NCBI RefSeq assembly: GCF_010994755.1
Contig: NZ_WHSB02000003.1
Span: 62,001-126,000, forward strand
Direction: 5' to 3'
Source of the DNA: Shinella lacus
GTDB lineage: Bacteria; Pseudomonadota; Alphaproteobacteria; Rhizobiales; Rhizobiaceae
DNA: 64,000 nt
Shown here piece by piece: positions 1-64,000 of this stretch. The position numbers and the translations under genes are program-made. Each line of letters starts with the position of its first letter. The first letter of the stretch is position 1. A model generated the notes under the pieces. It ran no database searches and was not told the DNA's origin. It worked only from the letters and a program-made list of their open reading frames with translations.

Positions 1-430
1 CATCCTTGCCGACAAGCACCCGCAACGCGTCTCCGGCGTGTTTTTCTTTGCCTGCAACATGGACCCGAGCGGCGCGCTTCCCTTCAAGCCGACACCGGTA
101 ATCGACCGCTGCTTCAGCCGCCACCGGCAGGACTATCAGGCACTGTCTGCGACGCCGCACGATTTCGAGACATTCGTGGCCGACGTATCGCACATGATGG
201 AGAGCGAGCCGAACTACAGCGCCGAGCAGCTCGCCGGTATCAAAGTGCCCGTCGCCGTGGTGATCGGCGAGAACGACGAATTTATCCGGCGCGACCATGC
301 GGATTATCTGGCCCGCACCATTCCCGGTGCCGAATTGGTGGTTCTCCCCGGCGTCAGCCATTTCGCGCCGTTGCAACGACCGGAGTTGTTCAACCGCGCG
401 GTTCTCGATTTTCTTGACCGGATCGATTGA
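1..430 (+). CDS. Alpha/beta-hydrolase fold protein, C-terminal part (5' end outside window)
   Basis: The reading frame is open from base 2 with no stop, so the real start lies before the window; the GTG at 38 is internal. The visible 142 residues are the C-terminal half of an alpha/beta hydrolase: a GENDEF segment carries the likely acid residue of the catalytic triad and GVSHFAPLQ carries the likely catalytic histidine, followed by the typical final helix with PELFNRAVLDFL. The nucleophile elbow lies upstream and cannot be seen. The substrate cannot be inferred. It converges on the LysR gene, whose stop is only 3 bp away. Confidence 0.8.
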   Translation, partial: ILADKHPQRVSGVFFFACNMDPSGALPFKPTPVIDRCFSRHRQDYQALSATPHDFETFVADVSHMMESEPNYSAEQLAGIKVPVAVVIGENDEFIRRDHADYLARTIPGAELVVLPGVSHFAPLQRPELFNRAVLDFLDRID

Positions 431-433
431 GGC

Positions 434-1312
434 TTACACCTGGCTCTGGAGCCATTGCACGAATTTGCGCAGCGCCTTTTCGTTGCCGCGCCGCTCCAAA
501 TGGACGAGATACCAGCCGCCGGGCTGCATGACGTCGGAGGCGAGCGGGGCGACGAGCGCGCCGCTGGCGATATCGCCTTCCACCAGGAAGGCCGGCACGA
601 CGACGAGCCCCTGCCCGTTGATCGCCGCCTCGATGGCGAGCAGGTTGCTGTCGAAGAGCGGCGAGGATTTTTGCGAGTGGGCGGTGGCACCAACGCTCGC
701 TGCCCAGGTCGCGGCGTCCTCGGTGGTGCCGCTGACGGCGAGGAACGAGAAATGCCGAAGGTCCTCCGGCGCCTTGATCGCCTTGGCGATGGCGGGCGAA
801 CAGACGCCGACGAGCCGCTCGCGGCGCAAAAGCGTATAGGTCAGGTTCGGCCGGTTCGGCGTGCGGGTGTAGATGAAGCCGATATCGGCGCGGTCGGGAT
901 TGAACTCCCAGTCGAGCAGGCTCGCATCGAGGCTGACGGCGACTTCGGGCGAGGCTTCCTTGAAGGTTTGCAACCGCGGGATCAGCCAGCGCACGGCGAC
1001 GGTCACATAGACCTGCACCGTCAGCGCGGCCGGCGTGTTGGTCTGGCGGATGAGGTCCGTGGTGAGCGCGATCCGGTCAAGCGCGTCTTGCACGACGGGA
1101 AAGTAGATCGCGCCCGCCTCGCTCAGTTCCACGCGGCCGGGCAGCCGAAGGAACAGCGGCGTGCCGAGATTGCGCTCCAGCGAGGCAACCTGATGGCTAA
1201 TCGCGGATTGCGTGACGCGCAACTCCTCGGCGGCCGCCTTGAAGCTCAGGAGCCGCGCCGCCGCCTCGAAGGCCCGCAGCGTCGTCAGGGGCGGCAGGAT
1301 TCGCCGGACCAT
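434..1312 (-). CDS. LysR-family transcriptional regulator (GcvA-like)
   Basis: A 292-residue protein of usual LysR length. An N-terminal winged helix-turn-helix covers roughly residues 1-65, with the recognition region AEELRVTQSAISHQ, followed by a substrate-binding domain of about 200 residues. The opening LPPLTTLRAFEAAARLLSF is typical of the GcvA-like branch. It is divergent from the importer operon starting at 1421, with a 108-bp shared control region containing a T-N11-A dyad, so it probably regulates that operon and itself. The co-inducer is unknown. Confidence 0.9.
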   Translation of the reverse strand: MVRRILPPLTTLRAFEAAARLLSFKAAAEELRVTQSAISHQVASLERNLGTPLFLRLPGRVELSEAGAIYFPVVQDALDRIALTTDLIRQTNTPAALTVQVYVTVAVRWLIPRLQTFKEASPEVAVSLDASLLDWEFNPDRADIGFIYTRTPNRPNLTYTLLRRERLVGVCSPAIAKAIKAPEDLRHFSFLAVSGTTEDAATWAASVGATAHSQKSSPLFDSNLLAIEAAINGQGLVVVPAFLVEGDIASGALVAPLASDVMQPGGWYLVHLERRGNEKALRKFVQWLQSQV

Positions 1313-1325
1313 TTTTGCAACCCAT

Positions 1326-1340
1326 ATGAATTTTACTCAT
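1326..1340. promoter_or_regulatory. Candidate LysR operator (T-N11-A dyad)
   Basis: The sequence ATGAATTTTACTCAT is a short dyad (ATGA/TCAT) that contains the T-N11-A pattern common to LysR binding sites. It lies between the divergent LysR gene and the ABC-importer operon, 14 bp beyond the regulator start. The assignment rests on position and pattern only. Confidence 0.5.
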
Positions 1341-1420
1341 GTAGACGTTAATTCTAATCGTTTGCAAGCCGGGCGCCCCGTTTTCATACTCCCGCCATAA
1401 TCCGAAAACGGGGAACCGAA

Positions 1421-2944
1421 ATGAAACGAGATCTTCTGAGAATCACGGCGCTCGCCGTGGCCATGGCCGCCTGCGCGCTTTCGACGGCCGCCTTCGCCCA
1501 GCAAAGCTGCGTGCGCGTGCTCGGCTACGAATCCGATGGCGAAAAGCAGACGATGGACCCGGCAGCGCTGATCGGCACCGACAGTGTTTACCACATCCGC
1601 GCGGTCTACGAGCCGCTTGTCGACCGCAGCAACACGATGCAGCCGGTGCCGGTGCTTGCCGAATCCTGGGAAGCCAATGCCGACGCGACGGAATGGACCT
1701 TTCATCTGCGCAAGGGCGTGAAGTTCCACGACGGCTCGGATTTCGACGCCAAGGACGTCGTCTACTCCTATCGCCGCCTGCTCGACCCCGCGATCTCGCC
1801 GGGCGGTTTTTCCACCCTCGCCTTCCTCGATGCAGACGGCATCACCGCCGTCGACGACCACACGGTGCGCTTCAAGGTGAAGCAGCCCGTCGTCGAGCTA
1901 CCGATGTTGATCGCCACCAAATATGCGCTGATGGTGCCCGAAGGGGCCAAAGCGGAGGATTTGCGCGTCAAGGGCAACGGCACCGGCCCGTTCGTGCAGG
2001 AGACCTTCACCATCAACGGCGCGGTGCGTGTGATGGCACGCAACCCGGCCTATTGGCGCGCCGGCCTGCCGAAAGCCGATTGCCTGGAGATCACCACCAG
2101 CCTGGAGCCGACCTCCCGTCTTTCCGCGCTCTTGTCCGGCACGGTCGACCTGTCGCTGACGGTCGATCCGGCGAGCCTCATCACGCTGAAGGACAATCCC
2201 GCCGTGGAGCTTGCCGCCACGCCCGGGGCGACTTCGCTCTATCTCGCGGTGTGGACGGATACGCCGCCCTTCGACGACGTCAGGGTGCGCCAGGCGATGA
2301 AGCTGGTGATGGATCGCCAGAAGATCGTCGATACCGTGCTGCTCGGTTATGGCGAGGTCGGCGGCGATACGCCGATCCCGCTCTCCTCGCCGCTCGGCCT
2401 CGGCACACCGGCCCAGACGGCCGATATCGAGAAGGCCACGGCGCTGCTCGCCGAGGCCGGTCACGCGGATGGCATCGACTTCGATCTCTACACGTCGGAT
2501 TCCTATCCCGGCATGATGCTGCTTGCCCAGGTCTATGCCCAGATGGCGGCACCCGCCGGTATCCGCGTCAATGTCATCACCTCGCCGGCCGAAGGCTATT
2601 GGGACACGATCTGGCTGAAGAAGCCGGCCGTCATTTCCTACACCAGCGCCCGCCCGCCGGCCGAAGCCCTGACGCTGTCGCTGAACAGCAAGTCCGAATG
2701 GAACGAGACGCACTGGAAACGTGACGATTTCGATGCGCTGGTCGTCAAGGCCGGGCAGACGGCAGACGAGACGCAGCGCAACGTGCTCTACCGCGATGCC
2801 CAGCGCATCGTCGCCGATGAAGGCGGCATGATCCTGCCGGTTTTCACCTCCGTCGTCGCAGGCCTGCGCAAGGGCTGCACCGGCTACCAGCCGAATGTCG
2901 ACGTGAACCGCATCGACTATGCGAACCTGAGCTGCGGCGAGTAA
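1421..2944 (+). CDS. ABC transporter substrate-binding protein, peptide/nickel/opine family
   Basis: A 507-residue periplasmic binding protein of the SBP_bac_5 (DppA/OppA) family. A signal peptide is visible: basic KRD start, hydrophobic core and a cleavage-like AFAQQ around residue 26. The motif [21 protein letters not shown] and the following [16 protein letters not shown] are family hallmarks. It is the first gene of a same-strand operon with a cupin enzyme, two permeases and a fused ATPase. The ligand cannot be deduced from the family; the embedded DMSP-lyase-like enzyme suggests a small organic solute, but that is inference. Confidence 0.9.
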
Positions 2945-3015
2945 CCGCCCATTTTACCCAAGCCCAAGACAACCGCATCCACGGGGCAATCCGCCCCGTG
3001 GAAGAGGATAGCTGC

Positions 3016-3681
3016 ATGACCACTTCCGCCCTGACCACCTTCCTCATCTGTTTCGCCGATGCGCTTGAGCAGGACGCGCGGCCCGTCTCGCGGTCGCATG
3101 CCGCCCGGCTCCGCCGCCTTGCCGAGCGCCTGCCGCCCATTCGCGACGTGGTGCCGGCCCGCGTGCCGATCCAGGCGGCCTGCGAGACCGAACTCGCAGC
3201 GACCGAAACGCCGCTTGCCCGGGCGCTTGCCGCCCTCCTGCCGGCCGTCCACATTACCCGCAGCACCAGCTATCTCGCCAACCCGCCCAGCAGCGATTTC
3301 GGCGCGAACTACGGTTACGGCGTCATCTGCGGCCCGCAGGGTGGCCCGCCGACGCTGATTGAGGATCCCGATATCGCCTTCGGGCTGATGTTCCTGGGGC
3401 CGAAGACGCATTATCCGCTGCATCACCACCCCGCCGACGAGCTCTACTATACCGTCACCGCCCCCTCTTTCTGGCGGGCGGGTACGGCGGACTGGACCCG
3501 GCGCGGGATCGATGAAATCATCCACCACCCGCCGTGGCTGCCCCATGCGACGCTTGCGGCCGAGCGGCCCCTGGTGCTGCTCTACATCTGGGAGGGCGAC
3601 CTCGAGACCGATGCCGCCTTCATTCCCGACACCGTGACGGCGGACGCCGCCCTCATTTCCGTGGGATTGGATGCGACATGA
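3016..3681 (+). CDS. DddQ-type DMSP-lyase-like cupin enzyme
   Basis: A 221-residue single-cupin protein. Residues 133-145 read YPLHHHPADELYY, giving Y133, H138, E142 and Y144, and H177 follows 39 residues after H138. This spacing reproduces the metal and catalytic set recalled for Ruegeria DddQ (Tyr120, His125, Glu129, Tyr131, His163), in which the tyrosine removes a proton from dimethylsulfoniopropionate to release dimethyl sulfide and acrylate. Its stop overlaps the next permease start (ATGA), so it is translationally coupled to an importer. The ATG at 3016 is preferred to the GTG at 2998, which only adds six residues. The cupin-DLL superfamily also holds non-lyases, so activity on DMSP is unproven. 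Confidence 0.7.
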   Translation: MTTSALTTFLICFADALEQDARPVSRSHAARLRRLAERLPPIRDVVPARVPIQAACETELAATETPLARALAALLPAVHITRSTSYLANPPSSDFGANYGYGVICGPQGGPPTLIEDPDIAFGLMFLGPKTHYPLHHHPADELYYTVTAPSFWRAGTADWTRRGIDEIIHHPPWLPHATLAAERPLVLLYIWEGDLETDAAFIPDTVTADAALISVGLDAT

Positions 3682-4631
3682 GCGTTTTTCGCCTGCTTGC
3701 CAGCAGAATCCTGTTCTCCGCGCTGACCCTGCTTCTCGTCTCGGTCCTGATCTTCCTGATCCTGGAGGCGCTTCCCGGCGACGTTGCCACCCGCATCCTT
3801 GGCCGTGACGCGACCGCAAGGGCGCTGGAGGTGCTGCGCAGCCAGCTCCACCTCGATCAGCCGGCGCTGGTGCGTTATTTCCACTGGCTCGGGGATTTCC
3901 TGCGCGGCGATCTCGGCGTGTCGATCGCCACCGGCCGTCCGATCGCCGACGTGCTCGGCCCCCGCATTGTCAACACGCTGCTGCTCTCGCTCTTCGCCTT
4001 CGTGATCTATCTCGTGCTGGCATTGGTTCCGGCGATCATCCAGGCGACGAACCGCGGCAAGGCCGTCGACAACGTCATCTCGGTCATCACGCTCATCCTG
4101 CTCTCGCTGCCGGACTTTTTGCTGGCGACGATGTTGCTCTTCCTGTTTGCCGTCGCCGTGCCGATCCTGCCGGCGCTGGCGACGATCTCGGAGGCCAGCA
4201 CCTGGCAGGAGACGCTGCGCGCCATGGTGCTGCCTGCCGTCACGCTCGCCATCATGATGGCGGTCTATGCCATCCGCGTGCTGCGCGACAGCCTGATCGA
4301 GGTGTTGCGCTCGGACTATGTGCGCCTGGCGGAATTGAAGGGCCTGCGCCCCCGCGCCGTGCTCTTCCGCCATGCCCTGCCGAACGCCATCGTGCCGGCG
4401 CTCAACGTCACGGCGCTGAACCTCGGCTTTCTCATCGGCGGTGTCGTCATCGTCGAGCGGGTGTTTTCCTATCCGGGCTTCGGCACGCTGCTGATCGATG
4501 CGCTGCAACTGCGCGATATTCCGCTGATCAAGGCGACCGTGATGATCAGCGCCGCCGTCTATGTCGCTGCCAATCTCGTGGCGGACGTTCTCGCCATCCT
4601 GCTGCAACCGCGCCTGAGGGCAAGCCGATGA
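3678..4631 (+). CDS. ABC transporter permease, DppB/OppB type
   Basis: A 317-residue inner-membrane permease of the BPD_transp_1 family. It starts with a single N-terminal membrane helix, continues with a periplasmic stretch, and has five further hydrophobic segments. The EAA-loop signature for contact with the ATPase is visible around EVLRSDYVRLAELKGLRPRAVLFRHALPNA. The start overlaps the cupin stop by four bases and its own stop overlaps the next permease by four, showing tight translational coupling. It forms the membrane channel with the product of 4628-5515. Confidence 0.92.
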   Translation: MSVFRLLASRILFSALTLLLVSVLIFLILEALPGDVATRILGRDATARALEVLRSQLHLDQPALVRYFHWLGDFLRGDLGVSIATGRPIADVLGPRIVNTLLLSLFAFVIYLVLALVPAIIQATNRGKAVDNVISVITLILLSLPDFLLATMLLFLFAVAVPILPALATISEASTWQETLRAMVLPAVTLAIMMAVYAIRVLRDSLIEVLRSDYVRLAELKGLRPRAVLFRHALPNAIVPALNVTALNLGFLIGGVVIVERVFSYPGFGTLLIDALQLRDIPLIKATVMISAAVYVAANLVADVLAILLQPRLRASR

Positions 4632-5515
4632 GCACGATCACCTCTTCCCCCGCCAAGCGCTTTGCCGGATTCGATGCCGCGCGCTGGCGCGCCACGCCCG
4701 GTCCCTTCAAGGTCGGCGCGATCATCCTTCTCGCCCACGCGCTCTTCGCCATCATCGGTGTCTTCTGGACGCCCTACGGCTTTGCCGAAATGGGCGCAGG
4801 CCTGCCGCTCTCCGGCGCCTCCTGGCAACACCCGATGGGCCTCGACCAGATCGGCCGCGACGTTTTCAGCCGCTTCATGCATGGCGCGCATATCGTGCTG
4901 CTGCTCGCCTTTGCCGGCACCATTCTCGGCATGGTCGCAGGCACCGCGCTCGGTCTTCTCTCCGGCTATATCGGCGGCTGGTTCGACGAAATCACCCAGC
5001 GCATCGTCGAGGCGATGATCAGCATTCCCTTCCTCGCGCTCGCCCTGGTCATGATCATCGCCGCAGGCCCGGCGCTTGCCGGCGAGCCAGTTCTCATCGT
5101 CTTCGTCGTCGGCCTCGTCTATGCGCCACGCATCGCCCGCATCGCGCGCGCTGCCGCCATGGAGATCGCGACGCGCGAATATGTCGCCGTGGCGGAGCTG
5201 CGCGGCGAAGGCACCTGGTCCATCGTCTGGCGCGAAATCCTGCCGAATGCCGCCAATGTGCTGCTGGTCGAGTTCTCGCTGCGCCTCAGCTATGCGCCCA
5301 TCCTCATCGGCGCGCTCGGCTTCCTCGGTTTCGGCATTCGCCCGCCGACGCCGGAATGGGGCCTGATGATCAGCGAGAACCGCAACCTGCTGATCGCCTC
5401 GCCCGTGACGGTGTTCGGCCCGGGCCTCGGCCTCGCCTCCCTCGTCATCGGCTTCAACCTGTTCACCGATGGCCTGTCGCGTATGCTCGGCCAGCGGGCC
5501 GTCGCGGGAGCGTAA
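4628..5515 (+). CDS. ABC transporter permease, DppC/OppC type
   Basis: A 295-residue permease of the OppC branch: a short cytoplasmic N-terminus, then six predicted membrane segments. The characteristic MGLDQIGRDVFSRFMHGAHI segment follows the first helix, and the EAA loop contains YVAVAELRGEGTWSIVWREILPNA. It overlaps the upstream permease by four bases (ATGA), and the ATPase gene starts one base after its stop. It is the second half of the heterodimeric channel of this importer. Confidence 0.92.
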   Translation: MSTITSSPAKRFAGFDAARWRATPGPFKVGAIILLAHALFAIIGVFWTPYGFAEMGAGLPLSGASWQHPMGLDQIGRDVFSRFMHGAHIVLLLAFAGTILGMVAGTALGLLSGYIGGWFDEITQRIVEAMISIPFLALALVMIIAAGPALAGEPVLIVFVVGLVYAPRIARIARAAAMEIATREYVAVAELRGEGTWSIVWREILPNAANVLLVEFSLRLSYAPILIGALGFLGFGIRPPTPEWGLMISENRNLLIASPVTVFGPGLGLASLVIGFNLFTDGLSRMLGQRAVAGA

Positions 5516-5516
5516 A

Positions 5517-7541
5517 ATGCAAAAACTCATCGAAGTCCGCAATCTCAACATCGCCTATGGCAGCCCCGCCGGCTGGACCAATGTCGTGCAGGGCGTCTCC
5601 TTCGAGATCGCCCGCGGCGAGGCCTTCGGGCTCGTCGGGGAATCCGGCTGCGGCAAGTCCACCGTCGCCTATCGCCTGCTTGGCTACGGCACCGTCAACA
5701 GCCTGGTGCAGACCGGCGAGGTGCTGTTCGACGGCACCGACCTGCTGAAACTCGACGCGAAATCGCTCAGACGAATGCGCGGCAACCGCATCGCGCTGGT
5801 GCCGCAGAACCCGACGACCTCGCTCAGCCCCGGCATGCGGGTGGGCTCGCAGATCCGCGAGATGATCGCCACCCACAAGGCCTTGCCGCCCGGCATGAGC
5901 ATGCAGGCGCGCATCGCCGAGCTTTTTGCGCTGGTCGGCCTGCCGGATGTCGGCCATCGCTATCCGCACGAGCTTTCCGGCGGCCAGCAGCAGCGGGTGA
6001 CGATTGCCATGGCGGTCGCCTGCAATCCCGACCTGCTGGTGCTGGACGAGCCGACGACCGGCCTCGATGTCACCACGCAGCGCCAGATCATCCAGCTTCT
6101 CGGCGATCTCAGAAGCCGCATCGGCATGGCGATGCTCTACGTGACGCACGACCTCGCGCTGCTCGCCCAGATCGCGGACCGGGTGGGCGTCATGTATGCC
6201 GGCCAGCTCGTCGAGGTCGCGCCCTGCGATCAATTGCTGGCGGCACCGGCGCATCCCTATTCGCGCGGCCTCATCGCCTCGATCCCGACCGTCGCCGGCA
6301 CGGAACGGCAGGCGCGCGGCCTGCGCGGCGTGCTGCGCCGCGACCAGATGTCCACCGGCTGCAAATTCGAGCCGCGCTGCGATTTTGCGAGCGCCGCCTG
6401 TCGCAGCACGCCGCAGGTGCTGGAGCCAGTGGCGGAGACCCGCACTGTCGCCTGCATGAAATGGCGGGAGTCGGCGGTGCCGGAGACACCGGCCGTCAAG
6501 CCGCGGCTCGACGCCAAGGCCACGGCCAAGCCGGAGCGCCTGCTCTCGATCGCCGACCTCGATCTTACCTACCGAAAACCGGGCCTTTTCGACAAACTCC
6601 TCGGCCGCACCAGCCCATCCGTGGTGCGTGACATCGATCTCGAACTGCGGGCCGGCGAGGTGGTGGCGCTCGTGGGCGAATCCGGCAGCGGAAAATCCAC
6701 TATTGCCCGCGCCATCAGCGGCCGCCTGCCGCCGCGTGCGGGCCTGATCAGCCTCGATGGCGGCCTGCTCGATCCGGCGCTGAAAAGCCGCTCGGTCGAG
6801 CAGTTGCGGCAGATCCAGTACATCTTCCAGAACCCCGACGTCTCGCTCAATCCCCGCCGCCGCATCCGGGCGATCCTGGAGCGCCCGCTCGACCATTTCG
6901 GCATCAAGGCCGACGTGAAGACGCTCGAAGGCGTGCTCGAAAATGTCGGCCTGCATGCCGGTTATCTCGATCGGTTCCCAGAGCAGCTTTCCGGCGGCGA
7001 GCGGCAGCGCATCGCGATTGCGCGCGCGCTGCTGGTCAATCCCAAACTGCTGATCTGCGACGAGATCCTGTCGGCGCTCGATGTCTCGGTGCAGGCGCGC
7101 ATCGTCGAACTGCTGCGCTCCCTCAAGGAGAAACACGCCGTTGCCATGCTGTTCATCTCGCACGACCTCGCCGTCGTGCAGCAACTTGCCGACCGGGTTG
7201 CGGTGCTCTATCGCGGCGAGTTGATGCAGCTGGCCGAGACCGAAACCCTGCTCGCGGCACCGCTGCATCCCTATACCGAGATGCTGCTGGAAGCGGCACC
7301 CGGCCTCAGCAAGGACCATTATGTCTCCCGCCCGCCGGCCATGCCGGCCTCGAAGCCGGTGCCGGGCATCGGCTGCCCGCTCGCCGGCCGCTGTCCCCGG
7401 CAGGTCGGCAGCGTCTGCGCCGAGACGCGGCCGCCGGTGCAGGCGACCGGCAGCGGGTTCATCCGCTGCCATGTGCCGGTCGAAAAACTGGCGACCCGCG
7501 CGGCACCGCCGGTGGAAAAACGGCCGGCCGCCGTGGTCTAG
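5517..7541 (+). CDS. Fused double ATP-binding protein of the peptide/opine-type ABC importer (DppD-DppF fusion)
   Basis: A 674-residue protein carrying two complete ABC ATPases. The first has Walker [10 protein letters not shown] near residue 40, signature LSGGQQQR and Walker [11 protein letters not shown]. The second has GESGSGKST near residue 385, LSGGERQR and [12 protein letters not shown]. Each half ends with the oligopeptide-type cysteine-rich tail (a CKFEPRC-like and a CPLAGRCP-like stretch). In Escherichia coli these are two proteins; fused forms are common in rhizobia. The ATG at 5517 is chosen because it follows the permease stop by one base. The gene ends with a 4-bp tail-to-tail overlap with the pseudouridine synthase. 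Confidence 0.92.
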
Positions 7542-8359
7542 CTAATACGGGACGCGACGAGTCGGCGCAGGCCCTCGACCTCGCCGTCTTCTAGCGCCCG
7601 GACCGCACCCTTTTCCAGATCGCCGAGCGCGAGATTGCCGATCGAGACGCGCACGAGCCGCAGGCAGGCGATGTTCATCGCCTCCAGCATGCGGCGGATC
7701 TGGCGGTTGCGGCCTTCATCGAGCTCGATTTCGAGCCAGGAGTTCCTGTCGCCTTCGCGCAGTTTCCGCACGCTTTTCGCGCGCAACAACTCGCCGTCAT
7801 GGCGCACACCGGCCTGCAGGGCGGCGAGAAGCGTGTCGTCGGCGAGGCTGTCCATCTGGACGTGATAGGTCTTCGAAACATGGGTTTCGGGATCGAGCAG
7901 CGCCTGGGCGAATTCCGTGTCGTTGGTAAAAAGCAGCAGGCCTTCGCTCGCCTTGTCGAGACGGCCGACGGGCGAAAGATGCGCGTGGTCGAGCTGTTTC
8001 AGGCAATCGTAGACCGTCGGCCGGCCTTCCGGATCGTGCCGGGTGGTGACGAGGCCGCGCGGCTTGTTGAGCATCAGGTAGACCCGCTCTTCCGCTGCGA
8101 CGGGCTTGCCATCCACGGCGATCACGGCGTTCGAAAGGTCCACCCAGGTCGCCGGATCGGTGACCAGGCGGCCGGCGAGCACCACCCGTCCCGCCAGGAT
8201 CAGCTCCTCGGCCTGCGTGCGCGAACAATAGCCGAGCTTGGAGAGCGCGCGCGGCAGCGTGACCCGCTTGCCGCCCGGCGCCGGCTCGACCTTTTGACCG
8301 GCGGCCGGTTTCTGCCGCTTGCGGATGTCCTTCATGACGCCGTCCTTGAAACCTGCCAT
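7538..8359 (-). CDS. 23S/16S rRNA pseudouridine synthase, RsuA/RluB/RluE/RluF family
   Basis: A 273-residue enzyme that isomerises a specific uridine in rRNA to pseudouridine. An S4 RNA-binding domain (residues about 35-85, LPRALSKLGYCSRTQAEELI) precedes the catalytic domain, in which PVGRLDKASEGLLLFTND contains the catalytic aspartate. The lysine- and arginine-rich N-terminus precedes the S4 domain; a methionine eight residues in (MKDIRK) is an alternative start. The exact target position cannot be told from sequence. It is a housekeeping function on a repABC replicon. Confidence 0.9.
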   Translation of the reverse strand: MAGFKDGVMKDIRKRQKPAAGQKVEPAPGGKRVTLPRALSKLGYCSRTQAEELILAGRVVLAGRLVTDPATWVDLSNAVIAVDGKPVAAEERVYLMLNKPRGLVTTRHDPEGRPTVYDCLKQLDHAHLSPVGRLDKASEGLLLFTNDTEFAQALLDPETHVSKTYHVQMDSLADDTLLAALQAGVRHDGELLRAKSVRKLREGDRNSWLEIELDEGRNRQIRRMLEAMNIACLRLVRVSIGNLALGDLEKGAVRALEDGEVEGLRRLVASRIS

Positions 8360-8432
8360 ATGTCCCGGGATCGGTTGACCCGCCGGCCTTTCTGATTCTA
8401 AAGCACCGTCTTAGCAAATAAGTGAGAGTGCG

Positions 8433-9350
8433 TTGACCCAGGACGATATTACCCGCGAATTCGTGACGCTGCGCGATTACTGGCGCTATGCGATTTCCCG
8501 CTTCAACGCCGCCGACCTCAGCTTCGGCCACGGCACGACGACCGCCGGCGACGATGCCGCTTTCCTGCTGCTCGATTCGCTGGACCTGCCGATCGATGCG
8601 CTCGATCCCTTCCTCGATGCCCGGCTGCTGCCCTCGGAACGCAAGCTGCTCGCCGAGCGCATCGAGACGCGCGTGACGACCCGCAAACCGTCCGCCTACA
8701 TCACCGGCCGCGCCTATATCCAGGGCGTGCGGTTCCTTGTCGATGAGCGGGTGATCGTGCCGCGCTCGCATATCGGCGAGATCCTGTTCAATGAATATGT
8801 GAATTCGCCGGGTTCGTCCTTCCTGCCCGACCCGATGGCGGTGATCAGTGCCGTCGACATCTGCACCGGCTCCGGCTGCCTGGCGGTGCTGGCGGCGAAG
8901 TTCTTCCCCTATGCCGCGGTCGATGCGGTGGATCTCTCCGCCGACGCGCTGGACGTGGCGCGGCTGAACCTCGCGGAACACGAGGTGGAGGATCAGGTCA
9001 CCCTGCATGAAGGCGACCTCTTCGCGCCGCTTGCCGGCCGGACATACGACCTGATCATCACCAACCCGCCCTATGTCGACCACGCCGCGCTCGGCGCTTT
9101 CCCCGCGGAGTTCCGCGCCGAACCGCAGATGGCGCATGACGGCGGCGAGGATGGGCTCGATCTCGTGCGCCAGATCCTGGCGACAGCAGGCGATCACCTC
9201 AATCCCGGCGGCGGCATGATCTGCGAGATCGGTTCGGGCCGGGAAATCCTGGAAGAGGAATTCCCCCATCTGGAGTTCCTCTGGCTGGAAACGGCGGAAT
9301 CCCAGGACGCGGTGTTCTGGATTTCCGCCGAAGCGCTGGGCGTTGCGTGA
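8433..9350 (+). CDS. prmB: PrmB, ribosomal protein L3 glutamine N5-methyltransferase
   Basis: A 305-residue SAM-dependent methyltransferase that modifies a glutamine of ribosomal protein L3. The N-terminal helical domain is followed by VDICTGSGCLAVLAAKFFP (SAM-binding motif I) and the NPPY substrate motif (ITNPPYVDHAAL), the hallmark of glutamine N5-methyltransferases. YWRYAISRFNAADLSFGHG near the N-terminus separates PrmB from PrmC. The start is a TTG at 8433 behind a purine-rich GAGAG stretch; no ATG in frame would keep the N-terminal domain. Confidence 0.9.
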   Translation: MTQDDITREFVTLRDYWRYAISRFNAADLSFGHGTTTAGDDAAFLLLDSLDLPIDALDPFLDARLLPSERKLLAERIETRVTTRKPSAYITGRAYIQGVRFLVDERVIVPRSHIGEILFNEYVNSPGSSFLPDPMAVISAVDICTGSGCLAVLAAKFFPYAAVDAVDLSADALDVARLNLAEHEVEDQVTLHEGDLFAPLAGRTYDLIITNPPYVDHAALGAFPAEFRAEPQMAHDGGEDGLDLVRQILATAGDHLNPGGGMICEIGSGREILEEEFPHLEFLWLETAESQDAVFWISAEALGVA

Positions 9351-9353
9351 TCG

Positions 9354-11804
9354 CTACGCCTTGACCCGCAGGCTTTTCGGGTCATAGGCCGGCGAAAGCC
9401 AGGCCGTGACCGCGAAGCGCTCGCCGGCCAACTCGACCTCGAAGCGGCCGCTGGTCAAAAAGTCCTTGTCGACGCCGGACGGATGTTCGATCAGGCCAAG
9501 CGCCACGGCGCGGCCGAGCGTGTGGCCATAGGCGGCCGAGCGCACTTCGCCGACCGGTTTGCCATCCCGCAGCACCAGCTCGCCACCCCACAGCATGGGC
9601 GATGGATCGTCGACCGTGAACTGCACGATGCGTCGCGTCGGGGTGCCATTGGCCTTGGCTTCCACAAGCGCCTTCCGGCCGATAAAGCCGCTCGGCTTGT
9701 CGAGCGAGACCGCGAAAGCAAGACCCGCCTCGTAAGGGTTGATATCCGGCGTCAATTCCCGGCTCCAGGCGCGAAAACCCTTTTCCAGCCGCAGTGCTTC
9801 CAGCGCGTAATAACCGCAATCCATAAGGCCGAAGTCACGACCCGCCTCCTGCAAGGCCTCGTAGACGCCGACGGCGAATTCCGTCGGCACGATCAGCTCC
9901 CAGCCGAGTTCCCCGACATAGGTCATCCGGTTGGCATAGGCTGTGGCATAGCCGATATCGATCTCGCGCACGGTCGCGAAGGGAAAGGCCTCGTTCGAGA
10001 GGTCCGCGGAGGTGAGGCGTCCGAGAATGTCGCGCGATCGCGGCCCCATCAGTGCCAGCACGGCATAGGCGGAGGTGACATCGGTCAGCGTGACATGGGC
10101 GTCGGCGGGAATGTTCTTGCGGATCCAGTCCGCATCATGCACCGCCTGCGCCGAGCCGGTGATGAGGAGAAAGCGGTCTGCCGCAAGGCGCAACACCGTC
10201 AGGTCGCTTTCATAGCCACCGCGCGCGTTCAAGAGGCCCGTATAGATCGACCGACCGATGGCGACGTCGATCTCGGCGGCGCAGATGCGGTTCAGCGCCG
10301 CGGCGGCATCGCGCCCCTGCACGAGGAGTTTTGCAAAGGAGGTCTGGTCGAAGAGGCCGGCGGCCTCGCGCGTCGCGGCCATCTCGCGCTTCACGACATC
10401 GTGCCAGTTCTGCCGGCCGAAGGCATAGTCCGTCACCGGCGTCTCGCCTTCGCCGGCAAACCAGTTGGCGCGTTCCCAGCCCATTTTCGAGCCGAAGCAG
10501 GCACCCTTTGCGGCAAGCCGGTCGTAGAGCGGCGAGCGGCGGAAGGGCCGCGCGGTGTCGAGCTCCCGGTTCGGCCAGGGCATGGCATAGTGCAGGCCGA
10601 GCGTTTCCTTGACGCGGTCGTGCAGCCAGCGCGGATTGTTGTTGAAGCCGGCAAAACGGCGGATATCGACCGGCCAGAGGTCCATGGTCGGCGCGCCGTT
10701 GACGATCCACTCCGCCAGTGCTCGGCCCGCGCCGCCGGCACTCGCGATGCCCATCGAGTTGAAGCCGGCGCCGACATAAAAGTTCTTCAGCTCCGGCGCC
10801 TCGCCGAGGATGAAGTTGTTGTCGGGGGTAAAGCTTTCGGGGCCGTTGTAGAACTTCTTCACCTCGGAGGTCGCGAGCTGCGGCACGCGTTCCAGCGCGC
10901 TCTGCATGAGGATCTCGAACTGGTCCCAATCATCCGGCAAGAGGGCGAATTCGAAATCGTCCGGAATGCCCGCCATGCCCCAGGGTTTGGCCTCCGGCTC
11001 GAAGCCGCCCATCACGAGGCCGCCGACCTCCTCCTTGAAATAGATGTAACCGTCCGGATCGCGCATGACCGGCAGGTCAGGATGCACGCCCTCGATCTTG
11101 CCGGTGACGATATACATGTGCTCGGCCGAATGCAGCGGCACCGAGACGCCGCACATCTGGCCGACCTTGCGCGCCCACTGGCCGGCGCAGTTGACGACGA
11201 TCTCGGCGGCGATCGCGCCGCGGTCGGTTTCCACGCCGGTGACGGCGCCGTTCCTGGTCGTGATGCTGGTCACCCGCACGCGTTCGAAGATGCGAGCGCC
11301 GCGGTTGCGCGCGCCCTTGGCGAGCGATTGCGTGAGGTCGGTGGGGTTCGCCTTGCCGTCGCCCGGCAGCCAGACGGCGCCCGCGAGATCGTCGATCGCC
11401 ATGACCGGCCAGAGGTCCTGCGCCTCCTTCGGCGAAATCACTTCGATGTCGACGCCCTGAGCGCGGGCCGAGGCGGCGGTGCGTTTCAGCACGGTCATGC
11501 GGTCGGCGGTGCGGGCCACGGAAACGGAGCCGCAATTCTTCCAGCCGGTGGCGAGGCCGGTTTCGGCCTCCAGCTCGCTATAGAGCTGCGTCGAATATTT
11601 GATGAGGCTCGTCATGTTGGCATGGCTGCGCAACTGGCCGACGAGACCGGCCGCGTGCCAGGTGGTGCCGCCGCTGAGCTGTCCCTGTTCGAGCAGCACG
11701 ACATCGCGCCAGCCGAGCTTGCTCAAGTGATAGGCGACCGAACAGCCGATGATGCCGCCGCCGATGATGACGACCTGTGCCTGTGTTGGAAAATCCTGTG
11801 CCAT
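9354..11804 (-). CDS. FAD-dependent dimethylglycine/sarcosine dehydrogenase-like protein with GcvT domain
   Basis: An 816-residue two-part oxidoreductase. The N-terminal DAO domain has the Rossmann motif VVIIGGGIIGCSVAYHLSK and TTWHAAG, where the histidine matches the covalent FAD attachment of dimethylglycine and sarcosine dehydrogenases. A middle FAO_M segment leads to a C-terminal GcvT aminomethyltransferase-like domain (from about residue 430) that passes the one-carbon unit to tetrahydrofolate. The start is set at 11804, behind GGGAGG; the longer form adds eleven unlikely residues. The neighbouring GbdR-like and DeoR-type regulators fit N-methylated amine catabolism. Whether the substrate is dimethylglycine, sarcosine or another N-methyl amine is open. 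Confidence 0.88.
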   Translation of the reverse strand: MAQDFPTQAQVVIIGGGIIGCSVAYHLSKLGWRDVVLLEQGQLSGGTTWHAAGLVGQLRSHANMTSLIKYSTQLYSELEAETGLATGWKNCGSVSVARTADRMTVLKRTAASARAQGVDIEVISPKEAQDLWPVMAIDDLAGAVWLPGDGKANPTDLTQSLAKGARNRGARIFERVRVTSITTRNGAVTGVETDRGAIAAEIVVNCAGQWARKVGQMCGVSVPLHSAEHMYIVTGKIEGVHPDLPVMRDPDGYIYFKEEVGGLVMGGFEPEAKPWGMAGIPDDFEFALLPDDWDQFEILMQSALERVPQLATSEVKKFYNGPESFTPDNNFILGEAPELKNFYVGAGFNSMGIASAGGAGRALAEWIVNGAPTMDLWPVDIRRFAGFNNNPRWLHDRVKETLGLHYAMPWPNRELDTARPFRRSPLYDRLAAKGACFGSKMGWERANWFAGEGETPVTDYAFGRQNWHDVVKREMAATREAAGLFDQTSFAKLLVQGRDAAAALNRICAAEIDVAIGRSIYTGLLNARGGYESDLTVLRLAADRFLLITGSAQAVHDADWIRKNIPADAHVTLTDVTSAYAVLALMGPRSRDILGRLTSADLSNEAFPFATVREIDIGYATAYANRMTYVGELGWELIVPTEFAVGVYEALQEAGRDFGLMDCGYYALEALRLEKGFRAWSRELTPDINPYEAGLAFAVSLDKPSGFIGRKALVEAKANGTPTRRIVQFTVDDPSPMLWGGELVLRDGKPVGEVRSAAYGHTLGRAVALGLIEHPSGVDKDFLTSGRFEVELAGERFAVTAWLSPAYDPKSLRVKA

Positions 11805-11834
11805 GTGACGACCTCCCGGAACCATGGAAGGCCG

Positions 11835-11887
11835 CACTGTAACAAGGTGCCGGCAGATAACAAGACAAAAAGTTACAAAAGATTACA
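11835..11887 (-). promoter_or_regulatory. TGTAA repeat cluster upstream of the flavoprotein gene
   Basis: Read on the minus strand, TGTAA occurs at the start of TGTAATCTTT and again in TGTAACTTTT (tandem units at 11877-11887 and 11868-11877, about one helical turn apart). A third TGTAAC-related copy (as GTTACAG) lies near 11838. The cluster sits in the 88-bp gap between the DeoR-type gene and the oxidoreductase. DeoR-family repressors often bind such repeats, so this is a candidate operator. Confidence 0.45.
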
Positions 11888-11892
11888 TTATC

Positions 11893-12675
11893 TCACGTCG
11901 AGACGATCAGGCTCGGCCCTTTCCGCTCCAGCGCCTCGCAGATCGCCTCCGGTGGACGGCGGTCGACGATGACCCCGGCGGCCAGTTCGAAACGCGGAAT
12001 ACGCAGCGGTGTCAGGCGGCCGAACTTGGAACTGTCGAGTACGAAATAGGCTTTTCCCGCCAGTGCTGCCATGCGCGAGCGCTGCTCGGCGCCGCTGCGG
12101 GTAAAATCCGTCACCTCGCCGTCCGGCGACAGGCCGCCGCCGCCGAGGAAGGCGACATCCACCCGGAAATGGCTGATCGCCTCCAGCGCATCAATGCCGA
12201 CGGCGGCCTCCTCCACCGGGTCGATCTCGCCGCCGAGCATGTGCACGCGCACCAGCGGCTGGCGGCACATCAGCAGCGCGATGGACAGCGACGTGGTGCA
12301 GATTGTCAGGTTCTTGCGCTCGATCAGCGCCTGCGCGACGGCGAGCGTCGTCGTGCCGGAATCGAGGAAGACCACCATGCCGTCGCGCACCAGATCCGCA
12401 GCCGTGCGGCCGATTGCGGCCTTGGCCCCGGCATTCTCTTCGCGCCGTTCCGTGAACGCCGCCTCGGTCGGTTCGAACAACGTGGCGCCGCCGTGCACGA
12501 GATCGAGCTGGCCGCGGTCCGCCAGGTGTTTGAGGTCGCGGCGGATCGTCTGCCGCGACACGTCGAAGAAGTCGGCGAGCGCAGTGATGCTCACCGTTCC
12601 ATCCGCAGCGAGGCGGCGAAGAATCTCGCCATGGCGGCGGGGCGCGAGGGCGCGGGTGTTTTGAGACTCTGACAT
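11893..12675 (-). CDS. DeoR/GlpR-family transcriptional repressor
   Basis: A 260-residue regulator with an N-terminal DeoR-type helix-turn-helix (ALADFFDVSRQTIRRDLKHLADRG) and a C-terminal DeoRC sugar-phosphate-like sensor domain with the VFLDSGTTTLAVAQAL motif. It lies upstream of the flavoprotein gene on the same strand and divergent from the GbdR-like gene. The start at 12675 has a weak AGGA box; a start at 12693 has no ribosome site. The effector is unknown. Confidence 0.9.
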   Translation of the reverse strand: MSESQNTRALAPRRHGEILRRLAADGTVSITALADFFDVSRQTIRRDLKHLADRGQLDLVHGGATLFEPTEAAFTERREENAGAKAAIGRTAADLVRDGMVVFLDSGTTTLAVAQALIERKNLTICTTSLSIALLMCRQPLVRVHMLGGEIDPVEEAAVGIDALEAISHFRVDVAFLGGGGLSPDGEVTDFTRSGAEQRSRMAALAGKAYFVLDSSKFGRLTPLRIPRFELAAGVIVDRRPPEAICEALERKGPSLIVST

Positions 12676-12802
12676 GGTCCTATCTGCGATCATTTTTGTC
12701 GCTTTGACAAGCAGGGCGGGAAAATCCTCGATTTGTGGCGGTTTGACGCCTTTGCAGCGCAGGAAATTCGGCCGAAAGCGCCCTCTCCACGTCCAAATAT
12801 GT

Positions 12803-12826
12803 TGCAAAATGTAATTATTATTTGCA
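12803..12826. promoter_or_regulatory. Inverted repeat TGCAAA/TTTGCA in divergent control region
   Basis: TGCAAA (12803-12808) and TTTGCA (12821-12826) form a perfect 6-bp inverted repeat around an AT-rich centre, within the most AT-rich part of the 183-bp gap between the DeoR-type and GbdR-like genes. It may be an operator for either regulator. There is no functional evidence beyond symmetry and position. Confidence 0.4.
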
Positions 12827-12858
12827 TTATTCGCCCATACCGCATTGGGAGGAAAACG

Positions 12859-13875
12859 ATGCAACAGGCATGTGCACAGACCGGCAGCTTCACCTTCTAT
12901 CTGCTCGATGGTTATGCGCTGCATGCCTTTTCCGCGGCGACCGAGGCGCTGCGCCTAGCCAATGAAGCGGCCGGCCGGGTGGTCTATGACTGGCGGATCG
13001 TGACGGGGGATGGCGGGCCGGTCCAATCGTGCTGCGGCTCGCGCCTTGCGGCCGATGGTTCGCTCGCCGAGGCGCGCGACCGGCTGCACCAGGCCGGGCA
13101 TCCGCGCGTCGTCATCTGCGGCGGACGCGCCGTGCCGCCGTCCGACCGGGCGCTTGAAGGCTGGCTGCGGCTTTGCCGGCGCTGCCGCGTTCCGCTCGCA
13201 GGCATTGCTGGCGGGCTTTACAGCCTCGCGCGGGCCGGCGTGCTCGATGGGCGCCGTTCGGCCGTGCACTGGGAGCATTTCCCGGACTTTTCGGAACGGT
13301 TTACAGCGGTCGATGCCCGCCAGACGGCGTTCGAGATCGACGGCGATCTTTTTACCTGTGCCGGCGGCAATGCGCCGTTCGACATGATGCTCGGTATCGT
13401 CGAGGCCGATTTGGGGCAGGATATCGCCAACCGCATCTGTGAGATGGCACTTTGCGAGCGCGTGCGGCCGGCCGGTGAGCGCCAGCGCCTGCCGCTTCAG
13501 GCGCGCCTCGGCATCGACAATGCGGTGTTGATCGCGGTCATCGAGCAGATGGAGGCCAACCTATCCGAGCCGCTGAAGCTCGCCGACATCTCGCCGGCAA
13601 CCGGTCTCTCCCGGCGCAAGATGGAGCGCCTGTTCCGCCGTGAAATGGGGCGGTCGCCGGCGCGCTACTATCTCGACATGCGTCTGGAACGGGCGCACCT
13701 GCTGCTGCAGAACTCGTCGCTGCCCGTCATCGAGATCGCCATGGCCTGCGGCTTTTCCACCGCCTCGCACTTCTCGCGGACCTACCGGGAGCATTATGGC
13801 TGCACGCCGCAGCAGACGCGGATGGCGGAAACGGAACGGCGCCGGCTCGACCGGCCGGAGCGACGCGTTGCCTGA
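12859..13875 (+). CDS. GlxA/GbdR-like AraC-family transcriptional regulator
   Basis: A 338-residue regulator with an N-terminal DJ-1/PfpI-type (GATase1-like) domain, residues about 10-190, and a C-terminal AraC helix-turn-helix pair, residues about 230-325 (LADISPATGLSRRKMERLFRREMGRSP and IEIAMACGFSTASHFSRTYREHYG). This architecture is shared with GbdR and CdhR, which control glycine betaine, dimethylglycine and carnitine catabolism in Pseudomonas. The ATG at 12859 follows GGGAGG. The nearby dimethylglycine-dehydrogenase-like gene makes a GbdR-like role plausible but unproven. Confidence 0.88.
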   Translation: MQQACAQTGSFTFYLLDGYALHAFSAATEALRLANEAAGRVVYDWRIVTGDGGPVQSCCGSRLAADGSLAEARDRLHQAGHPRVVICGGRAVPPSDRALEGWLRLCRRCRVPLAGIAGGLYSLARAGVLDGRRSAVHWEHFPDFSERFTAVDARQTAFEIDGDLFTCAGGNAPFDMMLGIVEADLGQDIANRICEMALCERVRPAGERQRLPLQARLGIDNAVLIAVIEQMEANLSEPLKLADISPATGLSRRKMERLFRREMGRSPARYYLDMRLERAHLLLQNSSLPVIEIAMACGFSTASHFSRTYREHYGCTPQQTRMAETERRRLDRPERRVA

Positions 13876-13885
13876 AAGGGAAGGT

Positions 13886-14010
13886 GCCGGGTGCTCCAGA
13901 GCATTTCCAGCCGAAGCGGCATCGCTTGGGCGTCGGATAATGCGGCAAAAACAAAAACCTAGAGCATTTCCGGTGAACCGAAGTTCACCGGAAATGCTCT
14001 AGCACCCGGC
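13886..14010. repeat. RIME-like rhizobial intergenic mosaic element with nested palindromes
   Basis: The outer arms GCCGGGTGCT (13886-13895) and AGCACCCGGC (14001-14010) are perfectly complementary. Inside, AGAGCATTTCC occurs at 13898-13908 and again at 13961-13971. A perfect 18-bp inverted repeat (13961-13978 and 13983-14000, beginning AGAGCATTTCCGGTGAAC) closes on a 4-base loop that reads TTCG on the minus strand. AGAGCATTTCC-type palindromes are the core of the abundant rhizobial RIME family. It lies between convergent genes and could also act as a transcription end. Confidence 0.75.
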
Positions 14011-14022
14011 ATGGGCCGTGTG

Positions 14023-16035
14023 CTATCGCCAGGCCTGGGTGCGGGCCAGCAGGCCGCGCGCGATCAGCGCGTGGATCAGCTTGGCGGCGACATTCGTGTA
14101 GAAGATCATCATGCCCATGGCCGCTGCCGGGGCGATATCGCCGGCATCGTCCATGTTGAGCACGGCGACGGAAGCGAGCTTCGTATCCGTGGCGTAGAGG
14201 AAGACAACCGCCGAGACCGTCGTCATCGCATTGACAAAGAGATAGATCGCGATGTTGAGGATCGCCGGCAGGCAGACCGGCACGGTGACCCGGAAGAACA
14301 GCCGGTGGAACGGCTGCTTGAGGGAGGCCGCCACGGATTCGAATTCCGGGTCCATCTGTTTCAGCGCTGTCAGCGCCGTCAGGTGCGCGACGGTGTAGAA
14401 GTGCGTCACCGTCGAGACGACGAGGATCGTCATCGTGCCGTAGATGGCGTTGAGCGGATTGGCCGGATTGTTGAAGAAGAAGATATAGGCAAGGCCCAGC
14501 ACCATGCCCGGCACGGCCATCGGCATCATCGCGAGAAAATGGAAGATGCCGCGGCCGAGGCGGAAACCATCCGCCTTTTCCACCATATAGGCGCCGGCGA
14601 AGACGACGAGCGAGCCGAACAGCGCCGTCAGGAGGGCGAGTTGGATCGAATTGCCATAGGCCGCCCAGCCGCCGCCATCCATCAGGTCGAAGGCGAAATT
14701 CTTTGTCGTCAGCGTCAGGTCGTAGGGCCAGAATTTCACCAGCGCCGCGATCTGGCACATGGCGATCATGCCGAGGATGAACAGGCTGACGAGGCAGGCG
14801 AAGGCAAAGCAGATCGCGTCCAGCCGGGCGTTGGGCTTCGGCGAATAGGGCACGGCGCGTGCGGAGAGCAACGCCACCTGGCGCTTCTGCATGCGCCGGT
14901 CGACGGCGAAGGCGAGGATGGCCGGCACCAGAAGGATGACGGAGACGACCGCGCCCATTTCGAAATTCTGCTGGCCGATCACCTGCTTGTAGATGTCGAC
15001 GGCGAGCATGCCATATTGCCCTCCGATTACCTTGGGCAGGCCGAAATCGGTGATGACCAGCGTGAAGACGACGAAGGCGGCCGAGACGAGGCCGTAGCGC
15101 GCGCCCGGCACCGTGACGGTGGTGAATGTGCGCCATTTGCTGGCCTTCAGCGAGGCCGCCGCTTCGTAATGCCGTGCATCGGCGACGGAGAGCGCGGTCA
15201 GGATGATCAGGAAGGCGTGCGGCAGGGTGAAGAAGACCGAGCCGATGACGATGCCGATCGGACCATAGATGGAGTAGCCCATCAGCCAGTCCTTGAAGAC
15301 ACCCTGGTTGCCGAAGAGGTAGACGAGAGCGATGCCGGGCAGCAGCGATGGCACGAGGATCGGGATCGTCAGGATGCCGCGAAACAGGCCCTTCAGCGGC
15401 ATGCAGCTTCGCGTCAGCCCATAGGCGAGCGCGAAGGCGATGGAGATCGTCACCACCGTGCTGATCGCCGCCATCAGCACCGAATTGTAGATGGAACGGG
15501 CAAGGGCCGGCGTCGAAAAATAGGTCTTGAAGTTTTCCAGGCCGAGGCTGCTTGCCGGTCGCAGAACGACGCGCCGGAACGTGCCGGAATCGTATTCCCG
15601 CCATTCCGTGCCCTTTTCCAGCGTCGAGCCCGCGAGGAAAGCCGTGTCGGCGCTCGTGCCGCGGATGCGGTATTGGACGGGGCTGCGGAAGCTGAAGTCC
15701 GGGAAGAATTTCGTGGCGGCAAGCCGGCCGTCGGAACTGCTGTCGAGCTCCTCATCCGTGATGGCGCCGAGCTGTTGGTTGAGCGCCTCCGCGGTGACGA
15801 CCGGACCCCAGTTGGCGCCCGTCTCGTCGCTCACCTGGAATTCGAAGGCGGCGAGGTCGAAGCGGTAGGTCGATAGCGATTTCGACAGCATGACGGCGAG
15901 CGGCGCGCCAAGTGCGATGATCAGGTAGAGTCCGATGACGGCCATGAAGCCGAGCTTGATGCGGTCGTCGCGCGAGGATTCCTGCCGGACGCGCTTGCCG
16001 GGCGGGGCGAAGTCGAGTGCAAGCGTCATCGTCAT
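14023..16035 (-). CDS. 2-aminoethylphosphonate ABC transporter permease (double-domain, PhnU-like)
   Basis: A 670-residue permease containing two BPD_transp_1 domains in one chain, each with about six membrane segments, like iron FbpB-type and the second AEP-type (PhnU2) permeases. Both EAA loops are visible (HYEAAASLKASKWRTFTTVTVPGA and FESVAASLKQPFHRLFFRVTVPV). A soluble insert of about 130 residues follows the first helix. It overlaps the ATPase gene by four bases and is the last gene of the phnS-phnT-phnU-like operon next to the AEP catabolic genes. Confidence 0.85.
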   Translation of the reverse strand: MTMTLALDFAPPGKRVRQESSRDDRIKLGFMAVIGLYLIIALGAPLAVMLSKSLSTYRFDLAAFEFQVSDETGANWGPVVTAEALNQQLGAITDEELDSSSDGRLAATKFFPDFSFRSPVQYRIRGTSADTAFLAGSTLEKGTEWREYDSGTFRRVVLRPASSLGLENFKTYFSTPALARSIYNSVLMAAISTVVTISIAFALAYGLTRSCMPLKGLFRGILTIPILVPSLLPGIALVYLFGNQGVFKDWLMGYSIYGPIGIVIGSVFFTLPHAFLIILTALSVADARHYEAAASLKASKWRTFTTVTVPGARYGLVSAAFVVFTLVITDFGLPKVIGGQYGMLAVDIYKQVIGQQNFEMGAVVSVILLVPAILAFAVDRRMQKRQVALLSARAVPYSPKPNARLDAICFAFACLVSLFILGMIAMCQIAALVKFWPYDLTLTTKNFAFDLMDGGGWAAYGNSIQLALLTALFGSLVVFAGAYMVEKADGFRLGRGIFHFLAMMPMAVPGMVLGLAYIFFFNNPANPLNAIYGTMTILVVSTVTHFYTVAHLTALTALKQMDPEFESVAASLKQPFHRLFFRVTVPVCLPAILNIAIYLFVNAMTTVSAVVFLYATDTKLASVAVLNMDDAGDIAPAAAMGMMIFYTNVAAKLIHALIARGLLARTQAWR

Positions 16036-17195
16036 GCCCCCCTCGGAAAGAGCAGCAGGCGGTCTTGCGGGATCTCCACCTGGATGACGCCGCCCGTCTC
16101 GATCTGCAGCCGGCGCACCGCGTTGACGGAGAAATCGGCGACGAGCGTGCGCTCGCCGAGCCGCGGGGCCGTCAGCCGCGTGCGCCAGAACATGCCGAGG
16201 AATTCCATCTCGCGCACTTCGGCATCGATGAGGTTCTGCGGCGTCGTCGGCCGGTCGATGGCGTTGACGGCATGCGCATAGGCGCCATGCGGAATGATAT
16301 CGACCGGGCGCACGACGGAGGTCGCGGTGTCGCCCGTCGCGAAATCCTCCGTCAGACAGCGGAAGGCCGAATGGCCGATCTCGACCTGGCCGTCAGGCAG
16401 CACTTTCGCGGGAAACTGGTTGGTCTCGCCGATGAAGTCCGCGACGAACAGGGTTTTCGGATGGCGGTAGATTTCGGTCGGCGAGCCGACCTGCTCGATG
16501 ACGCCGTGATTCATCACCACGATGCGATCCGCCATGGCGAGCGCTTCTTCCTGGTCGTGCGTCACCATGATCGTCGTGACGCCGAGCTTGCGTTGCAGCG
16601 ACTTGATCTCGTGGCGCAGGTGCACGCGCACCTTTGCATCAAGCGCCGATAGCGGCTCGTCGAGCAAAAGCAGGCCGGGGGAAATGGCGATGGCGCGGGC
16701 AAGCGCGATGCGCTGCTGCTGGCCGCCGGAAAGCTGGGCGGGATATTTTTTGCCATGCGCCGAAAGGCCGACCGTTTCCAGGAGTTCCGTGACGCGCGCG
16801 GTAATCTCCGCCCGGGAGCGGCCGGCGTTTTCCAGGCCGAAGGCGATGTTCTGTTCGATCGTCAGGTTGGGGAAGAGCGCATAGGACTGGAAGACGATGC
16901 CGTAATCGCGGCTGGAGGCCGGCAGGCTTGAAATGTTGCGGCCGCCCTGGAGAATTTTTCCGTGGGACTGGAGATCGAGGCCGGCGATGGCCCGGAGCAG
17001 GGTCGTCTTGCCGCAGCCGGAAGGGCCGAGGAAACAGACGAATTCGCCCTTGGCGATACTGAGGGAAATGTCGCGCAGCGCTACGAAATCGCCATAACTC
17101 TTCCAGAGATCGGTGATTTCGAGATAGGAAGCCGCCTCTCCGGGCGCGCGGTGAATGCTCGTGGGTGTCGGTTCGATCGACATGGCATGTCTCAT
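16032..17195 (-). CDS. 2-aminoethylphosphonate ABC transporter ATP-binding protein (PhnT-like)
   Basis: A 387-residue ATPase: Walker A GPSGCGKTT near residue 55, signature LSGGQQQR, Walker B LLLLDEPLSALD, H-loop VTHDQEEAL, and a C-terminal TOBE-like domain of about 120 residues. The start at 17195 is preceded by GGAG at normal spacing. It lies 80 bp downstream of the binding-protein gene and overlaps the permease. It energises uptake of AEP or a related phosphonate. Confidence 0.87.
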   Translation of the reverse strand: MRHAMSIEPTPTSIHRAPGEAASYLEITDLWKSYGDFVALRDISLSIAKGEFVCFLGPSGCGKTTLLRAIAGLDLQSHGKILQGGRNISSLPASSRDYGIVFQSYALFPNLTIEQNIAFGLENAGRSRAEITARVTELLETVGLSAHGKKYPAQLSGGQQQRIALARAIAISPGLLLLDEPLSALDAKVRVHLRHEIKSLQRKLGVTTIMVTHDQEEALAMADRIVVMNHGVIEQVGSPTEIYRHPKTLFVADFIGETNQFPAKVLPDGQVEIGHSAFRCLTEDFATGDTATSVVRPVDIIPHGAYAHAVNAIDRPTTPQNLIDAEVREMEFLGMFWRTRLTAPRLGERTLVADFSVNAVRRLQIETGGVIQVEIPQDRLLLFPRGA

Positions 17196-17275
17196 CTGCA
17201 AGCTCCGCTGGCTGTCAGGCACGTTTCGAGAATGCGAAGGGCGGAGCGATTGGCGCCCCGCCCGGCCGATCGATC

Positions 17276-18298
17276 TCAGCTCTTCGGTTCCGACTTGGCG
17301 TCGTAGCGCTTCTGCCATTCCTTCAGGATGGTGGCGCGGTTGTTCGCGGCCCATTCGAAGTCGTTTTCGATCATCTTGGAGGCGATGTCGGACGGCAGGT
17401 GTTCGACTGCCTTGGCGACGCCCGGATAGGCGACCACGGCGTAACCGACATTGTACATCTCGTTGGCTTCCTTGGTGACGGACCAGTCGACCAGGGTCTT
17501 TGCGGCCTCGAGGTTTGCCGTGCCGGCGATGATCGCCGTCGCCTCGGCTTCCCAGCCCGAGCCTTCGGAGGGGAAGATGATGTCGATCGGCGCGCCGGCG
17601 CTTTTCGCCTTGGCGCCGGGGAACTCGAAGGACACGCCGATCACCGCTTCGCCGGCGCCCGCCATCTTGCAGGGTTTCGAGCCGGAATGGGTATAGGCCG
17701 AGATGTTTTCGTGCAGCTTGTCCATGAAGGACCAGGCCTTCTCCTCGCCCCACATCTGCACCCAGCCCGAGACATCGAGGAAGCCGGTGCCGGAGGAGGC
17801 CGGGTTCGGCATGACGATATGGCCCTTGTATTCCGGTTTCGTCAGGTCTTCCCAGCTCGTCGGCGCCTTGAGGCCGAGCTTTTCGCCCTCCACGGTGTTG
17901 TAGCAGAGGGCCGCGACATAGGCGTCCATACCGACCCAGCTCGGCGGGTTGTCCTTGTCGACGAATTTCTTGTCGAGTGCCTCGACGCCCTTCGGCGCAT
18001 AGCCTTCCAGCATGCCCTCGGTCTTGAGGAGCAGCAGCGACGTCGCGGCCAGCCCCCAGACGACGTCGGCCTGCGGATTGTCCTTTTCGGCGAGCAGCTT
18101 TGCCGTCATGACGCCGGTGGAATCGCGCACCCAGTTGATCGTGATGTCGGGGTGGGCCTTCTCGAAGGTCGCCTTGTAGCGATCGAGATCGACGGCCTCG
18201 ACGGCGGTGTAGACGGTGAGTTCACTCTGGGCGAAGGCAATGGTCGGAAAGACGGCGGACATGGCGCCGGCAAGCAGAAAAAGCATGCGTCTGTTCAT
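17276..18298 (-). CDS. 2-aminoethylphosphonate periplasmic binding protein (PhnS-like)
   Basis: A 340-residue binding protein of the iron/AEP type (SBP_bac_6-like). A signal peptide ends near AFAQS at residue 24. Motifs such as VYTAVEAVDLDRYKATFEKAHP and ADVVWGLAATSLLLL fit the AEP-binding PhnS2 group. GAGGAG stands ahead of the ATG. A 28-bp element shared with the phnW promoter lies about 130 bp upstream, so the transport and catabolic operons are probably co-regulated. Confidence 0.85.
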   Translation of the reverse strand: MNRRMLFLLAGAMSAVFPTIAFAQSELTVYTAVEAVDLDRYKATFEKAHPDITINWVRDSTGVMTAKLLAEKDNPQADVVWGLAATSLLLLKTEGMLEGYAPKGVEALDKKFVDKDNPPSWVGMDAYVAALCYNTVEGEKLGLKAPTSWEDLTKPEYKGHIVMPNPASSGTGFLDVSGWVQMWGEEKAWSFMDKLHENISAYTHSGSKPCKMAGAGEAVIGVSFEFPGAKAKSAGAPIDIIFPSEGSGWEAEATAIIAGTANLEAAKTLVDWSVTKEANEMYNVGYAVVAYPGVAKAVEHLPSDIASKMIENDFEWAANNRATILKEWQKRYDAKSEPKS

Positions 18299-18430
18299 GA
18301 TTGAAAATCTCCTCTGAAGGCCTGGAAAAACCGGGGAAGCGCGGCGGGTGATCTAGCTGTCGCCCTTTGATGATCGGCTTCGAGAGGCATTCTGCGCAGG
18401 GGTTTTCGGTAAGTAAAATTTATTATTCTT

Positions 18431-18458
18431 ATCGTTCGGAAGGTAGAATCTATAGGTT
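18431..18458 (-). promoter_or_regulatory. Shared AEP regulatory element, copy 1 (upstream of phnS-like gene)
   Basis: On the plus strand it starts with ATCGTTC and ends with TATAGGTT, separated by 13 bases. It matches 19 of 28 positions of the element at 22562-22589 with identical length and orientation relative to the minus-strand genes. It is a candidate binding site for the LysR regulator at 22700-23575. Confidence 0.65.
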
Positions 18459-18490
18459 ACGGGCCGCGAAAACGGTCCTTTTCGGCAACG

Positions 18491-18520
18491 AAAAAAGGGA
18501 GCCGCGCGAAGGCAGCTCCC
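18491..18520 (-). terminator. Rho-independent terminator of the phnW-phnA-phnY operon
   Basis: GGGAGC (18497-18502) pairs with GCTCCC (18515-18520); with one wobble pair the stem reaches nine base pairs around a TTCG-containing loop. On the minus strand it is followed directly by six T residues (18496-18491). It lies 33 bp after the phnY stop and separates the catabolic operon from the transport operon. Confidence 0.85.
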
Positions 18521-18552
18521 AGAAAGGGTGATCTCGCAGGGGTTTACCTAGA

Positions 18553-20007
18553 TCACCAGGGCAGGGAAAAGGTCTTGACGTTGGTAAAGCTCTTCATCGC
18601 CTCGATGACGCCTTCCTTGTAGCCGTTTCCGGAATCCTTGATGCCGCCGAAGGGGGACATCTCGATGCGGTAGCCAGGCACTTCCCAGATGTTCACCGTG
18701 CCGACCTTCAGCCCCGCAATGTATTTCTGCATGCGGCGGAAATCGTTGGTGCAGACGCCGGAGGAGAGGCCGAAGGCGGTCGAGTTGGAAAGCGCGATCA
18801 GCGCATCGTCGTCATCCGGCGCGCGGACGATCGGGATGATCGGCGCGAAGGTTTCCTCCATCACCAGCTCGCTTGCATGCGAGACGCGGTCGATGACGAT
18901 CGGCGGCAGCAGGGCGCCCTGCCGGCCCGGATTGTACAGGATCTCCGCCCCCTCCTCCGCCGCCTTGTGCACGCGGCGTTCGAATATCTCCGCGGCCTTG
19001 GCATGCACGACCGTGCCGAGATCCGTCTTGCGGTCCATCGGATCGCCGAACCGGAGCTTCTTCGCCCGCTCCAGCACCAGCGGCACGAAGCGATCGGCGA
19101 CGCGCTCCTGGCAGAGGATGCGTTTGACGGCCGTACAGCGCTGGCCGGAATTCTTCGTCGCACCCGCCACCGCGAGGTCGGCGGCTCTGGCGAGATCGTC
19201 GTCCGATAGGTCGTTGAGGATGATCAGCGGGTCATTGCCGCCGAGTTCGAGGATCTGGCGCTTGTAATGCGCATGCGAGGCGATCAGCTTTCCCACCGGC
19301 ACGCTGCCGGTGAAGGTGATCAGGTCGAAATTCGGGTTGGTAATCATCTCCATGCCGATATCGCCCGGCCAACCGGTGACGACGGAGAGCATTTCCGGCG
19401 GCAGGCCGGCTTCATAGAGAATGTCGGCCAGTACCAGCGCCGTCATCGGCGTCAGTTCCGTCGGCTTCAGCACCACGCAATTGTTGGTGGCGATGGCCGG
19501 CGCCACCTTGTGCGCCACCATGTTGAGCGGATGGTTGAAGGGCGTGATTGCCGAAATGGCGGTCAGCGGCTCGCGGGTGGTGAAGATCTTGCGCGCCTTG
19601 CCGTGCGGGGTGAGGTCGCAGGAGAAGATTTCGCCGTCGTCATGGATGCACATCTGCCCGGAAAGCGTGAAGACATCGAAGGCGCGGCCCACTTCATAGA
19701 GCGAGTCCTGCTTGGAAATGCCGAGCTCCAGCGTGATGAGATCGGACACTTCCTCCTTGCGGGCGACCAGCAATTCGGCCGCCTTGAGCAGGATGCGCTG
19801 CCGCTCGTAGCGCGTCAGCTTCGGCTGGTAGGTGGCGGCAATCTCGAAGGCCTTGCGGGCATGTTCGGCATTGCCCGCCGGAACGGTGCCGATGACGGCA
19901 TCGTTCCAGGGATAGTGCACCTCGACCACGCCTTCGGTATCGACCTTCTTGCCGGCGATCCGCATCGGTTCGTGGCGGATCGCGAATGTCGTTTCGACCT
20001 TGGTCAT
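18553..20007 (-). CDS. phnY: Phosphonoacetaldehyde dehydrogenase PhnY
   Basis: A 484-residue aldehyde dehydrogenase that oxidises phosphonoacetaldehyde to phosphonoacetate with NAD. Numbering from the second ATG (20007) gives C291 in NSGQRC (nucleophile), E254 in LELGGND, H159 in TPFNHP, and R108 and R290. These are the positions I recall for the Sinorhizobium meliloti PhnY active site, which supports this start; GGGAG lies at good spacing. The ATG just upstream (20010) would add one residue. It is last in the phnW-phnA-phnY operon, 10 bp after phnA, and followed by a strong terminator. Confidence 0.95.
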
Positions 20008-20017
20008 CATTCGCTCC

Positions 20018-21280
20018 CTATTGTGCCGGCTGCGCGGCTGCGACGAGCGCGTAGTAGAAGGCATCGAAATTGCGCAGCGTGCCGGCGGAAAGAAGCTCCG
20101 GCAGCGTGCGGTTGGCGATGAAGGGCACTTCCTGCTCGGTGAGGCCGCCATGGGAGCGCAGCGGTTCGTTGAGTGCTGCAAGGTCATGCCGGTGCTCGCT
20201 GGTGCCGAGCGTCTTGTTTTCCGAGGAGACGAGCACGATGTCGCCGATGCGATCGTCCGGCAGTTCGAAGCGCACGCAGGCTTCCGGGCGCGACAGCACC
20301 ACGTCGATGCCATCGATCGCCTTCAGCCGCTCGATTATCTCCTCCTTGTCCGTGCCTTCCGGCAGATAGGCGGTGGCGAAGGAACCGAGCGCGCCATGGT
20401 GCACGACATAGGGGTCGGTGATCGGCAGGATGACGCGGGCGGCGTCCTTGCCGAGCCATTGGTCGAGCAGGTCCTGCACATAGATCACGTCCGGCGAGCC
20501 ATCTGCCTTGTGCTTCGGCTTCATGCCATGGTCGGCCGTGACGATGATTGCGGCACCCAGCGCGTCGAGCTCGGTCAGGTACTTGTCGAACATCTCGTAG
20601 AAGGCATTCGCCTGCGGCACGCCGGGGGCATATTTGTGCTGCACATAGTCCGTCGTCGTCAGGTACATGACGTCCGGGCGGAACTCCTTGAGCAGCTTGA
20701 CGCCAGCTGCGAAGACGAACTCCGAGAGTTCCGCGGAATAGACTTCCGGCACCGGCCGGCCAAGCCAGGCCGAAGCATTGTCGATGCCGTGTTCCGCCTT
20801 GGTCGTCGTGTCGGACTTTTCCGAGGAAAAGCAGATCGCCCTGCCCTCATCAAACTTCAGGCCGTGGCCGAGCAGCGCGCGCAGCTTGTCCTTCGCCGTC
20901 ACCACCGCGACCTTGGCGCCGGCGTCGTAGAAGGCCTTGAAGACGGTCGGCGCGCGGAGGAAGCGCGGATCGTTCATCATCACTTCCTTGCCGGTCGCGG
21001 GCTCATAGAGATAGTTGCCGCAGATGCCGTGGATTGACGGCGGGCGGCCGGTGGCGATCGACAGGTTGTTCGGGTTGGTGAAGCTCGGGATGACGCTGAG
21101 CGCGGTGCGCTCGGTTCCCGTCTTGCGGATGCGGGCGAGCGTCGGCATCAGGCCCGCCTTGATGGCCTCGTCGAGATAGGCCGGCTCGCAGCCGTCGAGG
21201 CAGATGGCGATGGCCGGGACATTCGGCCAGGGATAGGTGCGCCGGTTGGCGACGACGGTAAGCTTGGACATGTGGTTCAT
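20018..21280 (-). CDS. phnA: Phosphonoacetate hydrolase PhnA
   Basis: A 420-residue member of the alkaline phosphatase superfamily that splits the C-P bond of phosphonoacetate to acetate and phosphate. Numbered from the ATG at 21280, the dizinc and nucleophile residues fall at D29, T68, D211, H215, D250, H251 and H377, matching those recalled for the S. meliloti enzyme. This decides against the ATG at 21292, which also lacks a usable ribosome site; AGGA lies about 10 bases before 21280. It sits between phnW and phnY in the AEP pathway. Confidence 0.95.
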
Positions 21281-21298
21281 CGGAAATTCCATCCTTAT

Positions 21299-22501
21299 TC
21301 AGGCCGCGAGGCGGCTGCGTTCTTCAAGGGCGATGGCCGGGGGCGCGGCGTTGTCGACGCCCATTTCGGCAAGGGAGGAGCGGGCGGCGTCCACCACACG
21401 GCGCATGACATATTCGTCCATGCGGCCGATGCAGCCGACGCGGAAACTGTCGACGACCGTCAGCTTGCCGGGATAGATGATGAAGCCCTTGTCCTTCATC
21501 AGTGCGTAGAAGCGATCGAAGGCGAAGGCCGGATGGGCCGGGCTGAAGAACGTCACGATGATCGGCGACAGCCACCGGTCGGCAAGCAGCGTCTCGAAGC
21601 CGGCCTCGCGCATGCCGGCGACCATGACGTCGCGGTTGCGGGCGTAGCGGGCGCCGCGGGCGGCAACGCCGCCTTCTTCGCGATGCAGGCGTAGCGCCTC
21701 CAGGAAGGCGGCGACGACATGGGTCGGCGGCGTGAAGCGCCACTGGCCGGTCTTGTTCATGTAATCCCACTGGGCGTGGATATCGAGGCTTAGTGAATGG
21801 CTGCGGCCCTTGGCGGCCTCCAGTTCGCTCTTGCGGGCGATGACGAAGCCGAAGCCCGGCACGCCTTCGATGCACTTGTTGGCGGAGGAGACGATCGCCT
21901 CGTAGCGGAAGTCGGCGATGCCGGCGGGCACGGCGCCGAAGGCGCTCATCGAGTCGACGATCAGCTTGCTGCCGCGGGAATAGACGGCGTCGGAAATTTC
22001 CTTGAGCGGGTTGAGGATGCCCGAGCTCGTTTCGCAATGCACGACGACGACATGGCTGATGGCGGGATCGGCATCCAGCGCGGCGACGACCTCGGGGCCG
22101 CGCGGCGGCATGTAGTCGCCCTTGTCGATCGTCACATGGTCGCGGCCGAGATAGGCGAGCGTCTGGGCGATGCGCTTGCCATAGGCGCCGTTGCTCAACA
22201 CCAGCACCTTGCCATCGCGGGGAACGAAGCTTCCGAGCATCGCCTCGACCGAGAACGAGCCGCTGCCCTGCATGGGCACGCAGTCGAATTCCCCAGTTGT
22301 ATCGCCGGCAATGTCCAGAAGCTGGCGGCGCAGGTCCGCCGTCATGGCGCGGAAATCGGCATCCCACGAGCCCCAGTCCCGCAGCATCGCTTCCTTGACC
22401 GAATATGCTGTCGTCAACGGGCCGGGCGTCAGGAGATAGGGTTCGCCGAGCCTCGGCGTTTCCAGCGGCGCGGTGGTTCTGTCAGAAGCGGTGTTTGGCA
22501 T
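21299..22501 (-). CDS. phnW: 2-aminoethylphosphonate-pyruvate transaminase PhnW
   Basis: A 400-residue class-V aminotransferase that converts AEP and pyruvate to phosphonoacetaldehyde and alanine. LLTPGPLTTAYSVKEAML opens the fold, IVDSMSAFGAVP holds the PLP-contacting D183, and SSANKCIEGVPGFGF holds the Schiff-base lysine K209. The start at 22501 follows GAGGA by seven bases. It is first in the phnW-phnA-phnY operon and is divergent from a LysR regulator. Confidence 0.94.
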   Translation of the reverse strand: MPNTASDRTTAPLETPRLGEPYLLTPGPLTTAYSVKEAMLRDWGSWDADFRAMTADLRRQLLDIAGDTTGEFDCVPMQGSGSFSVEAMLGSFVPRDGKVLVLSNGAYGKRIAQTLAYLGRDHVTIDKGDYMPPRGPEVVAALDADPAISHVVVVHCETSSGILNPLKEISDAVYSRGSKLIVDSMSAFGAVPAGIADFRYEAIVSSANKCIEGVPGFGFVIARKSELEAAKGRSHSLSLDIHAQWDYMNKTGQWRFTPPTHVVAAFLEALRLHREEGGVAARGARYARNRDVMVAGMREAGFETLLADRWLSPIIVTFFSPAHPAFAFDRFYALMKDKGFIIYPGKLTVVDSFRVGCIGRMDEYVMRRVVDAARSSLAEMGVDNAAPPAIALEERSRLAA

Positions 22502-22561
22502 GGTCCGTCCTCGCATTGGCGTCTCTGGAGCGACAATGCGGCGGGCAGACATATATGTAAA

Positions 22562-22589
22562 ATCGTTCTTTTGTATGAAAATATAGGTT
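22562..22589 (-). promoter_or_regulatory. Shared AEP regulatory element, copy 2 (phnW promoter)
   Basis: ATCGTTC (22562-22568) and TATAGGTT (22582-22589) have the same order and spacing as the copy upstream of the phnS-like gene; 19 of 28 positions agree. It lies 61 bp from the phnW start. A further partial copy, ATCGTTCGG at 22650-22658, lies nearer the divergent LysR gene. Confidence 0.65.
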
Positions 22590-22699
22590 TAGCTTATGAT
22601 CGTGTTGGCGGCGACGGCGGATGCGCCTTTTGCCCTTTACATAAGAGGAATCGTTCGGTCTGATGATTGCATCATCTTGATCGATCGAAAGACGGTTCC

Positions 22700-23575
22700 A
22701 TGCGCTATGTCCAGCTTCGCGCTTTCCATAACGTGGCCATCCACGGCGGCTTTTCGCGCGCGGCGGAAGCGCTCTTCCTGACCCAGCCCGCCATTTCCGA
22801 CCAGGTGCGCAAGCTGGAGGAGGAATATGACGTCCTGCTCTTCAACCGCAACAAGAAGCAGGTGACGCTGACCCAGGCCGGCCAGCAGCTTCTGGAAGTC
22901 ACCCGCCGCATGTTCGACGTGGAGCAGCAGGCGCTCGACCTCTTGTCGGAATCGCGCGCGCTCCGGGCCGGCAAGCTGCGGATCGTCGCGGACGCCGCCC
23001 ACCATCTGCTGCACATCCTCGCTGCCTTCCGCCGCGCCTACCCGACCGTGCAGGTCTCGATCGACGCCGGCAATACCGAGACGGTCATCACCAGCCTGCA
23101 TGCCTATGAGGCGGATATCGGCGTTCTCGGCGAAATCCCGCAATCCAGCGACTTCGAGATCCTGAAGCTCAATTCGACGCCGATCATCGCCTTTGCCAGC
23201 CGCGATTATCCTCTCGCAGGCGAGACGGAGATCACGCTTGCCGAACTCGCCAAGCACCCCCTGGTCTTTCGCGAGCGGGGCTCCAAGACCCGTCAGAAGC
23301 TGGAAGCGATGGCGGCGCAATGCGGCGTCACGCTGACGCCGCTCATCGAGGCGGAGGGGCGCGAGGCGGTTCGCGAGATCGTCGCGGCGGGCGGCGGGGT
23401 CGGTTTTGTCTCTTCCGCCGAATTCGGCCAGGACAACCGGCTCGTCCCGATCCGCATCGATGCGCCGGAAATGCTGATGGACGAGGCGCTCATTTGCCTG
23501 CGCGAGCGCAGCAACGGCAAGCTCGTCAACGCCTTCTACGAAATCGCCCGCAAGCTGGCGCAAACGGCGGGTTGA
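22700..23575 (+). CDS. LysR-family regulator of the AEP locus
   Basis: A 291-residue LysR protein: helix-turn-helix in residues 1-60 (GGFSRAAEALFLTQPAISDQVRKLE) and a substrate-binding domain. It is divergent from phnW with a 198-bp shared gap that contains the element above. By position it should activate the AEP uptake and degradation operons, as LysR genes beside phnWAY loci do in other proteobacteria. The ATG at 22700 gives the normal LysR N-terminus; the upstream TTG does not. Confidence 0.9.
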   Translation: MRYVQLRAFHNVAIHGGFSRAAEALFLTQPAISDQVRKLEEEYDVLLFNRNKKQVTLTQAGQQLLEVTRRMFDVEQQALDLLSESRALRAGKLRIVADAAHHLLHILAAFRRAYPTVQVSIDAGNTETVITSLHAYEADIGVLGEIPQSSDFEILKLNSTPIIAFASRDYPLAGETEITLAELAKHPLVFRERGSKTRQKLEAMAAQCGVTLTPLIEAEGREAVREIVAAGGGVGFVSSAEFGQDNRLVPIRIDAPEMLMDEALICLRERSNGKLVNAFYEIARKLAQTAG

Positions 23576-23697
23576 ATGGTCCACCAGCCGCGCAGTGCGG
23601 CTTCTCAAGAAAAAGCCGAGGGTTTTTCGCGAGGCGATCGCCGCTTTTTCGTGGTAGCGTGAAGGCGGTTTCATCGATCGGGTGGCGTAAAATCAAT

Positions 23698-23718
23698 CTA
23701 TACAATCTCTATAGAATG
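23698..23718 (+). promoter_or_regulatory. Organosulfur-locus motif, copy A
   Basis: CTATACAATCTCTATAGAATG lies 61 bp upstream of the SfnB-like gene; the frame 23697-23715 is a TCTATA/TATAGA inverted repeat. It agrees with the tauA-leader copy (25752-25772) at 15 of 21 positions. It is a candidate site for the nearby Rrf2 regulator. Confidence 0.45.
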
Positions 23719-23778
23719 TGATCTTTTTGCCCCGGTTAAGCCTGTGCGCCTGAAACGGCATCCGCAAGGAGAGACGAC

Positions 23779-24864
23779 ATGGGTATGATCTCGTCAGCAC
23801 TCGACCGCCCAACGCGAACCGCCGCCGTCATCAGCACCGAGGATGAGGCGCTGACCGTCGTCGGCACGATCGCCGGCATTTTCAGTGCCGCCGCGGGCGG
23901 CACGCTGGCAACGGCGGAAGCCCGCCTGGACCTTCTGTCCCGTTCGGGCCTGTTCGGCATTTCCGTGCCGACGGAGTATGGAGGCATCGACGTTTCCAAC
24001 ACGGTGCTGGCGGATGTCTGCGCCGTGGCGTCAGCGCAATCCGCCACGCTGGGCGAGATTCTCGCCGCCCATTTCGTCGTGCTCGAAGAGCTTCGCAGCC
24101 ATGGCACGGACGGCCAGCGCAGCGGAGTCTTCTCGGCCGCCCTGTCGGGCGCGCGGCTCGCCCGCGCCGTCCCACGTCGCAATGGCGAGGAAGCCGAAAC
24201 GCTGCCGCTCGCCGCGAGCGGCCTTGCCTGGCGGCTCAGCGGTGAAGCGCTCTGTACGCCGTGCACCCGCCACGCCGACTGGCTGCTGGTGCCGACGCGC
24301 AACGACGGCGGCAAGGCCGCAAGCCTGTTGCTGCCGACGCGTATCGACGGCCTGCACTATGTCGCCAACAATTGCGAGCCGGCAAACGGCGCGCCGCAAT
24401 CGGCCGAACATGTGCTGTTCAAGGACGTGCTGATCGATGGCGATGCCCTGCTGCATGCGCCCGGCGAGGTGGCGGTGCCACAGTCTCTCGGCCTGCTTCT
24501 CGGCGCCGCAAGGCAACTGGGCGCCGGCCAGCGGTCACTCGGCCGTGTGCTGGACAAGGCGGATGGCGATATTTTCGAGGCCGGCCTGCTTTCCGCCCGC
24601 CTCGCCGCCGCGCAGGCCATGGTCGCCGAGGCGGGTCGCGCCATAGACGCGGCGCAGATCGGGATTGCCGACCAGCACAGGACGAACGCTTTCCTTGCCG
24701 CCACCGCGGCCCGCGCCGTGGCGCAGGAGGCCGCCGATCATCTTCGAGCGGCAGGTGGCGGGGCGCAGCAGGAAGGCCTGCCGTCGCATCTCGCCGAAGC
24801 GCTCAGGCAAAGTGGGAGGCTGCGGCGCGAAGCGCACCGCAACCCTGAGGACGGGGAAAACTAG
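23779..24864 (+). CDS. Acyl-CoA-dehydrogenase-like flavoprotein (SfnB-like)
   Basis: A 361-residue protein of the acyl-CoA dehydrogenase fold. The segment LLSRSGLFGISVPTEYGGIDVSNTVLADVCAVASAQSATLGEILAAH is split here only for illustration of the N-terminal helical domain; its first 20 residues match SfnB and DszC-like sulfur-acquisition monooxygenases best. It lies in an organosulfur locus with an Rrf2 regulator and tauABC-like genes. The C-terminus (after about residue 325) is short and lacks the usual final helix sequence with a conserved histidine, so it may be divergent or damaged. AAGGAGAG precedes the ATG. Confidence 0.65.
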   Translation: MGMISSALDRPTRTAAVISTEDEALTVVGTIAGIFSAAAGGTLATAEARLDLLSRSGLFGISVPTEYGGIDVSNTVLADVCAVASAQSATLGEILAAHFVVLEELRSHGTDGQRSGVFSAALSGARLARAVPRRNGEEAETLPLAASGLAWRLSGEALCTPCTRHADWLLVPTRNDGGKAASLLLPTRIDGLHYVANNCEPANGAPQSAEHVLFKDVLIDGDALLHAPGEVAVPQSLGLLLGAARQLGAGQRSLGRVLDKADGDIFEAGLLSARLAAAQAMVAEAGRAIDAAQIGIADQHRTNAFLAATAARAVAQEAADHLRAAGGGAQQEGLPSHLAEALRQSGRLRREAHRNPEDGEN

Positions 24865-24891
24865 TTTTTTCGCGGATTTGCGGGCGCGGCT

Positions 24892-25356
24892 TCAGCCGAC
24901 CCGCTTTTCCAGCTCTTCGTCGTCGATCATCGCGGCAGCACCCGGCACGGCGACGAACTGTTCGAGCGTCATCGTGTCGAGAATGGCGGCGATGGCGTCG
25001 CGCACGTCGGTCATCGCGCGGCGGACCTGACAGGTTTCCGGATCGGCACAATCCTCGCAGGCCTCATAGGCGGTGCGGCTTGCGCAGCGGATGGGCGCCA
25101 GCGGGCCGTCGAGCACGCGGATGGCGTGGCCGATTCGGATTTCCGAGGCCGGATGGGAGAGCGAATAGCCGCCGCCGGGGCCCTTCTTGGAGCGCAGCAT
25201 GCCGGCATTGCGCAGTTCCAGGAGAATCGTATCGAGGAACTTTTTCGGAATGTTGTTTCGAAGCGCGATCTCGCTGACGAAAGCGGTTTGGCCCGGCGCC
25301 AGCCGAGCGAGGTCCACCAAGGCCTTCAGTCCGTATTTTCCCTTTTTCGTCAGCAT
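24892..25356 (-). CDS. Rrf2-family transcriptional regulator
   Basis: A 154-residue winged-helix Rrf2 protein (MLTKKGKYGLKALVDLARL start, recognition helix in NNIPKKFLDTILLELRNAG). Four cysteines occur in the C-terminal half, three of them in CEDCADPETC, which could hold an Fe-S cluster as in IscR or respond to cysteine status as in CymR. It is flanked by the SfnB-like gene and the divergent taurine-type importer, so control of organosulfur uptake is the likely role. It converges on the SfnB-like gene, 27 bp away. Confidence 0.88.
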   Translation of the reverse strand: MLTKKGKYGLKALVDLARLAPGQTAFVSEIALRNNIPKKFLDTILLELRNAGMLRSKKGPGGGYSLSHPASEIRIGHAIRVLDGPLAPIRCASRTAYEACEDCADPETCQVRRAMTDVRDAIAAILDTMTLEQFVAVPGAAAMIDDEELEKRVG

Positions 25357-25831
25357 TTCAGCCTGCTTTCCATCAGCATATGTGCATTACCCGGATATGC
25401 CCGGCAGCGCGGACGCGCACGCCGCGTCCCGCTGTTTCCATCCGTCGTCCTCGGGAAGATCGATCGGCTCACCTTTGACGGGTGATTCTGGCTCATTCTT
25501 GGCACCGGAGTGCGAAAAACATATAAAAACAATATAATTTATTTATGAGCATAACGCCATGGAAATTGGCATTCTCCGTCAACCCCTTATGCCGATTTTT
25601 GGCCCCGGCGTGCCCATTTCGCATCATTTTTCGCGACAATCGGTATTTCTTCTGCTCGTCATCAATTTTGCGCCAGGCGCGCCGTTCCAACCGAACCGCA
25701 GAAAAAAGCAAAACCAATTGCGGCAAGGCCGGCAAATTGAGGCAAATATTTCTCTACTAAATTTATGGAATGGATAGCCTGAATTGCCGGCCCGCGGCAG
25801 ACCGCGGCAACGGCAATTTGAGGAGAGGACC
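25357..25831. other. Intergenic control region between Rrf2 regulator and tauABC-like operon
   Basis: A 475-bp gap without a convincing gene; its composition is clearly more AT-rich than the flanks, especially around 25500-25560 and 25740-25775. It should hold the divergent promoters. The part next to the tau genes has the shared motif (copy B) and then a leader dyad: AATTGCCG and CGGCAATT as outer arms, with two CCGCGG blocks inside (about 25781-25818), just before the AGGAGAGG ribosome site. Confidence 0.7.
25752..25772 (+). promoter_or_regulatory. Organosulfur-locus motif, copy B (tauA leader)
   Basis: The 21-bp stretch beginning CTCTACTAAATTTATGG matches copy A at 15 of 21 positions and copy C (32199-32219) at 14 of 21, with the GGAAT core shared. 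It lies 60 bp upstream of the binding-protein start, a promoter-proximal position suited to regulation. Confidence 0.45.
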
Positions 25832-26836
25832 ATGACCATCAACCGCAGAACCCTGCTTGCCGCGACCGCCGCCCTTGCCATGGCCGCGTCGTTCGGCAGC
25901 GCCTTCGCCCAGGAGGTGACGCTCAACATCGGCTACCAGCCGATCGTCGAGCCGTCCCGCGTGCCCCAGGCTGACGGCACCTATGAGAAGGTGACCGGCG
26001 CCAAGATCAACTGGCAGAAATTCGACGGCGGCGCCGACGTGATCGCGGCGATTGCCTCCGGCTCGCTCGATATCGGCTATGTCGGCTCCTCGCCGCTTGC
26101 CGCCGCCTCCAGCCGCGAACTGCCGATCGAGCTGATCTACATCGTCGGCCTGATCAGCGAGGCCGAAGCGCTCGCCGTGAAGTCGATCGAGAAGCCGGAA
26201 GATCTCGTCGGCAAGAAGATCGCCACGCCCTTCGTCTCCACCGCCCATTACAGCCTGCTGACGGCGCTGAAGCACTGGAAGGTCGATCCGAAGTCGGTCG
26301 AGATCCTCAACCTGCGTCCGCCGGAAATCGCGGCCGCCTGGGAACGCGGCGATATCGACGGCGCCTATGTCTGGGATCCGGTTCTGGCGCAGCTCAAGAA
26401 GAGCGGCACGGTGCTTGCGACCTCGAAGGATGTCGCCGACTGGGGCGGCCCGACCTTCGACGCCTGGATCGTCAGCAAGAAATTCGCGGAAGAGCATCCG
26501 GACGTCGTGACGGCCTTCGTCAAGGTGACGGGCGATGCGACCGCCGCCTACCGCGCCAATCCGGACGCCTGGAACGCCACCTCGCCGGAAGCCGAGAAGA
26601 TCGCGCGGCTGACCGGCGCCAAGGAGGATGAGGTTCCCGCACTTCTCAAGGGCTACGTCTTCCCGACGCTGGAAGAACAGGCCGGCGAGGCGCTGCTCGG
26701 CGGCGGCACGGTGAAGGCCGTGGCCGACACCTCGGCCTTCCTGCTGGAACAGGGCAAGATCCCGTCGGCGCTCTCCGACTACAAGCCTTACATCTCCACG
26801 CGCTGGGTCACGGACGCGACGAAGCTGTCCTACTGA
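25832..26836 (+). CDS. Taurine/sulfonate ABC transporter substrate-binding protein (TauA-like)
   Basis: A 334-residue binding protein with a signal peptide ending near AFAQE (residue 25). The features VEPSRVPQADGTYEK, DVIAAIASGSLDIGYVGSSPLAA and DGAYVWDPVLAQLK are characteristic of TauA rather than of general SsuA proteins. The ATG at 25832 follows AGGAGAGG. It is first in a three-gene importer operon and brings taurine or a related sulfonate to the TauBC complex. Confidence 0.88.
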   Translation: MTINRRTLLAATAALAMAASFGSAFAQEVTLNIGYQPIVEPSRVPQADGTYEKVTGAKINWQKFDGGADVIAAIASGSLDIGYVGSSPLAAASSRELPIELIYIVGLISEAEALAVKSIEKPEDLVGKKIATPFVSTAHYSLLTALKHWKVDPKSVEILNLRPPEIAAAWERGDIDGAYVWDPVLAQLKKSGTVLATSKDVADWGGPTFDAWIVSKKFAEEHPDVVTAFVKVTGDATAAYRANPDAWNATSPEAEKIARLTGAKEDEVPALLKGYVFPTLEEQAGEALLGGGTVKAVADTSAFLLEQGKIPSALSDYKPYISTRWVTDATKLSY

Positions 26837-26930
26837 TCGGCGAAAAATCCTGCGGCGGAGGTGGCCCGGCGGCGTGAAAGCGCTGCCGGGCCATCGCCGA
26901 CAGATAGGCCAAGACACTTCCGGAGGTTCC

Positions 26931-27737
26931 ATGAGCATCCTGACATTCCGCAACGTTTCGCTGCGTTATCCGCCGAGGGCGGGACGGGGCGGCGCCGCTG
27001 AAAAACTCGTCCTCGACGGCATCAACCTGCAGGTCGCCTCGGACGAACTGGTCGCCATCATCGGGCGTTCCGGCTCCGGCAAGACGAGCCTGCTCAACCT
27101 CGCCGCCGGGTTTCTGGAGCCGACCTCCGGCTCCATCACCGTCGACGGCGTGCCGATCAAGGGCCCGAATGCCGACCGGGCCGTGGTCTTCCAGGACGAC
27201 GCGCTCTACCCCTGGCTCGACGCCCGCGACAACATCGCTCTTCCCTTCAAGCTCAAGGGCGTTCCGCTTGCCGAACGGCGCGAAAAGGCCCAGCAGCTTC
27301 TCGAACGCGTCGGCCTGGCGGATGCCGGCGACCGACGCATCTGGGAGCTTTCCGGCGGCATGCGCCAACGCGTGGGCATTGCACGCGCTCTTGCCGCCGA
27401 GCCGCGCTTCCTGCTGCTCGACGAGCCGCTCGGCGCGCTCGATGCGCTGACCCGCACGCGCATGCAGGCCTTCTTGCTGCGCATCAAGGCGGAAAGCGGT
27501 GCGGGCGCGCTGCTCATCACCCACTCGATCGAGGAGGCGCTGCTGCTCGGCACGCGCGTCGTCGTGCTGTCGCCCAATCCCGGGCGCCTGACGGCAGAGA
27601 TCGAGGCCGGCTTCAATGCGGAGGTGCTGAACGGCACTCCGGTTGCCACCGTCAAGGCCTCGCCGCTCTTCAAGCGCATGCATGCCGGGCTCAACGGCCT
27701 CATCCAGTCCACCACTGACGAGGAGTTGGCCGCATGA
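26931..27737 (+). CDS. Taurine/sulfonate ABC transporter ATP-binding protein (TauB-like)
   Basis: A 268-residue ATPase: Walker A GRSGSGKTS near residue 45, Q-loop in VFQDDALYPWLDARDNI, signature LSGGMRQR, Walker [13 protein letters not shown]. The order and sequence fit the TauB/SsuB/NrtD group. CGGAGG precedes the ATG at 26931. It overlaps the permease gene by four bases (ATGA). Confidence 0.9.
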   Translation: MSILTFRNVSLRYPPRAGRGGAAEKLVLDGINLQVASDELVAIIGRSGSGKTSLLNLAAGFLEPTSGSITVDGVPIKGPNADRAVVFQDDALYPWLDARDNIALPFKLKGVPLAERREKAQQLLERVGLADAGDRRIWELSGGMRQRVGIARALAAEPRFLLLDEPLGALDALTRTRMQAFLLRIKAESGAGALLITHSIEEALLLGTRVVVLSPNPGRLTAEIEAGFNAEVLNGTPVATVKASPLFKRMHAGLNGLIQSTTDEELAA

Positions 27738-28579
27738 CGCTCTCCACTGATATCGAAGCCCTGCCGCAGCCGGTCGAGACCACCACGGAGGCCGCCCTCC
27801 CCCGCGCATCGCGCCCTGTGCCGATCGCCGTCATTTCGACCATCACCGTCGTTGCGATCATCGGGTTGTGGGGCCTTGCCTCCGCCTATGCGCTGGTCTC
27901 GCCCGTCTTCCTGCCCTCGCCGCGGCAGGTGGTCATTGCTCTCTATAACCTCGTCGTGACCGGCTTCGTCGATTCGACGCTGGCCGAGCATGTCGGCGCC
28001 AGCCTCTACCGCATTTTTGGCGCGCTGATCGCGTCCATCCTCATCGGCATTCCCGCCGGCATCGCCATTGGCACGAGCCGGGTCGGCCGCGGCATCCTCG
28101 ATCCGATCGTCGAATTCCTGCGCCCGCTGCCGCCGCTCGCCTACCTGCCGCTCGTCATCATCTGGGTCGGCATCGGCGAGGCGTCGAAGATCACGGTGAT
28201 CGCGCTCTCCATGCTGCCCTCGATCATCCTGTCGACATCCGCCGGCGTACGCGGGGTCTCGAAGGACCATGTCAACGCGGCCCGTTCGCTCGGCGCCAGC
28301 AAGCGGCAGGTGCTGACGGAGGTCGTGCTGCCGAGCGCCGTGCCATCGATCCTCACCGGCATCCGCATCGCGCTCGGTGCCGGCTGGACGACGCTGGTCG
28401 CGGCCGAACTGGTGGCGGCGACGAGCGGCATCGGCTTCATGATCCAGTCGGCGGCACAGTTCCTCGTCACCGACATCGTGATTGCCGGCATCATCGTGAT
28501 TGCGCTGATCGCGATCCTGCTGGAATTCATCGCGCGGCTGATCGAGCGGCGCCTGGTGCCCTGGGCGTCGCACCGCTGA
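27734..28579 (+). CDS. Taurine/sulfonate ABC transporter permease (TauC-like)
   Basis: A 281-residue permease of the TauC/SsuC group with about six membrane segments and the EAA loop VNAARSLGASKRQVLTEVVLPSA. ISVI-type first helix is followed by LPSPRQVVIALYNLV, a conserved feature of the family. It ends the operon; the next gene is convergent, 15 bp away. Confidence 0.9.
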   Translation: MTLSTDIEALPQPVETTTEAALPRASRPVPIAVISTITVVAIIGLWGLASAYALVSPVFLPSPRQVVIALYNLVVTGFVDSTLAEHVGASLYRIFGALIASILIGIPAGIAIGTSRVGRGILDPIVEFLRPLPPLAYLPLVIIWVGIGEASKITVIALSMLPSIILSTSAGVRGVSKDHVNAARSLGASKRQVLTEVVLPSAVPSILTGIRIALGAGWTTLVAAELVAATSGIGFMIQSAAQFLVTDIVIAGIIVIALIAILLEFIARLIERRLVPWASHR

Positions 28580-28594
28580 GAGCGATGCCGGCGC

Positions 28595-29230
28595 TCAGTT
28601 GAGCGCCAGCCCCATGCTCGCGACGGCCGCCGTGAACAGGCGGCCGTCCTGCGTTGCGGCGAAGGGATCGCGCTCCGCCCGCGCCTTCAGCAATTCCAGG
28701 AAGTCATAACCCGCTGTCCAGCGGCCGAAGCCGCTCGCAATATTGATATGGCCGGCATTGCCGATATCGACGAGATCGCTGCCCCAGGCCTTGGCGCTCT
28801 GGCGCAGCCGGTCGACCGGCATATAGGGATCGTTCAGGCTGCCGACGACGAGCGAGGGAAACGGCAGGCGCTTTGCCGGCATGGCGCCGAAGCGGACCAC
28901 GCAGGGGTGCAGGGTTTCCGTCGTGTCGAGGTCGCAGGGGGCGACGAGCAGCGCGCCGCGGATGCGGGAAGCCAGCGGGCTTTCGGCGAACTGCGCCGCC
29001 AGCACGCAGCCGAGGCTGTGGCCGACGAGCCAGATGTCCTTGCCGATCATATCGACCTGCCGTTCGAGCTGCACAAGCCAGCTCTGGCGGTCCGGGCAGT
29101 TCCAGTCGAACTGTTCGACCACGCGGCTTTCGGGATTGTCGCGCGCCCAGTGACGCTGCCAATGATCGTTCGCGGAACCGTTGAGGCCCGGCAGGATCAG
29201 CGTGTCGACGGGGATATCGAGTGACGGCAT
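28595..29230 (-). CDS. RBBP9/YdeN-family serine hydrolase
   Basis: A 211-residue alpha/beta hydrolase. LILPGLNGSANDHWQRHW opens the domain, GHSLGCVLAAQF contains the nucleophile serine, GSLNDPYM the catalytic aspartate and GNAGHIN the histidine, all in family order. The natural substrate of bacterial members is mostly unknown. The start at 29230 follows an AAGGAAGG stretch and keeps the family N-terminus; the longer frame does not. Confidence 0.85.
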   Translation of the reverse strand: MPSLDIPVDTLILPGLNGSANDHWQRHWARDNPESRVVEQFDWNCPDRQSWLVQLERQVDMIGKDIWLVGHSLGCVLAAQFAESPLASRIRGALLVAPCDLDTTETLHPCVVRFGAMPAKRLPFPSLVVGSLNDPYMPVDRLRQSAKAWGSDLVDIGNAGHINIASGFGRWTAGYDFLELLKARAERDPFAATQDGRLFTAAVASMGLALN

Positions 29231-29334
29231 GGCGGCGGCCTTCCTTCGCAAACCAGATCTGTCCGGAAGGATGCGCGACACAACGCGGAATGGTAAGGAA
29301 ACCGCTGCTAAACTCTTCAAAATCCATAAAAATT

Positions 29335-29386
29335 CTTTGCATCATGGCGATGATGCAAAGCATCGGGCGGCAACTGCGCCCGATGC
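29335..29386 (-). terminator. Tandem hairpins ending the metQNI-like operon
   Basis: Two perfect stems lie back to back after the permease stop. GCATCGGGCG (29360-29369) pairs with CGCCCGATGC (29377-29386), and CTTTGCATCAT (29335-29345) pairs with ATGATGCAAAG (29350-29360). Read on the minus strand, the second hairpin is followed by AATTTTTA. Both are likely to stop minus-strand transcription. Confidence 0.65.
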
Positions 29387-29400
29387 CTTTTAGAGGTTTC

Positions 29401-30057
29401 TCAGCCGCGATGGTCGAGGCGCGCGACGAGCCGGTCGCCGAGCCACTGGATGCCGCAGACGAGCACGATCAGCACGGCGACGACCGCCACCATGACCGTC
29501 GTCTCGAAGCGCTGGTAGCCGTAGCGGATCGCCAGGTCGCCAAGACCGCCGGCACCGATGGCGCCCGCCATTGCGGAGGCGCCGATCAGCGTCACGAGCG
29601 TCACGGTGAAACCCGCGACGATGCCCGGCAGCGCCTCGGGGATCAGCACCTCGCGCACGATCGTCCAGCGGTTGCCGCCCATGGCGCGCACGGCCTCGAT
29701 CAGCCCGCGGTCAACCTCGCGCAGCGACACTTCGGCGATGCGCGCATAATAGGGCGTCGCGGCGATCGACAGCGGCACGATCGCCGCCCAGGTGCCGATC
29801 GACGTGCCGACGATGAGCCGCGTGACGGGGATGAGCGCCACAAGCAGGATGATGAAGGGCACGGAGCGGAAGCCGTTGACGATCGCGCCGAGCAGGCGGT
29901 TGGTCCAGAGGTTTTCCGCAATGCCGCCGCGCGCGGTCGCGACCAGCGCCAGGCCGAGCGGCAGGCCGAAGGCAAGCGAGATGACGCCGGAGGCGGCCGT
30001 CATCACGACCGTTTCCCACAGCGAGCGGACGAGAAGCTCAAGCATGATCGGCGACAT
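29401..30057 (-). CDS. D-methionine-type ABC transporter permease (MetI-like)
   Basis: A 218-residue permease with about five membrane segments, matching MetI in size. SLWETVVMTAASGVISLAFG and the conserved loop AVRAMGGNRWTIVREVLIPEALPG mark the family. The start at 30057 has GGAGG upstream and overlaps the ATPase gene by 20 bases; the ATG at 30045 has no ribosome site. Confidence 0.9.
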   Translation of the reverse strand: MSPIMLELLVRSLWETVVMTAASGVISLAFGLPLGLALVATARGGIAENLWTNRLLGAIVNGFRSVPFIILLVALIPVTRLIVGTSIGTWAAIVPLSIAATPYYARIAEVSLREVDRGLIEAVRAMGGNRWTIVREVLIPEALPGIVAGFTVTLVTLIGASAMAGAIGAGGLGDLAIRYGYQRFETTVMVAVVAVLIVLVCGIQWLGDRLVARLDHRG

Positions 30058-31108
30058 GGCCGAGGACCTCCACCTGTGCGCCGAGGCGCTCTGCAAACGA
30101 AACGAGGCGCGCGGCTGCATCGGCCGGCACCGCGATGAAGAAGCGGCCGACGGCCTGCTCCTGGATATGATCGACGCCGCCATGCACCAGGCGATAGCCG
30201 CCCGGAAACTCTTCCGACAGCTTCTGGAACAGCGGCCCGGTGGCGGCGGGGCCGGCAATGTCGAGGCTGAGAATGGCCTCGCCTGCAATATCCGCCGTGA
30301 GGCTTTGCGCGATATGGGCGGGCAGTTGCGGGCGGATGCCGCTGAGCAGGCTCTTCGTCGTCTCCGCCTGCGGTCGTGAAAACACCTGCCAGACGGGACC
30401 TTCCTCCACGATGCGGCCGGCATCGAGCACGGTGACGCGGTCGGCGATGTTCCGCACCACTTCCATCTCATGGGTGATGAGCAGGATCGTGAGGCCGAGC
30501 TTGCGGTTGATGTCCTTGAGCAGCGCCAGGATCGAGCGCGTCGTTTCCGGGTCGAGCGCGGAGGTCGCCTCGTCGGAGAGCAGCAGCGCCGGGCTTGCGG
30601 CAAGCGCGCGAGCAATGCCGACGCGCTGCTTCTGGCCGCCGGAGAGTTCCGAGGGATAGGCCTTCGCCTTGCCGGTCAGGCCTACAAGGTCGAGCAGTTC
30701 GGCGGCGCGCGCCAGACGCTTGGCTTTCGCCCAGCCCTCGATCTTCAGGGGCAGCGCGACATTCTCCTCCACCGTCTTGGCGGAAAGTAGGTTGAAATGC
30801 TGGAAGATCATGCCGATGCGGCGGCGCAGCGGCTGAAGCTCTGCCTCGCTGAGGCCGGTGATCTCGCGGCCCTCGATCTCGATTGTCCCGCTGTCCGGCC
30901 GCTCCAGGCCGTTGAGGCAACGGATCAGCGTCGACTTGCCGGCGCCGCTGCGGCCAATGATGCCGAGGATCTCGCCGCGGCGCACATCGAGCGAAACGCC
31001 GTCCAGCGCCGGCGTCGCGCCAAAACGGCGGCGGACGTCCGACAGGCGGATGACGTCTTCTTCGCTGGCCGCGGTCTGCGCCGGCTTGCCTGTCACATGT
31101 TTGTTCAT
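30038..31108 (-). CDS. Methionine-type ABC transporter ATP-binding protein (MetN-like)
   Basis: A 356-residue ATPase with Walker A GRSGAGKST, signature LSGGQKQR and Walker B LLLSDEATSALD. The C-terminal NIL domain (about residues 270-345, containing a FPGGYRLVHGGVDHIQEQAVG stretch in part) is the ligand-sensing regulatory domain of MetN. It lies between binding protein and permease in the usual Q-N-I order for rhizobia. Confidence 0.9.
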   Translation of the reverse strand: MNKHVTGKPAQTAASEEDVIRLSDVRRRFGATPALDGVSLDVRRGEILGIIGRSGAGKSTLIRCLNGLERPDSGTIEIEGREITGLSEAELQPLRRRIGMIFQHFNLLSAKTVEENVALPLKIEGWAKAKRLARAAELLDLVGLTGKAKAYPSELSGGQKQRVGIARALAASPALLLSDEATSALDPETTRSILALLKDINRKLGLTILLITHEMEVVRNIADRVTVLDAGRIVEEGPVWQVFSRPQAETTKSLLSGIRPQLPAHIAQSLTADIAGEAILSLDIAGPAATGPLFQKLSEEFPGGYRLVHGGVDHIQEQAVGRFFIAVPADAAARLVSFAERLGAQVEVLGHVADHA

Positions 31109-31190
31109 GCGCGGTTCCCTTCCGGAAACGGAAAGACAGCCCGCGGCGGCTGGGCGCATCGCGGGCTGTCTCTGCTGGTTGTCGAATGCC

Positions 31191-32039
31191 TTAGTAGGCG
31201 CTGATGCCCGTGCCCTTGTAGACGCGGTCGAATTCGGCCTTCACGACGTCGTTCTGATAGGCCTCGACCAGCGGCTTGACCCAGGGCTCATCCGTGGATT
31301 CCTCGCGAACCGCGATGAAGTTGCGGTACGGATTGTCGGCGACCGGCTCCTGCGCGATGCGGTTTTCCGGGGTGAGGCCGCTCTTCAGCGCCCAGTCGGT
31401 GTTGACGATCGCCGCATCCAGGTCGTCGACCGAGCGGCCGACGATGCCGGCGTCGAGTTCCTTGATCTCCAGCTTCTTCGGGTTTTCCGAGATGTCGGCG
31501 ATGGTGGCGAGAATGCCGGTGCTGTCCTTCAGCTTGATCAGGCCCTCATTCTGCAGCACGCGCAGCGCCCGGCCCTCGTTCGACGGATCGTTCGGCACGC
31601 CGACGACAGCGCCGTCCGGCAGGTCCGCAACCTTGGTGTGCTTCTTGGAATAGAGGCCGATCGGCCAGACCGCCGTGTAGCCGACGGGTACGATCTTGTA
31701 GCTGTGTTGCTGGATCTGGTTTTCCAGATAGGGCAGGTGCTGGAAGGCGTTGGCGTCGATCTCGCCGCGGGCAAGTGCCTCGTTCGGCTGGGTATAGTCG
31801 TTGAAGACGACCGTCTCGATGGTCAGGCCCTTCTTGGCCGCTTCGGCAACGACGACGCGCCAGACATCCTCGTCCTCACCGGAGATGATGCCGACCTTCA
31901 GCTCCTTGTTGTCTTCGGCGAAGGCGGGCGCGGCGACGGAGAACGTGGAAACGGCGACGGCCGCCACCGCGAGTGCCGCAAGGGCGGAGCGGCGGGAGAA
32001 AAGCGCGCTTTCGAGGAGTTTCTTGCTGATTTTGGACAT
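31191..32039 (-). CDS. Methionine-type periplasmic binding protein (MetQ/NlpA-like)
   Basis: A 282-residue NlpA-family protein. A twin-arginine-like or Sec signal is visible (SRRSALAALAVAAVAVSTF, cleavage near AFAED). LKVGIISGEDEDVW, FNDYTQPNEALARGEIDANAFQHLPYL and the conserved PNDPSNEGRAL segment identify the family. The start at 32039 has AGCAGG upstream. The ligand is likely methionine or another sulfur amino acid or ester. Confidence 0.9.
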   Translation of the reverse strand: MSKISKKLLESALFSRRSALAALAVAAVAVSTFSVAAPAFAEDNKELKVGIISGEDEDVWRVVVAEAAKKGLTIETVVFNDYTQPNEALARGEIDANAFQHLPYLENQIQQHSYKIVPVGYTAVWPIGLYSKKHTKVADLPDGAVVGVPNDPSNEGRALRVLQNEGLIKLKDSTGILATIADISENPKKLEIKELDAGIVGRSVDDLDAAIVNTDWALKSGLTPENRIAQEPVADNPYRNFIAVREESTDEPWVKPLVEAYQNDVVKAEFDRVYKGTGISAY

Positions 32040-32198
32040 GCTGGCCTGCTTTCGCGATGGGGAGGATCGACTGCGAAACAACGTTGTTTCTACCGCTAAA
32101 ATCGCAAATGCCGCTTTTGTGGACAACGAATGGCGGTTTATTAGGCAGGCGGAACGGGAACTTTCGCTCTCTGATATCGAAGCAGGGCGGAAAATATT

Positions 32199-32219
32199 TT
32201 CTACTGTTTTAGTGGAATA
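32199..32219 (-). promoter_or_regulatory. Organosulfur-locus motif, copy C (upstream of metQ-like gene)
   Basis: The stretch starting TTCTACTGTTTTAGTGG has an ACT-N5-AGT dyad and matches copy B at 14 of 21 positions. It lies 160 bp upstream of the MetQ-like start in a 245-bp gap otherwise without features, apart from the hairpin at 32243-32270. Confidence 0.4.
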
Positions 32220-32242
32220 CAGCGGAGGCGCCAGGAACGGCG

Positions 32243-32270
32243 ATCCGGACCTCTCGGGAGAGGTCCGGAT
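32243..32270. terminator. Perfect 12-bp hairpin downstream of SDR gene
   Basis: ATCCGGACCTCT (32243-32254) pairs perfectly with AGAGGTCCGGAT (32259-32270) around a CGGG loop, 15 bp after the SDR stop. There is no T-run on either side, so it is a terminator-like structure of uncertain function. Confidence 0.45.
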
Positions 32271-32284
32271 TAAGCTACGGTCGG

Positions 32285-33112
32285 CTACTCGGACGCAGGT
32301 GCGAATATTGCGCGCATGCGATCGCGATAATGGTCCTCAGAGGTCGACCAACGCAGCGCGGCGAGCATCTTGGTATCGGCACCGGCCGGATAGCGCAGCC
32401 GTTCCCCTTCGTCGGTCGCCGCCGCATAGGCAGCCTCGGCAACTTCCGCCTCGGTGCAATAGGCCGTCGGATAGTCGGCCATCCGCGCGAATGCGGCCTG
32501 GGCGAAGGCGCCGTAATCCTTCGGGATCAGGCCCTGCATGCGCGGGCCGCCATTGGCGGTGAAACTGGTCGTCGGCGCATAGCCGGGTTCGACCAGCCGC
32601 GCCTTTATGCCGAATTGCTCCAACTCATAGGAAAGCGACTCGGTAAAACCCTCGACGGCGAACTTGCTGGCGGCATAGGCCGCGACCAGCGGCATGACGC
32701 CGATCGCGACGCTGGAGGTGACGTTGACGATCACGCCGTGCCCCTGCCTGCGCATCTGCGGGATGATCTCGCGGCAGGCGTTGAACACGCCGAACGTATT
32801 GGTTTCGAAAAGCTCGCGGATCGCGCTGTCCGGCGTCGCCTCCACCGCGGATGCCATGCCGATGCCGGCGTTGTTGATCCACACGTCGATCGAGCCGAAG
32901 GCCGCGACGGCTGCGTTGATCGCGGTGCGGATCGTCTCGGGGCGGGTGATGTCGAGCGGGATGATCTTCAGCCGTTCGGCCGGGCCTTCGATAAGGCCGG
33001 CTTTCGGGGTGCGCATCGTGGCGACGACGTTCCATCCCCGTTTGAGGAAGAGTTCCGCGGTTGCCCTGCCGTAGCCGGACGAGGTTCCGGTGATCAAAAC
33101 CGTGTTTGTCAT
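32285..33112 (-). CDS. Short-chain dehydrogenase/reductase
   Basis: A 275-residue classical SDR. TGTSSGYGRATAELFLKRG is the nucleotide-binding TGxxxGxG motif, INNAGIGM the NNAG motif, S137-type serine in VNVTSSVAI and YAASKFAVEGF the catalytic YxxxK. The substrate is unknown. It is divergent from an AraC regulator whose control region contains a spaced inverted repeat, so it is the likely target of that regulator. Confidence 0.9.
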   Translation of the reverse strand: MTNTVLITGTSSGYGRATAELFLKRGWNVVATMRTPKAGLIEGPAERLKIIPLDITRPETIRTAINAAVAAFGSIDVWINNAGIGMASAVEATPDSAIRELFETNTFGVFNACREIIPQMRRQGHGVIVNVTSSVAIGVMPLVAAYAASKFAVEGFTESLSYELEQFGIKARLVEPGYAPTTSFTANGGPRMQGLIPKDYGAFAQAAFARMADYPTAYCTEAEVAEAAYAAATDEGERLRYPAGADTKMLAALRWSTSEDHYRDRMRAIFAPASE

Positions 33113-33175
33113 CTGTATCTCCTGTCTGAATGACCCGATGATATCGGTTGGCGGGAGATGTTGAATAATTCAAAG

Positions 33176-33246
33176 TCCATTTTGCATTACTGATCGTCCA
33201 GATGATATAGTCAACCAAACCCACGTTATGGATCGTGCAAAATGGA
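33176..33246. promoter_or_regulatory. Spaced inverted repeat between SDR and AraC genes
   Basis: TCCATTTTGCA (33176-33186) is the perfect reverse complement of TGCAAAATGGA (33236-33246), and the second copy covers the start codon of the AraC gene (33242). The centres are 60 bp apart. Two GATGATAT direct copies (33137-33144 and 33201-33208) lie in the same gap. The layout suits dimer binding or looping by the AraC protein. Confidence 0.6.
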
Positions 33247-34159
33247 TGCTTTCACCGATGTCGTGCAATTGCTGCGCCCGAAAACCGTGCTGATGGGCAG
33301 CATGGTGGCGCATGGCACATGGGGCGTGCAGTTGCCACCGCAGCCGGGGCCGATGCTCTATTTCATCACGGCCGGCCAATGCTGGTTCCGCGCGGACGGC
33401 GGTGCCGCCCTCCAGGTCGGGGCGGGTGACTTCGTCCTTTCGGCCAGGCCGGTGATGGATACGTTCTCCAGCGCGCCCGGGCAGAAGACCGTGCTTTCCG
33501 ACGATGGTTTCAAGGCGCGGCACATGGTCGACGGCGAGATCCATATCGGCGACGCGCATCGGGGCGACGCGACGCGCGTCCTCGGCGGCGTCATCATGTG
33601 CGATCCGACCAATGCGGACCTGCTGGCGGAGATGATGCCACGGCTCGTGCATGTCTCGGCCGAAGACGGTGTCGGCGCGCGGCTCGGCACGCTCATCGGC
33701 CTCATCCGCGGTGAGGCAGCGCTGGCGGGACCGGGCAGCGATCTCATCCTGTCCCGTCTGATCGAGGTTCTGCTGATCGAGACGCTGCGGCGCGAGGCGG
33801 CGACGCTGCCGCATCCCGGCATGCTGCGCGGCCTCGCCGATCCGCAGCTCGCCCGGGCACTCGCCGATATCCACGCCGATGTTTCCCGGGACTGGACGAT
33901 CGCCGAACTGGCGCAGAAGGCGGGCATGTCGCGCTCGGCCTTCGCGCGGCGTTTTTCCGAGGCCGTCGGGCTCGCACCGGTCGAATATCTGCTGCGCTGG
34001 CGCATGGCGATCGCCAAAGATGCGCTGCGCCATCGCCAGGGAACGCTGGAGGAGATCGCCGAGCGGATCGGCTACCGCTCCGCAAGCGCCTTCAGCACGG
34101 CCTTCAGTCGCAAGGTCGGCTGCCCGCCGCGGGAGTTCGCGCGCAGCAGCGCGGCCTAG
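33242..34159 (+). CDS. AraC-family transcriptional regulator with N-terminal cupin
   Basis: A 305-residue protein. An N-terminal cupin_6 sensor domain (residues about 5-185) is followed by an AraC double helix-turn-helix (residues about 200-300; WTIAELAQKAGMSRSAFARRF and LEEIAERIGYRSASAFSTAFSRKVG). It is divergent from the SDR gene, a common pairing for this AraC type. Its stop overlaps the next, convergent gene by four bases. Confidence 0.9.
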   Translation: MDAFTDVVQLLRPKTVLMGSMVAHGTWGVQLPPQPGPMLYFITAGQCWFRADGGAALQVGAGDFVLSARPVMDTFSSAPGQKTVLSDDGFKARHMVDGEIHIGDAHRGDATRVLGGVIMCDPTNADLLAEMMPRLVHVSAEDGVGARLGTLIGLIRGEAALAGPGSDLILSRLIEVLLIETLRREAATLPHPGMLRGLADPQLARALADIHADVSRDWTIAELAQKAGMSRSAFARRFSEAVGLAPVEYLLRWRMAIAKDALRHRQGTLEEIAERIGYRSASAFSTAFSRKVGCPPREFARSSAA

Positions 34160-34971
34160 AAGGTCGGTGGCGTGTTGATCCAGATCAGGACCGTCTCGCC
34201 GTCATGGCGGTTGCGCCAGGCGTGGCGGCGGCAGCTTTTGAAATAGAGGCTGTCGCCGGGGCCGAGGTCGTGAAACTCGTGGCCGTCGAGCACCATCTCG
34301 ACCCGGCCCGAGAGCACATGTACGAATTCCTCGCCCTCATGTTTGTAGGCGCCGTCGCTGGAGGCGCCGGGGGCGAGCACGAAGCGGTGGCAATCCATCA
34401 TGTTGCGGCCGTCCGCCAGTACCTGCACTGTGACGCCTGGCGAGGTTTCCGGCCAGAACTTCCATTCCCCTGCCCTGACGACCGACCGGTTGGCCTCTTC
34501 CTCTTCGCCGGAGAGTTTTGAGACGGTCGTGTCGTAATAGGCCGCGAGATCGTGCAGCACGCGGAACGTCACGCCCTGCGAGGTGCGTTCGAAGGTTGAG
34601 AGCACCGAGGTCGCAATGCCGATGTCGCCGGCGACTTGCTCCAGCGTCTTGCCTGTGGCGTGGCGCAGGCTGCGCAGCTTGCGGCCGACACCCTGCGGCG
34701 CGTCGCCTTCGGAAACCGTAGTTTCGCCGGCGGGTTCCTCCGCTTCCAGCGCCTCGCGAATGGCGGCGGGGTTGAGGCCGCGCTCCGTCCTGTACCAGGC
34801 GATACGCTTCAGCCGGGCGACGTCGTCGCCGCTATATTGACGGTGGCCGGTCTCCGAGCGCCCCGGCACGACGAGGCCCTGCGTTTCCCAAAGCCTGAGC
34901 GTGGACGCGGAAACGCCGGCAAGCCGCGCGGCCTCCGCCACCTTATAGTGCACCGGTTCTTCCGAACCCAT
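34156..34971 (-). CDS. MerR-XRE-cupin fused transcriptional regulator
   Basis: A 271-residue regulator with three parts: a MerR-type winged helix (residues about 8-75, YKVAEAARLAGVSASTLRLWE), an XRE-type helix-turn-helix (about 95-155, GKTLEQVAGDIGIATSVLSTFE) and a C-terminal cupin (about 195-265, HEGEEFVHVLSGRVEMVLDG). XRE-cupin proteins such as PuuR sense amine metabolites; a third DNA-binding domain in front is unusual. It is divergent from gabT and probably controls gabTD. Two TTATAG copies (34993-34998, 35003-35008) lie just upstream of its start. Confidence 0.85.
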   Translation of the reverse strand: MGSEEPVHYKVAEAARLAGVSASTLRLWETQGLVVPGRSETGHRQYSGDDVARLKRIAWYRTERGLNPAAIREALEAEEPAGETTVSEGDAPQGVGRKLRSLRHATGKTLEQVAGDIGIATSVLSTFERTSQGVTFRVLHDLAAYYDTTVSKLSGEEEEANRSVVRAGEWKFWPETSPGVTVQVLADGRNMMDCHRFVLAPGASSDGAYKHEGEEFVHVLSGRVEMVLDGHEFHDLGPGDSLYFKSCRRHAWRNRHDGETVLIWINTPPTF

Positions 34972-35085
34972 CGCGCCAATCCCTGATTCTGGTTATAGTT
35001 TCTTATAGCATTCCCGGTGGGCTGCGCCCGATCTTCGCACCCCTGAAAACCCATCGCATTCCCGTCTTAAAATGACCGTTGCATT

Positions 35086-35137
35086 CTTGCAGAAAAAATG
35101 TAGGAATTCCACTCAAGGCTTGCAGAAAAAATGCAAG
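35086..35137 (+). promoter_or_regulatory. Tandem operator-like repeats upstream of gabT
   Basis: CTTGCAGAAAAAATG occurs twice, at 35086-35100 and 35119-35133, exactly 33 bp apart (about three helical turns). The second copy extends to a perfect dyad, CTTGCAGAAAAAATGCAAG (35119-35137). They lie 36-87 bp before gabT, on the face shared with the divergent MerR-XRE-cupin gene. Confidence 0.65.
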
Positions 35138-35172
35138 TTATTAATTGAAGCCTCCAGACCCAGGATAGCGCC

Positions 35173-36450
35173 ATGACCGCAACGCCCCTCACCGATCGCA
35201 AGAACGCCGCCATTTCGCGCGGTGTCGGCATGACCACGCAGATCTACGCCGACCGTGCGGAGAATGCGGAGATCTGGGACAAGGAAGGCAATCGCTATAT
35301 CGATTTCGCCGCCGGCATCGCCGTCGTCAACACCGGCCATCGCCATCCGCGCGTCATTGAGGCCGTCAAGAACCAGCTCGACCGCTTCACCCACACCTGC
35401 CACCAGGTCGTGCCCTACGAAAACTATGTCGAGCTTGCCGAGCGCCTGAACGCCATCACCCCCGGCAACTTCGCCAAGAAAACGATCTTCGTCACCACCG
35501 GTGCCGAAGCCGTTGAAAACGCCGTGAAGATTGCCCGCGCCGCCACCGGCCGCCAAGCCGTCATCGCCTTTTCAGGCGGCTTCCACGGCCGCACCTTCAT
35601 GGGCATGGCGCTGACCGGCAAGGTCGTGCCCTATAAGGTCGGCTTCGGCGCCATGCCGGCCGACGTTTTCCACGCGCCCTTCCCGGTTGAAATGCACGGC
35701 ACGACCGTCGAGCAGTCGCTCGGCGTGCTGAAGAAGCTGTTTGCCGCCGATGTCGATCCGAACCGCGTTGCCGCGATCATCATCGAGCCGGTGCAGGGCG
35801 AAGGCGGCTTCTATCCCGTCCCGGTCGCCTTCATGAAGGCGTTGCGCGAGATCTGCGACCAGCACGGCATCCTCTTGATCGCCGACGAAGTGCAGACCGG
35901 CTTTGCGCGTACCGGCAAGCTCTTCGCCATGGAACACTACGGCGTGGTGGCCGACATCACGACGATGGCCAAGGGTCTCGGCGGCGGCTTCCCGATCGCA
36001 GCCGTCACCGGCCGTGCGGAAATCATGGACGCCCCCGGCCCGGGCGGCCTCGGCGGCACCTATGCCGGCAGCCCGATCGGCGTTGCAGCGGCCCATGCCG
36101 TGCTCGACGTCATCAAGGACGAGGACCTCTGCAACCGTGCTGAAAACCTCGGCGCCCGCCTGAAGCAGCGCCTCGCCTCGCTGCAGGACAAGGTGCCGGA
36201 AATCGTCGACATCCGCGGCCCGGGCTTCATGAACGCCGTTGAGTTCAACGACGTTTCGACCAAGCTGCCGAGCGCCGACTTCGCCAACAAGGTGCGCCTG
36301 AAAGCCCTCGAAAAGGGCCTGATCCTGCTCACCTGCGGCGTGCACGGCAACGTCATCCGCTTCCTCGCGCCGATCACCATCCAGGACGAGGTTTTTGCCG
36401 AGGCGCTCGACATTCTCGAAGCCGCGATGGTCGAAGCCCGCGCCGCCTGA
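35173..36450 (+). CDS. gabT: 4-aminobutyrate aminotransferase GabT
   Basis: A 425-residue class-III PLP aminotransferase. FVTTGAEAVENAVKIARAATG and IADEVQTGFARTGKLFAMEH are family motifs, and TTMAKGLGGGFPIAAV contains the PLP lysine. It transfers the amino group of GABA to 2-oxoglutarate, giving succinate semialdehyde for GabD, encoded 96 bp downstream. The length equals that of typical GabT. Confidence 0.92.
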   Translation: MTATPLTDRKNAAISRGVGMTTQIYADRAENAEIWDKEGNRYIDFAAGIAVVNTGHRHPRVIEAVKNQLDRFTHTCHQVVPYENYVELAERLNAITPGNFAKKTIFVTTGAEAVENAVKIARAATGRQAVIAFSGGFHGRTFMGMALTGKVVPYKVGFGAMPADVFHAPFPVEMHGTTVEQSLGVLKKLFAADVDPNRVAAIIIEPVQGEGGFYPVPVAFMKALREICDQHGILLIADEVQTGFARTGKLFAMEHYGVVADITTMAKGLGGGFPIAAVTGRAEIMDAPGPGGLGGTYAGSPIGVAAAHAVLDVIKDEDLCNRAENLGARLKQRLASLQDKVPEIVDIRGPGFMNAVEFNDVSTKLPSADFANKVRLKALEKGLILLTCGVHGNVIRFLAPITIQDEVFAEALDILEAAMVEARAA

Positions 36451-36490
36451 TCGGCGACGCTAAAGACGAAAAAAACATCCTCCCAAGGAA

Positions 36491-36514
36491 CACCTGGAGC
36501 ACATGCTCCGGGTG
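36491..36514 (+). promoter_or_regulatory. Intercistronic hairpin between gabT and gabD
   Basis: CACCTGGAGCA (36491-36501) and TGCTCCGGGTG (36504-36514) form an 11-bp stem with one wobble and a 2-base loop, followed by GAAAGGA-type ribosome site for gabD. It may stabilise or adjust the processed transcript; no T-run follows. Confidence 0.4.
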
Positions 36515-36546
36515 AACGACCTTCCACGTCCGAAAGGAACGAAATC

Positions 36547-38028
36547 ATGGCATTCTACGATGCGCTCACGAAGCACCTGAAGTCGACCGACTTCCTGCGC
36601 GATGCAGGGTATGTCAACGGTAACTGGATCGGCGGCAACGGCGCCGAGACCTTCGACGTCTTCAACCCCGCGACGGGCGAAAAGCTCGCGACGCTGCCCG
36701 AAATGGGCGCGACCGAGACGTCTGCTGCGATCGACGCCGCATACAAGGCGCAGCAGGTCTGGGCCGCCCGCCCGGCCAAGGACCGCAGCGTCCTGCTGCG
36801 CAAATGGTTCGACCTGATCGTCGCCAATGCGGACGAGCTGGCCGCCATCCTGACCGCCGAAATGGGCAAGCCGCTGCCGGAAGCCAAGGGCGAGATCCTC
36901 TACGCCGCCTCCTATGTCGAGTGGTATGCGGAAGAGGCCAAGCGCATCAACGGCGAAACGATCCCCGCACCCTCCGTCGACAAGCGCATGCTCGTCATCA
37001 AGCAGCCGGTCGGCGTCGTCGGCACGATCACGCCGTGGAACTTCCCAGCCGCGATGATCGCCCGCAAGGTGGCGCCTGCGCTCGCCGTCGGCTGCACGGT
37101 CGTCTCAAAGCCCGCCGAGCAGACCCCGCTTTCGGCGATCGCGCTGGCCGTGCTCGCCGAAAAGGCCGGCCTTCCGGCCGGTGTCTTTAACGTCATTCTC
37201 GGCACGGACGGCCCGGCGATCGGCAAGGAGCTTTGCTACAATCCGAAGGTCCGGAAAATCTCATTTACAGGCTCGACGGAAGTCGGACGCATCCTGATGC
37301 GCCAGTGCTCCGACCAGATCAAGAAGGTGAGCCTGGAACTCGGCGGTAACGCGCCCTTCATCGTCTTCGACGATGCGAATCTCGATGCTGCCGTCGAAGG
37401 CGCGATGGCCTCGAAGTACCGCAATGCCGGCCAGACCTGCGTTTGCGCCAACCGCATCTACGTGCAGTCGAACGTCTATGACGCCTTTGCCGACAAGCTG
37501 GCGAAGAAAGTCGCCGAGCTTTCCGTCGGCAACGGTTTTGACAAGGGCATCACGATCGGCCCGCTGATCGAGGAAGCCGCCATCGAAAAGGTCGAGGCGC
37601 ATATCGCCGACGCCGTTTCCAAGGGCGCGACGGTGGTTGCCGGCGGCAAGCGCGTCGAGGGCAAGGGTACGTTCTTCGAGCCTACCGTGCTGAAGGGCGT
37701 TTCCCGCGGCATGACGGTCGCGCGGGAAGAGACTTTCGGCCCGGTCGCCGCTCTTTTCCGCTTCGATACGGTCGAGGATGTCATCGCCCAGGCGAACGAC
37801 ACCGAATTCGGCCTCGCCGCTTACTTCTTTGCCGGCGATCTGAAGAAGGTCTGGCAGGTGACGGAAGCGCTGGAATACGGCATGGTCGGCGTCAACACCG
37901 GCATCATCTCCTCGGAAGCCGCCCCCTTCGGCGGCATCAAGCAGTCCGGCCTCGGCCGCGAAGGCTCCGCGCACGGCGCCGACGATTATCTGGAGATGAA
38001 ATACGTCTGCATGGGCGACGTCGCCTGA
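36547..38028 (+). CDS. gabD: NADP-dependent succinate-semialdehyde dehydrogenase GabD
   Basis: A 493-residue aldehyde dehydrogenase. GTITPWNFPAAMIARKVAPAL is the coenzyme segment, LELGGNAPFIVFDDA contains the general-base glutamate, and NAGQTCVCANR the nucleophile cysteine; a second cysteine two residues later is typical of GabD redox switches. It oxidises succinate semialdehyde to succinate and completes the GABA route with gabT. Confidence 0.93.
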   Translation: MAFYDALTKHLKSTDFLRDAGYVNGNWIGGNGAETFDVFNPATGEKLATLPEMGATETSAAIDAAYKAQQVWAARPAKDRSVLLRKWFDLIVANADELAAILTAEMGKPLPEAKGEILYAASYVEWYAEEAKRINGETIPAPSVDKRMLVIKQPVGVVGTITPWNFPAAMIARKVAPALAVGCTVVSKPAEQTPLSAIALAVLAEKAGLPAGVFNVILGTDGPAIGKELCYNPKVRKISFTGSTEVGRILMRQCSDQIKKVSLELGGNAPFIVFDDANLDAAVEGAMASKYRNAGQTCVCANRIYVQSNVYDAFADKLAKKVAELSVGNGFDKGITIGPLIEEAAIEKVEAHIADAVSKGATVVAGGKRVEGKGTFFEPTVLKGVSRGMTVAREETFGPVAALFRFDTVEDVIAQANDTEFGLAAYFFAGDLKKVWQVTEALEYGMVGVNTGIISSEAAPFGGIKQSGLGREGSAHGADDYLEMKYVCMGDVA

Positions 38029-38039
38029 CATTTATGAAA

Positions 38040-38064
38040 CGCCCCGCTTCGGCGGGGCGGTTTT
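38040..38064 (+). terminator. Rho-independent terminator of gabTD
   Basis: CGCCCCGC (38040-38047), loop TTCG, GCGGGGCG (38052-38059), then GTTTT. The stem is perfect and the T-run short. It lies 11 bp after gabD and adjoins the convergent vapC stop, so it could act from both sides. Confidence 0.85.
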
Positions 38065-38459
38065 CACGCGGTTTCGATATCCGTCTGCGAAAAGTCGTCG
38101 CCCTTGTAGAGCAGCGGGACGTTGAGGTGCCTTGCACAGGCATAGGCGAAACAGTCACCGAAATTGAGCCCGGCCGGATGGCGGCCTTTGCCGTAGCGAT
38201 GGTAAGCCTCGACGGCGGCAGCGGTCGCTAGCGACGAGATCGCGATGACCTCGATTTCAAGCGGGCGAATGTAGGCTTCCACCTCACGCAATGCCGCTTT
38301 CGGTTCGACGCCGGAAATGCGGCTGTAGGCGACGGAGGCCTCCCAAAGCGCCATCGGTGACGTTGCGCGCGAAATTGCCGTCATGAGGCGTGCCGAAAGC
38401 GACGCGGCGTCGCTTTCGTTTGTCATCATCGCGACGATAGCGGAAGCATCGACGAACAT
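38064..38459 (-). CDS. vapC: VapC-type PIN-domain toxin
   Basis: A 131-residue PIN ribonuclease. MFVDASAIVAM carries the first acidic residue (D4), ALWEASVAY an acidic glutamate, GDCFAYACA and GDDF the later aspartates of the Mg-binding pocket. The upstream antitoxin gene overlaps by one base (TGATG). It resembles the plasmid VapC group that cuts initiator tRNA, but the target is not shown here. Confidence 0.9.
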   Translation of the reverse strand: MFVDASAIVAMMTNESDAASLSARLMTAISRATSPMALWEASVAYSRISGVEPKAALREVEAYIRPLEIEVIAISSLATAAAVEAYHRYGKGRHPAGLNFGDCFAYACARHLNVPLLYKGDDFSQTDIETA

Positions 38460-38698
38460 CAGTCTTCGTAGAGGCTGTCGATGAAGGCCTTGTCAGCCTT
38501 GAGGCCCGTCGGGGAATACTTTCTGTTCAATTCCCGCGTCATGGCAACGGCCTTCTCCACCAGCGTCGGCTCGTTTTCCGCGCGCTCCAGCTCATGCGTC
38601 AGCGCTTGCCGCACCGCCTCGGTCTTGCTGACCTTGCGCAGCGTGGAGAGCTTTTCCGCAAGCCTATCGACCTCCTGATCTTTCACGTAGAGCGGCAT
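38459..38698 (-). CDS. vapB: VapB-type antitoxin
   Basis: A 79-residue protein of the VapB (Rv0623-like) family: an N-terminal ribbon-helix-helix-like region (PLYVKDQEVDRLAEKL, KTEAVRQALTHELE) and a C-terminal toxin-binding tail (NRKYSPTGLKADKAFIDSLY). It precedes vapC. Start at 38698; the longer frame lacks a ribosome site. Confidence 0.88.
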   Translation of the reverse strand: MPLYVKDQEVDRLAEKLSTLRKVSKTEAVRQALTHELERAENEPTLVEKAVAMTRELNRKYSPTGLKADKAFIDSLYED

Positions 38699-38699
38699 G

Positions 38700-38731
38700 G
38701 TATATCCTTCCTCTTGTGGAGGTATATATAG
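38700..38731 (-). promoter_or_regulatory. Candidate vapBC operator
   Basis: Just upstream of vapB the minus strand reads TATACCTCCACAAGAGGAAG: CCTC and GAGG arms around a 5-base spacer, flanked by TATATA and ATATA blocks. The place is right for autorepression by VapBC. The symmetry is imperfect. Confidence 0.35.
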
Positions 38732-38755
38732 CATCCCAGCCCCGCAAATGAAAGT

Positions 38756-39400
38756 TCAGGCAGGTTTCGCGGCATCAGGATGCGCCGCCTGGAAGGCCGG
38801 GAGGGCGCGGCAGGTTTCCGTGATGCGACGGACCCGCTCGAGGCCGGCTATGTCGGCGCCCCAGCGCTCGGCGTTGTAGACCTGCGGCACGAGGCAGAAG
38901 TCGGCCATGGTCGGCGTGTCGCCGTGGCAGAAGGCGCCGGTCGCCGGATTGTCGAGCAGTGTTTCGACGGCGGCGAGGCCTTCGCCGATGAATTTCTTCA
39001 TCCAGTCGGCGCGCACCGCCTCCCCGTCCTCGATCAGCGTCATGAGATGGCCGACGACGCCGGTGTTGCAGACGGCGTGGATTTCCATGGCGATGGCATA
39101 GGAGATCGCCCGCACCCGCTGCCGGCCGAGCGGATCGGCGGGCAGGAAACGCGCCTCGGGGCGCGTCTCCGAAAGATATTCGATGATCGACAGCGATTGC
39201 GTTAGCATGTGCCCGTCGATCGCAAGCGCCGGCACGAGGCCCTGCGGATTGCGGGCGCGGTGCTCCGGCGAGCGCTGTTTCCCGTCGAGCAGGTCGACGG
39301 ATTCGCGCCGATAGGCGAGACCGAGGCTTTCGAGCGCGATGCGCACGCGGTAGCTCGCAGACGAGCGCCAATAGTCGAAAAGCACGATCTCGCCGCTCAT
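38756..39400 (-). CDS. maiA: Maleylacetoacetate isomerase (zeta-class GST)
   Basis: A 214-residue glutathione-S-transferase fold protein. FDYWRSSASYRVRIALESLGL is the zeta-class signature around the glutathione-binding serine, and DGHMLTQSLSIIEYL the conserved SxAIxEYL region. It isomerises maleylacetoacetate to fumarylacetoacetate. The start at 39400 is four bases past the fahA stop, so the two are coupled in one operon. Confidence 0.9.
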   Translation of the reverse strand: MSGEIVLFDYWRSSASYRVRIALESLGLAYRRESVDLLDGKQRSPEHRARNPQGLVPALAIDGHMLTQSLSIIEYLSETRPEARFLPADPLGRQRVRAISYAIAMEIHAVCNTGVVGHLMTLIEDGEAVRADWMKKFIGEGLAAVETLLDNPATGAFCHGDTPTMADFCLVPQVYNAERWGADIAGLERVRRITETCRALPAFQAAHPDAAKPA

Positions 39401-39404
39401 CGGT

Positions 39405-40421
39405 TCAGTCCTTCTCGTAGGCTTTGACGGTCTGCTCGATCGCACCGAAGATCGAATGGCCGGTCTTGTCCTTCATCTCGATGCGCACGACGTCGCCGAA
39501 TTTCATGAAGGGCGTTTTGGGCGCGCCGGTGGCGATCGTCTCGATGGTGCGGATCTCGGCGATGCAGGAATAACCGGCGCCGCCCTCCGCGACAGGCTTG
39601 CCCGGGCCGCCGTCGAGCTTGTTGGAGACGGTGCCGGAGCCGATGATCGAGCCCGCGACGAGCGGCCGGGTCTTTGCTGCATGGGCGACGAGCTGGCCGA
39701 AATCGAAGGTCATGTCGACGCCGGCATCGGCCTTGCCGAAGGCCTTGCCGTTGAGCGAAACGAGGAGCGGCAGGTGCAGTTTGCCGCCGTCCCAGGCGTC
39801 GCCCAGTTCATCCGGCGTCACGGCGACGGGCGAGAAGGCGGAGGAGGGTTTCGACTGGAAGAAGCCAAATCCCTTGGAAAGCTCGGCCGGGATCAACCCG
39901 CGCAGCGACACGTCGTTTACGAGCATGACGAGGCGGATCGCCGCGCGCGCTTCCTCGACGCTTGCGCCCATCGGCACGTCGTCGACGATGACGGCGATCT
40001 CGCCTTCCATGTCGATGCCGAAGGTCTCGTCAGCTGCCAGGATTGGGTCGCGCGGGCCTAAAAAGCTGTCGGAGCCGCCCTGGTACATCAGCGGATCGGT
40101 CCAGAAGCTCTCCGGCATGTCGGCATTGCGGGCCTTGCGTACCAGTTCGACGTGGTTGACATAGGCCGAACCGTCCGCCCACTGGTAGGCGCGCGGCAGC
40201 GGCGAGGCGGCGTCGTGCTCGTGGAAGCGGGTGGTGGGCTGCGCGCCGGTTTCCAGCCCCTCGGCGACCCGTTCGAGCCGTGGCGCGACATGCGCCCAGT
40301 CGTCCAGCGCCGCCTGCAGCGTGCGGGCGATGTGCCCGACTTCCGAGCAGAGCGTCAGGTCACGCGAAACGACGACCAGGCGGCCGTCGCGGGTGGAATC
40401 CTTCAGTGTCGCAAGCTTCAT
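39405..40421 (-). CDS. fahA: Fumarylacetoacetate hydrolase
   Basis: A 338-residue FAA_hydrolase protein with an N-terminal FAA_N-type part. EGEIAVIVDDVPMG holds the metal-binding acidic residues, and KPSSAFSPVAVTPDELG and SGTVSNK are family motifs. It splits fumarylacetoacetate to fumarate and acetoacetate. It heads the two-gene fahA-maiA unit; hmgA lies beyond the UPF0314 gene on the same strand. Confidence 0.9.
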   Translation of the reverse strand: MKLATLKDSTRDGRLVVVSRDLTLCSEVGHIARTLQAALDDWAHVAPRLERVAEGLETGAQPTTRFHEHDAASPLPRAYQWADGSAYVNHVELVRKARNADMPESFWTDPLMYQGGSDSFLGPRDPILAADETFGIDMEGEIAVIVDDVPMGASVEEARAAIRLVMLVNDVSLRGLIPAELSKGFGFFQSKPSSAFSPVAVTPDELGDAWDGGKLHLPLLVSLNGKAFGKADAGVDMTFDFGQLVAHAAKTRPLVAGSIIGSGTVSNKLDGGPGKPVAEGGAGYSCIAEIRTIETIATGAPKTPFMKFGDVVRIEMKDKTGHSIFGAIEQTVKAYEKD

Positions 40422-40534
40422 GCGTCTCTCTCCCGATCTTGTTTCCGGCCGCAAGGATGTGTCATCTTCCGGCCGCCTGTCTCCACCCTCGTGCGCCGCT
40501 TTGCGCGGCGCATCGTTTTTCAAGGAAATTCCGC

Positions 40535-41095
40535 GTGAACCGCAAGGTCCTGAATTCCCTGCTGCTCGCCGCCGGCTTCATCGGCGCGACGGCGCTTCTC
40601 CTTTATACGATGGGTCAGCCGCTCATCTGCAAGTGCGGATATGTCAAACTGTGGCATGGGGTCGTGGTTTCCTCGGAAAACTCGCAACATCTCTCCGATT
40701 GGTACACGCCGAGCCACATCATCCACGGCATCCTGTTCTTCGGCCTCTTCACGCTGATCCTGCCGAAAGCCGGCATCAACCTGCGCCTGACGCTCTCCCT
40801 CGTGCTCGAATGCGCCTGGGAAATCCTCGAAAACACCGACATGATCATCAATCGCTATCGCGAATCGACGATCTCGCTCGATTATTTCGGCGACAGCGTC
40901 ATCAATTCGAGCGCCGATATTCTGGCGATGGTCGTCGGCTTTTTCTTGGCCTCGCGCCTGCCCGTCTGGGCAAGCATCGCGATCATCGTGGTTTTCGAGG
41001 GCGTGACCACCTACCTGATCCGCGACGGCCTGGCGCTCAATATCCTGATGCTCGTCTGGCCGCTCGAAGCGGTGAAGGCCTGGCAGGGGGGCTGA
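40535..41095 (+). CDS. UPF0314 (DUF2585) membrane protein
   Basis: A 186-residue membrane protein with about five hydrophobic segments. ICKCGYVKLWHGVVVSSENSQHLSDWYTPSHIIHGILFF in part, ECAWEILENTDMIINRYRE and YFGDSVINSSADILAM mark the DUF2585 family, found mainly in Rhizobiales and of unknown function. The start is a GTG at 40535 with AAGGAAA upstream. It is inserted, on the opposite strand, between the hmgA and fahA genes. Confidence 0.85.
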   Translation: MNRKVLNSLLLAAGFIGATALLLYTMGQPLICKCGYVKLWHGVVVSSENSQHLSDWYTPSHIIHGILFFGLFTLILPKAGINLRLTLSLVLECAWEILENTDMIINRYRESTISLDYFGDSVINSSADILAMVVGFFLASRLPVWASIAIIVVFEGVTTYLIRDGLALNILMLVWPLEAVKAWQGG

Positions 41096-41103
41096 ACGAC
41101 CGG

Positions 41104-42444
41104 TCACTTGATGCCCGGCGTGCCGTCGAATTTGCGCTCAAGCCCGTCCCAGCATTCGAGATAATTGTCCTGCAGCGTGTCCAGCTCGGCGGCGAATTTG
41201 GTGAGCTGCTGCGGGTAGCGGGTCTCGAACATGAAGGCCATGGTGTGGTCCAGTTTGACGGGCTTCAGCTCGCTGTTCGACGCCTTGTCGAAACCCGTCG
41301 CATCCGGCCCGTGCGGCAGCATCATATTGTGCAGGCTCATGCCGCCGGGCACGAAGCCTTCTTCCTTGGCGTCGTACTGACCATGGATCAACCCCATGAA
41401 TTCGCTCATGATATTGCGATGATACCAGGGCGGACGGAACGTGTGTTCGGCCACCAGCCAGCGCGGCGGGAAGATGACGAAATCGATATTCGCCGTGCCG
41501 GCCTCTTCCGTCGGCGCCGTCAGCACGGTGAAGATCGACGGGTCGGGATGGTCGAACAGGATGGCGCCGACCGGCGAATAGGTGCGCAGGTCATATTTGA
41601 ACGGCGCATAATTACCGTGCCAGGCGACGACATCGAGCGGCGAATGGCCGATCTCGGTGACGTAGAACTTGCCGCACCATTTGACGTGGACTCGGCACGG
41701 CGTCTCCTTCTCCTCATAGGCGGCGACCGGTGTCTTGAAATCGCGCGGATTGGCAAGGCAGTTCGCGCCGATCGGCCCGCGGTCGGGCAGGGTGAATTTC
41801 GCGCCGTAGTTCTCGCAGACGTAACCGCGCCAGACGTCCCCCTCGCCGAGGCGGGAGACCTTGAACATCATGCCGCGCGGGATGAGGCAGATTTCCAGCG
41901 GTTCGACATCCATGATGCCCATTTCGGTGAAGACGCGGATCGCGCCCAGCTGCGGAACGACAAGCAATTCGCCGTCGGCATCGAAGAAATAGTCGTCCAC
42001 CATGTCGGCGTTGAACGTATAGGCATGCGCCGCCATGCCGACCTGGGTCAGCACGTCGCCGGCCGTCGTCATCGTGCGCATGCCGTCGAGGAAGGTGAGC
42101 GTCTCCTTCGGCGCCGGCAGCGGGTTCCAGCGCAATTGGCCGAGTGGCAGGGAGTGGTCGTCGAGGCAGGGCGCGCTCTTCCAATGCGGGTAGCTGGCGT
42201 TGGAGAAGCGGCGCGTGTGGCGCACGCTCGGGCGGATGCGGTAAAGCCAGGAGCGCTCGTTGGTGCCGCGCGGCGCGGTGAAGGGCGAGCCGGAAAGCTG
42301 CTCGGCATAGAGGCCGTAATTGCATTTCTGCGGGCTGTTCTGTCCTTGCGGCAGGGCACCGGGCAGGGATTCCGTCTCGAAATCATTGCCGAAGCCGGTC
42401 ATGTATTTCAGGCTGTTGGCGATCTCCGCGGCATGGTCCGGCAT
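41104..42444 (-). CDS. hmgA: Homogentisate 1,2-dioxygenase
   Basis: A 446-residue non-haem iron dioxygenase that opens the aromatic ring of homogentisate to maleylacetoacetate. [19 protein letters not shown] is the family opening, and [11 protein letters not shown] and [19 protein letters not shown] carry the histidines and glutamate of the iron site. It is divergent from a MarR gene with a three-half-site operator between. With maiA and fahA it completes tyrosine/phenylalanine degradation to fumarate and acetoacetate. Confidence 0.95.
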
Positions 42445-42483
42445 GGCTTGGCCTCCTCTTGCTAAGCGCCCTTGTCGTCAGGT

Positions 42484-42514
42484 GGTTACAGATGTAACTG
42501 TCCATTTTGTAACC
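42484..42514. promoter_or_regulatory. Three-half-site operator between hmgA and MarR gene
   Basis: GGTTAC (42484-42489) faces GTAAC (42494-42498) as a perfect dyad with AGAT spacer, and GTAACC (42509-42514) is a second, outward partner. All three half-sites lie in the 85-bp divergent gap, 16-46 bp before the MarR start. A MarR dimer would fit. Confidence 0.65.
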
Positions 42515-42529
42515 ATCAAGGCGCCACCC

Positions 42530-42988
42530 ATGGACTTCCGGCTCGAAACATTCCTGCCCTACCGCCTCAACCAGGCGGCGGAACTGGTTAGCCAGCGTTT
42601 TGCCGCGCAGTACCGCGCGCGCTACCGCATGACCCGGCCGGAATGGCGGGCGCTGGCCGCGCTCGGCTCCTACGGCCGCATGACCGCGACGGAAATCGGC
42701 GCCAATTCCAGCATGCACAAGACGAAAGTATCGCGCGCCGTGCGGGCGCTGGAGGAAAAGCGCTGGCTGAAGCGCAGCGAGGATGCCGCCGACCGCCGCA
42801 TCGAACATCTCGACCTGACACCGGCGGGCCGGCGCATCTATGGTGAAATGATCGCGCTGGCGCATGAATACGAGCAGGAACTGGCCCGGCTTCTTGGCGC
42901 AGACGGCCTGGAGCAACTTGAGGCAGGCCTCGCCACGATCGAAGCGGCGCTGGCGGTGCAACCGGCGCGGCGCGGACCAAGCGACTGA
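42530..42988 (+). CDS. MarR-family regulator of the homogentisate pathway
   Basis: A 152-residue winged-helix MarR protein (YRMTRPEWRALAALGSYGRMTATEIGANSSMHKTKVSRAV in part; wing SEDAADRRIEHLDLTPAG). It is divergent from hmgA and probably represses it and itself until a pathway intermediate binds, as HmgR-type regulators do. The regulator type varies among species, so only the genomic place supports this. Confidence 0.88.
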   Translation: MDFRLETFLPYRLNQAAELVSQRFAAQYRARYRMTRPEWRALAALGSYGRMTATEIGANSSMHKTKVSRAVRALEEKRWLKRSEDAADRRIEHLDLTPAGRRIYGEMIALAHEYEQELARLLGADGLEQLEAGLATIEAALAVQPARRGPSD

Positions 42989-43004
42989 CGATCCATCACG
43001 CAGA

Positions 43005-43030
43005 TGAATCGATCCGTCCGGATCGATTCA
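43005..43030 (+). terminator. 11-bp inverted repeat after MarR gene
   Basis: TGAATCGATCC (43005-43015) and GGATCGATTCA (43020-43030) are perfectly complementary with a GTCC loop, 17 bp past the MarR stop. No T-run follows; a terminator or a protein site are both possible. Confidence 0.5.
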
Positions 43031-43076
43031 AAGCTTTCGTTGGACGGTGATTCGGGGCTTCGGCAGAATCCCGGGC

Positions 43077-43325
43077 ATGCCGAACACCACTCCCTCCCCT
43101 GCCTATCGCTTCCGCCGCATCGACGCGACGCGCAACATGGCGCGCTTCTACATGCTCTCACTGGAGCCGACGCTGTTCGGTGAGATCGCCGTGCTGCGCC
43201 ACTGGGGCCGTATCGGCACGCGCGGCCGGCAGGTGTCGAGCCTGCATGCGACAATGGCCGAGGCCGAGACGGTGCTCGCCCGGCAAATCGCTCGACGGCG
43301 GCGGCGCGGTTACACCGAGGCGTAG
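43077..43325 (+). CDS. WGR-domain protein
   Basis: An 82-residue protein that is a single WGR domain (LFGEIAVLRHWGRIGTRGRQVSS). The WGR fold binds nucleic acid in PARP-like proteins; stand-alone forms are frequent near rhizobial plasmid replication genes. The start at 43077 is chosen; a GTG at 43047 would add ten residues. Function is unknown. Confidence 0.75.
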   Translation: MPNTTPSPAYRFRRIDATRNMARFYMLSLEPTLFGEIAVLRHWGRIGTRGRQVSSLHATMAEAETVLARQIARRRRRGYTEA

Positions 43326-43439
43326 GAGTGCGGAAAAGGTTAATTTTCCGGAGTTTTCCCCAATCGAATCGGGGCATGCCGATAGGCGTGCGATGGTCAA
43401 TACGCTAAAGTCTCATTCATGGACGTACCAGCGCCGGTC

Positions 43440-43545
43440 GAGCGCGGTGCGTTAACCATTATTGCCTTGCCCTCGATTCAGAATCGGTTCTAAATGCGGT
43501 TTAAACCCCAAGGTGGGCTTGAAATCGCATTTTGAGATTCTCGAC
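43440..43545 (+). promoter_or_regulatory. repABC promoter/operator region
   Basis: Upstream of repA lie a CGATTC-A-GAATCG dyad (43474-43486, two GANTC sites) and the palindrome GGTTTAAACC (43498-43507). RepA/RepB of repABC plasmids repress their promoter through such palindromes. A GTTAACCAT copy (43451-43459) recurs after repC (47308-47316). No clear ribosome site precedes the ATG at 43546. Confidence 0.5.
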
Positions 43546-44757
43546 ATGAATATGGCCGCAATGTTCGGACAGGCAATTTCCGAGGTCGATCAGCTGATCA
43601 TCGGGCAGGCGCATGAACTGTCAGACAAGCTGAAGCAGCATCGGCTGGAGATGTTTCCGCCTGTTGCCCAGAAGAGCCTGCGCCAGTTCCAGCTGAGCGA
43701 GGCGGCGCATTTTCTCGGGGTCACCAGTGGCTACCTGCGCAATCTTTCGCTGGAATCCAAGGGGCCATTGCCGCAGGTGACGCCCTCCGGCCGCCGTTCC
43801 TACTCGGCCGAGCAATTGCAGGAAATGCGGGAATATCTGGAGCAAAACGGCCGCGGCGGCCAGCGTTACGTGCCGCGCCGGCGGGGCACCGACCATCTCC
43901 AGGTCATCGCCGTGGTGAACTTCAAGGGCGGCTCCGGCAAGACGACGACGACGGCCCATCTTGCCCAGCACCTGGCGCTCACCGGCCACCGGGTGCTCGC
44001 GGTCGATCTCGACCCGCAGGCGAGCCTTTCAGCGGTGCATGGTTTTCAGCCGGAATTCGACGTCAACGAGAACGAGACGCTCTACGGCGCCATCCGCTAC
44101 GACGACCAGCGTCGGCCGCTGAAAGAAATCATCCGCAAGACCAATTTCCCCGGTCTCGACATCGTGCCCGGCAATCTCGAACTCATGGAGTTCGAGCACG
44201 ACACGCCGCGCGTTCTGGCGCAGGGCGACCGGAGCGATTACGGCCGGATCTTCTTCGCGCGGCTTGACGAGGCGCTCTCCTCCGTCGCCGACGATTACGA
44301 CGTGGTGGTGATCGACTGCCCGCCGCAGCTCGGCTTTCTGACGATGAGCGCGATCTGCGGCGCGACCGCGGTGCTCATCACCGTGCATCCGCAGATGCTC
44401 GACGTTATGTCGATGTGCCAGTTCCTGCAGATGCTGGGCGAGGTGCTGAACACGCTGAAAAGTGCCGGCGGCAACATGAACCTCGACTGGCTGCGGTATC
44501 TGGTTACCCGCTATGATCCGGCGGATGGCCCGCAGACGCAGATGGTCGCCTTCATGCGCTCGCTGTTCAAGCAGCATGTTCTCACCAGTCCCATGGTGCG
44601 CAGCGTCGCCATTGCGGATGCCGCGCTCACCAACCAGACGCTCTATGAGGTCGACCGGAGCCAGTTCACGCGTGCCACCTATGACCGAGCGCTGGAATCC
44701 ATGGAGGCGGTGAACGCGGAAATCGTCGAACTGATCCACAAGGCATGGGGGCGTTGA
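43546..44757 (+). CDS. repA: RepA, ParA-like partition ATPase
   Basis: A 403-residue ParA-family protein. The N-terminal MerR-like winged helix (LRQFQLSEAAHFLGVTSGYLRNLSLESKG in part) precedes a deviant Walker A (NFKGGSGKTT, residues about 125-134), Walker A' VLAVDLDPQASL and Walker B VVVIDCPPQLGFLTMSA. It drives partition with RepB and represses the repABC promoter. The first gene of the cassette; repB follows after two bases. Confidence 0.96.
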   Translation: MNMAAMFGQAISEVDQLIIGQAHELSDKLKQHRLEMFPPVAQKSLRQFQLSEAAHFLGVTSGYLRNLSLESKGPLPQVTPSGRRSYSAEQLQEMREYLEQNGRGGQRYVPRRRGTDHLQVIAVVNFKGGSGKTTTTAHLAQHLALTGHRVLAVDLDPQASLSAVHGFQPEFDVNENETLYGAIRYDDQRRPLKEIIRKTNFPGLDIVPGNLELMEFEHDTPRVLAQGDRSDYGRIFFARLDEALSSVADDYDVVVIDCPPQLGFLTMSAICGATAVLITVHPQMLDVMSMCQFLQMLGEVLNTLKSAGGNMNLDWLRYLVTRYDPADGPQTQMVAFMRSLFKQHVLTSPMVRSVAIADAALTNQTLYEVDRSQFTRATYDRALESMEAVNAEIVELIHKAWGR

Positions 44758-44759
44758 TC

Positions 44760-45785
44760 ATGGCGCGCAAGAACGTTCTTTCCAATCTGATGTCGCCGAG
44801 CGCAGAGAAGTTGACGCCGGTAAACCCCGTTCCCGACGAACAGCGCCATCACGTGACCTACAAGGGCATCGGCGCGCTCGGCGCCGTGACGCGCAGCATC
44901 GATGCGCTCGCCGCCAAGGCGGATGCCGCCAAAGAGATCGAGGCGAAGCTGACGGCCGGCGAAATCGTCATCGAACTTGAGCCGGACGAGATCGAAGAAT
45001 CCTTCATCTCCGACCGTCTCGCCCATTCGGACGAGCAATTCCAGGAACTGGTCGAGGCCATGCGCGTGCGCGGGCAGGATTCGCCGATCCTCGTGCGCCC
45101 GCATCCGGCAAAATCCGGCGTCTACCAGATCGCTTTCGGCCATCGCCGCGCGCGTGCTGCGCGCCTGCTCGGCCGCCCTGTTCGCGCGGTCGTCAAGGCG
45201 CTCACCGACCGGGACCACGTCATCGCGCAGGGCCAGGAGAACAGCGCGCGCGCCGATCTCTCCTTCCTTGAGCGGGCGACCTTTGCCGGGGAGCTGGAAA
45301 CGCGCGGCTTCGATCGCGAGACGATCATGGCGGCATTGAGTGCCGACAAGACGACCGTCTCGAAAATGCTGTCGGTGGTGAACCGTATCCCGAAGAGCGT
45401 GCGCAGCGCGATCGGCCCGGCGCTGAGCATCGGCCGCGACCGCTGGCATGAGCTCGCGACGCGTTTCGATGAGCCGTCCAACGAGGACAAGGCCGTGGAG
45501 TTTCTTGCCCGCGAGCGGGTAAAGATCCGCACGCCGGAGGACCGCTTCAACCTTGTCAGCGGCCATCTTTCGAAGAAGGAGGCCGCGGGAATTGCCAAGC
45601 CGGCGCCGGCGGAATGGTCGCGCAAGGACGGTGCGGTCAGCGCCAGCATCAAGACGAACGGCCGCCAATACACGATTGCCCTGAAGGCCGCCGAAGCGCC
45701 CGCCTTCGGCGCCTATATTACCCAGAACCTGGACCGTCTCTACGAGGCGTTTCGGACTGAAAACAAACAGAAATCGGGAGATTGA
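44760..45785 (+). CDS. repB: RepB, ParB-like partition protein
   Basis: A 341-residue ParB homologue. A ParB-type domain (residues about 70-165, VRGQDSPILVRPHPAKSGVYQIAFGHRRARAA in part) is followed by a helix-turn-helix (ETIMAALSADKTTVSKMLSVV). It binds centromere-like parS sites, which I did not find in the window. The ATG at 44760 gives the usual MARKN opening. Confidence 0.95.
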   Translation: MARKNVLSNLMSPSAEKLTPVNPVPDEQRHHVTYKGIGALGAVTRSIDALAAKADAAKEIEAKLTAGEIVIELEPDEIEESFISDRLAHSDEQFQELVEAMRVRGQDSPILVRPHPAKSGVYQIAFGHRRARAARLLGRPVRAVVKALTDRDHVIAQGQENSARADLSFLERATFAGELETRGFDRETIMAALSADKTTVSKMLSVVNRIPKSVRSAIGPALSIGRDRWHELATRFDEPSNEDKAVEFLARERVKIRTPEDRFNLVSGHLSKKEAAGIAKPAPAEWSRKDGAVSASIKTNGRQYTIALKAAEAPAFGAYITQNLDRLYEAFRTENKQKSGD

Positions 45786-45791
45786 TCCGCA

Positions 45792-45848
45792 AAAGAAAAA
45801 GGCCCCCTCAACGTTACCGTCGCGGAAGCCCTTCTCATCGTTTAGCAA
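45792..45848 (-). ncRNA. Candidate repABC antisense RNA (incA/ctRNA)
   Basis: In the 156-bp repB-repC gap the minus strand has TTGACT (45881-45876), a 17-base spacer and GATTCT (45858-45853), then a start near 45846, and it ends with GGGGGCCTTTTTCTTTT near 45792. The resulting RNA of about 55 bases fits the small antisense RNA that limits RepC translation in repABC plasmids. The -10 box is weak. Confidence 0.7.
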
Positions 45849-45941
45849 CCTGAGAATCGCACTTCCCCGAATCACAGTCAAGCCTTTTCGGCGCCGGTTT
45901 CGGTGATGGGGTCTCTTTTGCCTGTTGAAAGGTGAAGAGAG

Positions 45942-47264
45942 ATGGAGACGGACGGCATAACGACGCCCTTCGGGCGGCGGGCTATGACGCTTGGCATGTT
46001 GGCAAGCCAGGCGATAGCCAAGACGGTCTCGCCGGAGGCGAGCATCGACAAGTGGAAGCTTTATCGCTGGCTTTGCGAGGCCCGGGTGAAACTCGGCATC
46101 AGCGATCGGGCGCTCTCGGTGCTCAACGCGCTGATGAGTTTTCACCCGAAGACCGAACTCAGCGGCAGCGACGGCCTGGTTGTGTTTCCTTCCAACACGC
46201 AGCTTTCGCTGCGCACGCATGGCATGGCCGAAACCACGCTGCGCCGCCATCTTGCAGCGCTGGTGGAAAGTGGCCTGCTCACACGCCGCGACAGCCCGAA
46301 CGGCAAGCGTTATGTGCGCCGCGACCAGCAGGGCACGATCGGCGAAGCCTTCGGCTTCTCGCTGGCCCCCTTGCTCGCCCGGGCAGGGGAAATCGAACAA
46401 CTCGCCGCCGCAGTCACCGCAGAACGCGTTTTGCTGCAGCGTCTGCGCGAGCGGGTCACGCTAGTCCGTCGTGATATCGCCAAGCTGATCGAGACGGCGT
46501 TGGAAGACGGCCTTGCCGGCGACTGGATGCGTTACGAAGCCGAATACCGCCGCGAGGTCCAGGCCTTGCCGCGTTTGCGGACGCGCGAAAACCTGACGCC
46601 GGCGCTCACCGCACTCGAAGCCTTGCGCGTCGAAATCCTCAAGTGCCTGGAACAGCAGATTATTTTACAAGAACCAGATGGCAATGCCGGCCATACTGAG
46701 CGGCACAAACAGAATTCAAAACCCGACTCTACTTCTGATCTTGAACCAAGCTTCGAAACGAAGCAGGGCGGCAAAGCTGAGGCCAGACCGGACCGTTCGA
46801 CCCCGCGGCAGATGGAGCAGGATGAAAAACCGGATGCCCGGTATTCGCAATGGCCTGTCGATGTGCCGACGGCGGCCAAGGGGGTTTACCCCCAGCCGGC
46901 GAATGCTTCGGATCCGCAAAAGCCCTATCCGCTGGGACTTGTGCTGCGGGCTTGCCCGGAAATGGTCGCCTTCGGTCCTGGCGGTGCGATTTCGAGTTGG
47001 CGTGACCTGATGACGGCGGCGGTGGTGGTGCGCTCGATGCTGGCGATCAGCCCCTCCGCCTATGAACAGGCCTGCGCGGTGCTCGGGCCGGAAAATGCCG
47101 CGACGGTGATCGGCTGCATCCTGGAGCGATCCGGCCACATCAACTCCGCCGGTGGCTATCTGCGCGACCTCACCCGCAGGGCCGAGCGCGGCGAATTTTC
47201 ACTCGGGCCGATGCTGATGGCGTTGATGCGGACGAACGGTATTCCGGCCAAGCAGGCGGGATGA
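45942..47264 (+). CDS. repC: RepC, replication initiator
   Basis: A 440-residue initiator of the repABC type. It opens with TTPFGRRAMTLGMLASQ, typical of RepC, followed by a winged-helix domain (LRTHGMAETTLRRHLAALVESGL). A hydrophilic, low-complexity middle stretch (residues about 245-290) coincides with the AT-rich origin DNA. It is the only gene essential for replication in this family and is limiting through the antisense RNA. Confidence 0.96.
   Translation: METDGITTPFGRRAMTLGMLASQAIAKTVSPEASIDKWKLYRWLCEARVKLGISDRALSVLNALMSFHPKTELSGSDGLVVFPSNTQLSLRTHGMAETTLRRHLAALVESGLLTRRDSPNGKRYVRRDQQGTIGEAFGFSLAPLLARAGEIEQLAAAVTAERVLLQRLRERVTLVRRDIAKLIETALEDGLAGDWMRYEAEYRREVQALPRLRTRENLTPALTALEALRVEILKCLEQQIILQEPDGNAGHTERHKQNSKPDSTSDLEPSFETKQGGKAEARPDRSTPRQMEQDEKPDARYSQWPVDVPTAAKGVYPQPANASDPQKPYPLGLVLRACPEMVAFGPGGAISSWRDLMTAAVVVRSMLAISPSAYEQACAVLGPENAATVIGCILERSGHINSAGGYLRDLTRRAERGEFSLGPMLMALMRTNGIPAKQAG
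46655..46765. other. Candidate oriV (AT-rich stretch inside repC)
   Basis: The region from TATTTTACAAGAACC to the CTTCGAAACGAAG dyad is the most AT-rich part of repC. RepABC plasmids replicate from an origin inside repC, near an AT-rich segment. The identification rests on composition and homology. Confidence 0.6.
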
Positions 47265-47358
47265 GGGTCGCAGGTTGGCACAGCGAAATTCATCGCGGAA
47301 ACCGCACGTTAACCATGAGGCTCCTAATCATGGGGGGAAGATAAGGAAGCCCGAATCA

Positions 47359-47652
47359 ATGCCCCCTCACGCCTCGGTCCAGCCGCGCCGCCGTTCCATT
47401 TCCGTCGAGACCGGACCGGTCGTCCCGTTTCCTGCCGAGCGCCGCACCGCCCATGTGCGCCGCTGTGCTGGAGAACTTGGCGGCTTGCATGGCGAGGATG
47501 CCCGGCTTTACTGGCTGAAGGTCTGCCGGGAACTGGCGGAGGAATTGCGCAAGCTCGGATCGAACGAGAACCAGGCGCGCGCCGCCGTTTTCGCGTTTCA
47601 GGATGAGGTCCAGCAGGAGCTCATGCGCCAGCACGAACCGGACGATGTCTGA
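47359..47652 (+). CDS. DUF6074-like small protein downstream of repC
   Basis: A 97-residue protein with an N-terminal PFPAERRTAHVRRCA segment and a C-terminal helix (AEELRKLGSNENQARAAVFAFQDEVQQEL). This domain type is frequent in rhizobial plasmids and of unknown function. The methionine at 47359 is chosen; an in-frame ATG at 47275 is possible. Confidence 0.7.
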   Translation: MPPHASVQPRRRSISVETGPVVPFPAERRTAHVRRCAGELGGLHGEDARLYWLKVCRELAEELRKLGSNENQARAAVFAFQDEVQQELMRQHEPDDV

Positions 47653-47654
47653 TT

Positions 47655-48236
47655 TCAGATAAGGCCGGATGCGCTGCCCGCGAGACCGAGTGAAAAGACC
47701 ACGAGGAAGGCGGCCGCAACCCGGTAGACCACGCGCGGCGACAGAAGCGGCGCCCGCCCGACGAGGCTGCCCAGCACGAGAAAACTCGTGCCCGCGCCAG
47801 CAACCAGCAGACTGAAAAGTCCAAGCGCCGGCGCGATCTCCATCAGCGGGCCATGCGGCATGATGACGAGGCCGATGATCGGCGCTTTCGGATTGAGCAC
47901 GGTCGTCAGGAAAACCTGGCCGATCGTGACGGGCGATGAGGCGTCCCGGTTCTCCTGGGTGGATGACAGGCGCCACAGCCGGAACGCCAGAAACAGCACC
48001 CAGCAGGCGGCGGCGAGACGAAGGGCAATTGCGAGCGCCGGGCGCCCATCCAGCAGCGCGGCCGCGATCGTCGCAAGCGGCACCACCACAGCGAGATAAC
48101 CGGCGAGTTCTCCCAAAAGTAGCGGAAGGCTGGCGAGGAAACCGCACGCCGCCGCCCCGACCGTCAGCAAGGTGTTGGTCGGGCCGGGCGTCAGCAGCAG
48201 CGCGAGGATGGCGAAGACGAAAAAACTGTCCGGCAT
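47655..48236 (-). CDS. LysE/RhtB-family amino-acid exporter
   Basis: A 193-residue membrane protein with about six hydrophobic segments. LLTPGPTNTLLTVGAA is the LysE signature in the first loop, and LNPKAPIIGLVIMP the conserved NPK motif. It probably exports an amino acid or related compound. It converges on the DUF6074 gene with a 2-bp gap. Confidence 0.88.
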   Translation of the reverse strand: MPDSFFVFAILALLLTPGPTNTLLTVGAAACGFLASLPLLLGELAGYLAVVVPLATIAAALLDGRPALAIALRLAAACWVLFLAFRLWRLSSTQENRDASSPVTIGQVFLTTVLNPKAPIIGLVIMPHGPLMEIAPALGLFSLLVAGAGTSFLVLGSLVGRAPLLSPRVVYRVAAAFLVVFSLGLAGSASGLI

Positions 48237-48383
48237 GATGACCCCGGGAACGGATGATGTGATCTCCCCTACCCTATGGCTTCCCCTCCCCGCAACCTTG
48301 ATCTCCATCAAGTGCAACACACCCTTCCCCTTGCACGAGACTCCCGGTAAGGATCGATCACGACAATCCGGATGGGGGACATG

Positions 48384-48884
48384 ATGGCGGAGACGATTGC
48401 GGAAGATATCCGGCGGTTGGAAGAACAGGAACGGCTTCTGCGCTTCAGCCGGTTCAGCCCCGACGACGCCTGGGCGCTTGGCAATCGCGTGCGCGAAACG
48501 GCTCTGGCTTTGGGCGCCGGCGTGGCGATCGATATTTCGCTGCGCGATCGCCCGCTCTTCCATTGCGCCCTGCCCGGCACGTCTACGGACAATGTCGAAT
48601 GGATCCGCCGCAAGCGCAACACCGTGTTGCGGCTATGGCACTCCTCCTATCTCGTCGGACGGCGGCTGGCGCTGTCCGGCCGCGAGCAGCAGGAGGCGCA
48701 CAATCTCAGCCTCACCGATTATGCCGTACACGGCGGCGGTTTTCCGCTCTTCGTCGCCGATCTTGGCTGCGTCGGTGCGGTCACGGTTTCCGGCGTTCCG
48801 CAGCGCGTCGATCATGCGATCGTCACCGATGCGATTGCCGCGTTCCTGAATGTCGACCTCGGCGAAAGCCGGCTGACCGACTAA
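48384..48884 (+). CDS. UPF0303 (HbpS/GlcG-like) family protein
   Basis: A 166-residue protein of the UPF0303 group (HbpS/DUF336 fold): IDISLRDRPLFHCALPGTSTDN, RRKRNTVLRLWHSSY and DYAVHGGGFPLFVADLGCVGAVTVSG are family segments (the conserved LWHSS and HGGGFP). Some relatives bind haem, but the function here is unknown. GGGGG precedes the ATG cluster at 48381/48384; an ATG at 48372 is less likely. Confidence 0.8.
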   Translation: MAETIAEDIRRLEEQERLLRFSRFSPDDAWALGNRVRETALALGAGVAIDISLRDRPLFHCALPGTSTDNVEWIRRKRNTVLRLWHSSYLVGRRLALSGREQQEAHNLSLTDYAVHGGGFPLFVADLGCVGAVTVSGVPQRVDHAIVTDAIAAFLNVDLGESRLTD

Positions 48885-48973
48885 CCCCCTCCCCTCTAGG
48901 AAAGAGGCAAGCGGCTGATTAGGATAGGCGGCGGCCAGCCGGCCGCGAGGAAGCGGAGAGGAGCCGTCGTTCC

Positions 48974-50797
48974 GTGAAGCTGCGTCATGCCCTGGCCTTC
49001 GCGATCCTGCCGGTCGTCGTCGTGCTCGCCATCCTGCAAGGGGGCATGCTGCTGACGCGCAGCTATATGGATGAGGCGTCGTCGCAGGCGGGATCTGCTT
49101 TGCGTCTCGCAGTCGCCGCGCTTGGCGGTCATCTCAGCCGCTACGAGCCCCTGCCCGCGCTGATCGCCGATCACGACGACATCGAGGCGCTGCTGCAAGC
49201 CCCGAACGATCCGGCGCTGCGCCGCATCGCAAACGAATATCTGAATGAAATCAATGGCCTGCTGGAGTCCTCTGACATCTATGTGATGACGCCGGACGGC
49301 AATACGATTGCTGCCAGCAATTACGAAATGCCCGGGACGTTCGTCGGGCAGAATTTCGATTACCGCCCCTATTTTCAGGACGCCATCGCGGGCCGCCAGG
49401 CGCGGTTCTATGCGCTGGGCACGACCTCGCTGAAACGTGGTTACTACTTTTCCTCTCCCGTGGATGTCGACGGCAGGATTCTCGGCGTCATCGTGTTCAA
49501 GGTCGATATCGATTCCATCGAGAGTTCCTGGCGCGGCGGTGAATACAAGCTTTTCGTCGCGGACCCGGAAGGCATCATCTTCATGACCGGCAGCCCTGAA
49601 TGGCTTTATTCCGGAATCCTGCCGCTCGATGCCGCGCGCCTTGCCCGCACCCAGGCCTCGCGGCGTTATGCCGAGGCCGAGCTTCGGCCCCTGCCCGTCG
49701 CCGAGAGTGTTTACTACGGTCAACACCTGATGCGGATTGCCGGAGAGGGCACGACGCGGGAATATCTTCGTCTGTCGCACTACATGCCCGAAGCGGACTG
49801 GACCGTGAACGTGCTGCTCGACACGGCGTCGGTTCGAACGCAGGCGCGCACCGCGCTCATCGCCATCCTGCTGTTCATCTGCCTTGCGACCCTCGGTCTT
49901 GCTGTATTGTGGCAGCGCCGCGCGCGCATCGAGGAGCGGCTACGCTTGCAGGAAGAAACGCGCAACGAGCTGGAACGTCGGGTCGACGAACGCACGGCGG
50001 ACCTCGCCCGCGTCAACGAACAGATCGAGCTCGAAATTGCCGAGCGTCGCCTGACCGAACAGGAGCTGCGCAAGACCCAGGCCGATCTCATCCAGGCCGG
50101 AAAACTCGCAGGCCTCGGCCAGATGTCGGCGGCGCTTTCCCACGAATTCAACCAGCCGCTCGCCGCGGCGAAAACCTATGCGGATAGCGCCGCGCTGCTG
50201 ATCGACCGTGGCCGTGTGCCCGAAGCGCAGGACAATGTCCGTCGCATCTCCAGCCTGATCGACCGCATGGCCTCGATAAGCCGGCACTTACGCAATTTTG
50301 CCCGCAAGCCGAACGAGAAGCTTGGGCCGGTCCCCCTCCCCGACGTGATCGCCGACACGCTGGAAATCGTCGCGCCACGATTGAAGGCAGCGGATGCGAA
50401 GCTCATCGTGCAGCTCAGCGAAGAGACGCTGATTGTCAAGGCTGGCCCGGTTCGCCTGCAACAGGTGCTGGTCAATATCATCAGCAACGCCGCCGATGCG
50501 GTGGAAGGGTTGGATGACCGGCGGATCATGCTGTCGGCCCGTCGTGAAGAGGATCGGGTGATCGTGGAAGTGCGGGATCATGGGCCGGGCGTGCCGGCAG
50601 CGATCGCCGAACGCATCTTCGATCCCTTCTTCACCACCAAGGGCGTGGGCAAGGGTCTCGGCTTGGGTCTCTCGATTTCCTATAATATTATCAAGGACTT
50701 CGGTGGAAACCTCTCCGTTGAGAACCATCCGGAAGGCGGCGCTGTTTTCCGCATCGTGCTCGATATAGCGGCCTCCGTGCGGGCGGCGGCGGAATGA
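48974..50797 (+). CDS. DctB-like sensor histidine kinase
   Basis: A 607-residue membrane kinase. A membrane segment at residues 7-28 and another near 296-318 enclose a dCache-like periplasmic sensor with DYRPYFQDAIAGRQARFYALGTTS in part, the C4-dicarboxylate type. A coiled coil (LQEETRNELERRVDERTADL) leads to the HisKA domain with H390 in SHEFNQPLAAAKTYAD and an HATPase domain (ISNAADAVEG, GPGV, GKGLGLGLSI). The downstream response-regulator start overlaps by four bases. DctB-like but linked to a tricarboxylate transporter rather than dctA. Confidence 0.92.
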   Translation: MKLRHALAFAILPVVVVLAILQGGMLLTRSYMDEASSQAGSALRLAVAALGGHLSRYEPLPALIADHDDIEALLQAPNDPALRRIANEYLNEINGLLESSDIYVMTPDGNTIAASNYEMPGTFVGQNFDYRPYFQDAIAGRQARFYALGTTSLKRGYYFSSPVDVDGRILGVIVFKVDIDSIESSWRGGEYKLFVADPEGIIFMTGSPEWLYSGILPLDAARLARTQASRRYAEAELRPLPVAESVYYGQHLMRIAGEGTTREYLRLSHYMPEADWTVNVLLDTASVRTQARTALIAILLFICLATLGLAVLWQRRARIEERLRLQEETRNELERRVDERTADLARVNEQIELEIAERRLTEQELRKTQADLIQAGKLAGLGQMSAALSHEFNQPLAAAKTYADSAALLIDRGRVPEAQDNVRRISSLIDRMASISRHLRNFARKPNEKLGPVPLPDVIADTLEIVAPRLKAADAKLIVQLSEETLIVKAGPVRLQQVLVNIISNAADAVEGLDDRRIMLSARREEDRVIVEVRDHGPGVPAAIAERIFDPFFTTKGVGKGLGLGLSISYNIIKDFGGNLSVENHPEGGAVFRIVLDIAASVRAAAE

Positions 50798-52149
50798 CGG
50801 GGCCGCGCATTCTGTTGATCGACGACGAGGAGGAGATGCGGCGGTCCTCTGCGCAGGCGCTGGAATTGTTCGGCCTTGAGGTCGATACCTTTGCCAGTGC
50901 CGAACCGGTGCTCGAACTCATCGGCTTTGCCTTCGACGGCGTCGTGGTCAGCGATATCCGCATGCCGGGCATGGATGGCATGACGCTGCTTCAGCGCATT
51001 CGCGATGTGGATCCGGAAGTGCCGGTCATTCTGGTGACGGGCCATGCGGATGTGCAGCTTGCGGTGAGCGCCATGCGGGCAGGCGTCTACGACTTTCTTG
51101 AAAAACCGTTCACGGCGCAACACCTCGCCGGCATCATCCGCCGCGCCATGGACCGGCGGAGCCTCGTTCTGGAAAACCGCCGTTTGCGTGCCGTCGCCGG
51201 GAAGCGAGACGATATCGAGGCGCGCTTGCCGGGCCGCACCCAGGTCATGGTGGACCTGCGCTATAGACTGCGGGCAATCGGTGCGACGGATGCCGATACG
51301 CTGATCATCGGCGAGACGGGGGCCGGCAAGGAGGTCGTGGCGCGGGCGTTGCACGATATCAGCGCGCGGGCAAACCGCCCGTTCATCGCCATCAACTGCG
51401 CAGCGCTGCCGGAAAATCTCATCGAGAGTGAACTGTTCGGCCATGAGGCGGGCGCGTTTCCGGGCGCGCTTCGGCCGCGTTACGGCAAGTTCGAACATGG
51501 CCGCGGCGGCACGATCCTGCTCGACGAAATCGGCTCGATGCCCTTTGATCTGCAAGCAAAATTTCTGCGCGTGCTGCAGGAGCGCGTCATCACCCGGCTC
51601 GGTTCCAACGAGCCCGTGCCGCTCGATGTGCGCTTCGTCGCGACCAGCAAGGTCAACCTGGAGGCGGAGGTCGCCGCCGGCCGTTTTCGCGCGGACCTGT
51701 TCTATCGGCTGAACGTCGCGACGTTGCATGTGCCGTCCTTGGCACAGCGGCGGGCGGATATTCCCCTGCTCTTCCTTCAGCTCGTGCGTGAGGCCGCGGC
51801 GCGGTATGTCCGCAACGACGTCGAAGTGCCGCCCGAGCTGATGACGGAAATTGCCGGCCGAAGCTGGCCCGGCAATGTGCGGGAGCTACGCAATTCCGCC
51901 GATCGGCTGGTGCTCGGGCTCGACACCTCGCCGGAGGATGGTTCACCGGAGACAGGCCCGCAGCGCCTTGCCGACAAGGTGGCGGCCTATGAACGGGGGC
52001 TGATTGCCACTGCTTTGGCGGCTCATGGGGGCAGTCTCAAGCCGGTTTACGAGCAACTCGGGGTGTCGCGAAAGACGCTTTACGAGAAGATGCAGAAATA
52101 CGGACTCGATAAAAACATCAGCGCGACGGCCTTTCAGGACGATCTCTGA
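50794..52149 (+). CDS. DctD-like sigma-54 response regulator with GAFPGA motif
   Basis: A 451-residue protein: receiver domain with D54 in VVSDIRMPGMDG, an AAA+ central domain with Walker A GETGAGKE (residues about 173-180) and a C-terminal Fis-type helix-turn-helix (KPVYEQLGVSRKTLYEKMQKYG). At residues 220-225 it reads GAFPGA where the sigma-54 contact loop is normally GAFTGA. It pairs with the overlapping kinase gene and is followed by tctCBA. Threonine-to-proline at this site is expected to weaken sigma-54 activation. Confidence 0.9.
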   Translation: MTGPRILLIDDEEEMRRSSAQALELFGLEVDTFASAEPVLELIGFAFDGVVVSDIRMPGMDGMTLLQRIRDVDPEVPVILVTGHADVQLAVSAMRAGVYDFLEKPFTAQHLAGIIRRAMDRRSLVLENRRLRAVAGKRDDIEARLPGRTQVMVDLRYRLRAIGATDADTLIIGETGAGKEVVARALHDISARANRPFIAINCAALPENLIESELFGHEAGAFPGALRPRYGKFEHGRGGTILLDEIGSMPFDLQAKFLRVLQERVITRLGSNEPVPLDVRFVATSKVNLEAEVAAGRFRADLFYRLNVATLHVPSLAQRRADIPLLFLQLVREAAARYVRNDVEVPPELMTEIAGRSWPGNVRELRNSADRLVLGLDTSPEDGSPETGPQRLADKVAAYERGLIATALAAHGGSLKPVYEQLGVSRKTLYEKMQKYGLDKNISATAFQDDL

Positions 52150-52156
52150 TGCCTCA

Positions 52157-52207
52157 ATGGGTGGATTTCCACCCATGGCTCGTCCGCTTTGTCCCCCATC
52201 CCACCCA
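52157..52207 (+). promoter_or_regulatory. 20-bp palindrome plus extra half-site upstream of tctC
   Basis: ATGGGTGGATTTCCACCCAT (52157-52176) is a perfect palindrome, and CCCACCCATA (about 52197-52207) repeats one arm. They lie 170-190 bp before tctC, the distance of an enhancer-type site for a sigma-54 activator. A TGGC/AAG block (52271-52277) with a poor -12 element lies closer to the gene. Confidence 0.6.
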
Positions 52208-52347
52208 TACGCCGCGGTTTACCGCCGTAAACTCACCCGTATATTCCCCTCGCCGCTTGCCGACTCGGCCTGGCAAGCCCCTTCTAGGCCATCCAGAACC
52301 GACGCGGGAGGAGCCACGTCGGCTGGTCATTTCATCGGGAGGATTTG

Positions 52348-53331
52348 ATGAAGACCTTGAAAACCCTGTTCGGCATCTCGGCTGCATTCGCCGTATCGCT
52401 GCTCGCCACCTCTGCGCTTGGCCAGACCTATCCGGAACGCACCATCACCATGGTCGTGCCCTTCGCGGCCGGCGGCCCGACCGATACGGTGACTCGCCTT
52501 GTCGCGGAAGCCATGTCGAAGGATCTCGGCCAGCAGATTGTCGTCGAGAATGTCGGCGGCGCCGGCGGTACGCTGGGTGCTGGCCGCGTGGCGAGCGCCG
52601 ATGCGGATGGTTACACGCTGCTGCTCCACCATATCGGCATGGCGACCAGCGCGACGCTCTATCGCAAGCTTGCCTATGACACGCTGAACGCCTTCGAATA
52701 TGTCGGGCTCGTCACCGACGTGCCGATGGCGATCGTCGCCCGCAAGGATCTGGAGCCGACCGACCTCAAGGGCCTGATCGAATATATGAAGGCCAACAAG
52801 GACACGGTGACGGTCGCCAACGCCGGCATCGGCGCGGCGTCCCATCTCTGCGGCATGATGCTGATGAGCGCCATGCAGACGCAGTTCGTTACTGTTCCCT
52901 ACAAGGGCACCGGCCCGGCGATGACAGACCTGCTCGGCGGCCAGGTCGACGTGATGTGCGACCAGACCACCAACACGACGAAGCAGATCCAGGGCGGCAC
53001 GATCAAGGCCTATGCCGTGACCTCGCCGGCGCGCCTCTCCAACCTGCCGGATCTTCCGACGGCGGAAGAGGCTGGCTTGGCCGGCTTCCAGGTCGGCATC
53101 TGGCACGGCATCTACGCGCCGAAGGGCACCCCGGCCGAGGTGACCGAACGTCTCTCCAAGTCGCTGCAGGGCGCGCTGAAGGACCCGAACGTTATCGCCC
53201 GCTTCGCCGAACTGGGCACGGTTCCCTCCGCCGAAGCCGACGCGACGCCGGCCGCCCTCAAGGCGAAACTCGAAGGCGAGATCGCGCGCTGGAAGCCCGT
53301 GATCGAGGCTGCCGGCCAGTACGCCGATTGA
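52348..53331 (+). CDS. tctC: Tripartite tricarboxylate transporter binding protein (TctC)
   Basis: A 327-residue TctC-family binding protein with a signal peptide ending near ALGQT (residue 27). YPERTITMVVPFAAGGPTDTVTRL and NVGGAGGTLGAGRVASADADGYTLL are family hallmarks. GGGAGG precedes the ATG. It is the first gene of tctC-tctB-tctA, binding citrate or a related carboxylate. Confidence 0.92.
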   Translation: MKTLKTLFGISAAFAVSLLATSALGQTYPERTITMVVPFAAGGPTDTVTRLVAEAMSKDLGQQIVVENVGGAGGTLGAGRVASADADGYTLLLHHIGMATSATLYRKLAYDTLNAFEYVGLVTDVPMAIVARKDLEPTDLKGLIEYMKANKDTVTVANAGIGAASHLCGMMLMSAMQTQFVTVPYKGTGPAMTDLLGGQVDVMCDQTTNTTKQIQGGTIKAYAVTSPARLSNLPDLPTAEEAGLAGFQVGIWHGIYAPKGTPAEVTERLSKSLQGALKDPNVIARFAELGTVPSAEADATPAALKAKLEGEIARWKPVIEAAGQYAD

Positions 53332-53345
53332 GGTTCGCGCGGATC

Positions 53346-53378
53346 GGATCGTGACGGCGGTCAACGCCGTCACGATCC
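53346..53378 (+). promoter_or_regulatory. 14-bp intercistronic hairpin between tctC and tctB
   Basis: GGATCGTGACGGCG (53346-53359) and CGCCGTCACGATCC (53365-53378) pair perfectly with a 5-base loop GTCAA. No T-run follows. Such structures often protect the upstream binding-protein mRNA and lower expression of the permeases. Confidence 0.7.
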
Positions 53379-53425
53379 CTGACCGCCTGCGCGGCCCATT
53401 CCGGCCGCAGGATGAGGGGGATCCC

Positions 53426-53887
53426 ATGAAACAATTCGAGTTCGACAGCACCAATGCGATATGCGGCCTGACCTTCATCGCGCTTGGTGGCTTCTTTGTT
53501 TATCAATGCCTTAACCTTGAACTTGGCACGGCGTTCCGCATGGGGCCGGGCTATTTTCCGCTGGTTCTGGCGTCGATCCTGACGGTGCTCGGCGTCGTCG
53601 TGCTGGTGCAGGCGACGCGGGTCAAGGGCGAGCCGATGGGGCCGTTAGCCCTTCGCGGCATGCTCTTCATCCTGCCCGCCCCCGTCTTCTTCGGGCTCAC
53701 GGTGCGCGGCCTCGGCTTCGTGCCGTCGCTGTTCTTCACCGCGCTTATTGCGGCCTTTGCCTCCAGCCGCATGACGCCGCTGATGGCGCTTCTGCTCGCC
53801 ATCGCCATCACGGTCTTTTCCGTGGCGGTGTTCAGCTATGCCCTCGGCCTGCCGTTCGAGCGGTTCGGCCCCTGGACCCGGCTGTAG
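53426..53887 (+). CDS. tctB: Tripartite tricarboxylate transporter small membrane subunit (TctB)
   Basis: A 153-residue membrane protein with four hydrophobic segments, usual TctB length. GGFFVYQCLNLELGTAFRMGPGYFPLVLA (partly conserved GPGYFP) is typical. GAGGGGG precedes the ATG at 53426. It forms the membrane complex with TctA. Confidence 0.88.
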   Translation: MKQFEFDSTNAICGLTFIALGGFFVYQCLNLELGTAFRMGPGYFPLVLASILTVLGVVVLVQATRVKGEPMGPLALRGMLFILPAPVFFGLTVRGLGFVPSLFFTALIAAFASSRMTPLMALLLAIAITVFSVAVFSYALGLPFERFGPWTRL

Positions 53888-53896
53888 GAGGCGACG

Positions 53897-55402
53897 ATGG
53901 ATCTTATCAGCAATCTCGCCCTCGGTTTCTCGACGGCCGCATCGCCGGAGAACCTGTTCTTCTGCCTCATCGGCGTGCTGCTCGGCACGCTGATCGGCGT
54001 GCTGCCCGGCATCGGCGCCACGGCGACCATCGCCATGCTGCTGCCCATCACCTTCCAGCTCGAGCCGGTCTCCTCGCTGATCATGCTCGCCGGCATCTAC
54101 TACGGCGCGCAATATGGCGGCTCGACGACGGCCATCCTCATCAACATGCCGGGTGAATCCTCGTCCGCCGTGACGGCGATCGACGGCTACCAGATGGCCC
54201 GCAAGGGCCGGGCAGGGGCCGCCCTTTCCATCGCCGCGCTCGGTTCGTTCTTCGCCGGCACGGTTTCGACCTTCCTCGTCGCGGTCTTTGCCATTCCGTT
54301 GACTGCCGTCGCGCTGGAATTCGGCGCGGCTGAATATTTCTCTCTGATGGTCGTCGGCCTCGTCTCCTCGATCGCGCTGGCGCACGGCTCCATCGTCAAG
54401 GCGCTGGCCATGGTGGCGCTCGGGCTGCTGCTCGGCCTGGTGGGCACGGATATCTATACGGGTACGCCGCGCTTCACCCTGGGCATCCGGGAATATGCGG
54501 ACGGGCTCAACTTCGTGGCCGTGGCGGTCGGTGTTTTCGGCATCGCCGAAATCCTGCGCAACCTCGAAGGCGAGAAGACCCGCACGGTGTTGATGGCCAA
54601 GGTCAGCGGTCTCTGGCCGACGAAGGACGACTTCAAGCGCATGGTGGGTCCGGTGCTGCGCGGCACGGCGATCGGTTCCGCGCTCGGCATCCTGCCGGGG
54701 GGAGGGGCGATCCTTGCGGCGTTTGCCTCCTACACGGTCGAAAAACGCGTTTCCGATCACCCGGAAGAGTTCGGTCACGGCGCCATTGCCGGGGTCGCAG
54801 GACCGGAATCGGCCAACAATGCCGGTGCCCAGACCTCGTTCATCCCGCTGTTGACGCTCGGCATTCCGGCCAATCCGGTCATGGCGCTGATGGTCGGCGC
54901 GATGATCATCCAGGGCATCGTTCCCGGCCCGAACGTCGCGACGGAGCAGCCGACGCTGTTTTGGGGCATCATCGCGTCCATGTGGATCGGTAACCTGATG
55001 CTCGTGGTGCTGAACCTGCCGCTGATCGGCCTGTGGGTGAAGCTGCTGACGGTGCCCTATTACGTGCTCTTCCCGATCATCATGGCCTTCTGCTCGATCG
55101 GCGTCTACAGCGTGAACTCCAACGTCTTCGACCTCTATGCGGTCGCGATGTTCGGCCTTGGCGGCTACCTGCTGGTCAAGCTGCGCTGCGAGCCGGCGCC
55201 GCTGCTGCTCGGCTTCGTGCTCGGCCCGCTGCTGGAAGAGAACCTTCGCCGCGCCATGATCCTGTCGCGCGGTGATCCGACGACCTTCTTTACGCGCCCG
55301 ATCAGCGCGGTCCTGCTGGCCATTGCGCTCGCGGTTCTCCTCGTCGTCTTCCTGCCGTCGGTCAAGGCCAAGCGTGAACAGGTTTTCCAAGAAGAAGACT
55401 AA
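53897..55402 (+). CDS. tctA: Tripartite tricarboxylate transporter large permease (TctA)
   Basis: A 501-residue permease with about 11-12 membrane segments. LIGVLPGIGATATIAMLLPITFQL and ILINMPGESSSAVTAIDGYQMARKG hold the two conserved TctA motifs (GxxPGxG and the MPGE region). It is the channel of a secondary transporter that uses the TctC binding protein. A terminator follows. Confidence 0.92.
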   Translation: MDLISNLALGFSTAASPENLFFCLIGVLLGTLIGVLPGIGATATIAMLLPITFQLEPVSSLIMLAGIYYGAQYGGSTTAILINMPGESSSAVTAIDGYQMARKGRAGAALSIAALGSFFAGTVSTFLVAVFAIPLTAVALEFGAAEYFSLMVVGLVSSIALAHGSIVKALAMVALGLLLGLVGTDIYTGTPRFTLGIREYADGLNFVAVAVGVFGIAEILRNLEGEKTRTVLMAKVSGLWPTKDDFKRMVGPVLRGTAIGSALGILPGGGAILAAFASYTVEKRVSDHPEEFGHGAIAGVAGPESANNAGAQTSFIPLLTLGIPANPVMALMVGAMIIQGIVPGPNVATEQPTLFWGIIASMWIGNLMLVVLNLPLIGLWVKLLTVPYYVLFPIIMAFCSIGVYSVNSNVFDLYAVAMFGLGGYLLVKLRCEPAPLLLGFVLGPLLEENLRRAMILSRGDPTTFFTRPISAVLLAIALAVLLVVFLPSVKAKREQVFQEED

Positions 55403-55426
55403 CTTAAGAAAAAACCTGCGGGGGAG

Positions 55427-55460
55427 GGAGGGGTGGCGCAAGCCGCCCCTCCTGCATTTT
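55427..55460 (+). terminator. Terminator of tctCBA
   Basis: GGAGGGGTGGC (55427-55437) and GCCGCCCCTCC (55442-55452) form an 11-bp stem with one wobble and loop GCAA, followed by TGCATTTT. It lies 24 bp after tctA. Confidence 0.8.
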
Positions 55461-55534
55461 GGCGATATTGCAACGCCGCAAGATTCGGGTTACAAAAACT
55501 TGACCAAAAACAGAAGGAATAGCCGGTAGGGAAG

Positions 55535-56419
55535 ATGACGTTCCAGCCGCGCATGCAGAACAGGATCGAAGGCTTCTCCGTCGTCGGCGACCTCAGCCGG
55601 CGGTATTGGAACGGCATCGTCGCCGATGTCTGGGATGTGGAATGCGCCGCCAATGCCGGCGGGTACTATGTCGGACGGGATCCGCGTCTCTTCATTCTGC
55701 TCGACAAGCGCGGCCCCGGCGAATCCCGCATCCGCCTGGCGCCGCGCGGCGAGGAGACGGTCGAGGACTGGCGGCATTGCCCGATCGCCTATATTCCCGC
55801 CGATTTCGAGCTCTGGGCCGATCTTGCGGACCACCAGTTCCTGCGCCATCTCGATCTGCATTTCGACGTAGAGACCATCAGCCGGCGGCTGGCGGAAGAT
55901 CTGGATCCCGAGCGGCTCGCCACGCCGCAGCTGTTCTTCTCCGACAATCGCCTGCTCTCGCTGGCGCAGCTCATCGCCGCCGAATGCACCAATCCGCAGC
56001 CGCTGCACGACCTCTATGGCGACGGCCTGTCGCTGGCGCTGATCATTGACGTGATGAAGCTCGCCAAGGCGCCGAGCCGCAAGCGCAGCAAGCTTGCCGG
56101 CTGGCAACTGCGCCGCGCGACCGATTTCATTGAAGAAAACTGCTTGCGCAATATCCGGCTGGAGGAGCTTGCGAGCCTCATCGGTCTGTCGCAATCCCAT
56201 TTCAGCCATGCCTTCAAGGCCTCGACCGGCGTCGCCCCTCACCAATGGCAGGTGAATGCCCGGCTCAGGCGCGCCAAGCAGTTGCTTTTGAATGGTAATC
56301 AGCCACTGACGGAAATCGCCGCCGAGACCGGTTTCGCCGACCAGGCGCATTTCACCCGGGTTTTCCGGAAGAATTTCGGCACGACGCCGGCCCATTGGCA
56401 GAAGGCGCAGCTCGCCTGA
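55535..56419 (+). CDS. AraC-family regulator next to siderophore receptor
   Basis: A 294-residue AraC protein: N-terminal domain without recognised motif and a C-terminal double helix-turn-helix (residues about 195-290; IRLEELASLIGLSQSHFSHAF and LTEIAAETGFADQAHFTRVFRKNFG). The 158-bp gap to the receptor gene and shared direction suggest that it controls the receptor. Siderophore or carbon signal cannot be told. Confidence 0.85.
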   Translation: MTFQPRMQNRIEGFSVVGDLSRRYWNGIVADVWDVECAANAGGYYVGRDPRLFILLDKRGPGESRIRLAPRGEETVEDWRHCPIAYIPADFELWADLADHQFLRHLDLHFDVETISRRLAEDLDPERLATPQLFFSDNRLLSLAQLIAAECTNPQPLHDLYGDGLSLALIIDVMKLAKAPSRKRSKLAGWQLRRATDFIEENCLRNIRLEELASLIGLSQSHFSHAFKASTGVAPHQWQVNARLRRAKQLLLNGNQPLTEIAAETGFADQAHFTRVFRKNFGTTPAHWQKAQLA

Positions 56420-56577
56420 GCTCAAGCCGCCGGGCGAATATTCATTATTCGGAAAATTGCCCAAGAACGTTCTATTTTCGGGGAATGTGACAAGCCCGAC
56501 CATTAAAACTGAGTTAAGCACTCATCTTATCTTTGGAAGACCGTCCAGGCGGCGGACGGGTGAGTGGGGACGCGCAG

Positions 56578-58779
56578 ATGATGATGAAGTCGAAGAACCA
56601 GCGGCGGTTGAGGCTGGCGCTTGCTTGCGGCACGGCGGCCATTGGCCTCCTGACGCCGCTTTCCACCTTCGCACAGGACGCGGAAGGCACGACGCGGCTG
56701 GAAGAGGTCCGGGTCGAGCAGGGCGATCCGAATGCAGTCGTCGATACGGGTGTCGAACCCGTGCGCGGCGTCGTCGCGAAGACCACGCGCACCGGCACCA
56801 AGGCTGCGACGGACCTCAACGAGATCCCGCAATCGGTCTCCGTCGTGGGCCGTGAGCAGATCGACGACCAGAGCCCGCAGAAGATCGACGAGGCCCTGCG
56901 CTACGTCGCGGGCGTGAACGCCTCCACCTACGGCACGGATTCCGACACGGACTGGCTCTTCATCCGCGGCTTCCAGGCCGAGCAGACCGGCGTCTTCCTC
57001 GATGGGCTTTCGCTTTTCCAGACCGGTTTCGGCACGTTCCTCGTCGATCCCTTCTTCCTGGAGCGCATCGAAGTCATCAAGGGGCCGAGTTCCGCGCTCT
57101 ATGGCGGCGCCAATCCGGGCGGTTTCGTCAACTTCGTCAGCAAACGCCCGACGGATGATCCGCTGCGCTATGTCGAAACGGGCATCAACAGCTTCGGCAA
57201 CGGCTATCTCGGCCTCGATTTCAGCGACAAGCTCGGCAGCGACGACGTCCTGAAATACCGCCTGACCGGCAAGATTTCCGGCGGCGGCTGGGAGACGGAC
57301 AAGTCGAACGATTTTCGCGGCACGATCGCGCCGAGCCTGACCTGGCAGCCTGACGAAGACACCAGCCTCACCATTTTCAGCTCGTACCAGCACATCGACC
57401 TGACCCACACCAGCACGGGTTTCCTGCCCTATTTCGGCACGGTCAAGGATCAGCCGGGCGTTGGACGCATCCCGACCGACCTGTTCTACGGTGACAAAAG
57501 CATCGATGAATACGATCGCCGGCAGGCCATGATCGGCTACGAGTTAGAGCATACCTTCGACAACAACTGGACGGTCCGTCAAAACCTGCGCTACGCCAGC
57601 GTCTCGCTCAAGGAAGACGCGCTGTACGCGAACGGATGGTCGCTAGCCGACCCGACGAAGCTCGCCCGTTATCGGTTCGCGCATGACACGGATGTCGGCA
57701 TTTTCACGGTCGACAACCAGCTCGAAGGCGAGTTCGCGACTGGCGCACTCGACCATAATCTTCTGCTTGGGCTGGACTACCGGCGCTATTCCATCGATCA
57801 AGCGCAGGCCGTCGGCTTCGGCGACCTGGACCTCGATCCGCTGAACCCTGTTTACGGCGTCGACCCTCCGGCGCTCGCAGCGCCATACCTGGATCAGGAC
57901 CTGACACGAGACCAGCTCGGCCTCTATGCGCAGGACCAGATCAAGTTCGGCGGCGGGTGGATTGCCACGCTCAACGCCCGCTACGACTTCGTGAAGACCG
58001 AGCTCGACGACAACATCAACGCGGCCAACTCGACGGAAAGCGACGAGGGCGAGTTCACCTGGCGTGCAGCGCTCGCCTATGAGCTTGCAAACGGCCTGAC
58101 GCCCTATGTCAGCTATTCGACTTCGTTCAACCCGACGACCACGACGGACAATGACGGCGACCTGCTGAAGTCGGAGACGGCAAAGCAGTGGGAAGTCGGC
58201 ATCAAGTATCAGCCGGACTTCATGGATGCCCTGATCACGGCCGCCTATTTCGACATCACGCGTGAAAACGTGCCGAGCACGATCACCGTCAATGGCATTC
58301 CGGAGACGGCTGCCATCGGCGAGGTGGAGGCCCGCGGCTTCGAAACCTCGATCCAGGCGAATGTGACGAATGGCCTGAAGATCATCGGCGCGCTGACCTA
58401 TCTCGACCTGGAAGTCACCAAGGCGACGGGCGGCGCGTTCGACGGCACGCCGGCCGGCAACACGCCGATCCAGGTTCCGGAACTCACGGCGTCCCTCTGG
58501 GCGGATTATACCTTCCAGGACGATATGCTCCAGGGCGTCAGTGTCGCAGCGGGCGTTCGCCATATCGGCAAGTCCTGGGCGGACCGCGAGAACACGCTGC
58601 GGGTGCCCTCGGCCACGCTGGTCGATGCGGCCATCCGCTACGAGAAGGACAATTGGGGCGTCGCGCTGAATGTCTCCAACCTGCTCGACAAGGAATATGT
58701 CGCGACCTGCCAGGGCGCGAATTCCTGCGGCTATGGCGCGGGCCGCACGTTCATGCTGAAGGCAAGCACGTCGTTCTGA
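56578..58779 (+). CDS. TonB-dependent siderophore receptor (FhuA/FoxA type)
   Basis: A 733-residue outer-membrane receptor. The signal peptide ends near TFAQD; a plug domain (residues about 70-180, IPQSVSVVGREQIDDQSPQKIDEAL) precedes a 22-strand-type barrel ending in the usual aromatic (F). Family members import hydroxamate siderophores such as ferrichrome or ferrioxamine. GGGGA precedes the first ATG of a run of three (56578/56581/56584). Confidence 0.9.
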   Translation: MMMKSKNQRRLRLALACGTAAIGLLTPLSTFAQDAEGTTRLEEVRVEQGDPNAVVDTGVEPVRGVVAKTTRTGTKAATDLNEIPQSVSVVGREQIDDQSPQKIDEALRYVAGVNASTYGTDSDTDWLFIRGFQAEQTGVFLDGLSLFQTGFGTFLVDPFFLERIEVIKGPSSALYGGANPGGFVNFVSKRPTDDPLRYVETGINSFGNGYLGLDFSDKLGSDDVLKYRLTGKISGGGWETDKSNDFRGTIAPSLTWQPDEDTSLTIFSSYQHIDLTHTSTGFLPYFGTVKDQPGVGRIPTDLFYGDKSIDEYDRRQAMIGYELEHTFDNNWTVRQNLRYASVSLKEDALYANGWSLADPTKLARYRFAHDTDVGIFTVDNQLEGEFATGALDHNLLLGLDYRRYSIDQAQAVGFGDLDLDPLNPVYGVDPPALAAPYLDQDLTRDQLGLYAQDQIKFGGGWIATLNARYDFVKTELDDNINAANSTESDEGEFTWRAALAYELANGLTPYVSYSTSFNPTTTTDNDGDLLKSETAKQWEVGIKYQPDFMDALITAAYFDITRENVPSTITVNGIPETAAIGEVEARGFETSIQANVTNGLKIIGALTYLDLEVTKATGGAFDGTPAGNTPIQVPELTASLWADYTFQDDMLQGVSVAAGVRHIGKSWADRENTLRVPSATLVDAAIRYEKDNWGVALNVSNLLDKEYVATCQGANSCGYGAGRTFMLKASTSF

Positions 58780-58802
58780 TCCTGCCCGAAGGGCACAAGA
58801 CA

Positions 58803-58835
58803 AAAAGCGCGCCAGGGGCTCCCTGGCGCGCTTTT
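58803..58835. terminator. Strong bidirectional terminator
   Basis: A perfect 15-bp stem, AAAAGCGCGCCAGGG (58803-58817) with CCCTGGCGCGCTTTT (58821-58835), loop GCT. The A and T ends give a T-run on both strands. It separates the receptor from the convergent LLM gene. Confidence 0.9.
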
Positions 58836-58879
58836 ATCGTTTTTGGCTTGCGTTGTAGCGTTCGCGCTGGAAAACGCGC

Positions 58880-59902
58880 CTAGCGCCAGCCCAGGGCCGG
58901 TGCGATGTGTTTCAGGATCGCCTCGATGACATGCGCATTATATTCGACACCCAGCTGGTTCGGCACGGTCAGGAGCAGCGTATCGGCTTCCCGGATCGCC
59001 TCGTCGGCCGCAAGCTGCTGGATCAGCTTTTCGGGCTCGTCGGCATAGGAGCGGCCGAAGATCGCCCGCGTCTGGTCGTCGATATAGCCGATCGAATCCG
59101 CCTCCTTGCCGCCGCGGCCGAAATAAGCCCGGTCGCGGTCGTCGACGAGGGCGAAAATGCTGCGGCTCACCGAGACGCGCGGCGTGCGGGCGTGGCCGGC
59201 TTCCTTCCAGGCCTCGCGATAGGCGCGGATCTGCGCCGCCTGCTGGACATGGAACGGCTCGCCCGTCTCGTCGTTCTTCAGCGTCGAGCTTTGCAGGTTC
59301 ATGCCGAGTTTCGCCGCCCAGACGGCGGTGGCGTTCGAGCTCGCACCCCACCAGATGCGCTCGCGCAGACCCTCGGAGTGGGGTTCGAGACGCAGCAGGC
59401 CGGGCGGGTTGGGGAACATCGGGCGCGGGTTCGGCTGTGCAAACCCTTCGCCCTTCAGCACGTCCAGGAACACCTCGGCGTGGCGGCGGCCCATGTCGGC
59501 GTCGTTCATGCCTTCCTGCGGCTCGTAGCCGAAATAGCGCCAGCCATCGATGACCTGCTCGGGCGAGCCGCGGCTGATGCCCAGCTGCAGGCGCCCTTGC
59601 GAAATGAGGTCGGCGGAGCCGGCATCTTCCGCCATGTAGAGCGGGTTTTCGTAGCGCATGTCGATGACGGCCGTGCCGATCTCGATCTTGCTCGTCCGCG
59701 CGCCGACGGCGGCGAGCAGCGGGAAGGGCGAGGCGAGCTGGCGGGCGAAGTGATGCACCCGGAAATAGGCGCCGTCAGCACCAAGCTCTTCAGCCGCGAC
59801 GGCAAGGTCGATCGACTGGAGCAGCGTATCGCCGGCCGAGCGGGTCTCGGATTGCGGGGAAGGGGTCCAATGTCCGAAGGACAGGAAACCGATTTTCTTC
59901 AT
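58880..59902 (-). CDS. LLM-class flavin-dependent oxidoreductase
   Basis: A 340-residue luciferase-like monooxygenase or reductase of the F420/FMN TIM-barrel fold (KKIGFLSFGHWTPSPQSETR, AAEELGADGAYFRVHHFA, GRLQLGISRGSPEQV). The substrate is unknown. The start at 59902 keeps the usual MKKIGFL opening. A terminator separates it from the upstream cupin gene. Confidence 0.88.
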   Translation of the reverse strand: MKKIGFLSFGHWTPSPQSETRSAGDTLLQSIDLAVAAEELGADGAYFRVHHFARQLASPFPLLAAVGARTSKIEIGTAVIDMRYENPLYMAEDAGSADLISQGRLQLGISRGSPEQVIDGWRYFGYEPQEGMNDADMGRRHAEVFLDVLKGEGFAQPNPRPMFPNPPGLLRLEPHSEGLRERIWWGASSNATAVWAAKLGMNLQSSTLKNDETGEPFHVQQAAQIRAYREAWKEAGHARTPRVSVSRSIFALVDDRDRAYFGRGGKEADSIGYIDDQTRAIFGRSYADEPEKLIQQLAADEAIREADTLLLTVPNQLGVEYNAHVIEAILKHIAPALGWR

Positions 59903-59977
59903 GGATATGGGCCTCGACGCGGGAGCGTCCGTTGGAGAGGGTCTCACCGCCGAACATGGGATATCGAGGCAGGCTTT

Positions 59978-60029
59978 AAAAGGCGCGGAACGAGAACGCA
60001 GCGTTCACAGTTTGAACCCGTCCCGCGCC
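59978..60029 (-). terminator. Terminator after the cupin/PuuB-like operon
   Basis: On the minus strand GGCGCGGGAC (60029-60020) pairs with GTTCCGCGCC (59991-59982), ten pairs with one wobble, followed by TTTT (59981-59978). A smaller GTTCA/TGAAC hairpin lies in the loop. Confidence 0.7.
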
Positions 60030-60037
60030 GGACCGTT

Positions 60038-60397
60038 TTAGACGCCCCTTGCGACCATCGTGTAGATCTTGCGGGTCCGCTCGTGGATCGTCCATTCGCC
60101 GCGCCAGCCGAGCGGCAGCACGAACATTTCTCCAGCCGCGATATCGCGGCTTGTGCCGTCGGCATTGTGCAGCGTCACCCGGCCCACGAGCAGGTGGCAG
60201 ATTTCCGCATTTTCGCTGCGGTCCGCGGTGAAGCGGCCGGGCGTGCATTCCCAGATGCCCGTTTCCATCTTGCCGTCCGCGCTCTCCCACAGGGGCAGGG
60301 TGGCCTCCTCCTGGTTACCTTCGATGGAGGTGGGCTTCGATGCGAAAGCGCCGATGTCGAGCGCGAGCAGATCGCCGAAATTCTCAAAACTGATCAT
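60038..60397 (-). CDS. Small cupin protein (DUF861 / ureidoglycine-aminohydrolase-like)
   Basis: A 119-residue single cupin (IWECTPGRFTADRSENAEICHLLVGRVTLHNADG in part; GEMFVLPLGWRGEWTIHE). DUF861 cupins are often encoded beside PuuB-like oxidases in polyamine-type operons. The role is unknown. It is last in the minus-strand operon, 19 bp after the oxidase. Confidence 0.8.
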   Translation of the reverse strand: MISFENFGDLLALDIGAFASKPTSIEGNQEEATLPLWESADGKMETGIWECTPGRFTADRSENAEICHLLVGRVTLHNADGTSRDIAAGEMFVLPLGWRGEWTIHERTRKIYTMVARGV

Positions 60398-60416
60398 GAT
60401 CTATCCTTGAAAAGGC

Positions 60417-61802
60417 TCAGTGGCCGGTGATGCCGTCGGCAAGGGCCGCGAGCTTGGAGGTCTTCGGCAGGCCGGCGAATTCGCGCTCGTCGGCCATGCG
60501 GTAGAGCTGGTACATGGAGTGCACGCCGAGCCAGCGGAACGGCTCCGGCTCCCATTTGCGCACCGTGCGGTTGACCCAGGGCAGGCCGGTCAGCGCCGTC
60601 TCGCGGTTGAGCACGAGGTCGGTCAGCGTGCGGCCGGCGAGGTTGGAGGAGGAAACGCCGAGGCCGACATACCCGCCGGCCCAGCCGATGCCGGTGGAGC
60701 GGTCGAAGCCCGCCGTCGTGCACCAGTCGCGCGGCACGCCGAGCACGCCGCACCAGGCATGGTCGATCTTCAGCGATTTCGTCTGCGGCAGCAGGCGCGT
60801 CAGGATGCCGTGCAGCGCGTCGATCGTCGCCTGCTGCGTCTGGCCGTTGACGTCGGTCTTCGAGCCGTAGCGGTAGGGCACGCCGCGCCCGCCCATGGTG
60901 ATACGGCCCTCGCGGGTGCGCTGGGCGTAACAATAGGCATGCGCCGCATCGCCGAGCAGCTCGTGGCCGGCCCAGCCGATTTCCTTCCAAAGTGCCTCAG
61001 GCACGGGTTCGGTGACGATCTGGGCGCTGTTCAGCGCCAGCCAGGTGCGCTCATAACCCGGCAGGCCGGCGGAAAAGCCCTCCGTGGCGCGGATGATGGA
61101 TTTGGCGCGCACCGTGCCGCGATCGGTGGAGACGCGGCCCTTTTCAAACGAGGTGACGCTCGTTCCCTCGTAGATCGCCACACCGAGGCTTTCGACCACC
61201 TTGGCAAGGCCACGCACCAGCTTGGCCGGCTGCACGCGGGCCATGTTTCGATAGAGCACGGCGCCCTTGACGTCGGCGATGTTGATGCGCTTGGCTGCCT
61301 CCTGCGCCGAGAGCAGTTGCAGACGCTCCGGCGGCATCTGCCAGTCGAGGGCGAACTGATACTCCTCTCGCACCCGCGCAAGCTGCGCCGCATTGGTGGC
61401 GGCGACGAGCTTGTCGACGCGGATGAGGTCGGCATCGATGCCCTCGGCCCTGGTGACGCGTTCCACCTCGTCGACCGTTCCGGCCATGGCGTTCTGCATG
61501 TCCACCACCGCGCCGCGGCTGGAGGTCTTGGCATATTTCTCCCGCGACCAGCTGAAGCCGCCGGAAAGCCATCCGCCATTGCGGCCCGAGCCGCCGAAGC
61601 CGGCGAATTCGCGCTCCAGCACGACGATGTTCAGCGTGGGATCGGCCTTCTTCAGGTAGTAGGCGGTCCACAGGCCGGTATAGCCGGCGCCGATGATGCA
61701 GACATCGGCTTCGCGGTCGCCCGGCAGGGGAGGGCGCTTTTGCGGAATGCCGCCGATATCGGCATACCAGAAGGAAATGTTGCCGTTGGTCTTGACGTCC
61801 AT
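60417..61802 (-). CDS. FAD-dependent oxidoreductase, PuuB/OrdL (gamma-glutamylputrescine oxidase-like)
   Basis: A 461-residue DAO-fold protein: VCIIGAGYTGLWTAYYLKK (FAD motif), GRNGGWLSGGFSW and VSSSNLAGRTLTDLVL C-terminal flavin contact. Relatives oxidise gamma-glutamylputrescine or other secondary amines. It is encoded between a polyamine-type ABC ATPase and a cupin, so the pathway is probably uptake and oxidation of a polyamine-like amine. Confidence 0.88.
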   Translation of the reverse strand: MDVKTNGNISFWYADIGGIPQKRPPLPGDREADVCIIGAGYTGLWTAYYLKKADPTLNIVVLEREFAGFGGSGRNGGWLSGGFSWSREKYAKTSSRGAVVDMQNAMAGTVDEVERVTRAEGIDADLIRVDKLVAATNAAQLARVREEYQFALDWQMPPERLQLLSAQEAAKRINIADVKGAVLYRNMARVQPAKLVRGLAKVVESLGVAIYEGTSVTSFEKGRVSTDRGTVRAKSIIRATEGFSAGLPGYERTWLALNSAQIVTEPVPEALWKEIGWAGHELLGDAAHAYCYAQRTREGRITMGGRGVPYRYGSKTDVNGQTQQATIDALHGILTRLLPQTKSLKIDHAWCGVLGVPRDWCTTAGFDRSTGIGWAGGYVGLGVSSSNLAGRTLTDLVLNRETALTGLPWVNRTVRKWEPEPFRWLGVHSMYQLYRMADEREFAGLPKTSKLAALADGITGH

Positions 61803-61822
61803 GGGATGTGCTTTCGGTGGGT

Positions 61823-62944
61823 TCAGGTCAGCGTCACGTCGGCGCTGGCATCGTCGGGAAGAAGGGTAAGGTCGGCGGGCGTGAAGGTGACGTCCACCGG
61901 GTCGCCGATCCTGAAATCGGCGCCACCAAGGGGGCTGCGCACGACGGCGGTGGTGCCGTCGGTCAGCCGCACCTCGTATTTCGAGCCGGAGCCGAGATAG
62001 ATCGCCTCCTCGACCGTGCCCGAGAGCCGGTTTTCGCCGGTGACGGCGTCTGCGCCGGGGCGTTTCAGCGCCGTGCGCTCGGGTCGGAGTAGGATCACCG
62101 GTCGCGCATCGCCGGGCAGGCGGCCGTGCGCTACGACCTTGTCTTTGCCGATGGTCATCACGGTGTTGCCGTCCACGGTCTCCGTCGGGCCGCGCAAAAC
62201 GGTGGATTCGCCGATGAAGCGGCCGACGAACAGCGTTGCCGGGTGGTCATAGAGTTCGCGGCCCGTGCCGATCTGCTCGATGCGGCCGCCGTTGAAGACG
62301 GCGATGCGGTCGGAGAGCACCAGCGCCTCTTCCTGGTCATGGGTGACATAGACGAAGGTGGTGCCGAGTTCGCGGTGGATGCGCTTGATTTCGAGCTGAA
62401 GCCATTCGCGCAGCTTCTTGTCGAGCGCGCCGAGCGGCTCGTCCATCAAAAGCAGCGGCGGATCGAAGACCAGGGCGCGGGCAAGCGCCACGCGCTGCTG
62501 CTGGCCGCCGGAAAGCTCGTTCGGGTAGCGATGGGCGAAATCGGTCATCTTCACCATGTCGAGCGCGCGTTTTACGCGCCGCTCGCGGTCCTCGCCCTTG
62601 ATGCCGCGCAGCGTCAGCGGATAGGCGACGTTCTTGCCCACCGTCATGTGCGGAAACAGCGCGTAGTGCTGGAAGACGACGCCGATATTGCGCTTGTGCG
62701 AGGGCAAGCCGGTGACGCTCTTGCCGCCGATTTCCAGCGCGCCGGAGCTGATATCGGTAAAGCCGGCGATCAGGTTCAGCGTCGTCGTCTTGCCGGAGCC
62801 GGAAGGGCCGAGCAGCGTCATGAACTCGCCGGGGCGGATGTGCAGGTCGATATCGTTGAGGGCCGTGAAGGCGCCGTAGCGCTTGGAGGCCTTGCGGATT
62901 TCGATCGCGGCGCCGGCGGAGCGTTGGGGTGCATTCATGGTCAT
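61823..62944 (-). CDS. Polyamine-type ABC transporter ATP-binding protein (PotA-like)
   Basis: A 373-residue ATPase with Walker [11 protein letters not shown], signature LSGGQQQR, Walker [14 protein letters not shown]-loop VTHDQEEAL and a C-terminal TOBE_2-type domain. It is coupled to the permease gene by a four-base overlap at 62941-62944. The family covers putrescine/spermidine and AEP-type importers. Confidence 0.92.
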
Positions 62945-63726
62945 GTCCTTCCGCGGCGCATGCCGAAGAGCAGGCCGGCAACGATGATGAGCGAGGTCGC
63001 GATGAAGAGCAGCGTGCCGACGGCGGCGACCGTCGGGTCGGCGTCGCGGGTGATCGAGGTGTAGATCTGCACCGGCAGGGTCTTCAGGTACGGGCTCGTG
63101 ATGAACAGCGCGACGATGATCTCGTCGAACGAGGTGATGAAGGCGAAGAGCGCGCCGGAGAGGATGCCCGGCAGGATCAGCGGCAGCGTCACCGTGCGGA
63201 AGACGGTGAGCCGCCCGGCGCCGAGGCTCGATGCGGCGGTCTCCAGTCGGCGGTCGAAGACTTCAAGGCTCGCCTGCACGGCGATCAGCACGAAGGGGAT
63301 GGCGAGCATGGTATGCGCCAGCACGAAGCCGACGACGGTTCCGACCAGATGTGCGTCGAGATAGACCGCATAGATGCCGATCGCCAGCACCACGCCGGGC
63401 ACGACCATGGGCGTGATCAGCAAGGCCCTGAGCAGCCCGCCGGTGCGCGCCGCAGCCCTCGTCACGCCGAACGCGGCGAGCGTGCCGACCACGGTCGCGA
63501 CGACGGCGACGATGAGCGCGATGATCAGCGAATTGGTGAAGCTCGTCGTCCAGTCGGGATTGCTGAAGAAGTTGGCGTACCATTGCCAGGAGAAGCCCAC
63601 CGGCGGGAAGGCCAGCGACTTGTTGCCGTTGAACGACATCGGAATGACCACCAGCGTCGGCGCCAAGAGCAGCACGGCGACAAGCAGGCAGAACAGGCCG
63701 AGGAAAACGCGCGGGAAGGAGGGCAT
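62941..63726 (-). CDS. Polyamine-type ABC transporter permease (PotC-like)
   Basis: A 261-residue permease with six membrane segments and the EAA loop LETAASSLGAGRLTVFRTVTLPLILPG. It follows the other permease by five bases and overlaps the ATPase gene. PotC-type C-subunit of the importer. Confidence 0.92.
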   Translation of the reverse strand: MPSFPRVFLGLFCLLVAVLLLAPTLVVIPMSFNGNKSLAFPPVGFSWQWYANFFSNPDWTTSFTNSLIIALIVAVVATVVGTLAAFGVTRAAARTGGLLRALLITPMVVPGVVLAIGIYAVYLDAHLVGTVVGFVLAHTMLAIPFVLIAVQASLEVFDRRLETAASSLGAGRLTVFRTVTLPLILPGILSGALFAFITSFDEIIVALFITSPYLKTLPVQIYTSITRDADPTVAAVGTLLFIATSLIIVAGLLFGMRRGRT

Positions 63727-63731
63727 AGGTC

Positions 63732-64000
63732 TCAGGCCTCCCTGCGATTGCTGGTGTGTTTCTGGCGCATCAGCGGCGCTGCGATGGCGAGCAGCAGGAA
63801 GGTCGCGACCAGAAGCACCACGCCCATGGCGCCGCCGCGGCCCCAGTTGAGCAGGCTCAGCACCTGGTTCTGTACGAGCGACGACAGCATGGTGCTGCGC
63901 GGGCCACCAAGAAGGGCCGGCGTGATGTAGAAGCCGAGCGACAGGATGAAGACGATGATCGCGCCGGCATAGACGCCGGGCAGCGATAGCGGCACGTAGA
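63732..64000 (-). CDS. Polyamine-type ABC transporter permease (PotB-like), C-terminal part
   Basis: The frame is open to the window end, so the start lies outside. The visible 89 residues begin YVPLSLPGVYAGAII and hold the last membrane segments; SLPGVYAGAIIVFILSLG is the end of the conserved EAA-loop region. It is the first visible gene of the importer operon; the binding protein is probably outside the window. Confidence 0.85.
   Translation of the reverse strand, partial: YVPLSLPGVYAGAIIVFILSLGFYITPALLGGPRSTMLSSLVQNQVLSLLNWGRGGAMGVVLLVATFLLLAIAAPLMRQKHTSNRREA

Follow-up and report, generated by a model that had tools for sequence, protein, structure and literature searches.

The window, i.e. 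the whole stretch of 64,000 bp analysed from Shinella lacus contig NZ_WHSB02000003.1, contains a five-gene operon in which a cupin gene lies between the solute-binding protein (SBP) and the permeases of an ABC importer, with a LysR-type regulator gene on the opposite strand (Table 1). The importer has the composition of the Opp/Dpp type: an SBP_bac_5 protein, two permeases, both with the BPD_transp_1 domain according to Pfam, and two ABC modules with oligo_HPY. Pfam content and the order SBP, two permeases, ATPase are the same as in Opp/Dpp importers, whereas the inserted and coupled enzyme gene sets the operon apart from them. The cargo of SBP_bac_5 importers is mostly peptides, opines and metal chelates, and the nearest solved structures to the SBP were dipeptide, oligopeptide, heme, nickel and opine binders. 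No substrate-specific (equivalog) NCBIfam model reached its cut-off for the SBP or the permeases; for the LysR protein the GcvA model scored highest, yet under cut-off. No study of the operon was found in the literature, including by the S. meliloti numbers SMa0295-0297 and SMa0299-0307.

Table 1. Genes and sites of the regulator-importer-cupin locus (positions in the window).
Feature	Position	Strand	Basis or remarks
LysR-type regulator	434..1312	-	PF00126, PF03466; divergent from operon
Putative LysR-box, palindrome ATATGAATTTTACTCATGT and block after it	1324..1365	+	Conserved; alignment of 14 loci
Putative promoter, TTGCAA-17 nt-CATACT	1362..1390	+	Judged by eye
SBP, SBP_bac_5	1421..2944	+	PF00496, E 6.6e-85
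RNA hairpin in SBP-cupin gap, 9 bp stem 2979-2987/2993-3001	2979..3001	+	Covariation and fold
Cupin-DLL protein, 221 aa, putative metal-dependent lyase	3016..3681	+	PF16867
Inner-membrane permease, DppB-like	3678..4631	+	PF00528, PF19300
Inner-membrane permease, DppC-like	4628..5515	+	PF00528, BPD_transp_1
Fused two-module ATPase, DppD-DppF-like	5517..7541	+	ABC_tran (two), oligo_HPY

Conservation of the operon and its control region

The block of LysR gene and divergent SBP-cupin-permease-permease-ATPase operon was conserved in 15 loci of Rhizobiaceae and their kin, including pSymA of Sinorhizobium meliloti, and the LysR gene was present in 15/15 orthologous loci. The stop codon of the cupin gene overlaps the start of the first permease gene in ATGA (3678-3681), and the same overlap was found in all 14 orthologous loci examined. 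The ORF positions given for cupin and SBP in the first-pass annotation were correct, its proposal of translational coupling between cupin and DppB-type permease was borne out by this overlap, and the cupin-importer pair, which it had wished to see surveyed, proved conserved. No cupin was present in the surroundings of related importers and lyases (13 regions). In two partly annotated loci, importer relatives at ca. 42% were accompanied by genes for a GMC oxidoreductase and a GcvT-like, demethylase-type protein. The DMGDH-like gene of the window (9354-11837) was rejected as a part of the module, because it lies ca. 1.8 kb downstream on the opposite strand with genes between, and its cluster (c44) occurred only in the window and two others (L100, L114) of the compared loci.

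In the control region, the 21-mer of the LysR-box had at most one mismatch in all 14 aligned loci, and TTGCAA and CATACT were invariant in 14/14 aligned gaps. The hairpin stem was paired in 94.4% of 126 cells (14 loci), with both sides changed in 4 cells, and its fold had a z-score of -3.09. The box before the importer is the sole site in the genome of the window. In relatives, a second copy lies upstream of an exported-looking lyase gene (c16, SMa0306-like), where 32-34 of 46 positions match the importer box in 4/4 loci with upstream DNA, when the runner-up place in each locus scores only 23-24/46. A 40-bp box pattern, allowing up to three mismatches, gave two sites in each of two genomes (G138 and G212) and one in that of the window (G000), none of them beyond the importer and c16 sites, and the reversed pattern gave no sites in these three genomes; as the pattern was derived from the sites found, these counts are informative on uniqueness only.

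The partner lyase and the ergothioneine operon

The c16 gene adjoins the LysR gene in 5/15 loci and is absent from 10/15, that of the window included. It is annotated as histidine ammonia-lyase (PF00221, E 3e-131). However, the top PDB match was ergothionase (6s7j), the MIO-less ergothioneine trimethylamine-lyase, with 303 bits vs 176 for the next, and 293 vs 183 bits for the S. sojae copy. The MIO motif ASG was absent from all seven rows (five species), which places c16 in the aromatic-lyase family without the MIO tripeptide. The operon also suggests that the name histidine ammonia-lyase is wrong for SMa0306-like genes. With ergothionase c16 also has the GVGWNKD block in common. It differs from it in that HutU and thiohydantoin genes are not nearby, and in that c16 looks exported, judging from a signal-peptide-like N-terminus, in frame, in all five loci. 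Ergothionase itself lacks MIO and produces trimethylamine and thiourocanic acid, according to PMC13405746.

Among plasmid records, the cupin was present in 26/26 with c16 at ≥80%, and c16 in 26/30 with the cupin, 25 of the 26 records with both being S. meliloti. The c16 homologues of other genera (44-56%) also lacked ASG at the MIO site; 4/5 were near a HutU-like gene, and none of these five more distant c16 loci had a cupin or importer of the window kind.

Elsewhere, the genome of the window has a separate and apparently complete ergothioneine-utilisation (Ert) operon, passing the NCBIfam cut-offs for thiourocanate hydratase, thiohydantoin desulfurase, ErtE and ErtD (NF058529, NF058530, NF058538, NF058540) and including an ergothionase-like gene, which is a distant MIO-less relative of c16. 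In contrast to the operon described here, it is without a DLL cupin, and its desulfuration step belongs to the thiohydantoin desulfurase; ergothioneine itself thus seems to be served without the cupin. A role of the cupin as thiourocanate desulfurase is disfavoured on account of this desulfurase and the distribution of PF06032, which was present in one of three genomes and absent from both c16 genomes.

The cupin, its relation to DddQ and its relatives

The cupin belongs to the Pfam family DMSP_lyase (PF16867; E 5e-49), far beyond chance with 166.6 bits vs a cut-off of 27, and matched no NCBIfam model. A structure model (pLDDT 95.2) had DddQ chains as its top six PDB fold matches (Foldseek E 2e-15 to 7e-13), followed by DddY and DddK, with 18-23% identity to the DddQ chains in structural alignments. 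The essential DddQ residues Tyr120, His123, His125, Glu129, Tyr131 and His163, as listed in PMC4437653, align with Y133, H136, H138, E142, Y144 and H177. The first-pass annotation had named five of these pairs and had called for structural comparison with DddQ; residues and fold were both confirmed. By alignment, the cupin has a predicted metal site of three His and one Glu (H136, H138, E142, H177) with Y144 as candidate base. Among 44 aligned DLL proteins, Y133, H138, E142 and H177 were invariant, and H136, Y144, W153 and W192 were each kept in at least 90%. Family, fold, metal ligands and Tyr base are thereby those of DddQ (PDB 4la2, 5cu1, 4b29), as is the Trp at the cupin end (W192).

Unlike DddQ, the cupin is coupled to an importer, and the operon genes include nothing that points to DMSP, acrylate or DMS. 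The cupin falls in a clade of its own (14 rows, SH-aLRT 100), while the three solved DddQ enzymes are in another set (6 rows, SH-aLRT 99). Joining it to these three was opposed by the AU test (p 0.0026), with a grouping named after the tree had been seen, a quick tree and partial DddQ sequences. Membership in DddQ was rejected on this phylogeny, and the label of DddQ-type DMSP lyase was not supported, while DMSP cleavage was kept as a functional rival. The wider proposal of the first-pass annotation, in which the compound is an onium or thio relative of DMSP or the cupin-DLL reaction an unrecognised one, fits better, considering the box in common with an ergothionase-kind lyase in some relatives.

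DLL matches were found in 97/297 genomes of Rhizobiaceae and 53/385 genomes of the class. The role of DLL proteins outside the proven DMSP lyases was reportedly called an open question by Lei et al. in 2018. In a held-out test, genes for OYE-type flavoproteins, DMGDH-like proteins or MIO-less lyases were present in 11/40 DLL regions vs 0/40 control regions (p 4.4e-4), several of the 11 being orthologous or having these genes 6-9 kb from the cupin. The best matches of the OYE-type protein were mycofactocin OYE and enoate and dienoyl-CoA reductases, not a proven N-demethylase. One DLL gene of Phaeobacter is in a CoA-ligase/beta-oxidation operon adjoining a betaine-type ABC set, and one of Fuscovulum overlaps an ABC permease gene, with Rieske oxygenase genes nearby. 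Chromosomal Rhizobiaceae paralogues by cobQ, acyl-CoA dehydrogenase and HIBADH genes showed synteny of unlike genes and gave no substrate hint, and DUF4159/LigD neighbours of one homologue group (g150) were uninformative. One locus (L104) has a DLL cupin beside two MIO-less aromatic-lyase-like genes; due to 27 matches to that family in its genome, it was given little weight as a second independent cupin-lyase pairing.

Proposed function

The reading we prefer, tentatively and at less than even confidence, is a LysR-controlled module importing a betaine-type, perhaps histidine-betaine-derived, compound for cleavage by the cupin as a metal-dependent Tyr-base lyase. A small solute would be captured by the SBP and brought in by both permeases together with the fused ATPase, and the cupin, translationally coupled to the first permease, would cleave it in the cytoplasm. 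By analogy with DddQ and DddK, a divalent metal on H136, H138, E142 and H177 would grip the substrate carboxylate, and Y144 would take the alpha proton, upon which the leaving group departs. Instead of DMSP, the substrate is probably a compound of the betaine (onium) type, and most likely one derived from a histidine betaine of the ergothioneine or hercynine kind, which is proposed because the LysR box in relatives also precedes the exported-looking MIO-less lyase of the ergothionase kind. Against this reading stand the ten loci without c16, the separate Ert operon in the genome of the window, the peptide-type importer family, the five distant c16 loci devoid of cupin and importer and the 13 related regions without cupin.

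Rather unlikely, in our estimate, is a cupin acting as lyase, hydratase or isomerase, likewise metal-dependent, on a plant or soil compound neither onium nor histidine-derived, e.g. a modified peptide or amino acid. The importer type, the closest solved SBPs and the loci lacking c16 speak for such a substrate, but the box in common with the ergothionase-like lyase and the demethylase-type and GMC oxidoreductase genes beside the ca. 42% importer relatives speak against it. That non-DMSP DLL cupins in general serve quaternary-ammonium or sulfonium catabolism, with this one acting on a betaine unrelated to histidine, we consider improbable: the held-out neighbour test and the Phaeobacter and Fuscovulum contexts agree with it, but the orthology or distance of several positive regions and the matches of the OYE-type protein weaken it.

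A true DMSP (or DMSOP) lyase, with DMSP imported and DMS and acrylate released, would accord with the complete DddQ active site and the best fold matches; the separate clade, the operon devoid of an acrylate gene and the ergothionase-kind partner make it quite improbable. Side activity of this sort is likely by analogy, since activity on DMSOP is a general property of the cupin DMSP lyases (PMC10686828). A non-catalytic ligand sensor or importer scaffold would suit the constant coupling to the permease but hardly the family-wide retention of every metal ligand and of the Tyr base, and is very improbable.

A bolder and unlikely proposal concerns the whole family: the cupin-DLL superfamily would be onium lyases at the root, DMSP lyases their sulfonium branch, and the present clade a new branch working with the exported MIO-less lyase in rhizobial histidine-betaine catabolism (ergothioneine, hercynine or an oxidised form; S. 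meliloti symbiotic plasmid), where the bond it would cleave in the imported substrate is C-N or C-S.

In many non-marine bacteria there are proteins that bear the annotation 'dimethylsulfoniopropionate lyase'. Through the operon, one DLL clade is linked with a regulator and an importer, and in S. meliloti, a laboratory model, with a second lyase too, so that the question of DLL function becomes testable with a short substrate list. Such cupin genes in soils should with caution not be counted as DMS producers, and the module points to a new role for a lyase-like cupin in some root-associated bacteria.

Operon structure and identity of the cupin

The six operon genes were confirmed on the window sequence at the positions of the first-pass annotation, and were assigned with Pfam and NCBIfam to LysR, SBP_bac_5 (substrate-binding protein, SBP), DMSP_lyase, two permeases and a fused ATPase. 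The cupin is a member of the DMSP-lyase-like (DLL) superfamily (PF16867 DMSP_lyase, E 5e-49), with PDB sequence matches to 5cu1 (7e-14), DddQ 4la2 (5e-7) and DddQII 4b29 (4e-5). By alignment, Y133, H136, H138, E142, Y144 and H177 are counterparts of the DddQ residues described as essential in PMC4437653, in agreement with the DddQ-like set recognised earlier (Y133, H138, E142, Y144, H177); Y133, H138, E142 and H177 were without variation across 44 aligned DLL proteins. When the AlphaFold2 model (pLDDT 95.2, pTM 0.92, 41 sequences as input) was compared with solved structures by Foldseek, as had been proposed for DddQ, six DddQ chains ranked first (E 2.4e-15 to 7.3e-13; query TM 0.62–0.67, target TM 0.69–0.77), followed by DddY and DddK.

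The designation as a DddQ-type cupin thus holds for family, residues and fold, but not for the clade. In a quick IQ-TREE tree of 96 DLL proteins, including three solved DddQ as partial sequences, the window cupin clade comprised 14 rows (SH-aLRT 100) and grouped with six proteins from other families (support 94, not starred). The three solved DddQ formed one group with three other proteins (support 99), and joining them with the window clade, a grouping named post hoc from the tree, was rejected (AU p 0.0026).

Location of the operon and of further features
Feature	Locus	Position	Position in genome
LysR gene (-), divergent	window	434-1312
LysR box	window	1324-1365
SBP gene	window	1421-2944
Cupin gene	window	3016-3681
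First permease gene	window	3678-4631
Second permease gene	window	4628-5515
ATPase gene	window	5517-7541
ABC transporter, aldehyde dehydrogenase, phosphodiesterase-type and class-V aminotransferase genes	window	14023-22552
S. meliloti 1021 ATPase gene	L031	16506-18320
Fuscovulum ytuae DLL gene	L153	5452-6303
Ergothioneine-utilisation operon	L268	6182-13150	G000:C33, ~192-199 kb
HAL-like gene region	L269	7124-11416	G000:C24, ~297-301 kb

Conservation and expression signals

Cupin orthologues (60–88% to the window cupin) were found in 10 loci among the genome contigs searched, and at ≥60% in 30 plasmid records (25 S. meliloti, 4 Ensifer adhaerens, 1 S. sojae). Some DLL match was present in 97 of the 297 genomes of the family survey, the cupin orthologue in only three (own, 78%, 61%), and SBP at ≥84% in the identical three. 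LysR, SBP, cupin and first permease were present in all 15 loci compared (window, L031, L033, L034, L035, L036–L045), and the ATPase in 14/14 whose contig extends far enough, so the pairing of cupin and importer, for which a survey had been suggested, is conserved. The second permease was not called by the gene caller in L033 and L040, the L033 copy being recovered by tblastn. In the S. meliloti 1021 ATPase, likeness to relatives ended after residue 447 although the frame continued to 604 aa; the loss of likeness perhaps reflects a frame change or sequence error.

The cupin was absent from nine regions surrounding importers of 41–51% identity. Importers in this identity range at L139 and L144–L146 lie beside enolase-superfamily enzymes or a GcvT-like demethylase-type gene.

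The noted overlap of cupin stop and permease start was seen as ATGA in 14/14 loci (L039 outside the set). The LysR-SBP gap contained a palindrome with ≤1 mismatch and an invariant TTGCAA-CATACT pair, both in 14/14 loci. Immediately 5′ of the cupin ribosome site lies a 9-bp hairpin (94.4% of 126 cells paired, 4 double changes; RNA fold z -3.09), the covariation of which was matched by 2/500 shuffles and the doubly changed pair count by 58/500; a possible effect is weaker expression of the genes that follow than of SBP. The SBP-cupin gap was 267 nt in L040 and 170 nt in L041 versus ~70 usually, with palindrome-rich DNA inserted and the hairpin retained.

A neighbouring lyase with the same LysR box

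An SMa0306-like lyase gene (c16), annotated as histidine ammonia-lyase, was present in 5/15 loci (S. meliloti, S. sojae, a Sinorhizobium MAG, Phyllobacterium brassicacearum, Aquamicrobium defluvii), its end 68–92 bp from that of LysR. The best PDB match was ergothionase (303 bits; second best 176), an MIO-less enzyme with the products TMA and thiourocanic acid according to PMC13405746, where the title of reference 43 concerns an ergothioneine sulfonate pathway. The MIO site reads SVGQADMT in c16 versus GASGD in ammonia-lyases, and GSVGASGD in the own-genome HAL (L116) and Paracoccus HutH. The N-terminus, judged by eye, was signal-peptide-like in 5/5 copies.

The LysR box was located ~95–100 bp before c16 in all four copies with upstream DNA, and 32–34/46 positions were identical to the importer box, against 23–24 for the runner-up place within the same locus. 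With ≤3 mismatches, a 40-bp box pattern gave two sites each in the c16-bearing G138 and G212 and one in the window's genome, none beyond importer and c16 promoters, although weaker boxes could escape; the reversed pattern gave 0 sites in these genomes. Among the 297 Rhizobiaceae genomes, c16 at ≥85% was confined to G138 and G212, each time adjoining the cupin operon, and all 26 plasmid records with c16 at ≥80% also held the cupin, 25 being of one species. Homologues at 44–56% (Burkholderia, Paraburkholderia, two Paracoccus, Polaromonas) all lacked ASG at the MIO site; four of the five had a HutU-like neighbour, and none had the cupin nearby. In G382, a 2.7-Mb alphaproteobacterial genome (L104, L234, L240), 27 matches to an MIO-less aromatic-lyase-like family were found, many in tandem.

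Possible substrate class and proposed route

Probes taken from an initial set of 38 DLL regions, namely an OYE-type flavoprotein of unsure function, DMGDH-like proteins and MIO-less lyases, matched 11/40 further, partly non-independent DLL regions versus 0/40 control stretches picked by coordinate within surveyed genomes (p 4.4e-4); ABC ATPase probes differed little. On a Phaeobacter plasmid, a DLL gene lies between CoA ligase and beta-oxidation genes with a betaine-type ABC set nearby. The Fuscovulum DLL gene, near Rieske oxygenases, shares 8 bp with a permease gene whose ABC importer is of polyamine type and unrelated to the present one, and importer coupling may therefore have more than one origin. 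The neighbourhoods point towards onium compounds, as a lead rather than proof.

The window's genome lacks c16 (best match 32%). A separate contig holds an apparently complete ergothioneine-utilisation operon: an MIO-less lyase (MIO site GSMGCADIG; top PDB match ergothionase), and ErtD, ErtE, thiohydantoin desulfurase and thiourocanate hydratase, these four above NCBIfam cut-offs. This shows that an ergothioneine route exists in the same cell as the cupin and does not need it, which favours the setting and disfavours ergothioneine itself as the cupin's substrate there. Elsewhere in this genome, a HAL-like gene (MIO site GSVGYLTH, without ASG) adjoins ProU/choline-type ATPase and permease genes, perhaps another betaine lyase with its own importer. 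The gene order at window 14023-22552 is presumably that expected for 2-aminoethylphosphonate use.

On the DddK/DddQ model (PMC10686828), the cupin metal would hold the substrate carboxylate, and Y144 would remove the alpha proton, with release of the leaving group. A first lyase that looks exported, a cytoplasmic second enzyme and an importer between them suggest an order of steps: cleavage outside, uptake, and renewed cleavage inside. Species that lack c16 would import the compound directly. The operon consists of ordinary parts in an arrangement that is uncommon yet well conserved, and the cupin clade is new within a known superfamily, with a concrete lead to its substrate class.
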